From: Sacculina carcini
Taxonomy: Eukaryota > Arthropoda > Thecostraca > Sacculinidae
Reading direction: 5' to 3'
Length of the DNA: 64,000 nucleotides
NCBI GenBank assembly: GCA_916048095.2
Contig: OU696595.1
Coordinates: 5,373,295 to 5,437,294 of the forward strand
Below are positions 1 through 64,000 of this stretch, piece after piece (positions within the stretch are counted from its first letter, which is position 1; each line of letters starts with the position of its first letter). The translations under genes and the position numbers were made by a program. The notes under the pieces are model-generated. The model saw only the letters and a list, made by a program, of their open reading frames with translations. It made no database searches and was not told the DNA's origin.

Positions 1-370
1 TGCTACTCGTTGTACTTTCTCTATTCTTGCTATATCATTTTTCTTGTGCGTACCCCATATTACTGCAACATGTATATATACGCACTCACCGAGTTGTTCT
101 ACAGGATTTGAGCTTAAGCTCGAGCTGACCTGTCTCTCAACCTATCAATTTTACTTTTAAACTCTGATATATGTTTTTACTTTCGACAATATCCTTGGCT
201 AGTTAATTCCAAATATCTATAGCTCTGTATGGGAAGCTGTACTTCTTTATATCCCTTTTGCAACGGCGTTTCCTTAATTTAAACTTGTGTCCTCTTCCTT
301 TCATCTGCTTATAAAAACCTGTAATTACTGGAGTAGCCATCTCTTTCATATACTTAAATATGTTTATCAA
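1..370 (-). mobile_element. Two LINE tail fragments in tandem
   Basis: On the minus strand, bases 360 to 203 encode the C-terminal end of a LINE reverse transcriptase. The segment includes GRGHKFKLRKRRCKRD and then YSFPYRAIDIWN, followed by 3' UTR down to about base 85. Bases 80 to 1 then encode an upstream part of the same kind of protein, with VIWGTHKKNDIARIEKVQRV. The order is the reverse of a single element, so two truncated copies lie head to tail. The same tail type recurs at 48885-49080 and 62360-62650. The clade is probably CR1-like, judged from the motif style only. Confidence 0.65.
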
Positions 371-409
371 GTGTGTCTGTGTGTGTGTGTGTGTGTTTGT
401 GTGTGTTAG

Positions 410-591
410 GTGGGAGTTTGTGAGGGCGACGGTGGTTCGTCCTGCGATCTTTACTTCCCGTTCGCCAAAGATAACGCCGGAACAATTCGTCAGAAACTGA
501 AACAACAGCAACAACATAATAATAATAATAATAGTAACAATTATGAACACACGCCAAAGGACGGAGGTTCTCATCGCCAGCAAGCTTGCAC
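410..591 (+). CDS. Internal exon of an unidentified gene (penultimate exon)
   Basis: This segment is open throughout and clearly richer in G+C than its AT- and TG-rich surroundings. It is bounded by a 3' splice site (TGTGTGTTAG at 400-409) and a strong donor (GTGAGTGC from 592). It encodes about 60 residues: a start rich in Gly, Asp and Cys with CDLYFPFAKDNAGTIRQKLK, then a Gln/Asn tract from CAA/AAT repeats, then HTPKDGGSHRQQAC. It ends in phase 2, and the exon at 1385 supplies the missing base. The gene begins left of the window. I do not recognise the family and assign no function. Confidence 0.62.
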
Positions 592-709
592 GTGAGTGCT
601 AGCACGCGCTTCTTATTAATAAGCCAGCGTTAACTATCAGAACTATTACACTTTTATTCTTTTTTTAAACAGCATTGGTTTTTTGAGTAGTTGTTTTTCG
701 GAAGTATAC

Positions 710-710
<1 letters not shown>

Positions 711-760
<50 letters not shown>

Positions 761-765
761 TGTGT

Positions 766-825
<60 letters not shown>
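711..825. repeat. (TG)n microsatellite, about 115 bp
   Basis: A nearly uninterrupted TG dinucleotide tract with two TATG interruptions lies in the last intron of the gene at 410-1490. Confidence 0.95.
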
Positions 826-1002
826 CGAATAAGTATACGTTGAATTAGGAAAAGACAGTCAACACCAAAATATCATCATTGATATTTCCTCTTCTAATTG
901 GTTTCATTTTTCTACACTCCTAAACGGAAAACTATACTTTTTATCTATTCATATAAACATCTTCAAGACGCGCTTAATCAATTGTTCTCAGTCTGTTTGT
1001 TT

Positions 1003-1331
1003 GGACTCGGTGGTGTAGTGGTAGCACACCCGCCTCACAAGCGGGAGGTCTGTGGTTCAAATCCCGGCGGAGGAAAATTTCTTTATTGGGTGAATTCTAT
1101 AATCCAACAGCTCCTGTCCACCCAGCAGTAAATGATGGTACCAGATATCAGTCATGTGTTGTGTCATGTATTCTGGGGAGGTGGCCCTCTCTAATACGTC
1201 TTCCGTCCTTGTGGCGTCATAGCGTGGAGAGGGTCGGTTCTGCGGTGACAGCGAGCTGCACGGGACGCACCTGTGTGTTCATAAGCTTCGACTTCTTGCC
1301 GTGTAGCAGCTGTCACTTGAGCAGCCTTTAA
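1003..1331 (+). mobile_element. tRNA-Val-derived SINE, copy A (full length)
   Basis: The head (1003-1074) folds like tRNA-Val. It has a box A-like TGGTGTAGTGG, an anticodon stem CCCGC/GCGGG around loop CTCACAA (anticodon CAC), and box B GGTTCAAATCC. A body of about 250 bp follows and ends near TGTCACTTGA. Four more copies sit at 27654-27985 (plus), 32846-33118, 36663-36922 and 58322-58642 (minus). It lies in the last intron, about 55 bp before the terminal exon at 1385. Confidence 0.85.
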
Positions 1332-1384
1332 CCTTCTGGTAAGACATATTTTTCAAGTTGTTTTGTGTGTTTGTTGGTGTTTAG

Positions 1385-1490
1385 TGAGGCTGTTGAAGCG
1401 AGTGGTGATGTTCTCGGAGATATTGACTGCATGTTGTCCGGTCTGACACAGGAGTTGGACGCCATGATCCATCTAGAACAACAACAATAA
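1385..1490 (+). CDS. Terminal exon of the unidentified gene starting left of the window
   Basis: The acceptor is GTTGGTGTTTAG (1373-1384). The first base completes the split codon left by the exon ending at 591, giving Thr. Then 34 codons run to TAA at 1488-1490. The C-terminal peptide contains LGDIDCMLSGLTQELDAMI and ends in HLEQQQ, an acidic amphipathic tail. Phase agreement and peptide quality support a real gene end. The short leucine-rich acidic tail resembles tails of cytoskeletal or adaptor proteins, but I cannot name it. Confidence 0.62.
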
Positions 1491-2150
1491 CAACAACAAC
1501 AACAACCACATGCATAACGCTGCACAAAACTGAAAACACAAATCATAAAAATATTTGCATTTATCACAGAAGCCAATATTTCACATTGTGATGGATTTAA
1601 TTTCTCATAATATCTCATACCAAGTGTATACGTTTTTGTGCATAAGTGCTATATTATATAATTAGCACACACATTATATAATATGTACCATATGTGAATG
1701 AGGTCTTTCTGTTTTCTACGTTTGTGTGTATGCGTGTTTGGTAAGTTTATATACTTTGTATGTATGTCTGTATGTGTGTGTGTGTCGGTGTGTCAGTGTG
1801 TGTGTGTGTGTGTGTCAGTGTGTGTTTTTCACTGTTGACATGTCATTTACACGCCACTTGAATACATTATCTATAATCTTCGACTGTTTTCATTCATTCA
1901 TTCATTCCCCGGCGATAATCGGAAACGTACAGTTGAAAATGTCAAGTGTATAATGATAATTAAATTGTGTCTGTGTGTGTGTGCTCATAGTTCATAGTTT
2001 ATTGCCCAGAATACACAGTACAGTATGACAACAGAATAAAACACAAATATGCAAAAAAGTTGGTCAAGCTGACGTTTTTTGACGAACAAGAATTCAAATT
2101 GTTATATATAAACCACATGACATTACTGGAACATAATACTGTTAATTATA
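1491..2150. other. Non-coding flank downstream of the first gene
   Basis: This stretch is AT-rich with TG tracts at 1760-1825. A segment at about 1985-2095 resembles the minus-strand 3' end of the LINE at 2990-5150, with a TTTATTGCCC start and a short hairpin. No coding exon is visible. Confidence 0.45.
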
Positions 2151-2339
2151 TATTTTGATGAACATCAAACATTTTTGTTGAAAATTGACACATACATTCT
2201 CACATACTTCATGCACAATTACACTCATACACACACACATACATACATACACACAAGCATACACACACTCACACACACACCCACACACCCAACAAAATAC
2301 AAACACACATCTACACAAACACACATCTACACAAACACA

Positions 2340-2474
2340 CATTACATTACATTACATTAAGACATTTATATCGCGCTTTTCACCCGAGGGTCTCAAAAGC
2401 GCTCATACACACACACACTCAAGCACAAGTCATACACATAATCAATCACGAACACACACACACTCACCTACATA

Positions 2475-2508
<34 letters not shown>

Positions 2509-2745
2509 AAACAAACAAGTACATATACGCACAAACACAAACATACACTCACGTTCACATACTCAAAAACACAAAAATACACACACACACATACATATTG
2601 AATAAGATAGCACAGCAGACATACAGCACAGAAGACAAAGTTTCACATCTACACACATACACCCATGTCTGTGTGTGTGTGTGTGTGGGTGTTGGTGGGT
2701 GAGTGTTTGTGTGTTTACGTTAGTTGCCCAATCAGAAGCATACAC
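2340..2745 (-). mobile_element. 5'-truncated LINE 3' UTR with CA tracts
   Basis: On the minus strand this matches the 3' UTR of the LINE at 8526-10680. Both carry the same terminal block (ATATCGCGCTTTTCACCCGA in plus orientation), (ATTAC)n end, CA tracts and spacer words such as TTGAATAAGATAGCA. It is a dead-on-arrival copy whose CA arrays are part of the element. Confidence 0.75.
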
Positions 2746-2989
2746 AATAACATCATCTTCAACAAGTTGTATGAGTGAATATTAAATATAAATAGAGTTT
2801 TATTATTACGTCATTTGTATTTTCATTGTTATTTTCAGCATCAGTTGTGTGTGTTTGTGCATGTACAACATTTCAAGATTTAATTAACGAAAAACAACCA
2901 CTATCATTTCGAGTTATCCATATTCACACATACATTCACACCTCACTACAAACACCCACGATAAAATATATATTTTCGCCTGTGTGTAA

Positions 2990-5152
2990 GTAAGTAAGTA
3001 AGTTTATTGGTCACTCATACAAGCAGTTCAGTCAATAGTATATACGAGATAAAAGCACATGTGACAATAGTCCGACAAGCTCACGCTTCTTTTCGGACTG
3101 ATACTTAAACAATAAGCAAGACTACTACTATTTGCTAGCTAGCGCCACATTCATTCTGATGTATTTATATAGTCGACAACAATCAAATAGAGATCACACG
3201 CAAGATGAATACATGCATACACGCAGGCTTGTGTGCACACTCGCACGCATGTACATTCATACAGACACATATACAGAGTTTCATATAAACACACAATCGC
3301 ATATACTTGCACATATATAAGCATCACGGTACACTGGAGTATTGTTTGGCCAGTAAATGTTTTCTTAACTCTTTTTTGAATTTGGTAAAGCTTCCTCCTA
3401 TAAGAAGTTGTTTTATCTCTGACGGCAGACCGTTGAATATTCTTGGTCCGTCGTATATAATACTGTTCTTGTATATTTGTGTTCTATATGACGGTACTTC
3501 CAGGTCTATGTTGTTTGATCTTGTCCGTCTTTCTCTGTTCAGCAATTGAAACGGTGATCCACACCGTATTGTTTTATGTATCAGCAATACTGCGAAGTAT
3601 TGGCGTATGGAGTTAATGTTCAGTATGTTTTTGTTGTGATAAACTTGTTCCGTTGATTGGTACTTTTTCATGAAGTAAATGCACCGGAGGAACCTGTTTT
3701 GTGCAATTTGTATAGTTTTGAGAAAACTTGGCCAAGTGTTCGCCCATATTGATGCACAGTATGTTATATGTGGATAGAAGAGTGAATAGTACAGGTTCAT
3801 CATTAAGTCTGCGGATAAATTGTGTCTTGTGCGATAAAATATACCAGTAATTTTTGAGAGTTTGCTGTCCACTTCCTCAATTTGATGTCTCCAATTTAAA
3901 TTTTCGTCGATGTATAATCCAAGGAATTTGGTATGTTTTACCATAGATATAGGTTCTCCGTTGATAGATATTGCTGGAAAGTCAAATTGAAGTGATCTGT
4001 TCTTGAATAAAACACATTTTGTTTTACTGGTGTTTATTTTTAACTTATTGTCTTGTACCCATCTATTAATTTTTTCCAATTCCTCAGTTAAAGTGGTGTG
4101 CAGCTTGTCCAGTGAGTCATCTTTTAGTAACAGAGTGGTGTCGTCTGCATAAATGGTGTAGTGAAATTTCTCGCTGGCGTTTATTATGTCATTAATGAAT
4201 ATTAGGAACAACGTTGGCCCGAGAATTGAGCCTTGTGGAACTCCATTTTGAATAGCAAGAGCCGGCGACACCTCATTATTGCATGCGACGAACTGTTTCC
4301 TATCGCACAGGTAGCTTTTTATCAATTTTAAACAAACTCCTCTGATACCCAGGTTTTCCAATTTGTCGTACAGAATGGTGTAATCAAGACTGTCAAAAGC
4401 CTTGGACAGATCAATGAATATACCCATGGATATCTCTTTTTCCTCTAAGCATTTGTATACTTGATGAACGAAACTTAATATTGCTTTTTCTGTGGATCGG
4501 TTTTCTCTGAACCCAAATTGCTGCGTTATCAGCAGTTCATTTTTTTCAAGGTAGGAGCACAGTCTCGAGTTAATGATAGATTCAAAAATTTTGCTGAATG
4601 CGGGTAGAATTGATATTGGCCGATAGTTATTGACTGCGGTTTTGTCCCCTGATTTGTGTACCGGTAGAACTCTTGCTGTTTTCATTTGGCGTGGGAAATA
4701 GCCGTCCTTTAATGATAAATTTATTATATGGCATAGGGGTAAGGATATGTAAGGAGATGTTCGTACTAACACTTTTGGTGGAATGTCGTCGTATCCGGGG
4801 GAGTTGGACTTCATTGAAGAAATCACTCTGTTGATCTCAGCTTCGGTAGTGGGTTCCATAAACATGGAGAATGTGGTTGGATGCTTCAAGTAACGTCTGT
4901 GATCAGTACGTGTTTCTGGAGTTGCAAGTGAGGTTTTCAGGAAATGAGTGTTGAAGGTTGCGGCTGTGTTCGCGCATGGCGGATGCAATTCGATTGTTTG
5001 AGATTTGTTCTGTTTTCTACCCATTAGTAAATTTAGAATAGACCATTGTTTTTTCGGGTCGTGCCTGTTCTCGGTGAGTTTGTTTTTATAGTATTGATTC
5101 TTTGCAGCACGGAGTATGGTAACTAGTTTATTTCGGTACTTCCTGTATGTTT
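2990..5152 (-). mobile_element. LINE (Jockey/CR1-like), 5' truncated, RT ORF intact
   Basis: The minus-strand element ends in (TTAC)n at about 2990-3005. It has a 3' UTR containing a GTCCG...CGGAC hairpin and a long RT reading frame. The frame stays open above the first Met, to about 5150 (YRKYRNKLVTILRAAKNQYY and on), where a TG tract cuts the element off. ORF1 and the endonuclease are missing. Confidence 0.85.
3324..5024 (-). CDS. LINE reverse transcriptase (566 aa from first Met)
   Basis: RNA-directed DNA polymerase of a non-LTR retrotransposon, which copies element RNA at a nicked target. Visible RT motifs are NNYRPISILP (132-141), motif A FIDLSKAFD with catalytic Asp (203-211), motif B NGVPQGSILGP (260-270) and motif C YADD (292-295). 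The C-terminal thumb is present and ends in KKELRKHLLAKQYSSVP. No stop or frameshift interrupts it, so the copy is fairly young. The reading frame continues upstream of the annotated Met without a start, so this is a 5'-truncated fragment rather than a host gene. Confidence 0.92.
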   Translation of the reverse strand: MGRKQNKSQTIELHPPCANTAATFNTHFLKTSLATPETRTDHRRYLKHPTTFSMFMEPTTEAEINRVISSMKSNSPGYDDIPPKVLVRTSPYISLPLCHIINLSLKDGYFPRQMKTARVLPVHKSGDKTAVNNYRPISILPAFSKIFESIINSRLCSYLEKNELLITQQFGFRENRSTEKAILSFVHQVYKCLEEKEISMGIFIDLSKAFDSLDYTILYDKLENLGIRGVCLKLIKSYLCDRKQFVACNNEVSPALAIQNGVPQGSILGPTLFLIFINDIINASEKFHYTIYADDTTLLLKDDSLDKLHTTLTEELEKINRWVQDNKLKINTSKTKCVLFKNRSLQFDFPAISINGEPISMVKHTKFLGLYIDENLNWRHQIEEVDSKLSKITGIFYRTRHNLSADLMMNLYYSLFYPHITYCASIWANTWPSFLKTIQIAQNRFLRCIYFMKKYQSTEQVYHNKNILNINSIRQYFAVLLIHKTIRCGSPFQLLNRERRTRSNNIDLEVPSYRTQIYKNSIIYDGPRIFNGLPSEIKQLLIGGSFTKFKKELRKHLLAKQYSSVP

Positions 5153-5154
5153 CC

Positions 5155-5699
5155 CCGTGTGTGTGTGTGTATGTGTGTGTGCCGGTGTCTTATAATGTTT
5201 TCTTATATTATAATTGTTATGAATTTCAACCGAAATTAATTGAAAAGTAAAAAACTTTGATAATATATCAGAATAATTTTTTATTATCTCTCTTTTTCTT
5301 ACAATAAGCGTGCAGTTTTTTCCTAACATCTCCCTGGAATTGATTACTGCACGTTGAAATTGATTCAACGATCAAATATATATCACCAACAACAAACCAG
5401 AAACCAACAAACCAGAAACCACACGATGCTAAACACCAGGGCTAATTGTCTATGTAAAGTACAATAATTATATACTTGTGTACTGTCTACACAAAATATA
5501 ACAACTTATCATAATTTGCACAACAATAGAGAATAGTGAATTTGCAAAAAGCCAATTCTCAAGTGTATAAAACATAATAAACAAGTATATAATAATTTGT
5601 AATTTCAGTAGTAATCAAGCCAATAGAATTTAGCGCAGATATATTTTTTATATATATTTAAACACTATGGACAAATTTAGCGGAAACATTGTGTGTGTG

Positions 5700-5700
<1 letters not shown>
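5155..5700. other. AT-rich stretch without genes
   Basis: It begins with a short TG tract (5158-5180) that forms the truncation point of the neighbouring LINE, then continues as AT-rich unique-looking DNA. I see no exon, RNA gene or repeat that I can name. Confidence 0.5.

Positions 5701-5762
<62 letters not shown>
5692..5762. repeat. (GT)n microsatellite
   Basis: About 70 bp of almost pure GT, 20 bp upstream of the CTCF-like motif at 5783. Confidence 0.95.
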
Positions 5763-5763
<1 letters not shown>

Positions 5764-5782
5764 TGATTAGTTGTTATTTCTT

Positions 5783-5796
5783 CCGCTAGGGGGCGA
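5783..5796 (+). promoter_or_regulatory. CTCF-like motif CCGCTAGGGGGCGA
   Basis: The word closely matches the bilaterian CTCF core consensus (CCASYAGRKGGCRS), with one clear mismatch at the third base. It lies about 100 bp upstream of the ATG of the candidate first exon at 5892. Binding is inferred from the motif only. Confidence 0.35.
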
Positions 5797-5891
5797 AGGA
5801 ATCAAGTGTACGTTTTTGGCTAGCACTTCGATGACTGCAGTGTTTTGGTTGTATTGTTGATTTGTGTCGAGTTTAACTTGAGAAGTTCATC

Positions 5892-5975
5892 ATGTCTGTG
5901 CTTATACAAGAGCCAACAGATTATATACGAATGCCGTTCGATTTGGAACGTCCAACACCGGACTACTTTGTACTT
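5892..5975 (+). CDS. Candidate first coding exon of an unidentified gene
   Basis: An ATG opens 28 codons ending exactly at a strong donor (GTGAGTAATT from 5976) in phase 0. The peptide begins MSVLIQEPTDYIRMPFDLE and continues RPTPDYFVL; its composition is protein-like and its codons are less AT-biased than the flanks. A GC-balanced leader (5800-5891) could be 5' UTR. I could not find the next exon with confidence, and I do not recognise the protein. Confidence 0.45.
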
Positions 5976-6014
5976 GTGAGTAATTTTCACTGAATTCCTT
6001 GCGTATATTGTATA

Positions 6015-6180
6015 TCTACAGTGATCACTTACAGAAGCAGAGGGTTGGCTTTTAGTCGCCTCTTACACGACACACAGCGGGTACGGCGGCAGTATTCTTA
6101 TCTCCTACCTCAGGGGTTGTTAGCTCTACTGTAGCCGTCAACATTTTCTGCTTCTTGAAAAACCCAGTGAGGAAAATACA
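6015..6180 (-). repeat. Interspersed repeat R1 fragment
   Basis: On the minus strand this carries the block ACTGCCGCCGTACCCGCTGT followed by GTAAGAGGCGACTAAAAGCC. The block recurs at 14568-14825, 17628-17790, 26218-26400 and 30820-31010. It looks like an untranslated end of a retroelement, but the type is unresolved. Confidence 0.7.
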
Positions 6181-6439
6181 ATAATTGTAGGGGAAACATA
6201 AACCGACCTCTCTATTTGGACGCTCAAACAACTGAGTACATCTGAAAACTTCCTGCTATCTTGGTAGAAGTCGACATAACAAAAAATATGTATAATTATC
6301 ACGTGATGCTTAAAGCGATAACCTTCCTATATATAATTAATTAAATTCACATACTGTAGGGAGAGCAACTTTGATTCCGTTTTATTTTGCTTTTTATTTA
6401 CTCAATATGTTTTCCAATATGTTTTCGCTAATCTCTCTC

Positions 6440-6545
6440 TGTATTTGTATATTTGTTGATGATCAAGATGCACGGAGATTGCAGTAGCATGTATTATTTA
6501 TAACTTCTTCTCATATTTCACCACTTGTTAATTTATTTTAATAAT
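6440..6545 (+). repeat. Interspersed repeat R3 copy
   Basis: Contains GTTGATGATCAAGATGCA and GGAGATTGCAGT, then ATATTTCACCA(C). Other copies are at 29090-29190 and 49685-49765 (plus) and at 24185-24295 and 50400-50500 (minus). Several copies abut a TG or CA tract on the same side. Confidence 0.7.
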
Positions 6546-7010
6546 AATAATAATAATATGTGATAAGGACAAATATATTACTACTTAGCTTGATGCGCCT
6601 TACAAAAACGTTTACTAAACTTAGGCTAGAAAGCGAAAAACTGTCCACTCTAATCATAAATCATCATAAATCATTGGAAAAATCATATATTTTTCTAGAA
6701 ACAAATAACACACTAAAAGCCTGTCTTTCATTTCATTTGTCAAACAATAAAATTGAACCAAATTTCGACATAAGGATGTGTGTATATACAAGCATAAAAA
6801 CTTCAAACACAAAAATAACTCACGAAAAACGTTGATGTATAAACTTATTTTAGCAGGATATTTCATAGAATTGTTATAATGTTAAATTGTCACATGAGGT
6901 TTTGTCAATTGTGTGTGGTATTATACTATTGAAATATCATTAATGGGGTTTGTGGTGTGATCGGTTTCTGCTCGGTGGTTGGTCGAAGTGACGATGACGC
7001 CAGCTGATAC

Positions 7011-7041
7011 ACACAGTAGGTACCGGCGGTACCTACTGTGT
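7011..7041. repeat. Perfect 15-bp inverted repeat (31-nt palindrome)
   Basis: The arm ACACAGTAGGTACCG at 7011-7025 is exactly mirrored at 7027-7041 around one central G. It lies in TG-rich, apparently non-coding DNA. Confidence 0.9.
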
Positions 7042-7584
7042 AAGGCGCGTGCGGTGTGTGTGTATGCGAGTGTGTATGTATGTTTGTCTGTATGTGTAAG
7101 GCTAGTAGCGCGTGAGTAGTTAGTGTACTAATGACTGTTGGCCTGTGTGTTGGCTGCGTTCTGACCAGTGGGGAGTGCAAATACAAAGTGTGTTGTGCTG
7201 TTATCTGCGAGTAACTACAGGGTTTGCATTTTTTCAATCACTGATCTTACTGAACTAATTGAAAAAGCTATCAAGACCGAAACTTTTCACTACAGTAACT
7301 TTGTGTGTATGTATGTGTGTGTGTGTGTGTGTGCGTGTGTGCGTGTGTGTGTGTGTTATTTTCACAGAATTTGGTTTTGTTTGGACTTTTCTGCTTCATT
7401 ATTTTCGTTCTGTTCGCCTCGTTGGATACGAAGTAATTTTCTGCTATAAATTCCTTCACTCGCCAATATCTACTTGTTCTGTTTATTGCAATCAATCAAT
7501 TTATCAATGAATCTATCAATAAGTATGTTTCTTGCAGGTATTTAAAATGTCACCGTAAAATCTCATAATTCAAACTTTTCTTAA

Positions 7585-7740
7585 CCCTATAACGCCGGAA
7601 TTTTGATCGGATTTTGCACAAAAAATCGCAGGTTTTTTGTTGTTAATTCTGATGTTGTTGCATCTATTGCCACAAAACAAAATTACCATCATTCCACTAT
7701 GATCGATACAACGTTTAGAAGTCGTGTCAGTTTTATAGGG
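7585..7740. mobile_element. Short piggyBac-like MITE candidate
   Basis: The ends are CCCTATAA at 7585 and TTATAGGG at 7733-7740, forming a terminal inverted repeat. They are preceded by TTAA (7581-7584) and followed by TTAT (7741-7744), that is, one intact and one altered TTAA target site. Length is 156 bp with no coding capacity. CCCT ends plus TTAA targets are the piggyBac hallmark. Confidence 0.5.
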
Positions 7741-8142
7741 TTATAATTTTATATACGCTCTCGTATTTTAAAAATCTGTTGGCTTCTGAAACTTCGCAAC
7801 TTCATGTTGAATCATAGATTATTATTACAATTTTTTCGTTGAGTGCTAGGTAGTGATTCAGACTGTTTTTCACTGAACATTAACACCAAAAACAAAACCA
7901 AAAATATAGACGTTAATTTTTAGCCAAGAAGATCGGCAGGTTATTTTAATAAACCAAAATTGTTTTTTGCCAATCAACAGAAAGTCAGCTAAGAAGTAAG
8001 AAAATTTTATTATTAAATATTGATAAATTTGTTAATATAAGAAATATTGATTGATAAATATAAGAAACACAATATAAGAAATATTGATTGATAAATTTGG
8101 ATTATGTGTATTCAAAAGCACACTCACTCACTCAGTCACTCA

Positions 8143-8143
<1 letters not shown>

Positions 8144-8187
<44 letters not shown>

Positions 8188-8202
8188 ACACACACACACA
8201 CA
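8144..8202. repeat. (CA)n microsatellite
   Basis: About 60 bp of CA repeats in AT-rich DNA upstream (plus sense) of the LINE tail at 8526. Confidence 0.95.
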
Positions 8203-8525
8203 TTTCTGATTTTTTTTTCAGAATAAAGCTTTCTTTCCGAGTTGATCGAATAGCTGCCTTCAATGTTTTGCCTGCTTCAAGTAGGATATAATCAACATTG
8301 AGTGTATGGACTGCACGAATGTCTGAATATAATGTCCGCCAATCTGAACATATCAATCTTAACTTAATAATAAACTTAATAAACTTGACTACAATAACTT
8401 GTTACCGGCACAGGATTAAAGAGTAAGTGAATAATCAGAAAGCGAAAGCATGCACCAACAAACACAATCACACACACACACACACGCACACGCACACACA
8501 CACACACACGCACACACAACACACA

Positions 8526-10680
8526 CACATTACATTACATTACATTAAGACATTTATATCGCGCTTTTCACCCGAGGGTCTCAAAAGCGCTCACAATCAC
8601 ACACACTCACACACACACACACACACAAGCACAAGAGTCATACACATACACAATCACGAACACACACACTCACCTACACACACACACCCATACACACACA
8701 CACAAAACAGACAAGTACATATACGCACAACCACGAACATACACTCACGTTTACATACTCAAAAACACAAAAATGCACACGCAGACACACATACATATTG
8801 AATAAGATAGCAAAGCCGACATACAGCACAGAAGACAACACAACATACAACACATTAAGACAACACAACAGGCATACAACGACATATACTCAGATTGACA
8901 AATCACAACACAATAGACACACAAATAAAAACCAGAAAACACAACATATCAGACACACAAAGACATACACTCAAACAAATAGACAGAGAACACAACACAA
9001 CAGACACACAAATACGGATAACAGAGCTCAACACAACAACACACATACAGCATACAATGGAGAAACATACAGACACAAGAACAGAAAACACACGCATGAA
9101 GCACATACACATAGAAGACAGAATTAGGAAACAATCAGACCTTATATTCAGTACTAATATATACAATATTATTAAGACAGTAATAAGACTTAGTGAGAAA
9201 GAAATTTTTTGTATGTTTTTTGAAAAGAGATAGTGATTTGATTGAGCGTATTGAGGGAGAAAGCCTATTGTAGATACGAGGTCCTAAGATAGAGAAACAA
9301 CGATTGTAGTGAGAATGCCTAGAAGGAAAGGAAGGTTCAACTAGTAGAAAAGGATCGTTAGAAGACCTAAGAGAAAGAGATGAGGTTTTATAAGACAGAA
9401 GGTCAAACAGATACGCAGGCTTACGAAGATGAAGAGCTGAATGAATAATTATACAAATACGATACTCAACAAGAGCCTTAATGGGAAGTAACCTAAGTTT
9501 TTGTAAAGAAGAAGATACATGAGAACCCGAAGGAAGATTAAATATCATACGACAAGCTTTATTAATAATAGATTGAAGTTTCCTAAGATAGCGGTGGTTG
9601 AGAGATAGTAGAAGAGAACAGCAGTACTGAGTTTTACTAAAGATGAATGAATTAGCTAACTTAAAGGCAGCAGAGATGGTTATATATCTACGAATGGAAT
9701 AGATACGCCTAAGTTGATAGTTACAGCACCTGATAATGTCAGATATGTGTGGATCCAAAGAAAGAGAGCTATCGAGAATGATACCAAGACTACGTACAGA
9801 GCAGGATAGAGGTATACTAAGAGAAGTAGTACTATTAGAAGATGGAAAGAGAATATACTTAGTCTTATCAGGATTAAGCTTGAGATGACGAGTGAACGCC
9901 CATCTTTCTATATCAGATAGGATGGTACTGACTGAAGAGTGAGAAATAGACTCAGACGAGAGAAGGATTTGAATGTCGTCAGCGAATATTTGGAAGGACA
10001 CATCATGACGTCGAAGAACTTTCCCTACAGAGGTAAGATACATATTGAAGAGAAGAGGGCCTAAGACAGAGCCTTGAGGTACACCACAAGTTAGTGGGCA
10101 AGCCTCACTACACGAATCAGCAGAGGTAGAAACAAACTGAAGTCTATCAGAAAGATAAGAGCGAAAGAAAGAGAGAGCTGTGTCGCTAATGCCTAAATCT
10201 AACAGAGTATCAATAAGAAGCAGATGATTAACAGTGTCAAATGCAGCAGAGAAGTCTAGTTGTATAAGTAGAACATCATTACCAGAGAGAGTAGATTTGA
10301 GAATAGAATCATAGAGAAAAATTAGAGAAGTTTCAGTAGAGTGAAAGTGCCGGAAGCCAGACTGCTCAGGAAGAAACAAATTGTTTGACTCAAGATATCC
10401 AGATATCTGTATGTAGGCAGCCATTTCAAGAACCTTAGACAGCCAAGGAATTTTAGAGATTGGTCGGTAGTTAGAAAGCGTGTTAGCATCCAGAGCAGAT
10501 TTGTTAAGTATAGGGAGAATACTGGCAGTTTTAGATGCAAGAAATTCCCCAAGAGTGAAAGAAGCATTGATGAAATTAGCTAAGAAAGGAAGGAGCAATT
10601 CAATGGAGTGAGGAATCCTGGAAAGATCAATGGGGTCGAGAGATGAAGAATGGATTAAAACATGCCTTAAAATAGTTCTT
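8526..10680 (-). mobile_element. LINE (CR1/L2-like) with (TAATG)n 3' end
   Basis: A minus-strand element. The 3' terminus at about 8526-8545 is a (TAATG)n run, preceded by a GCGC-containing block and a 3' UTR of about 550 bp rich in CA and ACACAA words. The RT frame runs from 9135 to at least 10680 without a start, so the 5' part is missing where a CA/CAAA tract begins. The 3' UTR is shared with the fragment at 2340-2745. Confidence 0.85.
9135..10598 (-). CDS. LINE reverse transcriptase (487 aa fragment)
   Basis: RT domain with NYRPISKIPWLSK (43-55), motif A QLDFSAAFD (113-121), motif B CGVPQGSVLGP (171-181) and motif C FADD (205-208). A thumb and C-terminal region follow, containing the typical FSILGPRIYNRLSPSIRS. 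No internal stop is present. The reading frame is open above residue 1 up to the CA tract near 10680, so this is a truncated ORF2. FADD in place of YADD is a common tolerated variant. Confidence 0.92.
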   Translation of the reverse strand: MLLPFLANFINASFTLGEFLASKTASILPILNKSALDANTLSNYRPISKIPWLSKVLEMAAYIQISGYLESNNLFLPEQSGFRHFHSTETSLIFLYDSILKSTLSGNDVLLIQLDFSAAFDTVNHLLLIDTLLDLGISDTALSFFRSYLSDRLQFVSTSADSCSEACPLTCGVPQGSVLGPLLFNMYLTSVGKVLRRHDVSFQIFADDIQILLSSESISHSSVSTILSDIERWAFTRHLKLNPDKTKYILFPSSNSTTSLSIPLSCSVRSLGIILDSSLSLDPHISDIIRCCNYQLRRIYSIRRYITISAAFKLANSFIFSKTQYCCSLLLSLNHRYLRKLQSIINKACRMIFNLPSGSHVSSSLQKLRLLPIKALVEYRICIIIHSALHLRKPAYLFDLLSYKTSSLSLRSSNDPFLLVEPSFPSRHSHYNRCFSILGPRIYNRLSPSIRSIKSLSLFKKHTKNFFLTKSYYCLNNIVYISTEYKV

Positions 10681-10688
10681 CAGTGAGA

Positions 10689-10710
10689 AACACACACACA
10701 CATACACACA

Positions 10711-10750
<40 letters not shown>

Positions 10751-10942
10751 AACACAAAAACAAACACAAAAACAAAAACAAAAACACAAACACACACACA
10801 AACACAAACACAAAAACAAACACACACACACAAACATACACACAAACACACACAAACATACAAACACACACACACACACACACAAACACATACAAACACA
10901 TGTAACAGATACACACAAACACATATAAGCACACACATGCAA

Positions 10943-10975
<33 letters not shown>
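10689..10975. repeat. CA / CAAA mixed tract
   Basis: Nearly 290 bp of CA with interspersed ACAAA, at the 5' truncation point of the LINE at 8526-10680. All reading frames here are artefacts of low complexity. Confidence 0.95.
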
Positions 10976-10979
10976 TTTA

Positions 10980-13900
10980 ACATTAGAAAAATATCTCAGA
11001 AAAAAAACTCTATAAACTCTAAACTACCTAAATGTATACTGTAAAACACTCTCTCTGATTTCAATACCTAGTATTTTCGATGCTTTCATTTCGGAAAATT
11101 TACCAAAGGAAACAGATGGTTCTGATCAAAATTGAATGGAAAAAAATGCACCAATTATTTGTAGAGATCAGTACCAGTTACAGTCCAGTAAAAATATCTG
11201 CTTCATATTTAAACAACTGGTTTATTTGCTTTTTATCAAGGTTTAACGGCATATTTATGTAAAACTGTAATTACACAAAACTTTTCGATCATTTTCCAAA
11301 AATATTACAAATATTATAATTTCCAGAATGATTCAGGAAGAGTAAGTTAATTCACTCATTCATGTATATTCCAGTGTTCAATTAAACTGAATCAAAATAT
11401 GTCATTAAACAAAAATTGTAAAGGCAATTTAAGATAAATATCTTGTGTTGTCTGGGTTAAATCAAATTGCTAATACGATGCAATTCATACACGTGCACAT
11501 AAAATCATATTCACACACACCAATTTACTCATCTAAACACTGAAACATCTAAACAAGTTGATAAACCATTTATGATCAATTAAAATTGAAATTATTAAGA
11601 GCTTATTTGTGCGTAAAATTTATGCTGAATTATTTTTTCCTGCTTGACGCATATGATACAATTTCCTCCATTCTGCGTGACATAATTTATATTATTTTTT
11701 CAATTAAATTTCACTTGATCTCAGCAAAAACAGGTTGAATTTCAGTATTTATATTGGCGTAATTTTCGTGTATTTGGTGTGATTGTGTAAATATATATTC
11801 TTGTAATCATGTAATGGTAAAGCTATGTACTTGAGTAATTGTAAAATTGTGTAACTGTGTAATAGTGTAATTGTAAACTTATTGTATTTGGTAATTAAGT
11901 AATTGTAAATGTAAATGAAAATGTAATAGTAATTGCGTACAAAATCCATAGATATAATATAACAAAAGGAAGCTTATATAAATCCATTAATTAATCATTT
12001 AATCATTTACAAAAAAATATATTTAATTCAACTTTTTATTTTCTATTATTGTTGAATTTATGCTGTTGAATTTCTGTGTGAATTTATACCGCAGACTTGG
12101 GCGAGTATCAAATTAGCCTTTACAGATGTGAAGTAACATATCAATTCACTAAAAGATACATGCTCATTTGTGTGTAATTGTTCTACTATATATATTCAGA
12201 TATCAACATTTAACTTATTCTTCAATTTTATTAAGTAATATCTTTCTGGTTTGTTCTTCACTTTTTCTACCTCCTTTTCTAGACCAAATTTCGTAATTGC
12301 CGTTTTCTTTTTGTTTGTGTTTATTAACCTTTATTAACGATTAAACAAGTGTATTTTCTTTTTTATTGTTGTTGATATTGTTACGTATGTTGCTGTGATT
12401 CAATTAAATCCTAAGCATCATAAAAACCCCATATATACACAACATTATGCGTCCAAGGTTTGCGAAAATACACTTGAAATGTGCTCATAATTTATTATGA
12501 TTATTTATTTGGTAAAATATACTTAGCAAGTAAAAGATACTTAGTAATATTTAGTAAAGATACTGTGGTAAAGACACTCTTGCTGATTCTTATCATCAAT
12601 ATTGTGCAAATTACAGTAATCGATATATTGAGTGAGTTTGTTTGTTTTACCTGCTGTAAAGCTCTCAATTACTCGTGTACAATCATTTCTCTGATATATC
12701 AAGTCCTTCATAACTTGTATTTCTCTGTTTCTGTATAATATCCAATGTTTTATTTGAAAAGTTTTCTTTGTAGGACATTCGCTAAATTTCAAAATACCAT
12801 AACGGTATCATTTTAATAATTAATGTTTAATTCGTTCAAATTAATCATGAATTTTCTTGATTTAGTCTTGATTTTATTTAAGGTTGGATGTTGTTCTTTG
12901 ATATTTTAGTTTTTAGTTATATTTAATGAATGATTGGTGTGTGTTTTTAATTTGAATTATGCGTGACTTGACTTAGCTAAATATATGCTGATGATTAATT
13001 CATTTTCAATATCGTGTAATAAAATTTCAATTAAGTGTTATTTATCGAGCGTGTGAGGATGTGTGTGTTCCTGTAAGGCATGACATTATCCAAATGCGCT
13101 ATTTTGTTATAAAATAAACATTACCATCACTTGAGAAAAAACCACTATGTACCGGAAAAGAAAAACAAAATTATATTTCGATTTAGAGTAGCAAAAACAA
13201 TGCTCTTTCTCAAATGTGTTGAATTGAAACGTTTAAGTTAATATTAATTCATATGTAGGTAGTTATATATTCAGTAGAATATATGTTTTGGTTTAATTTG
13301 AATACAAATATCGCAAAAACACAACAGACATAAGTAATAGGAATAAAAAATGACCATGCTGCTACTAGATTTGAGATTTGCAATTAATGAAATCCGTTCC
13401 AAAAATATACATGAAAATATCCGAATTCAACACATTTTTGCAACAAGCATACATTACATTACATTACAACAATATAAATTACATTACATTACTTTAAATT
13501 ACATTCATTTATATTATACCACTTTACATTGTTCTATATTACATTAATTTACATAATATTACAATATTTTACATTATATTACTTTAAATGATTGTATAGT
13601 ACCTTTCTTTACATTATATTACTTAACATTATGTTAAGTTACATTACCTTACTTTAGCCATGCGTTTCGTGTATCCGTTATATTTATCTTTTAAATTCAA
13701 TTACTTTTACAAATTGCATTAAAATCGAATATATCTTTATTTATCAAATTACTGCATCTAAATTTGAGTATGATTATATCAAATAATTCTACACATTTTC
13801 ATAATATATTTAAAAACAGTAATTATATCATTATTGATTAATTAAATTGAACAGATGTGATTAAGACAACAAATAAAGTATTAATTTTATATTCAAGTTT

Positions 13901-14165
13901 AAAATTAGTTGATTATTTGTTCAGTGTGTATAAGTAAGTCATGTTTTTGTTGCTTTTTCTTCCTGCTCTGAATCAAATTTCATATAGGAAACAATATGTC
14001 TCTAATCAAATGCAAAAAAATTAAAATTTCTTCATAGACATATTTATGTTGTGTTTTAATCAATATAAATTATATATACTTGATCAACTGTGTTATGTCA
14101 GCTATGCTTACACAACAACACACATTCACACGGAAATTTCACCTTTTCACTTTTATTTCCACCGT
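10980..14165. other. AT-rich stretch without recognisable genes
   Basis: About 3.2 kb of strongly AT-rich DNA. Short open frames carry no recognisable peptide, and none pairs with convincing splice sites. The only structured part is the ACATT-rich run at 13428-13650. Confidence 0.55.
13428..13650. repeat. Degenerate ACATT / TTACATTA array
   Basis: Pentamer-like words (ATTACATTAC and variants with TTTAAATT) repeat over about 220 bp. The same ACATT unit ends the LINE copies at 2344 and 8526, so this may be a decayed LINE tail that expanded. Confidence 0.7.
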
Positions 14166-14170
14166 GTCCT

Positions 14171-14468
14171 CATACACCAGTGGTTCTCAAACTTTTCCAC
14201 TATTTGCACCCATTTCAAATGAGAGGTCGGTTCTCGTACCACCTGGGGTTTTATGGCTATAATAATGAAAAAGTTAAAAATCCACACGACGTAATAACAA
14301 GGTTTTCTTTCAATTCAATTTTCATTCATACAGTAAAAAGTTCCTGTAATATAACATTATTTTTAGGGAAGCATATTAGGCATAGGTAAAAAAGGAGTCT
14401 CCTTTAATTTTCACAGGAATTCTGGCACCCTTTAAAAGCTAGTCGGAGACCCTTGTTGAGAATGCCTG
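14171..14468. mobile_element. hAT-like non-autonomous element
   Basis: The left end CAGTGGTTCTCAAACTTTT is the widespread hAT-type terminal repeat. The right end, read inward, is CAGGCATTCTCAACAAGGG. Between them lies about 260 bp of non-coding DNA. The flanking octamers are only partly alike, so the target duplication has decayed. Confidence 0.6.
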
Positions 14469-14524
14469 TCGTCACCGTTGTTGGCATTTGTGTAAATACT
14501 GTCGCGAGGGACCACCGTGTTTGC

Positions 14525-14570
14525 CTGTCACCTGACCTGACCTGACCTGACCTGACCTGACCTGACCTGA
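14525..14570. repeat. (CCTGA)n pentanucleotide repeat
   Basis: About nine copies of CCTGA at the left edge of the R1 repeat copy. Confidence 0.95.
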
Positions 14571-14825
14571 ACGACTGGCTTGGCCACCTTCAACAGCTGT
14601 TGCCTGTAAATATGGCCAGTTACAGCACAGGATACCCCTTATGCACCCCCTGTGGTAGGAGATAAGAATACTGCCGCCGTACCCGCTGTGTGTCGTGTAA
14701 GAGGCGACTAAAAGCCAACCCTCTGCTTCTTACCTCCCTGTACTGCCATGTTCAAGAAGGAGGGATATTTTAGCAGGGTTGGCACCCCCTGGGACTACTG
14801 CAGCTGTCTTCTACCCTATCTTTAC
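14568..14825 (+). repeat. Interspersed repeat R1 copy (longest)
   Basis: Contains the CTGCCGCCGTACCCGCTGTG block and the GAGGCGACTAAAAGCC block, then GGGTTGGCACCCCCTGGGAC. It runs directly into an (ATT)n and an R2 copy at 14828. The two families may therefore be parts of one larger element. Confidence 0.7.
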
Positions 14826-14827
14826 TA

Positions 14828-15235
14828 CTGATTATTATTATTATTATTAATTACAGGCAAATCCAGTAGCATGGGAAGAGTGCAAGCACTATTACCACCC
14901 TAAGGTGGCCCCATGTACCGGAAGCGCCCAAAAGATTAAGAGAGAAAGAGTGTTCGAAGAGAAATAAGTCTAGAAAGAGAGTTGGAAAGAAAATAATAAA
15001 TAAATAACAATAAATAATAAACCATCATCCGATAACAATCCATAATGTCACTCCGCCCACGTTCCTCAATAAATAATAACAATCAACAATATATATGTGA
15101 TTCATTAAAAAACAGCCATCAATAAATAAGAATAAATATTAATAAATAAGTAATAAATAACAATCAAGAACAATACATATGATTAAAAAAAGAAACATCC
15201 AACAATAAATATAAATATGATTCAATAAGTAACAA
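14828..15235 (+). repeat. R2 repeat plus flank, duplicated at 46318-46735
   Basis: (ATT)n leads into AATTACAGGCAAATCCAGTA and GCATGGGAAGAGTGCAAG, then an (AATAA)-rich tail. About 400 bp here is nearly identical to 46318-46735, including the unique-looking word CATAATGTCACTCCGCCCAC. In this copy the tail has expanded into a 30-bp tandem repeat. Confidence 0.85.
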
Positions 15236-15425
15236 CAACACAAATAAATATGATTCAATAAACAATAACACCAATAAATATGATTCAATAAACAACAACA
15301 ACAATAAATATGATTCAATAAACAGCAACAACAATAAATATGATTCAATAAACAACAACAACAATAAATATGACTCAATAAACAGCAACAACAATAAATA
15401 TGATTCAATAAACAACAACAGCCAA
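15218..15425. repeat. 30-bp minisatellite
   Basis: About seven copies of a 30-bp unit (GATTCAATAAACAACAACAA plus CAATAAATAT), with single-base variants. The corresponding end of the 46.7-kb copy has only one unit. Confidence 0.88.
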
Positions 15426-15589
15426 CACTGAGTAAAAGTATAATTTAATAAATAACAACAACCAATGATAAATAGTAATAAATAGACAGTAAAATAGGAA
15501 TAAATATAAATAAATAGAAAATAAATAACAATAAGCATGAATAAATAACAATAAATATGAATAAATATACAATTAATAAGACTCAACAG

Positions 15590-17287
15590 TCAAATCCGCT
15601 CTTTCAGTAGCATTTCATTTACTTTGGCCTTGAATTTGTTCAAATTGTTCTGCGAGAAAGCCTCCTCCTTCAACGTGTTCCAAGTAGACACAGTGGCCGG
15701 AAGAAAGCAACGTTGGAATTGTTTTGTACGACAACGAATTGGAGCCATGCACTGGGAATGCTGTTTGGATGTAAACCGTGTGCTTCTTGCTGCCACGAAA
15801 TCATCAGGAATTGACTTGCTCATCGGATGATGGTCGTTGTGCTTGATCTTGTACAGCATGCACACACTGCTGACCTTTCGACGATGGCAAAGATCACCAA
15901 GAACCAAGTCACCACAGAGGAACTTGCAGGTTCTAACAACTCTGTTGATGAGATTGAGGTGACAATCCGCAGCAGAAGACCACACGGGGGCGCAGTACTC
16001 CAGAATAGGCAAAATGAAACAGCGAAAACAACTTTTTGAGATTGTGCTGCTACCGAACATCCGATATGCCTTTCTTATAATTCCCAGTTTCCGCGATGCC
16101 GAACAAACTAGCTTCCGAATGTGACTCTCAAACGTGAGCTTTGAGTCTACATGTACTCCCAATATTTTGAGCTCATCACACACGTTGAGTTGGGCGTCAT
16201 TTATGAGGATAGCTCCATGTGAAGGCTGAACGGTACGTGACCTAGAAACCAACAAGCATTTAGATTTCGAAGTGTTCAGCATCATATTCCACCTCTCACA
16301 CCATTTCAGGACGCTGCTGAGATCGTCGTTGACCGTTTGACGCACCTGTGGTCTGTCCGAAGGAGATGAAATTACAGCCATCAAGGTGATATCATCAGCA
16401 TATCCATATACAGGGTTGCGTGTGGTTGTGTACAGGTCAGCGGTGTAAATGTTGAACAAAATAGGACCCAACACACTTCCCTGCGGCACACCGGACACAA
16501 TGCTCTGCCAGCCACTGTATGCTCCATCGATGGCAACACGTTGTACGCGATTGGATAGAAATTGATGCAAAACACTTAGCAAACGGCCGCCGACTCCAAT
16601 CTTTCTCAGTTTTTGCAACAAGCCCTGGTGGCTCACACGGTCAAATGCTGCCGAGAAATCCAACTGCACAATCCAGGCCTCACTGCCTTTGTCTAGCACT
16701 TGCTGGAGCTCGTGCGTGATAGTAAGCAGAGCGTCAGTCGTGCTGAGTTTTTTGCGGTATGCAAATTGGTTTTCCGACAGCAGATTGTTGCTCTCCAGGT
16801 ACTTGGACAGTCTGGAAGATATCAAGTGCTCGAATATTTTGGACAGAATCGGCGTAATTGATATTGGCCGGTAGTTTGCAACATCAGCTGAATTGGTTCC
16901 TTTTGGTATGGGCGTGATATTCGCAACCCGCCAACATGATGGAAACGAACCAGTCTTCATCAAGCGCCTGAAAAGAGCACTGAGCTTCGGAGCTAGAGTA
17001 TCTGCCGTGTTCTTGAAAAATAGCGGAAACATATTCAGAGAGTCTGTTCCTCCGTGGGCATCAAGGTCTTTCATGAGATTCGCCACTTCTTTTGATCGGA
17101 AGGCAATGCCTTTGATTTTCGGGGCGAGGACAGATGAATCGTCAGACGGAATGGACCCTTGACATTGCTTGGTATTGAAGTAATCCATAAGCAACTCTGC
17201 CTTCTCTGTTGGGTTGATTTTGAGCTCACCGTTCGCTGAAAATAAAGGAGGGACAGACAGGTCATGTCCAAACACTGACGATTTCAA
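15590..17287 (-). CDS. LINE reverse transcriptase (565 aa)
   Basis: RT with ANYRPISITPILSK (137-150), motif A QLDFSAAFD (208-216), motif B SGVPQGSVLGP (265-275) and motif C YADD (296-299). A long C-terminal domain includes CLLVSRSRT and LKILGVHVDSKLTFESHI. It is uninterrupted and GC-rich compared with its flanks, which marks a recent insertion. It belongs to a lineage distinct from the RT frames at 3324 and 9135. Confidence 0.92.
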   Translation of the reverse strand: MKSSVFGHDLSVPPLFSANGELKINPTEKAELLMDYFNTKQCQGSIPSDDSSVLAPKIKGIAFRSKEVANLMKDLDAHGGTDSLNMFPLFFKNTADTLAPKLSALFRRLMKTGSFPSCWRVANITPIPKGTNSADVANYRPISITPILSKIFEHLISSRLSKYLESNNLLSENQFAYRKKLSTTDALLTITHELQQVLDKGSEAWIVQLDFSAAFDRVSHQGLLQKLRKIGVGGRLLSVLHQFLSNRVQRVAIDGAYSGWQSIVSGVPQGSVLGPILFNIYTADLYTTTRNPVYGYADDITLMAVISSPSDRPQVRQTVNDDLSSVLKWCERWNMMLNTSKSKCLLVSRSRTVQPSHGAILINDAQLNVCDELKILGVHVDSKLTFESHIRKLVCSASRKLGIIRKAYRMFGSSTISKSCFRCFILPILEYCAPVWSSAADCHLNLINRVVRTCKFLCGDLVLGDLCHRRKVSSVCMLYKIKHNDHHPMSKSIPDDFVAARSTRFTSKQHSQCMAPIRCRTKQFQRCFLPATVSTWNTLKEEAFSQNNLNKFKAKVNEMLLKERI

Positions 17288-17340
17288 CGTTGACCACCAT
17301 TTGTGGGCGTCATTGGCAGATGTTAGCTTTTCAGCAAGTC
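15590..17340 (-). mobile_element. LINE (Jockey/RTE-style RT), 5' truncated
   Basis: A minus-strand element with an AT-rich tail to about 15430. The RT frame is open from about 17338 (SANDAHKWWSTLKSSVF) down to the stop at 15590. Upstream sequence is unrelated AT-rich DNA, so ORF1 and the endonuclease are absent. Confidence 0.82.
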
Positions 17341-17627
17341 ACAATCACTGAGCCCAAAAATCACATGCTAATATGAGATATGGCGGCATTAATTCATGTG
17401 GCTGGCTCATTCTAGTCGTTTGCCTTCTTATTTCAATGCGATTCATTCGCACCAATTATACACTAATTATCTATTTGAGATATGAAGTTGTTTCCTACAA
17501 CTATTATTAGAAAGTGTGAGTGGTTTGATCAGATAATAATATTGGAATATTAATATTAGAAAACGTAAATGCTATAATAGCATATACGTTAAGGTATGCT
17601 ATATAACGTAAATGCGTAAATATTAAT

Positions 17628-17790
17628 AATAGAGGGTCGGCTTTTAGTCGCCTCTTACACGACACACAGCGGGTACGGCGGCAGTATTCTTATCTCCTAC
17701 CACAGGGGGTGCACAAGGGGTACCCTGTGCTGTAACTGGCCATATTTACAGGCAAAAGCTGTTGAAGGTGGCCAAGCCAGTCGTTTAGTT
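17628..17790 (-). repeat. R1 repeat fragment
   Basis: Reverse-oriented copy of the block at 14568-14825, including its left part (CAACAGCTTTTGCCTG and the GGCCAGTTACAGCACAGG region). Confidence 0.75.
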
Positions 17791-18356
17791 AATTAAATAC
17801 ACACACACACACACAACTGAGCTAGTCGTAAAGTGTAAGTATCACTCACATGTATTTGTTGTACTGTTGTGGTGGTCTTCAGAATTGTTATTCAATTGAT
17901 GCACAAATTATACACCAATTGAGTACATTTCCACACACATGTGTTAGTTGTGTGTGCATAGCGACAATTTACTTGTTTAGCTGTTTAGCTGTTTTTGTGT
18001 TTAGCTTTTTTATCTTTAATTCTTAATATTCTTAATTCTTATCTAATATTCTTAATTCTAATATTAATATTCCATTATTATTATCTATCTAATAATATTC
18101 TAATAATTTAATAATTAAATAATAATTTAATAGTAATCTAATAATGTTCTAATAATAATTCTAATATTCTTAATTCTAATATTCCAGCTAATATTCTTAA
18201 TTCTTAATTCAGTAATATCTTTAAAATTTAGCTGTTTTTGTGTACATTATGCGGTTCACTCTTGTTAGCTCACTCGTGATACGACACAAGCAGCTAAAGT
18301 TATCTCAACTGTAACGTGATTACTGCCGCTTCGAGTACATACGCTTGTACGTGTAT

Positions 18357-18530
18357 TTCAATATTATTATTATTATTTATTACAGGCAATTCCAGTAGCA
18401 TGGGGGAAGAGTGCAAGTGCACTATTACCACCCTGTGTGTGTGTGCGGTGGACTCATGTGTACCCTGGAAGCTAACCAAAAAATGTACAGAAAAAGAGAG
18501 TTGGAAAAGAGAATAATAAATAAATAATAA
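18357..18530 (+). repeat. R2 repeat copy
   Basis: (ATT)n, then TTACAGGCAATTCCAGTAGC, CATGGGGGAAGAGTGCAAGT, a GTACCCTGGAAGC block and an (AATAA)n tail. It is a diverged subfamily shared with the copy at 23640-23815. Confidence 0.8.
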
Positions 18531-18911
18531 TAAATAATAATCACATCTTTGTTGTATTGCGCTGTACTGGGCTGCGTCTTGTTATACTTTTATTATTTAC
18601 TGTTGCCTTCAATGAATATGTACTGGGGTTCTGTGGAATTTTATTGAGGTATCGCCAAACGTTTATCTTGTGTATGACACACAGACACACTCACACACGC
18701 ACACTCACTCATGAGAGATGATTCCCTGTCAATGTGTTAATGTTTTTATAAAGGGTTTTTGTTCAGACGTAAGTTAAATGTGTATCATTTCATTTCTCAA
18801 CCAATTTTATAATTACCAAGCAATCAACACACATATATACATACAAACAACATGCATACAACACACATATAATATAACAACATGTTATGAAAGAATTGAT
18901 TAAATATTACG

Positions 18912-19142
18912 CACTGGAGGATTCAGAGGGGGACTCAGGGGGTTAAAGCCCCCCAAAATGTTTCCATCAATTCCTCATAACCAAGATATTCACTAATAGA
19001 GGTCAAGAAAATATATATTTCTGTAGACTTTGTTGATATAACCATTATATCAAAGATGTTGCATAATGATGCATGTACATGAATGATCTCATCCAGACAT
19101 TAATTCAGCCCCTGCCAAAAGTGTATTCTAGATCCGTCACTG
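18912..19142. mobile_element. hAT-like MITE (CAGTGRCGGAT ends)
   Basis: The right end reads inward as CAGTGACGGATCTAGA; the left end is a decayed version (CACTGGAGGATTCAGA). A partial second copy at 62199-62360 starts CACTGACGGATTCAGAGGGG. Shared internal words include AAATGTTTCCATYAA and GAGGTCAAGAAAA. Confidence 0.6.
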
Positions 19143-20993
19143 GGATTCTTATTATTATTAATAAATTATTATTAATAATAATATAATTATTAATAATGAA
19201 AATTATTAATAATATAATTATTAATAATATAAATCATTAGTAATATAAATTATGAATAATCTAAGTTATTAATAATATAAATGATTAATAATAAATATTA
19301 TTATTATTATTCTTAACGTTTATTTGTATAGCGCACATTAAAACACACGCGCGAAAAGACAAATCTTGGTGCAAAAATTAAAACAAATAAGTAAGACACG
19401 CCGCTTAGGGAAAGCAAACATGCGGACAATACACACACCCACAAGCACACACACAAACACACATACACAATGTTATAACCAATGTAATATTAGTAATAAA
19501 AGATAAGTAAAGTAAAATAGGTAAAGATGAGATAAGTAAAGATAATATAAGTAAGATATGTATTTAAGATAAGTAGACATAAGTAAGGTAGTAAGCAAAT
19601 ATATATGATAATGTAAGCATTTACAAATCAATTGTTTTTGTAGTAAAAATATATTTTCAACACGCAAACAGATTCTCGTAAGTAATTCAGCTAATTTTAT
19701 ATGTAATATAATATATTATAAGCTCAGGTTGAATAAACACAACTATTAAGCCACCAAAAATATAACAAATTTATGCCGTAAAACAAATTGAATCCAAAAA
19801 AAGTTTTACTATAAATTTTAACTGAAAAATTCACCGTCCTATTAATAATATTAAATATAATAACCATAATAATTAAATTATTTATATAAATCATATTGAA
19901 AATGATAGAAATATCATTTTTATAAATGTCGGTCCTAAAATTTTGGCATTTTTGATTAAAGGAATTCTTTGAAATTTACTTGGAGCAAAAACAAATGAAT
20001 TATAGATGTTTCAACAATAAAAAATGGCTGAAATGAACGATATTAAAAACGTTTTTGTAAAAAAATTCACAGGAACTTGCTAATATGCGGAAATTTTCAA
20101 GACATTGTGGCTTTATTTTGCCCTTTTCCAGGGACACTTTCGTCAAGTAAGAATCCAATTTATATCCTGACTTTTGTCACAAACATTCTCAAGATCTGAC
20201 CAAGTTTTAGGAAATATTTATTTCAATTTATAAATATATTATTCTGTAGTGTCCGCCTAGGACCGATAGCAAACAACTGAAGACAAACAACTATAATAAA
20301 TCACTCTCAGAAAACAGCCTTACAACGCAACAGACCAAACCTAAATGACTTAAATCAAGTTAACTACCTGACTAACTATTCGCAACGGTGCAAGTTTGTC
20401 AATAGTTTCAATCACATTTGGCCAACACCACACAACACAACATATTCTAAAAAAACTTGAGTTTTGTATAATTTCCAAAATTTTCGTTCAATTGATTGTT
20501 CATATTAAAAGTGAGAATTTGTGGACTTATTTATCGACTTAAAAACGAAAATAAATAACTCTGTTTCAAATTATAAATTTATTGAGTTAGAAACGAAAAT
20601 GCATTGCAAAAACGCAATTCACATGCAAAATTATTGTTGATTGAAACCGTAATATCCTTTATACATATTTTTATATTTCTTTTTTTCGTTAGGGTAGCCA
20701 CGTAAGTGAAATATATTTAGCTTTCAAATATCTAAAATATATTTGTGCGTACACTTCCAAATATTAAATATAAATTCAGACTATTTCTTTATATAAATTG
20801 ACATCTGAGAACTCTTTTCATCCTATTAAATTTGTATATTTGATTTAATTAAATCATTAAGTGCAATAACAACTCAATTGTAAATTTTATATTCAACTTA
20901 AAAAAGTAAGGAAATGTATTGTCATAAGAATAGAATTATTAATTTCACAGATATTTTCAAAAATTGTGGGCCAGACAAAATACAGCTAAATAT

Positions 20994-21925
20994 TTAATGC
21001 ATTTCAATGGCGTCACAATCGTTCACATACATGCACATACATGTATATACATAAACCCACATACACATTTGACATAGGAATAAATCAATACAAAAACATA
21101 GCGACAGACACACACACTGACGCACTGACACATTGACACACTGACACATTGACTTACACACTGACACACTGACACTAACACTAATACTGCCACTGACACA
21201 CTGACACTGACACACTGACACTGACACACTGACACTGACACTGACACCGACACTAACACTAATACTGCCACTGACACTGACACACTGACACTGACACACT
21301 GACACTGACACTGACACACTGACACTGACACTGACACTGACACACTGACACTGACACACTGACAATAACACTGACACACTGACAATGACACTGACACACT
21401 GACACACTGACACTGACACTGACACACTGACACTGACACACTGACAATGACACTGATACACTAACACTGACACTGATACACTAACACTGACACTGAAACA
21501 CCGACACTGACACACTAACACTGACACTGATACACTGAAACTGACACACTAACACTGACACTGACGTTGACACACTGACACATTGACACACTGACACACT
21601 GACACACTGACACACTAACACTGACACTGACGTTGACACACTGACACATTGACACACTGACACACTAACACACTGACACACTAACACTGACACTAACACA
21701 CTAACACTGACACTAACACTAATACTGCCACTGACACTGACACACTGACACACTGACAATGACACTGACACTAACACTAACACTGATACACTGACACTGA
21801 CACACTAACACTGACACTGACGTTGACACACTGACACATTGACACACTAACACACTGACACATTGACACACTGACACGCTAACACACTAGCACACTGACA
21901 CATTGACACACTGACACACTTAAGC
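20994..21925. repeat. CTGACA-based satellite, about 0.8 kb
   Basis: From about 21110 the sequence is a mosaic of ACACTG, ACACACTG, ACATTG and GCCACTG words, with higher-order duplications such as the CACTAACACTAATACTGCCA segment appearing three times. The long serine/valine/cysteine/glutamine frames on the minus strand are low-complexity artefacts. Confidence 0.92.
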
Positions 21926-23049
21926 GGCCCATACACGTTCAATAATATTGTGCAATGTAGATTGTACAATATATTGACGGTCGTCCATATACGTTTAATA
22001 TTACGGTACAATATAGTTTGGTTTTTGTAAAATATTGCGGCGTGTTGAGGAGATATTAAAGGTTGCACAATATATTTCACAATTCTGAGTAAACACACAC
22101 ACCTTGGACGAAATATTGCACAAACACACGAACTCATTAAAACGTTCACAAAATCTCTCATGTTCTCTTTCTCTTTTATTCATGTAAAATTATTTTACAT
22201 TATATAGCAAAATATATTTTAAATTTTGCCACATATTGCGTGTTCATTCGAAAGATATGTTTTTTTGTTTTGAAAGGCAACTTTATTTTCTTCTAACAAC
22301 AGATGTTTTATTTCACAGGGAAGCTTGGAATGGGTGAATGTTTTTTCATAAAATAAGTAAAAATAACAAAAATAGCTACATTGCGGCTGTTGGAGCATTT
22401 ACAAATTTATTAAAAGTTTTGTGGAAAAATATATCATCACAAATCAACAAACATATAACATGCAAAATTGACATTTTATATTTGCTTAATTCGCTATTTT
22501 TTAAATTTTCTCTGTACTTTTTTTCAGAATTACGTACGTACAGCTATATGATAAAAAATTGAAAACCATAATTTAATTTAATACAAAAATATTATATGAT
22601 TTAAGATGAAGAGCTAATATTTATTCAAACAAAACTCACATATTATTGATTATATTTGTTTTCTCCTATTTAATTCAGTATTTTTGCTATGCATTTTTAA
22701 TAATTCCTTGATATTAACATCTCTATTGTTATTTTAAATAATAATATTTAGAGTTTTGGAATATTCTTAAACATTAAAATTAATAATATGTTATTAATTC
22801 ATTCTTACATGCATTTTAAATTTTTTGCCCTTAAATTGGTTATAGGTATTTGTATATGCGATAACCTATAATATACCAAAAATTATCCTCAAAGAAAAAA
22901 TGTATTTGAAATATTTTATTTCTAAGAATATTGTTGGGAAATTATTTATAATATCATTTAGAAAATATATCGAATAATTATGATGGAAAAACCCCATATA
23001 CAAAATCATGAAAACTTGTGTGCTTTTAATGTACATTGCAGAATAAAAG

Positions 23050-23310
23050 TGGTTTTATAATATTAATAATAATATATTTTTATAATAAAATATTTTTATA
23101 ATAATATATTTTTATAATAATATATTTTTATAATAATATATTTTTATAATAATATATTTTTATAATAATATATTTTTATAATAATATATTTTTATAATAA
23201 TATAATATTAATAATAATATATTTTCATAATAATATATTTTTATAATAATATAATATTAATAATAATATAATATTAATAATAATATAATATTAATAATGA
23301 TATAATATTA
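23050..23310. repeat. 16-bp AT-rich minisatellite
   Basis: A unit TTTTTATAATAATATA repeats about eight times and then decays into ATTAATAATAATATA words. Confidence 0.9.
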
Positions 23311-23639
23311 ATAATAGCTCAATGAATAATAACGAAACTAATCATAACTCTTAAAATTATTAATTTAAATATTGTCAATATATTTATTATGTTTCAATAT
23401 GCAAAAAATAAGTTGGATTTTTTTAATTCCAGCTGTATGCTGATATAAGAATAATGTATTAATTTTTTTTATTTGATATAATTCAAATATAGAAATCACA
23501 AAAATACTATATTTATATTTTATAGTTTTATCGCGGATATCAGTAACATAATATTAATTGTATTAAATATTAAATTTTGGTTTATGTAAAATGCTTTATT
23601 TTTTCACAGAAAAGTCTCAGACGTAAGTGTTTACACATA

Positions 23640-23815
23640 TATCATATTATTATCATTATTATTATTATTATTGTTAATTACAGGATAAATCCAGTATCAT
23701 GGGGGAAGAGTACAAGTGCACTATTACCACCCTGTGTGTGTGCGGTGGCCTCATGTGTACCTTGGAAGCTAACCAAAAAAATATACAGAAGAATAATCCG
23801 AAAGATACAAGTAAT
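23640..23815 (+). repeat. R2 repeat copy
   Basis: (ATT)n, then TTACAGGATAAATCCAGTAT, CATGGGGGAAGAGTACAAGT and a GTACCTTGGAAGCTAACC block. Closest to the copy at 18357. Confidence 0.8.
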
Positions 23816-24184
23816 GATGAATGACATCCGATAAAATTAAACAAAATATATCAATATGTCACTTTTTTATTTATTTTATGCCCAAGCAGAAAGACATGGA
23901 CATCAACATTGTGAATATAGTAGATACATTGTGTGTCATTTTGTTGGACGTGAAAATTATGTTTGTGCATGCATTATTTCACATCAATAATGAGATGTCT
24001 GCTATGCACAGGTACTCGAGTGAGTTTGCTCACACACAATCACTCGCGGAAATAGAAACACATTAGTTCTATATAGTAGTATAGTATTTATGGTTCTATA
24101 TAGTTCTGTATAGTAGGAAAATGTGTTTTTGTGTAATTGTGAATGGACAGAGAATGGATTTACCTTTGAGAATGAATTTTTCGT

Positions 24185-24295
24185 CATTAAAATAAGATGA
24201 GCAAATGGTGAAATATGGGAAGAAGTTATAAATTACATGCAACTGCAATCTCCATGCATATTGATCATCAACAAATACACACAGACACACACACA
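24185..24295 (-). repeat. R3 repeat copy
   Basis: Reverse complement of the 6440-6545 family; it ends in a CA tract at 24278-24302. Confidence 0.7.
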
Positions 24296-24984
24296 CACAC
24301 ATACATATATATTGGTGTAATTATATAATTTTATCAGTATTGCCATCTACATGTACACTCTTTATCGATTTCGATTAAAATTTGAGTTCGATTTACAATC
24401 ATTCTTAATATAAACTATAATATTTTGTTTTAATAAAGCTTCATTTCTATCTTGGCTAATATTTTTTATACAATTTGTCATGAAATAATTTACTTCGCAA
24501 GGAAATAAAGTATTAAATGTTTTTGTATAATATATTTGATTCATGTTTTTTGTATAATAATTATCACTCAATGGATTTCCTCCGTTTTTACAGCACTTAT
24601 AAATGCTAAGTACGAAAATTATCGTTTTCTTTCATATTCATTCACTTTTTGCTTAGCATTTTTAGTTCACATTTTGCATGTCTCTGCTCATTTCTTCGCT
24701 GATTTTTTGCCAACAAGAAATATTTTACCAGCGATTGGATGCAGCTTTTTTACTTATATTTCTGGCTAAATTTGAGCAAGCATTTTGTTGTATTTTCTCG
24801 TTGTTTTTTTACGTTAAAAAAAGCTGAATTTTCCTCAAAATCATGATAAAAATCTTATCTGATTCTTGCTTAATTTTGTTTATGCTTGAATATACTCGTA
24901 AAATTTGTCAATAATTACTAGGTACATATTTATTGTTTTTTTAATTTTATTTATTAATGTATTTTAAATATTTTTTGGCTGCTT

Positions 24985-25080
24985 ACAGGGTACATGGGAC
25001 CAGAACAAGGTGGTAATAGTGCTTGCACTCTTACCATGTCACTGGTCTTGCCTGTAATTAATAATAATAATAACAATAAT
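24985..25080 (-). repeat. R2 repeat fragment
   Basis: Reverse-oriented first 90 bp of R2, ending in CTTGCCTGTAATTAATAATA. Confidence 0.75.
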
Positions 25081-25889
25081 AATTACACATTGAGATAAGG
25101 CTAAATCGTCGAATTATCGATTTTCATCTGTTTCCAGTACCATTATATTATCATGCTCAAATTAGTCACTGTATATTTTTGATAATATTTCTCATAATTA
25201 TTTCTGATTCGACTATTGAATTTCGAAAACGTATTATTGACATTTTTTCTACAAAAATGATTTCGGAATGAATTAGATTAATTGTATTTACCATTTTCAG
25301 TTATATTGCATATTTCTTATGAAGACAAGTGGATTGTATAATCATCCACCTCCTGGTGATTTATTGCATTTTTGTTTGTAAATTCGTTTTTATTCTGTGT
25401 TTTCAGCTGGTCTGGTGATGATTTGTGCACAGTAGGAAACATCGCTGCAGCAATATCACACAGTGAAAATATCTAATTTTCCGCAAATATATGAATATTT
25501 TTGAAATTGCAATTTCTTTGGCTAGTTGGTCAATTCTGCTGTACCAAATTTTTGTAAAATTTATATTTCATAAATATCATGACTGTGTTATTTGAAATAT
25601 AATTGAAAAATATTTGTATTGAGCTATTTATCGGTCAAATTTAACTTAAAACACGCATTAATTATGTCTTTTTGTTTAATTTATAGACAAAATTGTCCCG
25701 ATACTTCTAAATTCAACTGAATCATCTTCCAGAATAGTATAAATGTCGACATATTGTCCTGTTACGTAGGAGGCATACAGAACAATAGTTGAAAACACAT
25801 ACATTACCATATCTTCAGCAGAAGCAGTGAAATACAAAATACAAAACTGAATATCAACATTCCAACACGTGTCTAAGCTTCCACAGTCG

Positions 25890-25892
<3 letters not shown>

Positions 25893-25942
<50 letters not shown>
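25893..25942. repeat. (CA)n microsatellite
   Basis: About 50 bp of CA in otherwise mixed DNA. Confidence 0.93.
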
Positions 25943-25947
<5 letters not shown>

Positions 25948-25984
25948 CCGCTCATTCACTACGCCTGCATCTACACCTAGGTAA

Positions 25985-26120
25985 CAAACAACAACAACAA
26001 CAATGTATTTGTATAGCGCTCACATAGAAACAAGTGCGAAAGAGACAACAATGAGAAGCAACAGTACATGATATCAAGATGTGAGAAAATAAGTAGAAAA
26101 TTCACATGAAGGAAATATAA
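25985..26120 (-). mobile_element. LINE 3' tail fragment
   Basis: Plus-strand ACAACAACAACAACAATGTA then TTTGTATAGCGCTCACA. This is the reverse complement of the terminal block of the LINE at 51845-53315 (GAGCGCTATACAAATACATT followed by (GTT)n). Related tails occur at 19310, 26839, 44590 and 60840. Confidence 0.7.
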
Positions 26121-26217
26121 ATGGAGATAAATAAAATGAAAAAAACATGAGTAATTGTAAAGGTAGATCTGCCAAACATGAATGCTGCAGAACAACGCAA
26201 TATCACTATATTCAGTG

Positions 26218-26400
26218 AACCCTGTGGTAGGAGATAAGAATACTGCCGCCGTAGCCGCTGTGTGTCGTGTAAGAGAGGTGAATGAAAGCCGACCTCTATC
26301 CCTGTACTGGCATCTACAAGGGGGAGCGATAATTAAGCAGTTAGCACCCCTTGGACGCGGCTGTCTTCAGTCGTATCCCTCTACTTGGAAATGTGGTGGC
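26218..26400 (+). repeat. R1 repeat copy
   Basis: CCTGTGGTAGGAGATAAGAA, then the CTGCCGCCGTA block and a diverged end. Confidence 0.75.
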
Positions 26401-26500
26401 GTAGACCACATTGAATTTTAGAGTCAGATGCACAACAAAAGTATATTCTTATCACGGCAAATACCAGCAAACAATTGCCTGGTGACCGGAATTGTGCCGG

Positions 26501-26560
26501 GTTATATATGCTCGGTCACATGACCTTTCACACGGTCACGTGACCATTCACACGGTCATA
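26501..26560 (+). promoter_or_regulatory. TATATA followed by E-box palindromes at 20-bp spacing
   Basis: TTATATATG at 26502-26510 is followed by GGTCACATGACC (26514-26525) and the perfect palindrome GGTCACGTGACC (26534-26545), then a third half site GGTCA at 26554. GTCACGTGAC matches the TFEB/MITF (CLEAR) and USF consensus. No gene is assigned nearby, so function is unproven. Confidence 0.3.
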
Positions 26561-27179
26561 CTCACACACACGCTCACACGCAGTCAACAGTACAAGTGCA
26601 TACACACAGACATACCAGTTAAGTAGACACATACATCCAGAACACACACAAGTGACCGAAGACTAACTACACACAAACATACTATTCACTTGGCATACAT
26701 ACACACCAGACACGCACACAAACGGGCGAAACGTACACACACCACAGGACACACTAACACACGCTCGCAAACATACAAAGTATGACGACACAGAACTATC
26801 AGAATAAAATCAGTGGTGGCATCTATAACAACAACAAGCAACAACAAGCGTGTATTTGATATAGCGCACTAATCAACAAAGGCGCGATAAACATGAAATA
26901 TAGATATACAAGATAATAATTACATCAAAACGGGAGCTCAGAAAGAAGAAAACAAGAGCTAGCAAGGACAAAAATATAACAGGGAAGATAAACACCGAAT
27001 TATTTTGTGCTGAAAAAAAAGAAAAAAAAGAAGATAACAATCACTATACCACTGTGATCACTACAACGTCTATTAAATCAAAATCAATATTAATCTCATA
27101 GCCACTACATCACCTCACAACACAAAACAACACAAACAGAAACATAAAAACAACACCAAGCACACTTTACCACAGACAA

Positions 27180-27640
27180 ATTTTCACATCACTTCCACCA
27201 GCTCCCCCATGCACATCAATCAAGAAACACATACACACAGATATCGCAAGTAAAGCTATACACTCACTACAACACAATACACTCCTACAAAGACACCCAC
27301 CGGACATACACAAATCAGAAAACACACTCACAAGAGAATACAAGGTGCATCTGGCCAGGTTGAGATGCGGTCATCATCCTGCCCTTCTGTCATATCAGAA
27401 AAGGCTGAATGACTCAATCGATGACTCCTGTCCAGATTGCAATTCAGCACCACACACCATCGCACACATCATGCAACACTGCACAGCACACACACAACTC
27501 AGACGTCAACACAAAATCAACTCAATCAGGGACCTGTGGAACGACCCGGTCGGTGCCGTGTCTTTCCTCAGGAGCTCGAGGTTACTCGGCAAACAGCCTG
27601 AAGAACAAAAACAACAACAACAACAACAACAATGGATAAC
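27180..27640 (+). mobile_element. LINE C-terminal fragment with CCHC-type tail
   Basis: In frame from about 27200 the DNA encodes IKKHIHTDIASKAIHSLQHN, then VHLARLRCGHHPALLSYQKR, then a C-x2-C...H...C motif (SCPDCNSAPHTIAHIMQHC). This is the end of Jockey/R1-type ORF2 proteins after their RNase H region. It finishes in (CAA)n at 27611-27640. It is a different LINE lineage from the RT frames in this window. Confidence 0.7.
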
Positions 27641-27653
27641 ACATTGTTTTGCT

Positions 27654-27985
27654 GGACTCGGTGGTGTAGTGGTAGCACATCCGCCTCACAAGCGGTAGAT
27701 CCGTGGTTCAAATCCCGGCTGAGGAAAATTTCTTTAGGCGAATTATATAATCCAACAGCCCCTGTCCACCCAGCAGTAAATGATGGTACCAGATATCAGT
27801 CATAAGTTGTTTCATGCATTCTGGGGAGGTGGTCCTCTCTAATACGTCTTCCGTTATTGTGGCGTCATTGCGTGGAGAGGGTTGGTTCTGCGGTGACAGC
27901 GAGCTGCACGGGACACACCTGTGTGTGTTCATAAGCTTCGGCTTCTTGCCGTGTAGCAGCTGTCACTTGAGACATTAAGCCTTTA
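27654..27985 (+). mobile_element. tRNA-Val-derived SINE, copy B
   Basis: Head with GGTGTAGTGGTAGCACAT and box B GGTTCAAATCC, plus the full body ending TGTCACTTGA then TTAAGCCTTTAA. It starts 14 bp after the (CAA)n tail of the LINE fragment. Confidence 0.85.
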
Positions 27986-28144
27986 ACAGTATTGTACCAA
28001 TTTATGCATAGTGAGTACACACACAGACAGAGGCATTGTAGCTAAATCGGTACACACAAACACACACACACACACACACGCTGCAATGTTTCGTCACTTT
28101 GAATTCCAATTTTGTTCTGTAGCGTGTTATACATGTGTATGTGT

Positions 28145-28149
28145 GTGTA

Positions 28150-28220
<71 letters not shown>
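28145..28220. repeat. (TG)n microsatellite
   Basis: About 75 bp of TG; smaller CA and TG tracts flank it from 28050 to 28600, with a CT tract at 28617-28650. Confidence 0.93.
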
Positions 28221-28222
<2 letters not shown>

Positions 28223-28229
28223 GGTTTGA

Positions 28230-28617
28230 ACGGAGCAATAAGTTGCATTCACTCACGCACTGGCTAAGTTTCGCGTGAGAGTGTGGGTTTGTTGGCATGT
28301 AATATGGCGAGGTGTTGAGTATTATTCAGTGAATCAGTCGCACTGTGAGTCTATGTGTCTGTCTGTCTGTGTGTCTCTGTGTGTGTGTATGTGTGTGTGT
28401 GCTTGTGTGTGTTTGATGGTTGTTCATCGTACGATTCACACACACACACACACAAAGCTAGTCTGTCGGGTAGACGTATTGGGAGACATACAGAAGGCAA
28501 GTGAGAGAGTGGTGATATTAAGCAAGACAGATAACTGAACTGGTCTGTGTGTGTGTGTGTGTCTGTGTGTGTGCCAGTGTGTGTGTGTGTGTGTGATTTA
28601 CAATTACCCAGGTAAGA

Positions 28618-28648
<31 letters not shown>

Positions 28649-29090
28649 GTGTATTTCTTACCTTCTCACAAGTAGTTCTCTTTCCAAGGTTATCATACAC
28701 ACAAACCACATTATGCGCGATTTTTGTCGATTGTAGTCTATTTGCTTTGTGAATTTATTTGGTTTTATTTTGCTGATTTTAATGTCAGTGTTGATGCAGG
28801 GTGTGTAGTCGTGAAACAATGGCATTTTCCACTTTGAACTAGCATGGATTGTGAGTGTTTATGAGTAGGTTTATCTCTAGGTTTATGGGTAGGTTTATGG
28901 GTAGGTTTATGGGTAGGCGTATGGGTAGGTTTATGGGTAGGCGTATGGGTAGGTAGTTTTGTGAGCAGGTGTGGTTTATTCATTTCTCTTTTCTGTCCAT
29001 TTCATTTGCACACATTATTATGTATCTATTTTCAAGTATGTTTTTATAACTCGTCTGTGTGTGTGTGTGTGTGTGTTGTTATGTGTTTCT
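28230..29090. other. TG/CT-rich non-coding stretch
   Basis: Microsatellite-like throughout, plus a 12-bp minisatellite (GGTAGGTTTATG and GGTAGGCGTATG variants) at 28868-28960. No exon is recognised. Confidence 0.5.
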
Positions 29091-29190
29091 TTTGTATTTG
29101 CATATTTGTTGATGATCAAGATGCATGGAGATTGCAGTTGCATGTAATATTTATAACTTCTTCCCATATTTCACCATGTAGAATGCATTC
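29090..29190 (+). repeat. R3 repeat copy
   Basis: TTGTTGATGATCAAGATGCA and the following block, just after a TG tract. Confidence 0.7.
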
Positions 29191-29662
29191 TTATACAAAA
29201 CTAACGGATTTGTCTTCAAGATCCAGAACGGATCGATACGATCCACAACGGGCGGGTTTATATGCTAGACATTTAGGTTAGGTTACGTCAAGAAATGATC
29301 ACTAACTAGGGGTTGAGTTTGTGTCGGGTTGAGTTTGTGTGTGAGGTACTAGACAATAAAAGCATTATAACTTATTGCTATGTGTATCTTCTGGTCCCAA
29401 ATTATTTCATCATTTTGCTTCTTCTTTACCCTCTTATGTAATCTGTCCAAAATGTGTAGTTGGTTTAGGATATCAAGGCCGAATTGGGGGTATGCAGCTT
29501 TGGATCTGGTTTGTGGCCAGACAAAGCTGCACGTCTACTTAATTTTAATAATAATAATAAGGATATCAATATATTTGTACAGGTGAATATTGTACCAGTG
29601 ATTATTTGTACAGGTGAATATTGTACCAGTCTGTTTGACCAGGTGCTAAATTGGATCTGCCG

Positions 29663-35411
<5,749 letters not shown>

Positions 35412-36660
35412 ATATCCTATCGCTATTGCTGAATCAACACTGAATTCAGTTATTTTTTGCCTCATACTTATTTTCCGCTACATATTTCTGCTTATGTATC
35501 TTGAATTGTGTCGCTTCTACAACTGTGCCTTGATTCTGCTTTCTGCAAAACTCATCTGTTAAAATTCGTGTGTGTGTGCGTGTGTGTGCAACTCAAAACG
35601 TGTAGCAAAATCGTACAGAGTAGAAATTGTTAAGACAACGCTAGAAATATTTGTGCTTGTATGTGTGTGTGTGTGTGTGTTTTTGCTTATGCTTTTTTTG
35701 TGTATATATATTTGCTTGTGATTGTGTGTGCTTTGTGTGTGTGTGTGAGCTGATGTGTATGTGTACGTGTTTTTTGCTCTTCTTATGGTGAGAATACAAC
35801 GTTATTCAAGTGTTGTTTTTTTGTGTTCAAAAAATAAAATGTGCTATCAATCGTTTTTAGTAAAATAAAAGAAATATATTAATATTAACCCATTATCGAA
35901 TGAATTATATTTTATATATCTTTTTTTCTTGTCACTATAATAAATTAGTTCTTAATTTTATGTGTTTTTGAGTGAAATGTTTATACTATTGAATTCTTTC
36001 TGATTGGACAAATTTCTTATTTGGAAATTCACCGGTCAAACTGCTACAACAATGCCCCTGAATATTTCGTAACACAGAAAGTGAATTACTAAATTTCTAC
36101 ATACATATGTGTGAATTTAAACTGCATTCCATAAGTTTTGATATTACTGAGTATAGGCGAGTATTTCTTATCCTGTTTCTCACTGATTTCTCACTTCTTA
36201 ATATGAGCCATCTCTTCTTCATTTTCCACACACAACACAGCGCAAATAAACTTAATAAATTCAGTTGTTACATCATAAAGTAAATGTCATTAGAGGTCAT
36301 TAGAAACAAAAATAAACGAATTTGAAAAAACACACACATAGTTGTCCTGTTCTGTCCGACCTTTAGCTTCCCACTTGACAACTCTTCCATTTCCCACCAG
36401 ACAGGGGAATTCCCAACACACAGGTTAAGAACCACTGTTTCATACTGTCAAGGCGAGCTAATACACCACTGGCCTTTCTTGTGATTACAGAGGTCAATAA
36501 CCGCATGTCCAACAGATACTGTACTATTGAAGGTGGTGGGATTAACTATCACTGGATTATTGTCATACCCGTGCATCTAACATCCTCCTGTCTATCACCT
36601 TGCTCTCTCTCTCTCTCTCTCACATACACATGCACACATGCATACATCTACAAGGTTAAT
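35412..36660. other. 3' UTR and AT-rich downstream flank of the SPH gene
   Basis: TG-rich stretches (35565-35775) are followed by AATAAA at 35833-35838 and a second candidate at about 35863. A hAT right end (GGTTAAGAACCACTG) ends near 36438. An exon-like word at 36490-36532 was not accepted. Confidence 0.5.
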
Positions 36661-36662
36661 GG

Positions 36663-36922
36663 TCTCAAGTAACAGCTGCTACACGGGAAGAAGTCGAAGC
36701 TTATGAACACACACAGGTGTGTCCCGTGCAGCTCGCTGCCACCGCAGAACCAACCCTCTCCACGCTATGACACCACAAGGACGGAAGATGTATTAGAGAG
36801 AGCCACCTCCCCAGAATGCATGACACAACACATGACTGATATCTGGTACCATCATTTACTGCTACTGAACCACGGACCTCCTGCTTGTGAGGCGGGTGCT
36901 CTGCCACTACACCACCGAGTCC
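36663..36922 (-). mobile_element. tRNA-Val-derived SINE, copy D (internal deletion)
   Basis: Full tRNA-like head (36866-36922) and body, but about 60 bp at the head-body junction are deleted (TTTACTGCT joins directly to ACTGAACCACGG). Confidence 0.82.
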
Positions 36923-37024
36923 ACAATATATTATTATATAACAATGAATGATTAATGGTTGCATAGACACAAACACACAAACATACAAACACGTTTCAAT
37001 TGGCCTAATAACGTTACGGATTAG

Positions 37025-37400
37025 CCTGTGTGTTTGTGTATGTGTGTTTCTTTGTACGTGTGTGTGTTTGTGTTTGTGCGTGTGTGTGTTTGTGCGTGTG
37101 TGTGTGTGTGTTTGTGTGTGTGTTTGTATTTTTCTTTCTCTCTGCTCCTCTCTGTCTATGTTTGTGTGTGTGCTTGTGTATTTGTGTTTATGTGTATGTA
37201 TGTATATGTGTGTGTTTATGCGTGTGTGTGTGTGTTTGTGTTAGTTTGTGTGTGTGTTTTTTTTTCTTTCTCTCAATTTCTCTCTGTCTATATTTGTGTG
37301 TGTGTTTGTGTATTTGTGTTTATGTGTATGTATGTATGTATGTATGTATGTATGTATGTATGTATGTATGTATGTATGTATGTGTGTATGTGTGTATGTG
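37025..37400. repeat. TG / (TATG)n microsatellite block
   Basis: TG-rich words with two copies of a TTTCTTTCTCTC segment, then a pure (GTAT)n run at 37328-37385. Confidence 0.92.
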
Positions 37401-37429
37401 TGTGTGTAGGTGAGTATATGAGACGCCAC

Positions 37430-37670
37430 GCTGTGAGCCCAATATACAGCCTGGTAAACGCTTATAGACTCAAGCAGGGAGGTGTTTATAAAAAAACACA
37501 CCCGGGCCAGGATTCGAACCGCCAACTGGTAGAGCTGATTTTTTTAGTCGATTTTTGTAATCAATGTGTTCAATTATATAGTGATATCTCACGGGACTAA
37601 GTTTTTCTGGAGCCTGGTGATACCCGGCCACTGTATACTTGCTCACAAAAAGGTTGGGAACCACTGGTCT
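37430..37670 (-). mobile_element. tRNA-like SINE head and adjoining hAT end
   Basis: On the minus strand, 37510-37520 is a perfect box B (GGTTCGAATCC) preceded by AATCAGCTCTACCAGTTGGC, like a tRNA head of a second SINE family. At 37652-37667 GGTTGGGAACCACTG is a hAT-type end. Boundaries are uncertain. Confidence 0.4.
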
Positions 37671-37679
37671 AGATATTGT

Positions 37680-38460
37680 ACTATACTGGTCTAATACAAG
37701 CGGAATCCGTCAATGAAAATTATTTCCCACTGAGATTATCAAAGATTCAATTTTAAAACTAAGATTCCAATGAAATTCAATTTGATATACCAAATATCAA
37801 TTGAATTAGCTAAAAAATTTGTTGCATAAAAGCCAATAGAAAGAAAAGTTATATTTTGTATATCAATTAAGTTTCATTATAATTCATTCATTCATTTTAT
37901 TTCAATAATTTGATTTCATATATTTAATTAATTTTAAATAATGTATATAAATATTTCTCCTTAAATTTGCGGCATAATAGACGCACATTCAGCAGATATT
38001 CAATTACTTTTACTGTGGCTTTGTATTATTTGTGGTTTGTTAGGTTTGTTTAATTTATCTGGTATAATTAATGATTTACGGTCTTTATGCTCCTTAGGAT
38101 GGCTTTTAGTTCTTTTATCTAGTTTTCAGCGTCGTATATCACCAGATTTCAATACTATGGCTTAATTATATCGTTTTGTTGTATATACATTTGAAACGCA
38201 ATGATATTTCACGACTAGTTTCAATGGTAAATCAAAATTCGTAATGGATATCTGGTATTTTTCTTTTACGGTGCATGCTATTATGTTAAAGATAAAAAAT
38301 CAAGTGAAAATATGATGGCTAGACTTCACACAAATATCCAGAACTTACAGAAAATTGATTATTTGTTGGATTCACACCACACAAACCCACGAATGTACAC
38401 TCTCACAAACAAATATTACAACTAGATTTGTTTATTCTTCATCAAGTACAGTTGTATAGC
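37680..38460. other. AT-rich stretch without genes
   Basis: Unique-looking AT-rich DNA; I see no exon, RNA or repeat in it. Confidence 0.5.
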
Positions 38461-38465
38461 GGTTG

Positions 38466-39095
38466 GTGACAATTATTCACCATTACACCTTGCTTATTCA
38501 CCAGTACACCTTGCTTATACACCATTACACCCTGCTTATGCACCATTACACCTTGCTTGTACACCATTACACCTTGATTATACACCAGGACACCCTGCTT
38601 ATACACCATTACACCTTGCTTATACACCGTTACACCTTGCTTATACACCATTACACCTTGCTTACGCACCATTACACTGCTTATACACCGTTACACCTTG
38701 CTTATATACCATTACACCTTGCTTATACACCATTCCACCTTGCTTATACACCATTACACCTTGCTTATACACCAGTACACCTTGCTTATACACCGTTACA
38801 CCTTGCTTATACACCATTACACCTTGCTTATACACCAGTACACCTTGCTTATATACCATTACACCTTGCTTATACACCAGTACACCTTGCTTATACACCA
38901 TTACACCTTGCTTATATACCATTACACCTTGCTTATACACCATTACACCTTGCTTATATACCAGTACACCTTGCTTATACACCATTACACCTTGCTTATA
39001 CACCATTACACCCTGCTTATACACCGTTACACCTTTCTTATACACCATTACACCTTGCTTATACACCGTTACACCTTGCTTATACACCGTTGTAC
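38466..39095. repeat. 21-bp minisatellite, about 30 units
   Basis: The unit is CACCTTGCTTATACACCATTA (shown as ACACCTTGCTTATACACC plus a variable ATT/AGT/GTT triplet). A 2-bp deletion near 38672 shifts the register. Because 21 is a multiple of three and the unit lacks stops in most frames, long frames arise on both strands (YKQGVMV on minus; HYTLLIH and PLHLAYT on plus). I regard these as non-coding. Confidence 0.95.
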
Positions 39096-39329
39096 GGCAA
39101 TTATTTTCAGACACCAGGTTATGCGGTTGTGAATTGCCCATTTGTTGTGTCAGGGGATGTTAGGCCTTATATTCTATGACTATCATAGAATCATACTATG
39201 AATTTTTTCGAGGAAAACTGACTTTCAAGTTAGTTTAGGTTAATGTTTTCATGTTTTTGTCGGCTAATTTTGTTTTTGTTTATCGTGGTGTTTTTTGTGT
39301 GAACATTGGACGATAAAATTTGCCTTTTC

Positions 39330-39655
39330 TGGCTATGTGTATGTTTGTGTGTGTGTGTTTGTGTGTTTGTTTGTGTGTTTGTATTTGTTTGTGTGTGTTT
39401 GTGTGCTTGTGTTTGTTTGTTTGTTTGTGTATGTGTGTTTTTTGTGTTTGTGTGTGTGTGTTTATTTGTTTGTTTGTTTGTGTGTTTGTATTTGTTTGTG
39501 TGTTTGTTTGTGCTTGTGTGCGTGTGTGTTTATTTGTTTGTTTGCTTGTGTATGTGTGTTTGTTTGTGATTTTCAGGCGTATGTGTGTGTGTGCGCATTT
39601 ATATATGTGTGATAATATAGATGTGTGTTTGTGTGTGTGTTATTTGCAGGTGTGT
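39330..39655. repeat. TG / TTTG low-complexity tract
   Basis: TGTGTTTG words with a local duplication; ends 65 bp before the Rab40 start codon and is followed by (GGAT)n at 39660-39680. Confidence 0.9.
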
Positions 39656-39720
39656 ATGCTGGATGGATGGATGGATGGATGAAGCAATGAAACACGCGAC
39701 ACACATGGAATGCACCTAGA

Positions 39721-39997
39721 ATGGCGTGTAGTGAGCAGATTGTTTCTCCGTCGTCCGTTTGTAACATAGAAAACAGTGTCGTTGGTGAGGAACTGTTTCG
39801 CCGTATAGATGGCGCTGTGGAGACATTCTGGCGACAGGCTGCCGTTGTGAAGTGTAGCGGCGCCGGCGCTGATAAATGCTACGATTATCTACTGAAAATA
39901 CTGCTGGTGGGAGATAGCGACGTGGGAAAGCACGAGATTTTGAGTTTGTTATCGGCTGAACAGCGAGAACCAGCGTTCATCACCAACGCTAGTCCAG
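39721..39997 (+). CDS. Rab40: Rab40 exon 1: extension and P-loop
   Basis: ATG at 39721 follows CACCTAGA; no upstream in-frame Met is visible. 92 codons plus one base; donor GTCAGC from 39998. The first 50 residues ([20 protein letters not shown] region) have no counterpart in vertebrate Rab40, where the P-loop begins near residue 20. Confidence 0.85.
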
Positions 39998-42900
39998 GTC
40001 AGCGGCCAATGCCAGAACAAGATTAGCTCTTTCCCGACAATTGGCTGGCTAGCCACCCATAGGACTTGATGCAGTTTTTTGTCAACTACACACGGAGCAA
40101 TGGTGACAGAATTCCTTGAGCGATGGTGACAGAATATCTAGATTAAGTTTCTTCCATTGCTGGGGATCTAGATATTCTGTCACCATCGTTCAAGAAATTC
40201 TGTCACCATTGCTCCGTGTGTAGTTGACAAAAAACTGCATCAAGTCCTATGGGTGGCCAGCCACCCAATTGTCGGGAAAGAGTTAAGAGAAAGGAGAATG
40301 ATTGGAAGAAGAATAAGAGCAAGGAGAATGTGATTGGATAATGATTGAAAGAATAATATGAGATTGGATAATGATTGAAAGAATAATATGAGATTGGATA
40401 ATGATGGCAAGAAGAATAAGTGATTGGATAATGATTGAAAGGAGAATGATGGATTGGATAATGATTGAAAGAATATGGGATTGGATAATTTATTGAAAGA
40501 AGAATAGGTGATTGGATAATGATTGAAAGGAGAATGAGGGATTGGATAATGATTGAAACCAGAATAAGAGATTGGATAATGATTGAAAGAATATGGGATT
40601 GGATAATTTATTGAAAGAAGAATATGAGATTGGATAATGATTGAAAGGAGAATAAAGCAAGGGATAATGATTGAAACAAATATTGAGGGAATGGAGATTT
40701 AGGGGAAAGGAGAATGATAGAAAGAAGAATCCGATGAATATATATATATCTCTCTCTTTCTCTCTCTCTAAGGTCTGATTGTTTCCTAATTCTGTCTTCT
40801 ATGTGTGTGTGTGTGTCTCTCTGTCTCTCTCTGTGTGTTTGTGTGTGTCAGGATGTCGCACTACTGTCATACTGTTGGACGGCAAGCGGGTCAAGTTACA
40901 GATGTGGGACACATCGGGACAGGGTCGTTTCAGCACTATTCTGCGCTCTTACTCACGTGGCGTGCAGGGTGTTCTTCTCGTCTACGACATCACCAACAAG
41001 TGGAGCTTCGACTCACTGGCTCGCTGGCTCAAAGAAGTCGACGAGGTGCGAGGCAGCAGTAATTCGTGCCTTCCTCAAGGGGGACTTTGTGAGCAGTCAT
41101 TTGTGCATGCACGGGTGCTAGGGGGATGGAAGATTCGATGGTTTTTGTGCTGCTTTCGAACCAGTCTTCAAATGGGAAATATGGATAACGCAAAAGATAT
41201 GGAGACGAATTCAAGACAAGATGACTTTTAAGGATGGGGTTGTATATGATAGTCTGCAATAGAGTGCAAATGTGCAATTTATGTTGCTCAAATTGTGTTG
41301 ATGAAATTGAACAAAACGCCAAATTATTCAGTTTGCAAGTTCTTATTAAATTAATTATAAAACAGTATTCAGCGTTTTTAATCTACAATGGTAAAAGTTA
41401 AACCGGAAAATATTTCTACCTTTTAATTAAAAGTATTTATACTAAAATAGTATACTTTTATACTTTAAATAATATATAATATTCTATTTTTATACTGAAA
41501 TTATACTAACAAAGTTTCTGGGCGGCAGCATGCTCCTGGTATTCTAGAAATCAATTATCTACAACGTTAAGAGTTAAGCCGGAAAAAGTATTGCATTTTA
41601 TAATACAGTAAATTATACTAAAGTTATACTTGAATAAAATATTACTAATTATACTAAAAATTAGTTATACTATAATTAAATGATACTAATTACACTAAAT
41701 TATTATTATACAAAATTATACTAAAAATATTTATACTAAAATTACACTTGAATAAATGTCAGTAATTATACTAAAAATTAATTATACTAAAATTTTCTTG
41801 AATGAATGTCAATTATTATACTAAAATTATACTTGAATAAATGTCAGTAATTATACTAAACATTATCTATATTAAAATTATACTTGAATAAATGTCAATA
41901 ATTATACTAAAATTATACTAAAAATTATTTATATTAAACTTATACTTCAATAAATGTCAGTAATTATACTAAAATTAATTATATTAAAATTATACTGATA
42001 AAGTTTCTGGGCGGCAGCATGCTCCTGGTATTCCCAAAATACTGGTCGGCAACCGGTGTCATTTGGCGCACCGACGACGTGTTTCGCTGGCCGACGCCGA
42101 GAATTTGGCCGCCCAGCATGAGATGGCTTTCTTTGAGCTGTCGCCGCTGTGCAACTATAACGTGCGGGAGAGTTTCACCGAGCTCAGCCGACTGGCGCTG
42201 CACAGAAACGGCATGGACCGAGTGTGGAGGACCAGCAGAGGTGCTGTCACGTGCATATATCTCGGCATTGTCATACACTCGCACCTTCAAATAGCGGAAT
42301 CGAACGAACCGCGAAAAAATGTGCTATTTGGAAGTGTAATCCACATGTATTTGATTGGTTGCTGATTGGGACCAAGAAATTATTCCGCTATTTGGAGGAT
42401 CCACTTGACTTATATACTGACACATTGACACAGTTATATACTGACACATTGACACAGTTATATACTGACACACTTATATACTGACACATTGACACACTTG
42501 TATATACTGACACATTGACACACTTATATACACTGACACACTTATATATACTGACACATTGACACACTTATATATACTGACACATTGGCACACTTATATA
42601 TACTGACACATTGACACACTTATATACACTGACACACTTATATATACTGACACATTGACACACTTATATACACTGACACACTGACACACTTATATATACT
42701 GACACACTTATATACTGACACATTGACACATGGACACAGTTAAATACTGACACATTGACACACTTATATACTGACACACTTATATACTGACACACTTATA
42801 TACTGACACACTTATATACTGACACACTTATATACTGACACACTGTTTGTTTATATATCTGTCTGTCTCTCATGCTGTTTTGCTTGTGTTTGCTGCGGTG

Positions 42901-43863
42901 TGCGTTTCTGTTTCTGTTCATCGTTTCCTTCTCTGCCTGCTGCGTTTTGTGTTTCTCTCCATCGTAGTTCATTTTCTTCTACCTCACTTTTCTGCTCTTG
43001 TTATTGTTTGTTTAGCTTTGTTCAACCTCGTCTCTTGGTCTGCTTATGATTAAGCTTTCTACCTCTCTATTCCTCTTTCTCTATTATTCTTTTCTTTCTG
43101 TCAATCCCACTTTTCACTGCTTCACAATCGAGGGAAACTCAACAATACGACAATTATTTTGTTTTTCTGGGTGTTCTATATATGGAAATTCCAATGGGGG
43201 AATATATTGTTGTGGAAATTGAATTTCTATGATCTTATACTCGAACACAACATAATGCTGACAAATATTTTATCTATCAATAACTTTTTCCTCTGTCGTT
43301 TATTGCGATCGCTTAATTGAAATGTTTATCGTTGGTTATTTTGTTAGAAATTATTTATTAATTTACAATGAACCTGTTTCATGTGTTTGTTTTTATTCAA
43401 TTTGTCCTGCATTTTGTCTGTTAGTTATTTCTGTTTTCTCGAGGAGTAATATCGAATAGTAAAAGTAGGAATATACTTTTTCATAATTTCCATATATTTC
43501 GATGTAATATAAATATAATATTTCCGTTGTTACGTATTAACTCAGTATTTTTTTTGTTTTTTCTCTCCTGTGTCTCTTGCAGTTTTAAGCTTACAAGAGT
43601 TGTGTTGTCGTCGCATTGTATCATGTTCCACTGTCTACACCATTGAACAACTGCCTCTTCCGGCGCAGTTGCGAAACTATTTGAAATCGTACGCAATGTG
43701 CGGATTTCGTACCCACTCACAACAGCCAACGGCAGCCGGTGCTCGAGCCAATATGGCTCGTGGCACCTCCACTCAGCGCGCCTTCAAACACCGACACAAA
43801 ATTATCACACCCGACACTTACAGACAACCGCGCACCCACACACGTGGTTGTGTAATATTATGA
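39721..43863 (+). CDS. Rab40: Rab40-type small GTPase with SOCS box (four exons)
   Basis: Exons: 39721-39997, 40852-41045, 42018-42240, 43583-43863; phases 1, 0, 1 agree and the protein is 324 residues. It has an N-terminal extension of about 50 residues, [16 protein letters not shown] (P-loop 64-70, followed by His rather than Ser/Thr as Rab40 proteins also lack), the Rab40 signature WDTSGQGRF (111-119), [16 protein letters not shown] and ILVGNR. The SOCS box follows ([14 protein letters not shown] with a Cul5-box-like LPLP), then a basic tail ending in CVIL, a CAAX prenylation signal. Rab40 proteins are substrate adaptors of Cullin-5 ubiquitin ligases at membranes. Fly Rab40 has the same LSLQELCCR segment. 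Introns hold a large hairpin, minisatellites and a duplicated splice site. Confidence 0.92.
40027..40282. mobile_element. Fold-back MITE with 117-bp arms
   Basis: Arms 40027-40143 and 40166-40282 are inverted copies differing at about four of 117 positions, with a 22-nt loop. The ends are CTCTTTCCCGACAATTGG and its complement; TTA flanks both sides (40023-40025 and 40283-40285), suggesting a 3-bp TTA target like that of PIF/Harbinger elements. It lies in Rab40 intron 1. Confidence 0.85.
40288..40735. repeat. ATTGGATAATGATTGAAAG minisatellite
   Basis: About 14 variant units of 29-36 bp (GATTGGATAATGATTGAAAG plus AAGAATA-type spacer) follow the fold-back element directly. GATTGG is also an inverted CCAAT word. 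Confidence 0.88.
40852..41045 (+). CDS. Rab40: Rab40 exon 2: switch II region
   Basis: Acceptor TTTGTGTGTGTCAG; donor GAG|GTGCGAGG. Encodes [19 protein letters not shown] and the WDTSGQGRF switch II, ending KEVDE. Open reading continues into the intron to 41231 but leaves homology at the donor. Confidence 0.92.
41385..42000. repeat. ATTATACTAAAA minisatellite with duplicated splice site
   Basis: Irregular AT-rich units (ATTATACTAAAATTATACTT, GAATAAATGTCAGTA) fill intron 2. At 41511-41544 a 34-bp copy of the exon 3 acceptor and first 16 exon bases is embedded; a GTTAAACCGGAAAA word at 41399 and a related one at 41573 mark a tandem duplication of intron sequence. Confidence 0.85.
42018..42240 (+). 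CDS. Rab40: Rab40 exon 3: guanine-binding motifs
   Basis: Acceptor CTGGGCGGCAG; begins [13 protein letters not shown] (equivalent of the NKxD region), then [20 protein letters not shown] and [16 protein letters not shown]. Donor GTGCTG from 42241, phase 1. Confidence 0.92.
42288..42394. mobile_element. Small MITE with 13-bp inverted ends
   Basis: CAAATAGCGGAAT (42288-42300) and ATTCCGCTATTTG (42382-42394) are exact inverted copies; 81 bp lie between. It sits 47 bp after the exon 3 donor of Rab40. Confidence 0.7.
42405..42845. repeat. TATATACTGACACA satellite
   Basis: Words CTTATATACTGACACA and CTGACACATTGACACA alternate for about 440 bp in Rab40 intron 3. They share the CTGACACA core with the arrays at 21.1-21.9 kb and 62.9-63.5 kb. 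Confidence 0.93.
43583..43863 (+). CDS. Rab40: Rab40 exon 4: SOCS box and CAAX tail
   Basis: Acceptor TGTGTCTCTTGCAG. Encodes [37 protein letters not shown], a basic low-complexity linker and RGCVIL followed by TGA (43861-43863). The Leu end of CVIL favours geranylgeranylation. The stop codon is the first triplet of a TGACGTCA palindrome. Confidence 0.93.
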
Positions 43864-44161
43864 CGTCACGTCACCGCTTGTGATTGGTCGATATGTGTGT
43901 GACGTCATCTTTTTTTTGCGTATGATTGGTTGAATTGTTTGTGACGTCACGTCACCGCTTGTGATTGGTCGATATGTTTGTGACGTCATGTCACCGCATG
44001 TGATTGGTTGATATTTTTGTGACGTCATACAAATCGTTTGTGTTATATTGTGCGTGTTATGATTGGCCGCTTTGTGAGTGAGCGTGTGATTGGTTGTGTT
44101 GTTTTTGGTGTTGTTTTCTGCTCATATTCTGCTTCAACGTTTTGTGATCTTCATGACGTCA
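43861..44161. promoter_or_regulatory. Array of CRE palindromes and inverted CCAAT boxes
   Basis: TGACGTCA occurs at 43861, 43900, 43942, 43981, 44020 and 44154. GATTGG (inverted CCAAT) occurs at 43882, 43924, 43963, 44002, 44061 and 44088. The first part is a 39-42-bp tandem repeat in which each CRE is 21-24 bp from a CCAAT word. TGACGTCA binds CREB/ATF and CCAAT binds NF-Y; in animals these pair in promoters. Here the array lies in the Rab40 3' UTR, so promoter activity for downstream DNA is only a possibility. Confidence 0.6.
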
Positions 44162-44164
44162 TAA

Positions 44165-44455
44165 TTTGGCTTAGCCTCGCTGATTTTCCCGCCAAATATC
44201 AATTTGTTTTTAGTATTGCTGAATTATGAAAATGTAAAACATCACTTTGGCTTTTTGGGCAAATTTTATCGTCTTTAATCTGTTTATTTGTTTTTTTGCT
44301 CATACGATCACCATTGAACTGCATTCAACCAGTACAAACTCAGCATAACATTCACTTTATTATCTTCATTGTTTCGTGATCATATTCTATCTCTCGATTT
44401 TTTCCTTGTTGTTCTTACGCTTGCACCTTGACTCATCTGCCTTCGCTCGCTCGTT

Positions 44456-44503
<48 letters not shown>

Positions 44504-44585
44504 TCTTCTGAGCCGAACCAGAATATACATCATGATTGTTGTGTCACGTGGTTTATCAGCGACATATAAAACTCTACGACTTATA
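44165..44585. other. Rab40 downstream flank
   Basis: AT-rich, with a TG tract at 44458-44502. No gene recognised. Confidence 0.5.
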
Positions 44586-44589
44586 ACTT

Positions 44590-45745
44590 GTAAATACAAC
44601 AACAAAACAACAACAACAACAGGTATTTGATATAGCGCACTTTCGAGGGCAAAGGCGCGACCAGGAGCTGAGTAATAAAAGTGTAGACACAGAGAGGTAT
44701 GGGGACAAAAATATGGAGCACAAATCGACAGAAAGTACATGGGTGCTTGCAAAATTGAATACATACATACACACATACACATGCACACGAACACATACAC
44801 ATGCATACACATATCACTGGTATATGAATAATGTAATGTAATAGAGAATATAATGCAAAGAGAAAAAATATCGAATGGGAATAGGGAAAAGAAAGCAAAG
44901 TGAAAATTAAAAAGAGAATAAAAAAGCATAGGATATAAAATAATAAAAATAAATGCTAGATGGCCGTTGGCTAGCGAGTAGCTCTTCCGCCCTTGGACAG
45001 GTTTTATTTTTAGTCCTGCTGGGTGTCTAGCCATCCTCCTCACTGGTGGGAACCAGTGGGGGAGCCGGTTTAGTCGCCGACCACTCGACTATGAGACTGG
45101 TTGTACTGGGCTACACAGTACCAGTAGCAGGAATTCTCCTGACCAGACAATTTACCAGACCGAAGTGAGTCAACCAGCCAAACACAGTAGATCACAATGA
45201 GGATAAGAGTTGGAAGATAACGGAAACAGATTACAGGGTAGGTTAGATCAAGCAGATTCAAGTAGGTGTTTGTGCAAGGCGACAGAGAAAGACTTGATAG
45301 ACGTTTGTTCAAGGATGTGTGAGGGAAGCGAGTTATATATACGAGGAGCATAAAATGTATAAGATTTGGACGACCAGGGAGTTAAATTGATAGCGGGAGG
45401 ACTAACTAAAGGCTTACGATGGCGACTATCAGAACGAACGCTGGGTATGAGAAGAGAACGAAAATACAATGGTGAAGATTGAGAATGAATCAATTTGAAT
45501 GTCAAACAGCAAATTTTGAAACGAATCCGTGAAAGAGCAGGAAGCCAGCCAAGCTGCCGGAGGTGGGATGATGTAGGAGTTTTAGGAGGAAGTCGCAAAA
45601 CAAATCGACATGTCAAATCAATTTTTGAGAGGATGTAGGAATTGACGAATAGGGTGGCAGATGCTTCATCAATGAAAGCACGGATAGGATAAAATTGGCG
45701 AATGATAAAACGGCAAGAGCGAGTGAGCCGAGAGAAATGACTTGA
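44590..45745 (-). mobile_element. LINE 3' half with internal deletion
   Basis: A minus-strand element: tail (GTT)n at about 44590-44620 and the GCGCTATATCAAATA terminal block. The RT C-terminus is at 45248-45616 (LGWLPALSRIRFKICCLTFK, YAPRIYNSLPSHI). Upstream, an in-frame FYPIRAFIDEASATLFVNSY segment is joined with about 25 residues deleted compared with the LINE at 51845. Confidence 0.75.
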
Positions 45746-45749
45746 GAAG

Positions 45750-46315
45750 CAAAGTAAATTGAATAATCAAACTGAATCTTCAATAAAACTTGAAATAATA
45801 TTGAAATAATACAAATATGCATAATACGAGTAATAATTAAACTAATAATGAAATCTTGAATAAAAATATATTTAATATTAGATGTGAAAATATATTATTA
45901 TTTTGGGCTTATTTTCGTTGATGTTCAATTGAGAAGCTTAGCGTTTTTACTATAATTGGTTGAGAGATGAGAATATTACTCACAAACATATAATGAATTG
46001 CTGAATAAAGAATCAAATTAGGAAATGAAATGAAAAAATAGGAACGAAATCATTGGAAGAAAATGAACAAATTTCAACATAAAACATTGAAATTTAATTT
46101 GCTACAATATTTTTCAATTTAAAAAATACATTGTAATTAATTTAATTATTTCAATACGAAAATCTGCTGAAAATTAATGCACAATGCAGTAATTTTTAAC
46201 TATTTACCTGGGGAAACATCGTTTGCAAAAAAGGATTGTGAATATATATTAGGCATAATAGTTTCTGCTTATCTTTGATACTGTATATTGGTGTTATTAT
46301 CTACTGGCAAAGCCA
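45750..46315. other. AT-rich stretch without genes
   Basis: I see nothing coding and no named repeat here. Confidence 0.5.
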
Positions 46316-46317
46316 GC

Positions 46318-46735
46318 CTGTATGTTTTATTATTATTATTATTATTATTATTAATTACAGGCAAATCCAGTAGCATGGGAAGAGTGCAAGTGCACTATTA
46401 CCACCCTAAGGTGGCCCCATGTACCGGAAGCGCCCAAAAGATTCAGAGAGAAATACAGTTCGAAGAGGAAAAGGTCTAGAAAGAGAGTTGGAAAGAAAAT
46501 AATAAATAAATAACAATAAATAAACCATCATACGATAACAATCCATAATGTCACTCCGCCCACGTTCCTCAATAAATAATAACAATCAACAATAAATATG
46601 TGATTCATTAAAAAACAGCCATCAATAAATAAGAATAAATATTAATAAATAAGTAATAAATAACAATCAAGAACAATACATATGATTCAAATAAGAAACA
46701 TCCAACAATAAATATAAATATGATTCAAATATGTA
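46318..46735 (+). repeat. R2 repeat plus flank, near-identical to 14828-15235
   Basis: (ATT)n, TTAATTACAGGCAAATCCAG, CATGGGAAGAGTGCAAGTGC, the CCCCATGTACCGGAAGCGCC block and the AATAAATAA-rich tail. After GATTCAAATATG it passes into TG repeats instead of the 30-bp array seen in the other copy. Confidence 0.85.
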
Positions 46736-46935
46736 TGTCTGTCTGTATGTGTGTGTGTGTTTGTGTGTATTTGTCAGTATGTATTTGTTGTGTGTATGTT
46801 TGTCTGTATGTCTATGTGTGTGCATGTGTGTGTGTTTTGTCAGTATGTATGTGTAAGCGTGTGTGTGTGTGTGTATGTGTGTGTCAGGAAATGAGCGTGT
46901 ATGTATGTCTGTATGTATGTATGTGTGTGTTTCGT
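46736..46935. repeat. TG / TATG microsatellite
   Basis: TGTGTGTATG words with TCTGTATG variants over 200 bp, ending about 220 bp before the start codon of the next gene. Confidence 0.92.
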
Positions 46936-47152
46936 TGTTGCAATTCATATATGTGCCGATATAGCTTAGTGTGCGGTGTTGTTGAGCGTTGGTTCAACTG
47001 TGTGTGTGTGCTTGAAATCTTATCTCTGTAACAGCTAGTATATTCCTTGTGTTATGTGTTCTCGTATACAACCTACTGTATACATTACTTTATACAGCCT
47101 ACTGTATAATTAGGCATTTGAGAGTGAAACAACAACATAAATTGCTGCAAAA

Positions 47153-47155
47153 ATG
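47153..47155 (+). CDS. Start codon at the 3' end of a leader exon
   Basis: GCTGCAAAAATG is followed at once by the donor GTAAGAAT. The next exon begins exactly with ATG after CTGTACAG, so splicing would give Met-Met-Tyr. The leader before it (from about 46940) is plausible 5' UTR. If this exon is not used, translation would start at 48089. Confidence 0.45.
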
Positions 47156-48372
47156 GTAAGAATTATATTTTTCATTTTCTTTTCATCATTTGTCTTAATT
47201 TATTTTGTATTCTCCTATTTTTTGTTTTTATTTTATTATTTGCTTAGTTCTTTCAAGAATTTCAAGTATTATTCTCACAAAAACGCGTGCTTTTACATTT
47301 AGATCGCAAATTCGAACAAAAATTAATGATTGAGCGAACATATAATTTCTTTATGATGTTGTTTAATTATTTTTTCATCATAAACTTTGTCATCTCAGTG
47401 AGACTAGCATTTACTAAGCCTTTTAAACAAGTGTAGATTTGTGTCGAGGCTCGGGGGGATGACAGCCATCATTTATTAGTGTTCAAAGTTGACTCAGTTG
47501 GTCAATTGCATCAACTATTTTCAGCCTAGTCAATTACAACACATATATACCTCAATTGAATGAATATTGCATATAATTGCACACACACACACTTGTCGTG
47601 TATTGTTATATATTTGCTATGTTGATTTTGATGATAATATACCCAATGAACTGAACTCAGCAGAATTCTCGGGGGGTATAATTGCATATTCAAAACCCCC
47701 ATCCAATTTACGTTAAGAATAACAAACCAACTCCAAAATAATTGTTATATAAAATTATTAGACACTTATTAGCATAAATTAACTTATTTGATCACTAAAA
47801 ATACAGATAGAATCATTTATGTACTGATTTCAACATGTCGATAATATACGGTAAATGTTGGTTGATGTGTTCATATTGTTATCATATGGGAACATAACTG
47901 TAACTCAAGAACTCATTGTTCGAATGCTTCAATATTTTCACTGAATATATACGTTGGGTGTTTGAGACGATCTGTGAATTTTGATTGAAATCCATCCATA
48001 TTTTCTATACCTGGCATGATATAGGGTTAAAATGAGATGCCAGTGTAAAGTTAAAATTTATTTGACGCGTTGAATTCAACCTGTACAGATGTATCGTGGG
48101 TTAATTGACTGCTTGTGCATATTTCTTCTCTGCTTCAGTCAGACATCAGGTGGGATAATTAAATTATCTTCTACCAGCAGTAAATAATTTAATTTCGCCA
48201 ATATTCTCGTGAATACTTTATTATCAATTTTCATTTTAATTTACCGTATCTGTATGTGTTTGTATTTGAAAACGTATAGCTACAATCATATTTGTATTAT
48301 GCCTTCGTGTATATGTCTGTCTGTAATTGTTGATGCATTTGTATATACGTGCGTGTGTGTGTGTGTGTATTA

Positions 48373-48408
<36 letters not shown>

Positions 48409-48519
48409 CGCCCATTCATGCATGGCTTACGATCTGTCAATTATTTCTTAGACAACGTAGGAGTTTTCGCGGTAAGGCCCTCCAGACAGTTCGCAAACAC
48501 ACACCCACAAACACACCCA

Positions 48520-48552
<33 letters not shown>

Positions 48553-49973
48553 GCAATCATTAAAATCCACTGACATACCAATATACACAGAGATATAGCA
48601 ACACACACACTCTCTCTCTCTCTCTCACACACTCGATAGCAATATTTCACGCACAAATCAGTCGATGCAATGATGAATAGTCGTGCACGTGCACGCCAAG
48701 TGAAAGTACCATCCTGCCGGGTGCAACCTGTAAGCTCGGGTCCGTCGCGAATTCCGCTCGCACGCAAAAATCTACTCGTAAATAAAAGCCAATTTAGCCA
48801 CTACACATAATTCCCCTCTCGCTCTTACTTTCTTACTCTTTCTCTCTCTCTCTCTCTCTGTGTTTGTGTGTGTGTGTACTCACCTATTAGTACTCAGCTA
48901 TTTGTTTAGCACAGGAGATGAGCTATGCTCGTACTGTCCTGTCTCCAACCAACCCTCTAGTAACCTATCTTCCCTGAAATTCCCAGTATTTCACACAATA
49001 TCCACTATATCTCTTCAAAATTTCCTCCTATGATGTTAGCTCCTACAACATCCTCCCCAATAACTGATTCCAGTGTGTTTGTGTGTGTGTGTGTGTATGT
49101 TAGTGCATAAAAGGTTTTGATTAATATATATAATAACCATGTTTTTTACTTTTTTGTTTGGAATCTGGTTTAAATTTTGCATGAGTTCAACTGTTACAAT
49201 ATTTTAATTTTGTGTGATTCCAGCAAACTGCTAATATTGTGATTTTCATCAATCTGTTTTGTGATTTTTATACTGTATTCGTGTGAAAAATATACCTCTT
49301 TATAATTTTTATTATTGTCTTATTAACATTTACCTAAACAATGACTGATTGCTAATAAATTAACTGTTAATTTTATGCTGAACGTCTGAATTGGTTGATT
49401 TGCGCAATATCTTCTGGACAGGTCATCTGGTGACCTTGACACTGAGTCAGGATGACATCATCACCAGCACATCACGTCCTCCATCATCCACATCTTCAAT
49501 CACATCTACCAGGTCAACCAGCTCCTCTCAAAAACATAAGATATTGTAAGTTTAATAATATTATATTTAAATTTATTGTAAAATAATATTGTGGCTTTTT
49601 ATTTATAATTTTATTTTACATATGTCTATGCTCATGTATTTTATAAAATTCACATCTTTATCGTGTATAAGTTTGCGTTTTATGCTTAATATCAAGATGT
49701 ATGGAGATTGCAGTTGCATTTAATTTGAAATTTCTTCCAATTGCAACACTTGTTAATTTATTTTAATTACGAAAATATTATCATCAGAACTTTATTGTTT
49801 AATTATACTTTATAAAAATATATTTATTTATTTCAATATATGCATATGTGTATATATTTAATTTATATAGGTAATATATCGCGGGGTTGTCGTGTTGATT
49901 GTGCGCGTGCATATATGCACATGTGATCCTCTCTCAAGGCTGCATTGTTATTCCAACTGCCCTCTAAGGCTTC

Positions 49974-50031
<58 letters not shown>

Positions 50032-50884
50032 ATACACACACACACACACATACATACACACATTAGATACACACGGACACAGCAGGATTCGTTGATGATA
50101 TGGTACATGCTAATACACACACACATACACACGTACACACAAACATGCACGTACATACACACACACACACTAGATACACACACACACACATACACGTGTA
50201 AGTAGGTTCAATGCTAAATATGAGTTGAAAATAGTTGCGGTCTTGTTGAGAAGTGTATCAAAGACAGAACTTTGATAATGCAACAGTGAATGTGTTTGAA
50301 TGTAATCTAAAGATCTGCATAAAGAAGACATCAAGGTTCAAATCTCATCGAGTCAGAATTTTCTACCATAAATAATGATTATTATTATTACTGTTATTAT
50401 TATTAAAACTAATGGACATGTGGTGAAATGGGAAGACGTTATAAATTACATGCAACTGCAATATCCATGCATCTTGATACTCAACAAATACACACACACA
50501 CACACACACACAGACAGTGAGAACACTAATATTATCAGAAAAGGATCATTGGAAAACAAAGCGCATGTTTTTGTTTTCCCTGTTTTTTTATATGTCATTA
50601 TGCAACATATATTACGTTTTTAATGAATGAGTTTCACACGAATAAACCAAAACTGTATGTTTATGTGTTTGTGTGTGTGTGTGTATGTGTGTGTGTTTTT
50701 CAGTAAGCTAGCGCCGTATTCTTCGGGTGGATTGCAAGAAAAATTGCACGAAGTGAGTTGAAATCTTGCAATTTGACACAGATTAGTTATTACACATACA
50801 CATCAACAAGGCACAAAATCAGAGCAACTAAACTAAAAAGTATCTGGTTGGTTGTGTGTGTGTGTGTGTGTCAGTGTGTGTGTT

Positions 50885-50915
<31 letters not shown>

Positions 50916-50922
50916 CAGTGTG

Positions 50923-50972
<50 letters not shown>

Positions 50973-51368
50973 GATGTATATAATGATATATCAACTGACA
51001 TATTTCCTTGCAGGTGTTCATGTGTGTGTGTGTGAGTGTGTGTGTGTGTGTCAGTGTGTGTGTGTGGGCGTGTACGTGTGTTGGTGAGACTATAATTTTG
51101 AGCTATGTCAAGATCAATTGACACGCACTCACACATCGAGGTCACTGTCGATACAAGCACACTGGTCAAAGGTCAAAGGTCAAAGGTCAAATGTCATCTT
51201 ATCCAGCCGACACACACACACACGTGTTTGTGTATGTGTTCACATAAAAAGATGTTGTCTTACTGACCATAGGTCATCACACACACTGACTGACACACAC
51301 ACACACATACACACAAACAAACACACACTTAGAGACAAATCGTCAAATGCAAACACACGGCCATATAT

Positions 51369-51447
<79 letters not shown>

Positions 51448-51763
51448 TATTTACAGTTAATGTTCCAGCCATTACTTGTACGCATGAAAGAATATTCATC
51501 CTTAGATGGACTAAACACACACACACACACAAACACACACACATACTCATATGCAAATGAAGATCTAAACGGTGATGGCTGAATGTGCATATACAAAGAC
51601 ACACAGACACACAAACTCACCTCATCGTAAATACACTTATGGAGAGTGTGTTTAATGCTATGACATTGGCTAGAATTATTATCATAATAAGGTTGCTAGG
51701 GCGAACTTTTTGATATTTTGATTGTAAATTCTGATGTAATTTTGTGAAAAATTATTTTCACTT

Positions 51764-51830
<67 letters not shown>

Positions 51831-54800
51831 ATACTTCAATATACTTGACTGAATTTTCACTTCCTGGGTTTCCTGGGCTTCCTGGGTTCATCGGGTTGTT
51901 TGTTTTTTTTCGCTCCTGTCACTCTACGGAATCCGTCCTTATTTCAGTTACTCATGAAATCTTATCTAAATTTTCCTATCGTCAATCAGTTCTCCTTGTT
52001 CTTCTCGACATGTCTCTAGCCTTCGATCTTGTCAATCATGCCATTCTCATCAATGATCTTTCTTCTCTGGGTCTATCCTCGTCAGCATTGTCTCTCCTCA
52101 AATCCTATCTCTCTGGTCGCACTTTTTCAGTAAACTTCAATTCAACTGTTTCAAAATCTGCTTGTCTTATTTCTGGTGTCCCTCAAGGTTCTATCTTGGG
52201 TCCTACTCTTTTCAATCTTTACATGTCTTCTCTCTGTCCTGTCCTTTGTAAATACAACATTCCTTTCCATATTTATGCCGATGATATACAACTCCTAATT
52301 CCTTGTCCTTTCTCTCATGCCAATCTTCTCAATGATATTCTCTCTGATATTACGTCCTGGACCACCTCTCGTCGCCTCATTCTCAACACTTCTAAGTCTG
52401 AATTTCTTATCCTTCACCCTCCGCGCATTTCTCCTCCATTACTCCCAATCGCTGTATCTTCCTCTGTTCGAAACTTGGGTGCTATCTTCGATTCCAACTT
52501 GTCCTTTTCAAACAATGTTGTCTCTATTTCGCGCACCTGTCGTTTGATTTTACGCAGTCTATACCCTATTCGATCCTGTTTAGACCAGCCTTCTTCTATT
52601 AAATTAATACAGTCTCTTGTTCTCTCTCGTCTTGATTATTGCAGCTCACTCCACTACATTCTTACCAACAAATCCCTGAAAATCCTTCAAAAAATAATTA
52701 ATCAATCCTGTCGTTTTGTGCTCCATCCTACTCCTTGCCGCCATACCTCTCAATTCTTGTTCCAATTCCACTGGCTTCCCATCATTCCTAGGATTCACTT
52801 TCGGCTGTGTTGTCTCATATATAAAATTCTGCACAATAGCTCTTCCCCGTCCTATCTTTCTGATCTTCTAGTTTCTTCTAATGCCTTTAATTCTCGTGTT
52901 CATCGTCCTTTATCCTGTCCTCGCGCTATTAACGAGTCACCTTGGTCCGCAAAATCCTTTTCTTTCTATGCGCCTCGGGTCTACAATGATCTTCCTTCCT
53001 CAATCACTTCCTCTTCATCCTTTAGTAGATTTTCCTCCTCACTTCGTAAATATCTTTTTGCTAAATCTTTTGATCCCACTTCTCGCACTCTTACACCTTA
53101 CGCTTCCCTATGACTCTAATTTACAATTACTTATGTTTTTACTTATTTTCATTTTATTTATCTCCATTATTATTGAAAAAAAATTTCGTTTCTGTGAATT
53201 TTCTACTTCTTTTCTCACATCTTGATATCGTGTACTGTTGTTTCTAATTGTTGTCTCTTTCGCGCTTGTTTCTGTGTGAGCGCTATACAAATACATTGTT
53301 GTTGTTGTTGTTTTAAAACCGATTTTACCGTTTAATACAAGCAAATTAAGCATTTAGGATGTAATTAAACACATATTTGACCATTATATTCCTGTTAATG
53401 CAATGATAATATTGTCATATTATGAATGTGAATATTATTTATTAATTTGATTGATTGATTACGATTTGATTAATATGATTTATTGGTCATGATTAGATTA
53501 AATGTGACACTTCAATTGGTATTTATTGTATTGTACATTTATTTTTATAAAAAAAATGGAGATTTAACATTATTGTACATTTAATATTTGTTTTATTATA
53601 TATATTTACTGCTGATCATAGCGCGAGATTTTCACGTCTATTTGTTGGCTTGCTGGTGGGTTTTGACTGAAGCGACAAGCAGTTACGTAAAATTAACCTG
53701 GGCGACAGTCGAATACGAAATAATAACGAAAGTAAGCTATATGTTAATGAACTTTAGAGCAGGAAAACTGCAATTTATAATATTCTTGTTGTTTCTGCTT
53801 TGCAGGTCGCCAATTTCGTCCACCCCACAAGAGCTGAGATGCCGAAAAATGACCGAATTTCCCCTGCCAGAGGTCACAACGTGTTGCGTGGAAGTTCGCT
53901 GCGTCAAAAACGTCACAATCGGAACGGCGACTTTCGTGGCGCAGCCAACATAAGAGTGGTTCGAATGCGGCGCACCCGTAATTTGATCATCAACGGCAAC
54001 ACAACAAGAGGGGCCCACAATTCTCAACCCTCAATCAGCGTGGTCGTCCGCCCCATTCGTGTTATTTCTCACCAATCACACCATCGCGACCACCTTTCTC
54101 CGTTTGCCAGCCACAATAGGTCATCTCATCGGCGAACACGACCGAGAATGAGGCAAACATACGACGGCCACACCCGTCGTCATGACAACTATCACGAGTC
54201 GAATATCACTGGTGGCAGATCCGTGTTCAGCCGGCGAAAACTCGGCAGTCTGGCACAAGTACAGGAGGATTTTGTTGACAACCACAGTGAAGTGCCGACG
54301 GTGGATTCGTTGCAAATCGATGACCTCCAAGACAAGACAACTACTTGGTCTCCGGGTCGACATCCATCTAGCAAGGCCAACGTGCCAAGAGAAAGTCACT
54401 TCAACGTTTCAAGCTCCACAGAAGTCCCGAAGAAAGCAACGTCGCGCCGGCCGAACGATTTGAACACACCTGACGGCGATAGATCGCTGCAGGATTCTCG
54501 TAGACGACAGCGTTTTCCGGCAGCAGGTCACCATAGGATCGGACGGATTATTTCTCCGTCTGCCACAAGAGCTGTTACTGCCGAAGTACACACCTCCACT
54601 ATTGAGTCACACCAGACACTACCGAGCACAAGCACAACAGAATCACCAGGTATATCTCGACTTCATTCGGGCACAAAGAGAACACGAGGCTCTCGAAGAA
54701 GGTTTCGTCATCGGCATTTGGTTGTAGACAGGATGAGGTCGGGATCTGTTGATGATTCAAGAGATATCAACGATCGTGATGGCAACGTTGAACAACAGAA

Positions 54801-57800
54801 GTCCACTAGCCCGGCCGCAGTAATTCCTGAAGCAGGAATTGAGCTCGATCCAAGTCATCCACCGTTTAATTTGTCGCTTACTGTAGTGAATTCTGAAGTG
54901 ACCCCAACATCACCAGCAGCCACTCACAGTAGGACGTTGAGAAGGCTCAGCAATCATAGATTGTCTATTAGGAGACCAATCACATCACCTATCAAGCATC
55001 ACCATCGTATTCAAGATAAATCTAGTGTAAAATCAAGTTTGTCTGCAGTGGGGCACTCGTTACGGCTCAATAATCCAGTGGCTCCTGGTACAAAAGAACA
55101 GCTGGTACGCGAAAATGTCGGTGAAATCCAACAGAGCAATACAAATCGTAAAGACAACACAATATTGGATTTGACCGCACAAACGAGAAAGCTTGAACAA
55201 ACAATAGAAACCACTATAGATGACGACTTAAAACAAGAAAAATTTACTAAATCACGTGAAGAACATGTAGATGATCCGCTATCAAATACTCATCGGTCAC
55301 GCTTGGCACCAAAATCCAATAGCTCAAAATTTGGAAGCGAAGCAGTGGAGGCGAATGAGAATGAGGAAATATCAATGATGACGATGAAGTCTGCTACAAA
55401 TAGTAACACAATGCTCAACGCGTTCAAACACAAACTCGAACGATCCAGGAAAAGTCATTCTTCAAGCATTCATTCTCATAGACTCGCTGACACTGCAGAA
55501 ACTCAAAAACCGAACAAATCAGAAGTACTCGCTTCTACTGCTGAAACTCAAGCTGCTTATAATCCGGTAATTAAGCCCGGTGTGAGTCGTTCATTAAATC
55601 ACAATATTTCTCGAAAGTTACTCAAGTTGAATGACAGTGGGAATCATCGAATTGATGCACTGTCCACCACTAACACTTTGACAAGACTTACTTCCCGTCT
55701 TCAAAATGCACACTTTCTAGGCCGGACTAAATCAGGTTCATCACAAAATAAAGATTATTTGGAGAATACAAATACAAGAGGACATCGTTCGGAAAACCCA
55801 TTGGGGAGTTACCAATTTATGACAAAAAGATTCAGACAGCACATTCCATTGCAAATAAGAAACAGACAACCAAAAAAATTCCCAAGTGAAGGTGTGCCAC
55901 GAGAGCAAGTGCCTGCAACAATTGTGCAATTGAAGAATGTTGCAGCTACAAGATCACCTAGCCAGACAACAAGGGCGGATATTGCAGCTAGGAGAGGACA
56001 ATTGCATAATTCATCATCTCCAACATATAGAACAATCTCGAAGGAACTCGTAGGAAATGGAGCACAAATTAGGAACATGAAACCACCTCCGTACGAGAAC
56101 AATGAATCAAGAGGAAAGTCTAAACACGAAGGTGCCGATGTCTATTATGTATCGACCAGTGAACATAGCTCAGCCTTCATTCCTCGGAAATTCAACCACT
56201 CAAAAGCCAGGTATGATCATATTGAACGCAACTCGTCCACAATCCCCACTCTTCAAAGAGCACTGACTAGGCAACATCACTCGTCAATGCGACGTTTACC
56301 GAGTCTTTTCAGGCCGTGGAAGCGGCTAATAAATCGCACAAATGATTCGTTTCCTGGCTCCACTGTTAAACAATCTCAAACACAGCAGCCGATGATGGAG
56401 AAATCGTTGCCTTTAGACAATGATTATCACAGGGATGGTGACATCAACAAATCAACGAAGATTATACATCCAATTGCGAAAATACATGCTGCTCCGCCAC
56501 TTGCTGATAGTACAGATAATATAATTATTTCAAGTTCTCATAGGCCAGCAGATCCACTAAGTACAGATGGTCAACTGATATCGCACGTGTTTAAAGCACA
56601 GAAAACCTCATCGGCTGGAAACGTCTTGCCCCAGGGAACATTCAGAAGAAAACCTTCACTGAGAGGAAGTCTTGTTGAGCGACTCAGAGGGTCAAAGTTC
56701 AAGGATACTCTAGAGGAATCAACTGAAGCTGTTCATAAGATTTTTGCAACTGTAGAAGAACAAATTGACAGATCAAACAAATCAATTAAACCTTTCACTG
56801 TTGTTACAATGACAAGTGACACGATTAAGGCTGTATATCCCTATGAAACATCTCCGAATATTTCAGAGAAATCAGTTAACAATATGCTGCTGAAGAAAAT
56901 TGAGTCGGACTCGAAGAAAAACTCCTCTGTCAATGAAGGATTGATCAATCAGACGCAAGAAGTGAAAACAGCAAATAACACTTCAATTAGCAACACTGTA
57001 CAGCATAGCTCAAATTATATCAGAAAATACCAAATTGGAGTGCCCGGAGAGCGCAAGAACGCTTCCTTTCTTCCAGTCAAGATGGTTAAATTTGAGGCTG
57101 TTAGCATTGAGAGAACTGCAAGCACAAATATAGCGCAGAATGTTTCTGAGCCAGGCACGCAAAATAGAACTGACCACATGGGAAATTCCGCCGACCAAAA
57201 CAGTCAAAATTTCTCAGTCAAACTGCTAGCTGATCCCGTTGAATCTACAATCTCTGATCAAACATTCACCTTGGCTCCGAACACAATTGAAACTATCTAT
57301 TTGGACAATGATTTGAGTCATTCGGACCTGTCTATCGACCAACAAAAATCCATTGTACTAGATCCTGAGAAATTGGTTGAAAGACAACGTGTTCATATAC
57401 CGGATAATTCAACCAATCAAGTAGAAGTGGGTGAAATAGGACGGAATTCCATCAGGAATGGGGAGCAAGCGAACCAATTGAGCAGTTCGCATAATAGAAG
57501 CATAGAAAGCAGTGAAATCCAACACAATGACGATATAAACAGAAATGGAATTGTGATCGATGAAGATTATAAAGCGAAACAGATCGTAAAATCGTCAACT
57601 GAAAAAACCAATGTTCCTCACTATGAATCAACATTGCTCAAGCTTTCAACTGTGACTATCAATGCACAAGATGTTTTTCCACAAACATCTGCACTTCTCG
57701 ACCAAGAAGAGATGACAGAAATACCACCAAACAACCACTTCAAGCCTGAAAAACCTCACAGTACGCATAGTTCACGGCAGCATACACAAGCCACAAGAAC

Positions 57801-58011
57801 GTTTGCTTGGGGTAGAACTCTGAGAACACAGAGTGCCGCATCGGAAAGACCAGATCCACCAGGATATTCTTCTGCTAACTCTCTCTATCTAGTTCCAAAT
57901 GATCTTTTCCAAGGCAACGCACAATTGATAGCTAGCGGAGGCGAAGTCAAACACGTTAATTTCACGACAACTGCTGTCTGCGTCTTGCTATTGTGTGTGT
58001 TTTGGAAGTGA
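47153..58011 (+). CDS. Predicted large secreted/GPI-anchored protein, about 1480 aa, family unknown
   Basis: Proposed exons: ATG-ending exon to 47155, 48089-48149, 49422-49545, 50704-50752, 53806-58011. All junctions are GT-AG and phases (0, 1, 2, 0) agree. The protein has a signal peptide (IDCLCIFLLCFS), a Ser/Thr-rich segment, then about 1400 residues rich in Ser, Arg, His, Thr, Asn and Gln. There are over two dozen N-glycosylation sequons, many RR/KR/RRR sites and no cysteine until the C-terminal hydrophobic tail. That tail (TTTAVCVLLLCVFWK after a small-residue site ASGG) resembles a GPI signal or a single membrane anchor. It looks disordered. I know no family with this make-up; function unknown. 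AATAAA occurs at 58119 and 58232. Confidence 0.68.
47156..48088. other. Intron 1 of the large surface-protein gene
   Basis: AT-rich, with no repeat or exon that I recognise. Confidence 0.45.
48089..48149 (+). CDS. Signal-peptide exon of the large surface protein
   Basis: ATG then a short N-region (YRG), hydrophobic core LIDCLCIFLLCF and polar SQTS, ending phase 1 before GTGGGATA. The length (about 20 residues) and core fit a secretory signal. Confidence 0.65.
48350..48625. repeat. TG, CA and CT tracts
   Basis: TG at 48353-48407, CA at 48497-48551 and CT at 48610-48626, all within intron 2. Confidence 0.9.
48885..49080 (-). mobile_element. LINE 3' end fragment
   Basis: The minus strand ends with GACAGGACAGTACGAGCATA and the TAGCTGAGTACTAATAGGTG block. 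The same tail occurs in the fragments at 62360 and, more diverged, at 85-200. Confidence 0.7.
49422..49545 (+). CDS. Ser/Thr-rich exon of the large surface protein
   Basis: Acceptor CTTCTGGACAG, donor GTAAGTTT from 49546. 41 codons: HLVTLTLSQDDIITSTSRPP then a run of Ser/Thr (SSTSSITSTRSTSSS) and QKHKI. Likely O-glycosylated. Phase 1 in, phase 2 out. Confidence 0.6.
49685..49765 (+). repeat. R3 repeat fragment
   Basis: ATCAAGATGTATGGAGATTG and the following block, in intron 3. Confidence 0.65.
49977..50190. repeat. (CA)n microsatellite block
   Basis: CA tracts with TACA interruptions over about 210 bp. Confidence 0.93.
50400..50510 (-). repeat. R3 repeat copy ending in a CA tract
   Basis: Reverse-oriented; ATGCATCTTGATACTCAACA leads straight into (CA)n at 50489-50512. 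Confidence 0.7.
50704..50752 (+). CDS. 49-bp exon of the large surface protein
   Basis: Acceptor GTGTGTTTTTCAG, donor GTGAGTTG from 50753. The first base completes TT|T (Phe), then KLAPYSSGGLQEKLHE. It ends phase 0, matching the start of the 4.2-kb exon. Confidence 0.6.
51163..51196 (+). promoter_or_regulatory. Tandem DR1 nuclear-receptor half sites
   Basis: TGGTCA (51163), AGGTCA (51170, 51177, 51184) and ATGTCA (51191) are each separated by one A. AGGTCA-A-AGGTCA is the DR1 element bound by HNF4, RXR and COUP-TF type receptors. It lies in intron 4 of the large gene. A heptamer microsatellite would look the same. Confidence 0.5.
51369..51445. repeat. (CA)n microsatellite
   Basis: About 76 bp of pure CA in intron 4. 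Confidence 0.96.
51768..51826. repeat. (AT)n microsatellite
   Basis: About 58 bp of pure AT, just upstream of the truncated LINE. Confidence 0.96.
51845..53113 (+). CDS. LINE reverse transcriptase fragment (422 aa)
   Basis: Motif A LLDMSLAFD (53-61), motif B SGVPQGSILGP (110-120) and motif C YADD (144-147), followed by the thumb and the C-terminus (YAPRVYNDLPSSI, ending RTLTPYASL). The first 20 or so residues (proline/glycine-rich) come from sequence outside the element. The palm lacks its N-terminal third, so this copy cannot be active. Confidence 0.9.
   Translation: MTEFSLPGFPGLPGFIGLFVFFRSCHSTESVLISVTHEILSKFSYRQSVLLVLLDMSLAFDLVNHAILINDLSSLGLSSSALSLLKSYLSGRTFSVNFNSTVSKSACLISGVPQGSILGPTLFNLYMSSLCPVLCKYNIPFHIYADDIQLLIPCPFSHANLLNDILSDITSWTTSRRLILNTSKSEFLILHPPRISPPLLPIAVSSSVRNLGAIFDSNLSFSNNVVSISRTCRLILRSLYPIRSCLDQPSSIKLIQSLVLSRLDYCSSLHYILTNKSLKILQKIINQSCRFVLHPTPCRHTSQFLFQFHWLPIIPRIHFRLCCLIYKILHNSSSPSYLSDLLVSSNAFNSRVHRPLSCPRAINESPWSAKSFSFYAPRVYNDLPSSITSSSSFSRFSSSLRKYLFAKSFDPTSRTLTPYASL
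51890..53315 (+). mobile_element. LINE (CR1/L2-like), 5' truncated, in intron 4
   Basis: Sense-oriented insertion in the intron of the large gene. RT coding starts abruptly near 51900 (FRSCHSTESVL) and the 3' UTR ends GAGCGCTATACAAATACATT plus (GTT)n at 53300-53312. This is the reference copy for the truncated tails at 25985, 29840, 44590 and 60470. Confidence 0.88.
53806..58011 (+). CDS. 4.2-kb main exon of the large surface protein (1401 aa)
   Basis: Acceptor TTTCTGCTTTGCAG (53792-53805), frame from GTCGCCAATTTC to TGA at 58009-58011. The frame is open for 1401 codons in DNA of ordinary base composition, which cannot be chance. Its N-terminal third is Arg/His/Ser-rich (RRTRNLI, SHRRTRPRMRQ, GSRRRFRHRHLV). 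The middle and end are Ser/Asn/Gln/Glu-rich with NxS/T sites. Only two Cys, both in the C-terminal hydrophobic tail. No repeat unit, coiled-coil heptad or known domain stands out. Confidence 0.9.
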   Translation, partial: VANFVHPTRAEMPKNDRISPARGHNVLRGSSLRQKRHNRNGDFRGAANIRVVRMRRTRNLIINGNTTRGAHNSQPSISVVVRPIRVISHQSHHRDHLSPFASHNRSSHRRTRPRMRQTYDGHTRRHDNYHESNITGGRSVFSRRKLGSLAQVQEDFVDNHSEVPTVDSLQIDDLQDKTTTWSPGRHPSSKANVPRESHFNVSSSTEVPKKATSRRPNDLNTPDGDRSLQDSRRRQRFPAAGHHRIGRIISPSATRAVTAEVHTSTIESHQTLPSTSTTESPGISRLHSGTKRTRGSRRRFRHRHLVVDRMRSGSVDDSRDINDRDGNVEQQKSTSPAAVIPEAGIELDPSHPPFNLSLTVVNSEVTPTSPAATHSRTLRRLSNHRLSIRRPITSPIKHHHRIQDKSSVKSSLSAVGHSLRLNNPVAPGTKEQLVRENVGEIQQSNTNRKDNTILDLTAQTRKLEQTIETTIDDDLKQEKFTKSREEHVDDPLSNTHRSRLAPKSNSSKFGSEAVEANENEEISMMTMKSATNSNTMLNAFKHKLERSRKSHSSSIHSHRLADTAETQKPNKSEVLASTAETQAAYNPVIKPGVSRSLNHNISRKLLKLNDSGNHRIDALSTTNTLTRLTSRLQNAHFLGRTKSGSSQNKDYLENTNTRGHRSENPLGSYQFMTKRFRQHIPLQIRNRQPKKFPSEGVPREQVPATIVQLKNVAATRSPSQTTRADIAARRGQLHNSSSPTYRTISKELVGNGAQIRNMKPPPYENNESRGKSKHEGADVYYVSTSEHSSAFIPRKFNHSKARYDHIERNSSTIPTLQRALTRQHHSSMRRLPSLFRPWKRLINRTNDSFPGSTVKQSQTQQPMMEKSLPLDNDYHRDGDINKSTKIIHPIAKIHAAPPLADSTDNIIISSSHRPADPLSTDGQLISHVFKAQKTSSAGNVLPQGTFRRKPSLRGSLVERLRGSKFKDTLEESTEAVHKIFATVEEQIDRSNKSIKPFTVVTMTSDTIKAVYPYETSPNISEKSVNNMLLKKIESDSKKNSSVNEGLINQTQEVKTANNTSISNTVQHSSNYIRKYQIGVPGERKNASFLPVKMVKFEAVSIERTASTNIAQNVSEPGTQNRTDHMGNSADQNSQNFSVKLLADPVESTISDQTFTLAPNTIETIYLDNDLSHSDLSIDQQKSIVLDPEKLVERQRVHIPDNSTNQVEVGEIGRNSIRNGEQANQLSSSHNRSIESSEIQHNDDINRNGIVIDEDYKAKQIVKSSTEKTNVPHYESTLLKLSTVTINAQDVFPQTSALLDQEEMTEIPPNNHFKPEKPHSTHSSRQHTQATRTFAWGRTLRTQSAASERPDPPGYSSANSLYLVPNDLFQGNAQLIASGGEVKHVNFTTTAVCVLLLCVFWK

Positions 58012-58321
58012 ATCTCGTGACGTATTTCTCCGGCAGCCTTCACAGGCAGGTGGCCATCTACACAACGCATTATTTCATTTTCATTGAACGGTATTTGATT
58101 GAAGTTAATGGTTGTCAAAATAAATTGTGGAATGAACGTAATTTGTTGAGCGTACGGGCATAAGGTTTCCAAGCCAAACGTATTATATAAGATTTAGTGA
58201 AATTGCGATACGATTTTGATATCAGACTGGAAATAAAGGATATCTCCATTCGAATGATGTAGTATTTTATGTTATTATTGCTTCAGGACTTATAATAAGA
58301 ACGATGATTGAATTGAATGTT

Positions 58322-58642
58322 AAAGGCAAGTGACAGCTGCTACACGGGAAGAAGTCGAAGCTTATGAACACACACAGGTGTGTCCCGTGCAGCTCGCTGC
58401 CACCGCAGAACCGACCCTCTCCACGCTATGACGCCACAAGGACGGAAGACGTATTAGAGAGGGCCACCTCCCCAGAATGCATGACACAACACATGACTGA
58501 TATCTGGTACCATCATTTACTGCTGGGTGGACAGGGGCTGTTGGATTATAGAATTCACCTAATGGAATTCTGCTCCGCCGGGTTTCGAACCACGGACCTC
58601 CCGCTTGTGAGGCGGGTGAGCTAACAACTGCACCACGGAGTC
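58322..58642 (-). mobile_element. tRNA-Val-derived SINE, copy E (full length)
   Basis: Head on the right (box B GGTTTCGAACC region at 58580-58592, CAC anticodon loop) and complete body. It lies between the large gene's 3' end and drk, on the minus strand. Confidence 0.85.
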
Positions 58643-59179
58643 CACAGAAACAAAAATAAAAAGAGGGAAGAACACATGAATGAGTGAATATTACACAATT
58701 TAAGTAATACAATTAACACAGATTAACACATCTGGAGCCATAGGATCAAAATGGGACCATCATATTCAATCAGGGTCTACGATAAATATATGCTGAAACA
58801 AGTTGTCGGAGAAGTCCGGAAAAGTTGCGTTGCGACAATGCCTGTGTCTGAGGCCATGAGAAATTCTAGGGGACCACATGGACTGTTTGTGGGGGTTCAC
58901 AAGTGTCGACTGAACAGAAGAACGAAATAATGTATTCACCAGCAACAACTCTATCACACCGTATTCACCGTACCACCTCTCACACTCGCAACACCCCAAG
59001 CTCCACTGACCCACGTCATTTTCCACATTGCAAAAGCGTCCTGCAAATTCTATTCCAAGCGATCCGATTGCACATACGCACACGCGCACAGGCTCACACA
59101 TACACACACACACACACACACAACAACGCGCAGACATTTGCAGAACCATTCATTCCGATTATATGCAACAATGAATGCA

Positions 59180-59279
59180 ACTGAATGACGAAATCGGTCA
59201 ACTATACACATCAAATTACAACAAGGACCCGCATTGTGTTGAAGGGGACCATGAAAAGAAAAAGGTTGAGAACCACTGG
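59180..59279 (-). mobile_element. hAT-like element remnant
   Basis: Read on the minus strand, it begins CAGTGGTTCTCAACCTTTTT and continues CATGGTCCCCTTCAACA, a common hAT MITE end. The other end was not found. Confidence 0.55.
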
Positions 59280-60216
59280 GATCTGTTTTTGTGCGTTGTT
59301 TGGTCAACTATTGAACTACTTTTTTCTTCAATCTCACACCTTCTTCTTCTGCTGTTGTGACGCAAATATACCTCATTCGTCTTTCTACACATGCGCACAC
59401 TTTTTGGTCGACTAGAAGCGGGAAAATATTTCAGTGAAAAATGAACGTACAAAGGAGGTTACACTGGCTTCGATTGCAGTTAATTCTCAAGCAGAATATA
59501 AAGCACTTGCTTTGAGAAAGTCAATTTTTAGAAACTATCAGCTCAAAGTTAAGATCCTCCCAATAGCTCTAAGTAAATTTAAGAGTTATTTAAATAAATA
59601 TTTACATATTGCACGCCAATAATCAATATAACCTCGTTCAAAAATGCACGCACAAGCCCGCGTTATTTCAATTTAAGCTGAAATGTAGGTAGTTTATTGT
59701 AATCTCTTCATATATTCCTTGATATATGAAAAAATGTTCGATACTTCAAGACCACTATGAAATCCACCTGTCACAATACCAAATATATAATCGCTTTGTC
59801 TGAAATCCCACTTTTTAAAAGTGTTATATCTTATATTCGAGCACAATCAATTATACCCACTATATACGGTCAATATTTAATTGTCAATATTTTAAGTAAA
59901 ATATCTATCGGGCTGCGAAGATATGACGTCATTTTCTACAAATCACAGATTTCCCATGATATAGTAGTGTTTGTTTGGTTTGAAGTTTGCTCCCTGTTTT
60001 CGTGTGTTTTGTGTGTCGGTGTTTGATTGTTGTAATGAATTTTTGCACTGAAAAACGGCAGGGTTTAATTTTGCTAGTTGTTCAATTTTGCTGCTATATG
60101 GTTGCGGCATATTGAGCAATTTAGGTGTGGCAGACGCGTCTTTTTTGTCTTAATCCTCGTTCACTGTTGGTTCTATTATTTTTGGCGAGTGCTGGGTTTT
60201 TGTGTATTTTCTGAGG

Positions 60217-64000
<3,784 letters not shown>

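Follow-up and report, generated by a model that had tools for sequence, protein, structure and literature searches.

Shadoo and the flexible arm of PrP, both of the prion family of vertebrates, present a disordered, basic chain at the cell surface by way of a GPI anchor, and both are far shorter than the protein considered here. The Drosophila protein Gfrl has a GPI site of low score, a hydrophobic C-terminus that is shared, and threonine stretches predicted to be mucin-type (PMC3527400). Many lineage-specific genes are accounted for by homology detection failure, as Weisman, Murray and Eddy show (PMC7660931). In this study we analyzed a locus on the plus strand of a 64,000-nucleotide stretch of the Sacculina carcini genome (the window). 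Our best reading is that the locus probably encodes a lineage-restricted, disordered and N-glycosylated surface protein, probably GPI-anchored, with a basic far end and an acidic membrane side. We place roughly even confidence in the full proposal, namely that a real arthropod gene of about five exons, present in one copy and probably evolving fast, would encode an exported, disordered, N-glycosylated and GPI-anchored charged brush.

The core of the locus is its terminal exon (exon 5; 53806..58011, plus strand), which comprises 1401 codons and a stop and lies inside an open frame of 1417 codons (53758-58011). A reading of the sequence made beforehand (the sequence-only reading) had described this exon as being in good reading condition, and the frame analysis bears this out. 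In 500 random sequences of 4500 bases each, drawn from a first-order Markov model with the composition of 53701-58200, no open frame in any of the six frames went beyond 247 codons (mean 135); the observed frame exceeds chance by far. The other two forward frames contain 63 and 118 stops. They also contain 33 and 61 Cys codons, compared with only two in the true frame. Over its first 4200 bases the exon has a 3-base periodicity of 17.8, and its seven bins of 600 bases have values of 2.2-5.8 against a median of 1.04 for bins of this size in the whole window. None of the 113 microsatellite tracts of the window falls inside exon 5, where about 8 would be expected at the window rate. Two polyadenylation-type AATAAA signals follow 3' of the stop at 58119 and 58232 (span 58119..58237, plus strand); a third is located at 58655.

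The codon usage of the exon follows composition, which is a caution about function. GC3 is 0.383 in exon 5 and 0.577 in 588 conserved codons of neighbouring exons of the same window. A base-position model trained on these 588 codons gave the true frame -112 bits, which is below the scores of two reverse-strand frames (-50 and -25). Synonymous usage correlates with local composition at r 0.83 and with the conserved neighbouring genes at r 0.57; the wrong forward frames of exon 5 reach r 0.61 and 0.54 in the latter comparison. Such usage could be compatible with a weakly expressed, fast-evolving gene. Together with the negative base-position score it also speaks for an old pseudogene or a chance open frame. 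However, the 1417 stop-free codons next to frames riddled with stops, and the avoidance of Cys codons in the true frame alone, make it extremely unlikely that the locus holds no functional gene. Exon 5 is part of what seems to be a real arthropod gene present in a single copy.

The 264-Mb genome was searched with three queries, namely a DNA probe of 601 bases, the protein of the entire exon and the last 300 residues of that protein, and each gave one copy in this assembly; these counts are lower bounds, and only the best candidates were scored. Each probe matched itself alone and not the multiple genome copies of a transposable element, and the two protein queries gave no paralogs at E up to 10. 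At E up to 1, exon 5 had no match in Pfam, in the PDB sequences or in the bacterial and archaeal models of NCBIfam. The sequence-only reading had called the protein a member of no recognisable family and a candidate for something undescribed; the first part stands for these libraries. The open-access literature searched contained no paper on such a protein, and one may have been published elsewhere. Disordered proteins that evolve fast often lack a family match, which is no proof of newness; for a long disordered chain, homology detection failure would be the default explanation.

The frame and exon structure upstream of exon 5 were reconstructed from splice-site scores, with 383 acceptors and 695 donors ranked in 44-54 kb of the window (10 kb) by approximate matrices. 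The acceptor of exon 5 at 53806 ranks first among the 383 AG sites, so an upstream exon is to be expected. The sequence-only reading had proposed four small exons that fit by phase, all on the plus strand. The candidate first coding exon (47153..47155) would consist of the ATG alone, followed at once by a gtaaga donor (rank 4/695); alternatively, translation could start at the ATG of exon 2. Exon 2 (48089..48149; donor rank 2/695, acceptor rank 69/383) is the predicted signal-peptide exon and encodes MYRGLIDCLCIFLLCFSQTS plus the first base of a Gly codon. A repeat copy at about 47961-48034 sits shortly upstream of it and ends before reaching the exon. The Ser/Thr-rich candidate exon 3, HLVTLTLSQDDIITSTSRPPSSTSSITSTRSTSSSQKHKI (49422..49545; donor rank 17/695, acceptor rank 36/383), has itself as the single match in the genome when searched as DNA. 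The short candidate exon 4, FKLAPYSSGGLQEKLHE, lies at 50704..50752 (donor rank 8/695, acceptor rank 17/383). Exons 2 and 3 gave no Pfam match at E up to 0.1. The three upstream acceptors score from -1.4 to 2.1, which is inside the range at the exons of the neighbouring Rab40 and GRB2 genes (-3.3 to 6.3).

The four exons and exon 5 join in phase into a protein of 1480 amino acids with no internal stop, as claimed, but the chain is not unique. It ranks third among 22 signal-peptide chains when microsatellites and LINE sequence are masked and 72nd among 160 in an unmasked search, in which the best 12 of the 160 all had leaders running through CA/TG repeats. Hence alternative chains with higher scores exist in both searches, and a strict limit of 5 bits per splice site left no chain at all. 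In 200 randomised upstream sequences, any chain was obtained in 44 and a score of at least 26.2, that of the five-exon chain, in 2; the limits (donor 2.0, acceptor -1.5) were chosen after the scores of the proposed sites were known, and the randomised set was searched with identical ones. Exon 2 was used by 13 of the 14 chains listed from the 22 of the masked search. It is likely that this signal exon is part of the gene, whereas the exact upstream chain of four exons is plausible but unproven. We also considered a signal peptide that another frame would encode at about 53743-53950 (MLMNFRAGKLQFIIFLLFLLC...). What looks hydrophobic there is the polypyrimidine tract of the exon 5 acceptor translated as codons, and the frame, which contains Cys, runs into a stop; the candidate was dropped for these reasons. 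Its only Pfam match was DUF3704, below the cut-off (14.3 vs 21.9 bits, E 0.042).

In the joined protein the two strongest hydrophobic stretches are its two ends. On the five-exon gene model, the N-terminal one is the hydrophobic core of the exon 2 product. The C-terminal one is part of a candidate GPI-type signal, ASGGEVKHVNFTTTAVCVLLLCVFWK (57931..58008, plus strand). Hydropathy over 11 residues has its top value here (2.99 at 1468-1478); the best segment starting between residues 31 and 1439 reaches 1.72. The stretch is preceded by the small residues S1456-G-G, with 24 residues after S1456, and by a polar spacer, EVKHVNFTTT. By the general rule for GPI signals, the layout is that of such a signal: small omega residues, a polar spacer and a hydrophobic tail that continues to the end. 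At about 13 residues the hydrophobic tail is short; it ends in Trp-Lys, and a final Lys is atypical of GPI signals. The earlier suggestion of a GPI anchor or one membrane segment thus agrees with a GPI-type tail, albeit one with an unusual end.

The short tail with its Trp-Lys end lends some weight to a different fate of the same exported product. It could be held by a short transmembrane anchor, or it could be shed and act as a matrix or glue protein. Two furin-type RX[KR]R sites close to the N-terminus (residues 112-115 and 132-135) would permit some processing. On the other hand, their number shows no excess over local shuffles (2 vs 2.2 expected), there is no cytoplasmic tail beyond the hydrophobic stretch and, by the same rule, S-G-G is spaced correctly for an omega site. 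We therefore consider a secreted or single-pass protein unlikely and retain the GPI-anchored product as the working model.

The composition of the 1480-residue protein is dominated by Ser (12.7%), Arg (8.4%), Thr (8.3%) and Asn (6.8%), with a pI of 10.0. It contains five Cys, at positions 9, 11 and 16 in the predicted signal peptide and at 1471 and 1476 in the tail, and none between; this agrees with the statement that the 1401 exon residues lack Cys except for two in the final hydrophobic stretch. The joined protein has 30 sequons (N-x-S/T with x not P), every one in exon 5, where more than two dozen had been counted. The mature chain has 29, whereas local shuffles give 18.6 +/- 3.8 (P 0.005), and the reversed motif shows no excess (19 vs 18.9 expected). 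A point against is that the excess is confined to NxS (22 vs 11.7), with NxT at chance (7 vs 6.9). An excess of sequons over chance supports secretion, and the protein may be N-glycosylated. The claim of secretion is thus favored by the hydrophobic N-terminus, by the restriction of Cys to signal and tail and by the sequons, although the signal peptide itself belongs to the unproven upstream chain.

These features also bear on a cytosolic or nuclear protein. In this alternative the upstream exons are spurious, translation starts at the Met of exon 5 (MPKNDRISP...), and the product is a basic disordered chain with a C-terminal tail anchor. Basic disordered chains are frequent in cytoskeleton-binding proteins, and a tail anchor would agree with the short hydrophobic C-terminus. 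The pI of 10.0 and the fact that the upstream chain is one of several possible are in keeping with this. However, the upstream exon expected from the exon 5 acceptor, the sequon excess and the Cys pattern argue against it, and we judge it quite unlikely.

The same shuffles put other motifs at chance level. The protein has 31 dibasic pairs, when 29.4 +/- 4.6 are expected. The many di- and tribasic sites noted in the sequence-only reading are present, but their number is a mere reflection of composition, and cutting at dibasic sites finds no support. SG, RS and SP/TP motifs do not exceed the shuffles either, and the joined protein has no amidation-type G[KR][KR] site.

The prediction that the protein is disordered is supported by its composition and by charge-hydropathy, in which the mean H of 0.398 falls below the boundary of 0.428, on the disordered side. 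AlphaFold2, run on the single sequence of the first 1200 of the 1401 exon residues, gave a mean pLDDT of 31.8, two weak helices and no confident fold; without relatives this is a weak test, which agrees with disorder and is otherwise uninformative. Self-BLASTP returned the full-length match alone, i.e. no internal repeats. The charge is unevenly distributed: the net charge is +38 in residues 23-500, +25 in 501-1000, +10 in 1001-1200 and -14 in 1201-1456. Hence the predicted membrane-distal third, which also contains 33 His, carries +38, and the predicted membrane-proximal 256 residues carry -14.

Together, these results suggest the following scheme. A signal peptide, cleaved off, would direct the product into the secretory pathway, and the C-terminal hydrophobic tail would be removed and replaced by a GPI anchor. 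The outcome would be a chain of about 1,430 residues, unfolded and N-glycosylated, that stands on the cell surface as a charged polymer brush or tether without a folded binding domain. Its distal basic part would stick to polyanions, for which glycosaminoglycans, extracellular matrix and the coats of egg or sperm are candidates. Heparin-type clusters (XBBXBX) are at chance (4 vs 2.6 in local shuffles, P 0.26), so such binding would have to come from net charge.

The genomic neighbourhood consists of conserved genes. On the same strand there is a homolog of the trypsin fold, with a prophenoloxidase-activating factor as top PDB match, and a GTPase of the Ras family that carries a SOCS box and resembles Rab40. 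Downstream, on this strand as well, lies GRB2, recognised by four exons that match SH3 and SH2; the fourth has GRB2 chains as its best PDB matches. The intervals are rich in CA/TG repeats and fragments of LINE reverse transcriptase. The genome as a whole is marked as that of an arthropod by 94 matches to Chitin_bind_4, a family linked to arthropod cuticle. It gave no COX1 match in a search that detected 8 of 14 control genomes, and no match to insect odorant receptors in one that detected none of its controls and so does not show their absence.

If the protein is expressed and anchored on the surface, it would be a clear-cut example of a surface protein that is very long and lacks domains, and whose conserved properties may be just composition, charge layout and the absence of Cys. 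Proteins of this sort escape detection by family and could serve in coats, in glues or in gamete recognition. It is tempting to see here the first representative of an arthropod family yet to be described, made up of giant GPI-anchored polyampholytes of the cell surface of about 1,430 residues, free of Cys and of domains, basic far from the membrane and acidic next to it, which act as a pure charged tether or brush; we regard this as rather doubtful. Probably the protein is ordinary in kind, in which case the missing family match is the expected result of fast evolution in a disordered protein. Its interest is then modest unless orthologs reveal a conserved family.

How does the locus compare with the systems described above? 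In Drosophila Gfrl a signal peptide, a threonine-rich region, a weak GPI site and a short hydrophobic C-terminus are combined (PMC3527400), and the protein modelled here would share these features. The GPI site, threonine stretches and C-terminus of Gfrl are the argument for considering exon 5 as the last exon of a known multidomain receptor, e.g. an arthropod GDNF-receptor-like protein with folded exons that were missed and a C-terminus that is long, disordered and GPI-anchored. Unlike Gfrl, the Sacculina gene model has no Cys-rich GDNF domain. The link was dropped since the two matches to PF02351 (GDNF/GAS1) found in the genome are both on other contigs (C15 and C1) than that of the gene (C36). 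An inspection by eye from Rab40 to exon 5, covering complexity-filtered, stop-free plus-strand pieces of at least 35 residues outside the LINE span, gave no Cys-rich domain beyond CA/TG-repeat artefacts, although four Cys occur in a few of the pieces. A missed receptor is accordingly very unlikely, and we return to the GPI-anchored, domain-free protein. Mucin-type GPI proteins and Ser/Thr-rich brushes resemble it in being unfolded, with 21% Ser plus Thr in the joined protein and a Ser/Thr-rich exon near the N-terminus; unlike mucins, with their tandem repeats dense in Pro, Thr and Ser, it is free of repeats, has just 5.5% Pro and is rich in Arg and His. The absence of amidation-type sites and repeated peptides, and dibasic pairs at chance, set it apart from prohormones and neuropeptides. 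With orphan arthropod genes it shares the lack of a family match in the libraries searched, the composition-like codon usage and the single copy found; the missing homologs may reflect homology detection failure (PMC7660931). It is, in our judgement, unusually long for such a gene. The likeness to Shadoo and the PrP arm is one of working only, and the Sacculina chain differs from them in its length of about 1,430 residues and in its acidic membrane-proximal block.

Four long LINE-like open frames were found in the window. Three of these match RVT_1 (3327-5189, 15593-17338 and 51740-53110), while the fourth (9138-10679) was judged to be LINE-like by eye. The frame at 51740-53110 lies inside the large intron of the five-exon gene model for the cysteine-free putative surface protein. 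A short way upstream of the signal-peptide exon of this model (48089-48149) is a short interspersed repeat (47961-48034), which has at least 38 further matches in the genome, some of them fragments. Three calls of tRNA-Val(CAC), at 1005-1074, 27655-27726 and 58570-58642, are possibly tRNA-derived SINEs.

Elsewhere in the same genome, 20 cuticle-type (Chitin_bind_4) matches with nearly equal scores are clustered on another contig (C30:335968-429085), 3 on the plus strand and 17 on the minus strand.

The gene model has three neighbours on the same strand. The gene at 39880-43860, which resembles Rab40, encodes a GTPase with a C-terminal SOCS box that is spread across several exons. A GRB2/Drk-like gene with at least four exons occupies 60217-63828 onward and probably extends beyond the end of the window. 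The third neighbour, at 30376-35408, is a trypsin-fold homolog with a Pfam Trypsin match at 34827-35408; its top PDB match is prophenoloxidase-activating factor. A Cys-rich stretch of this locus (30376-30711) has no match in Pfam and appears CLIP-like by eye. The usual active-site motif is GDSGGP; because KAGSP stands in its place in the trypsin-fold homolog, this protein is probably a serine-protease homolog without catalytic activity.
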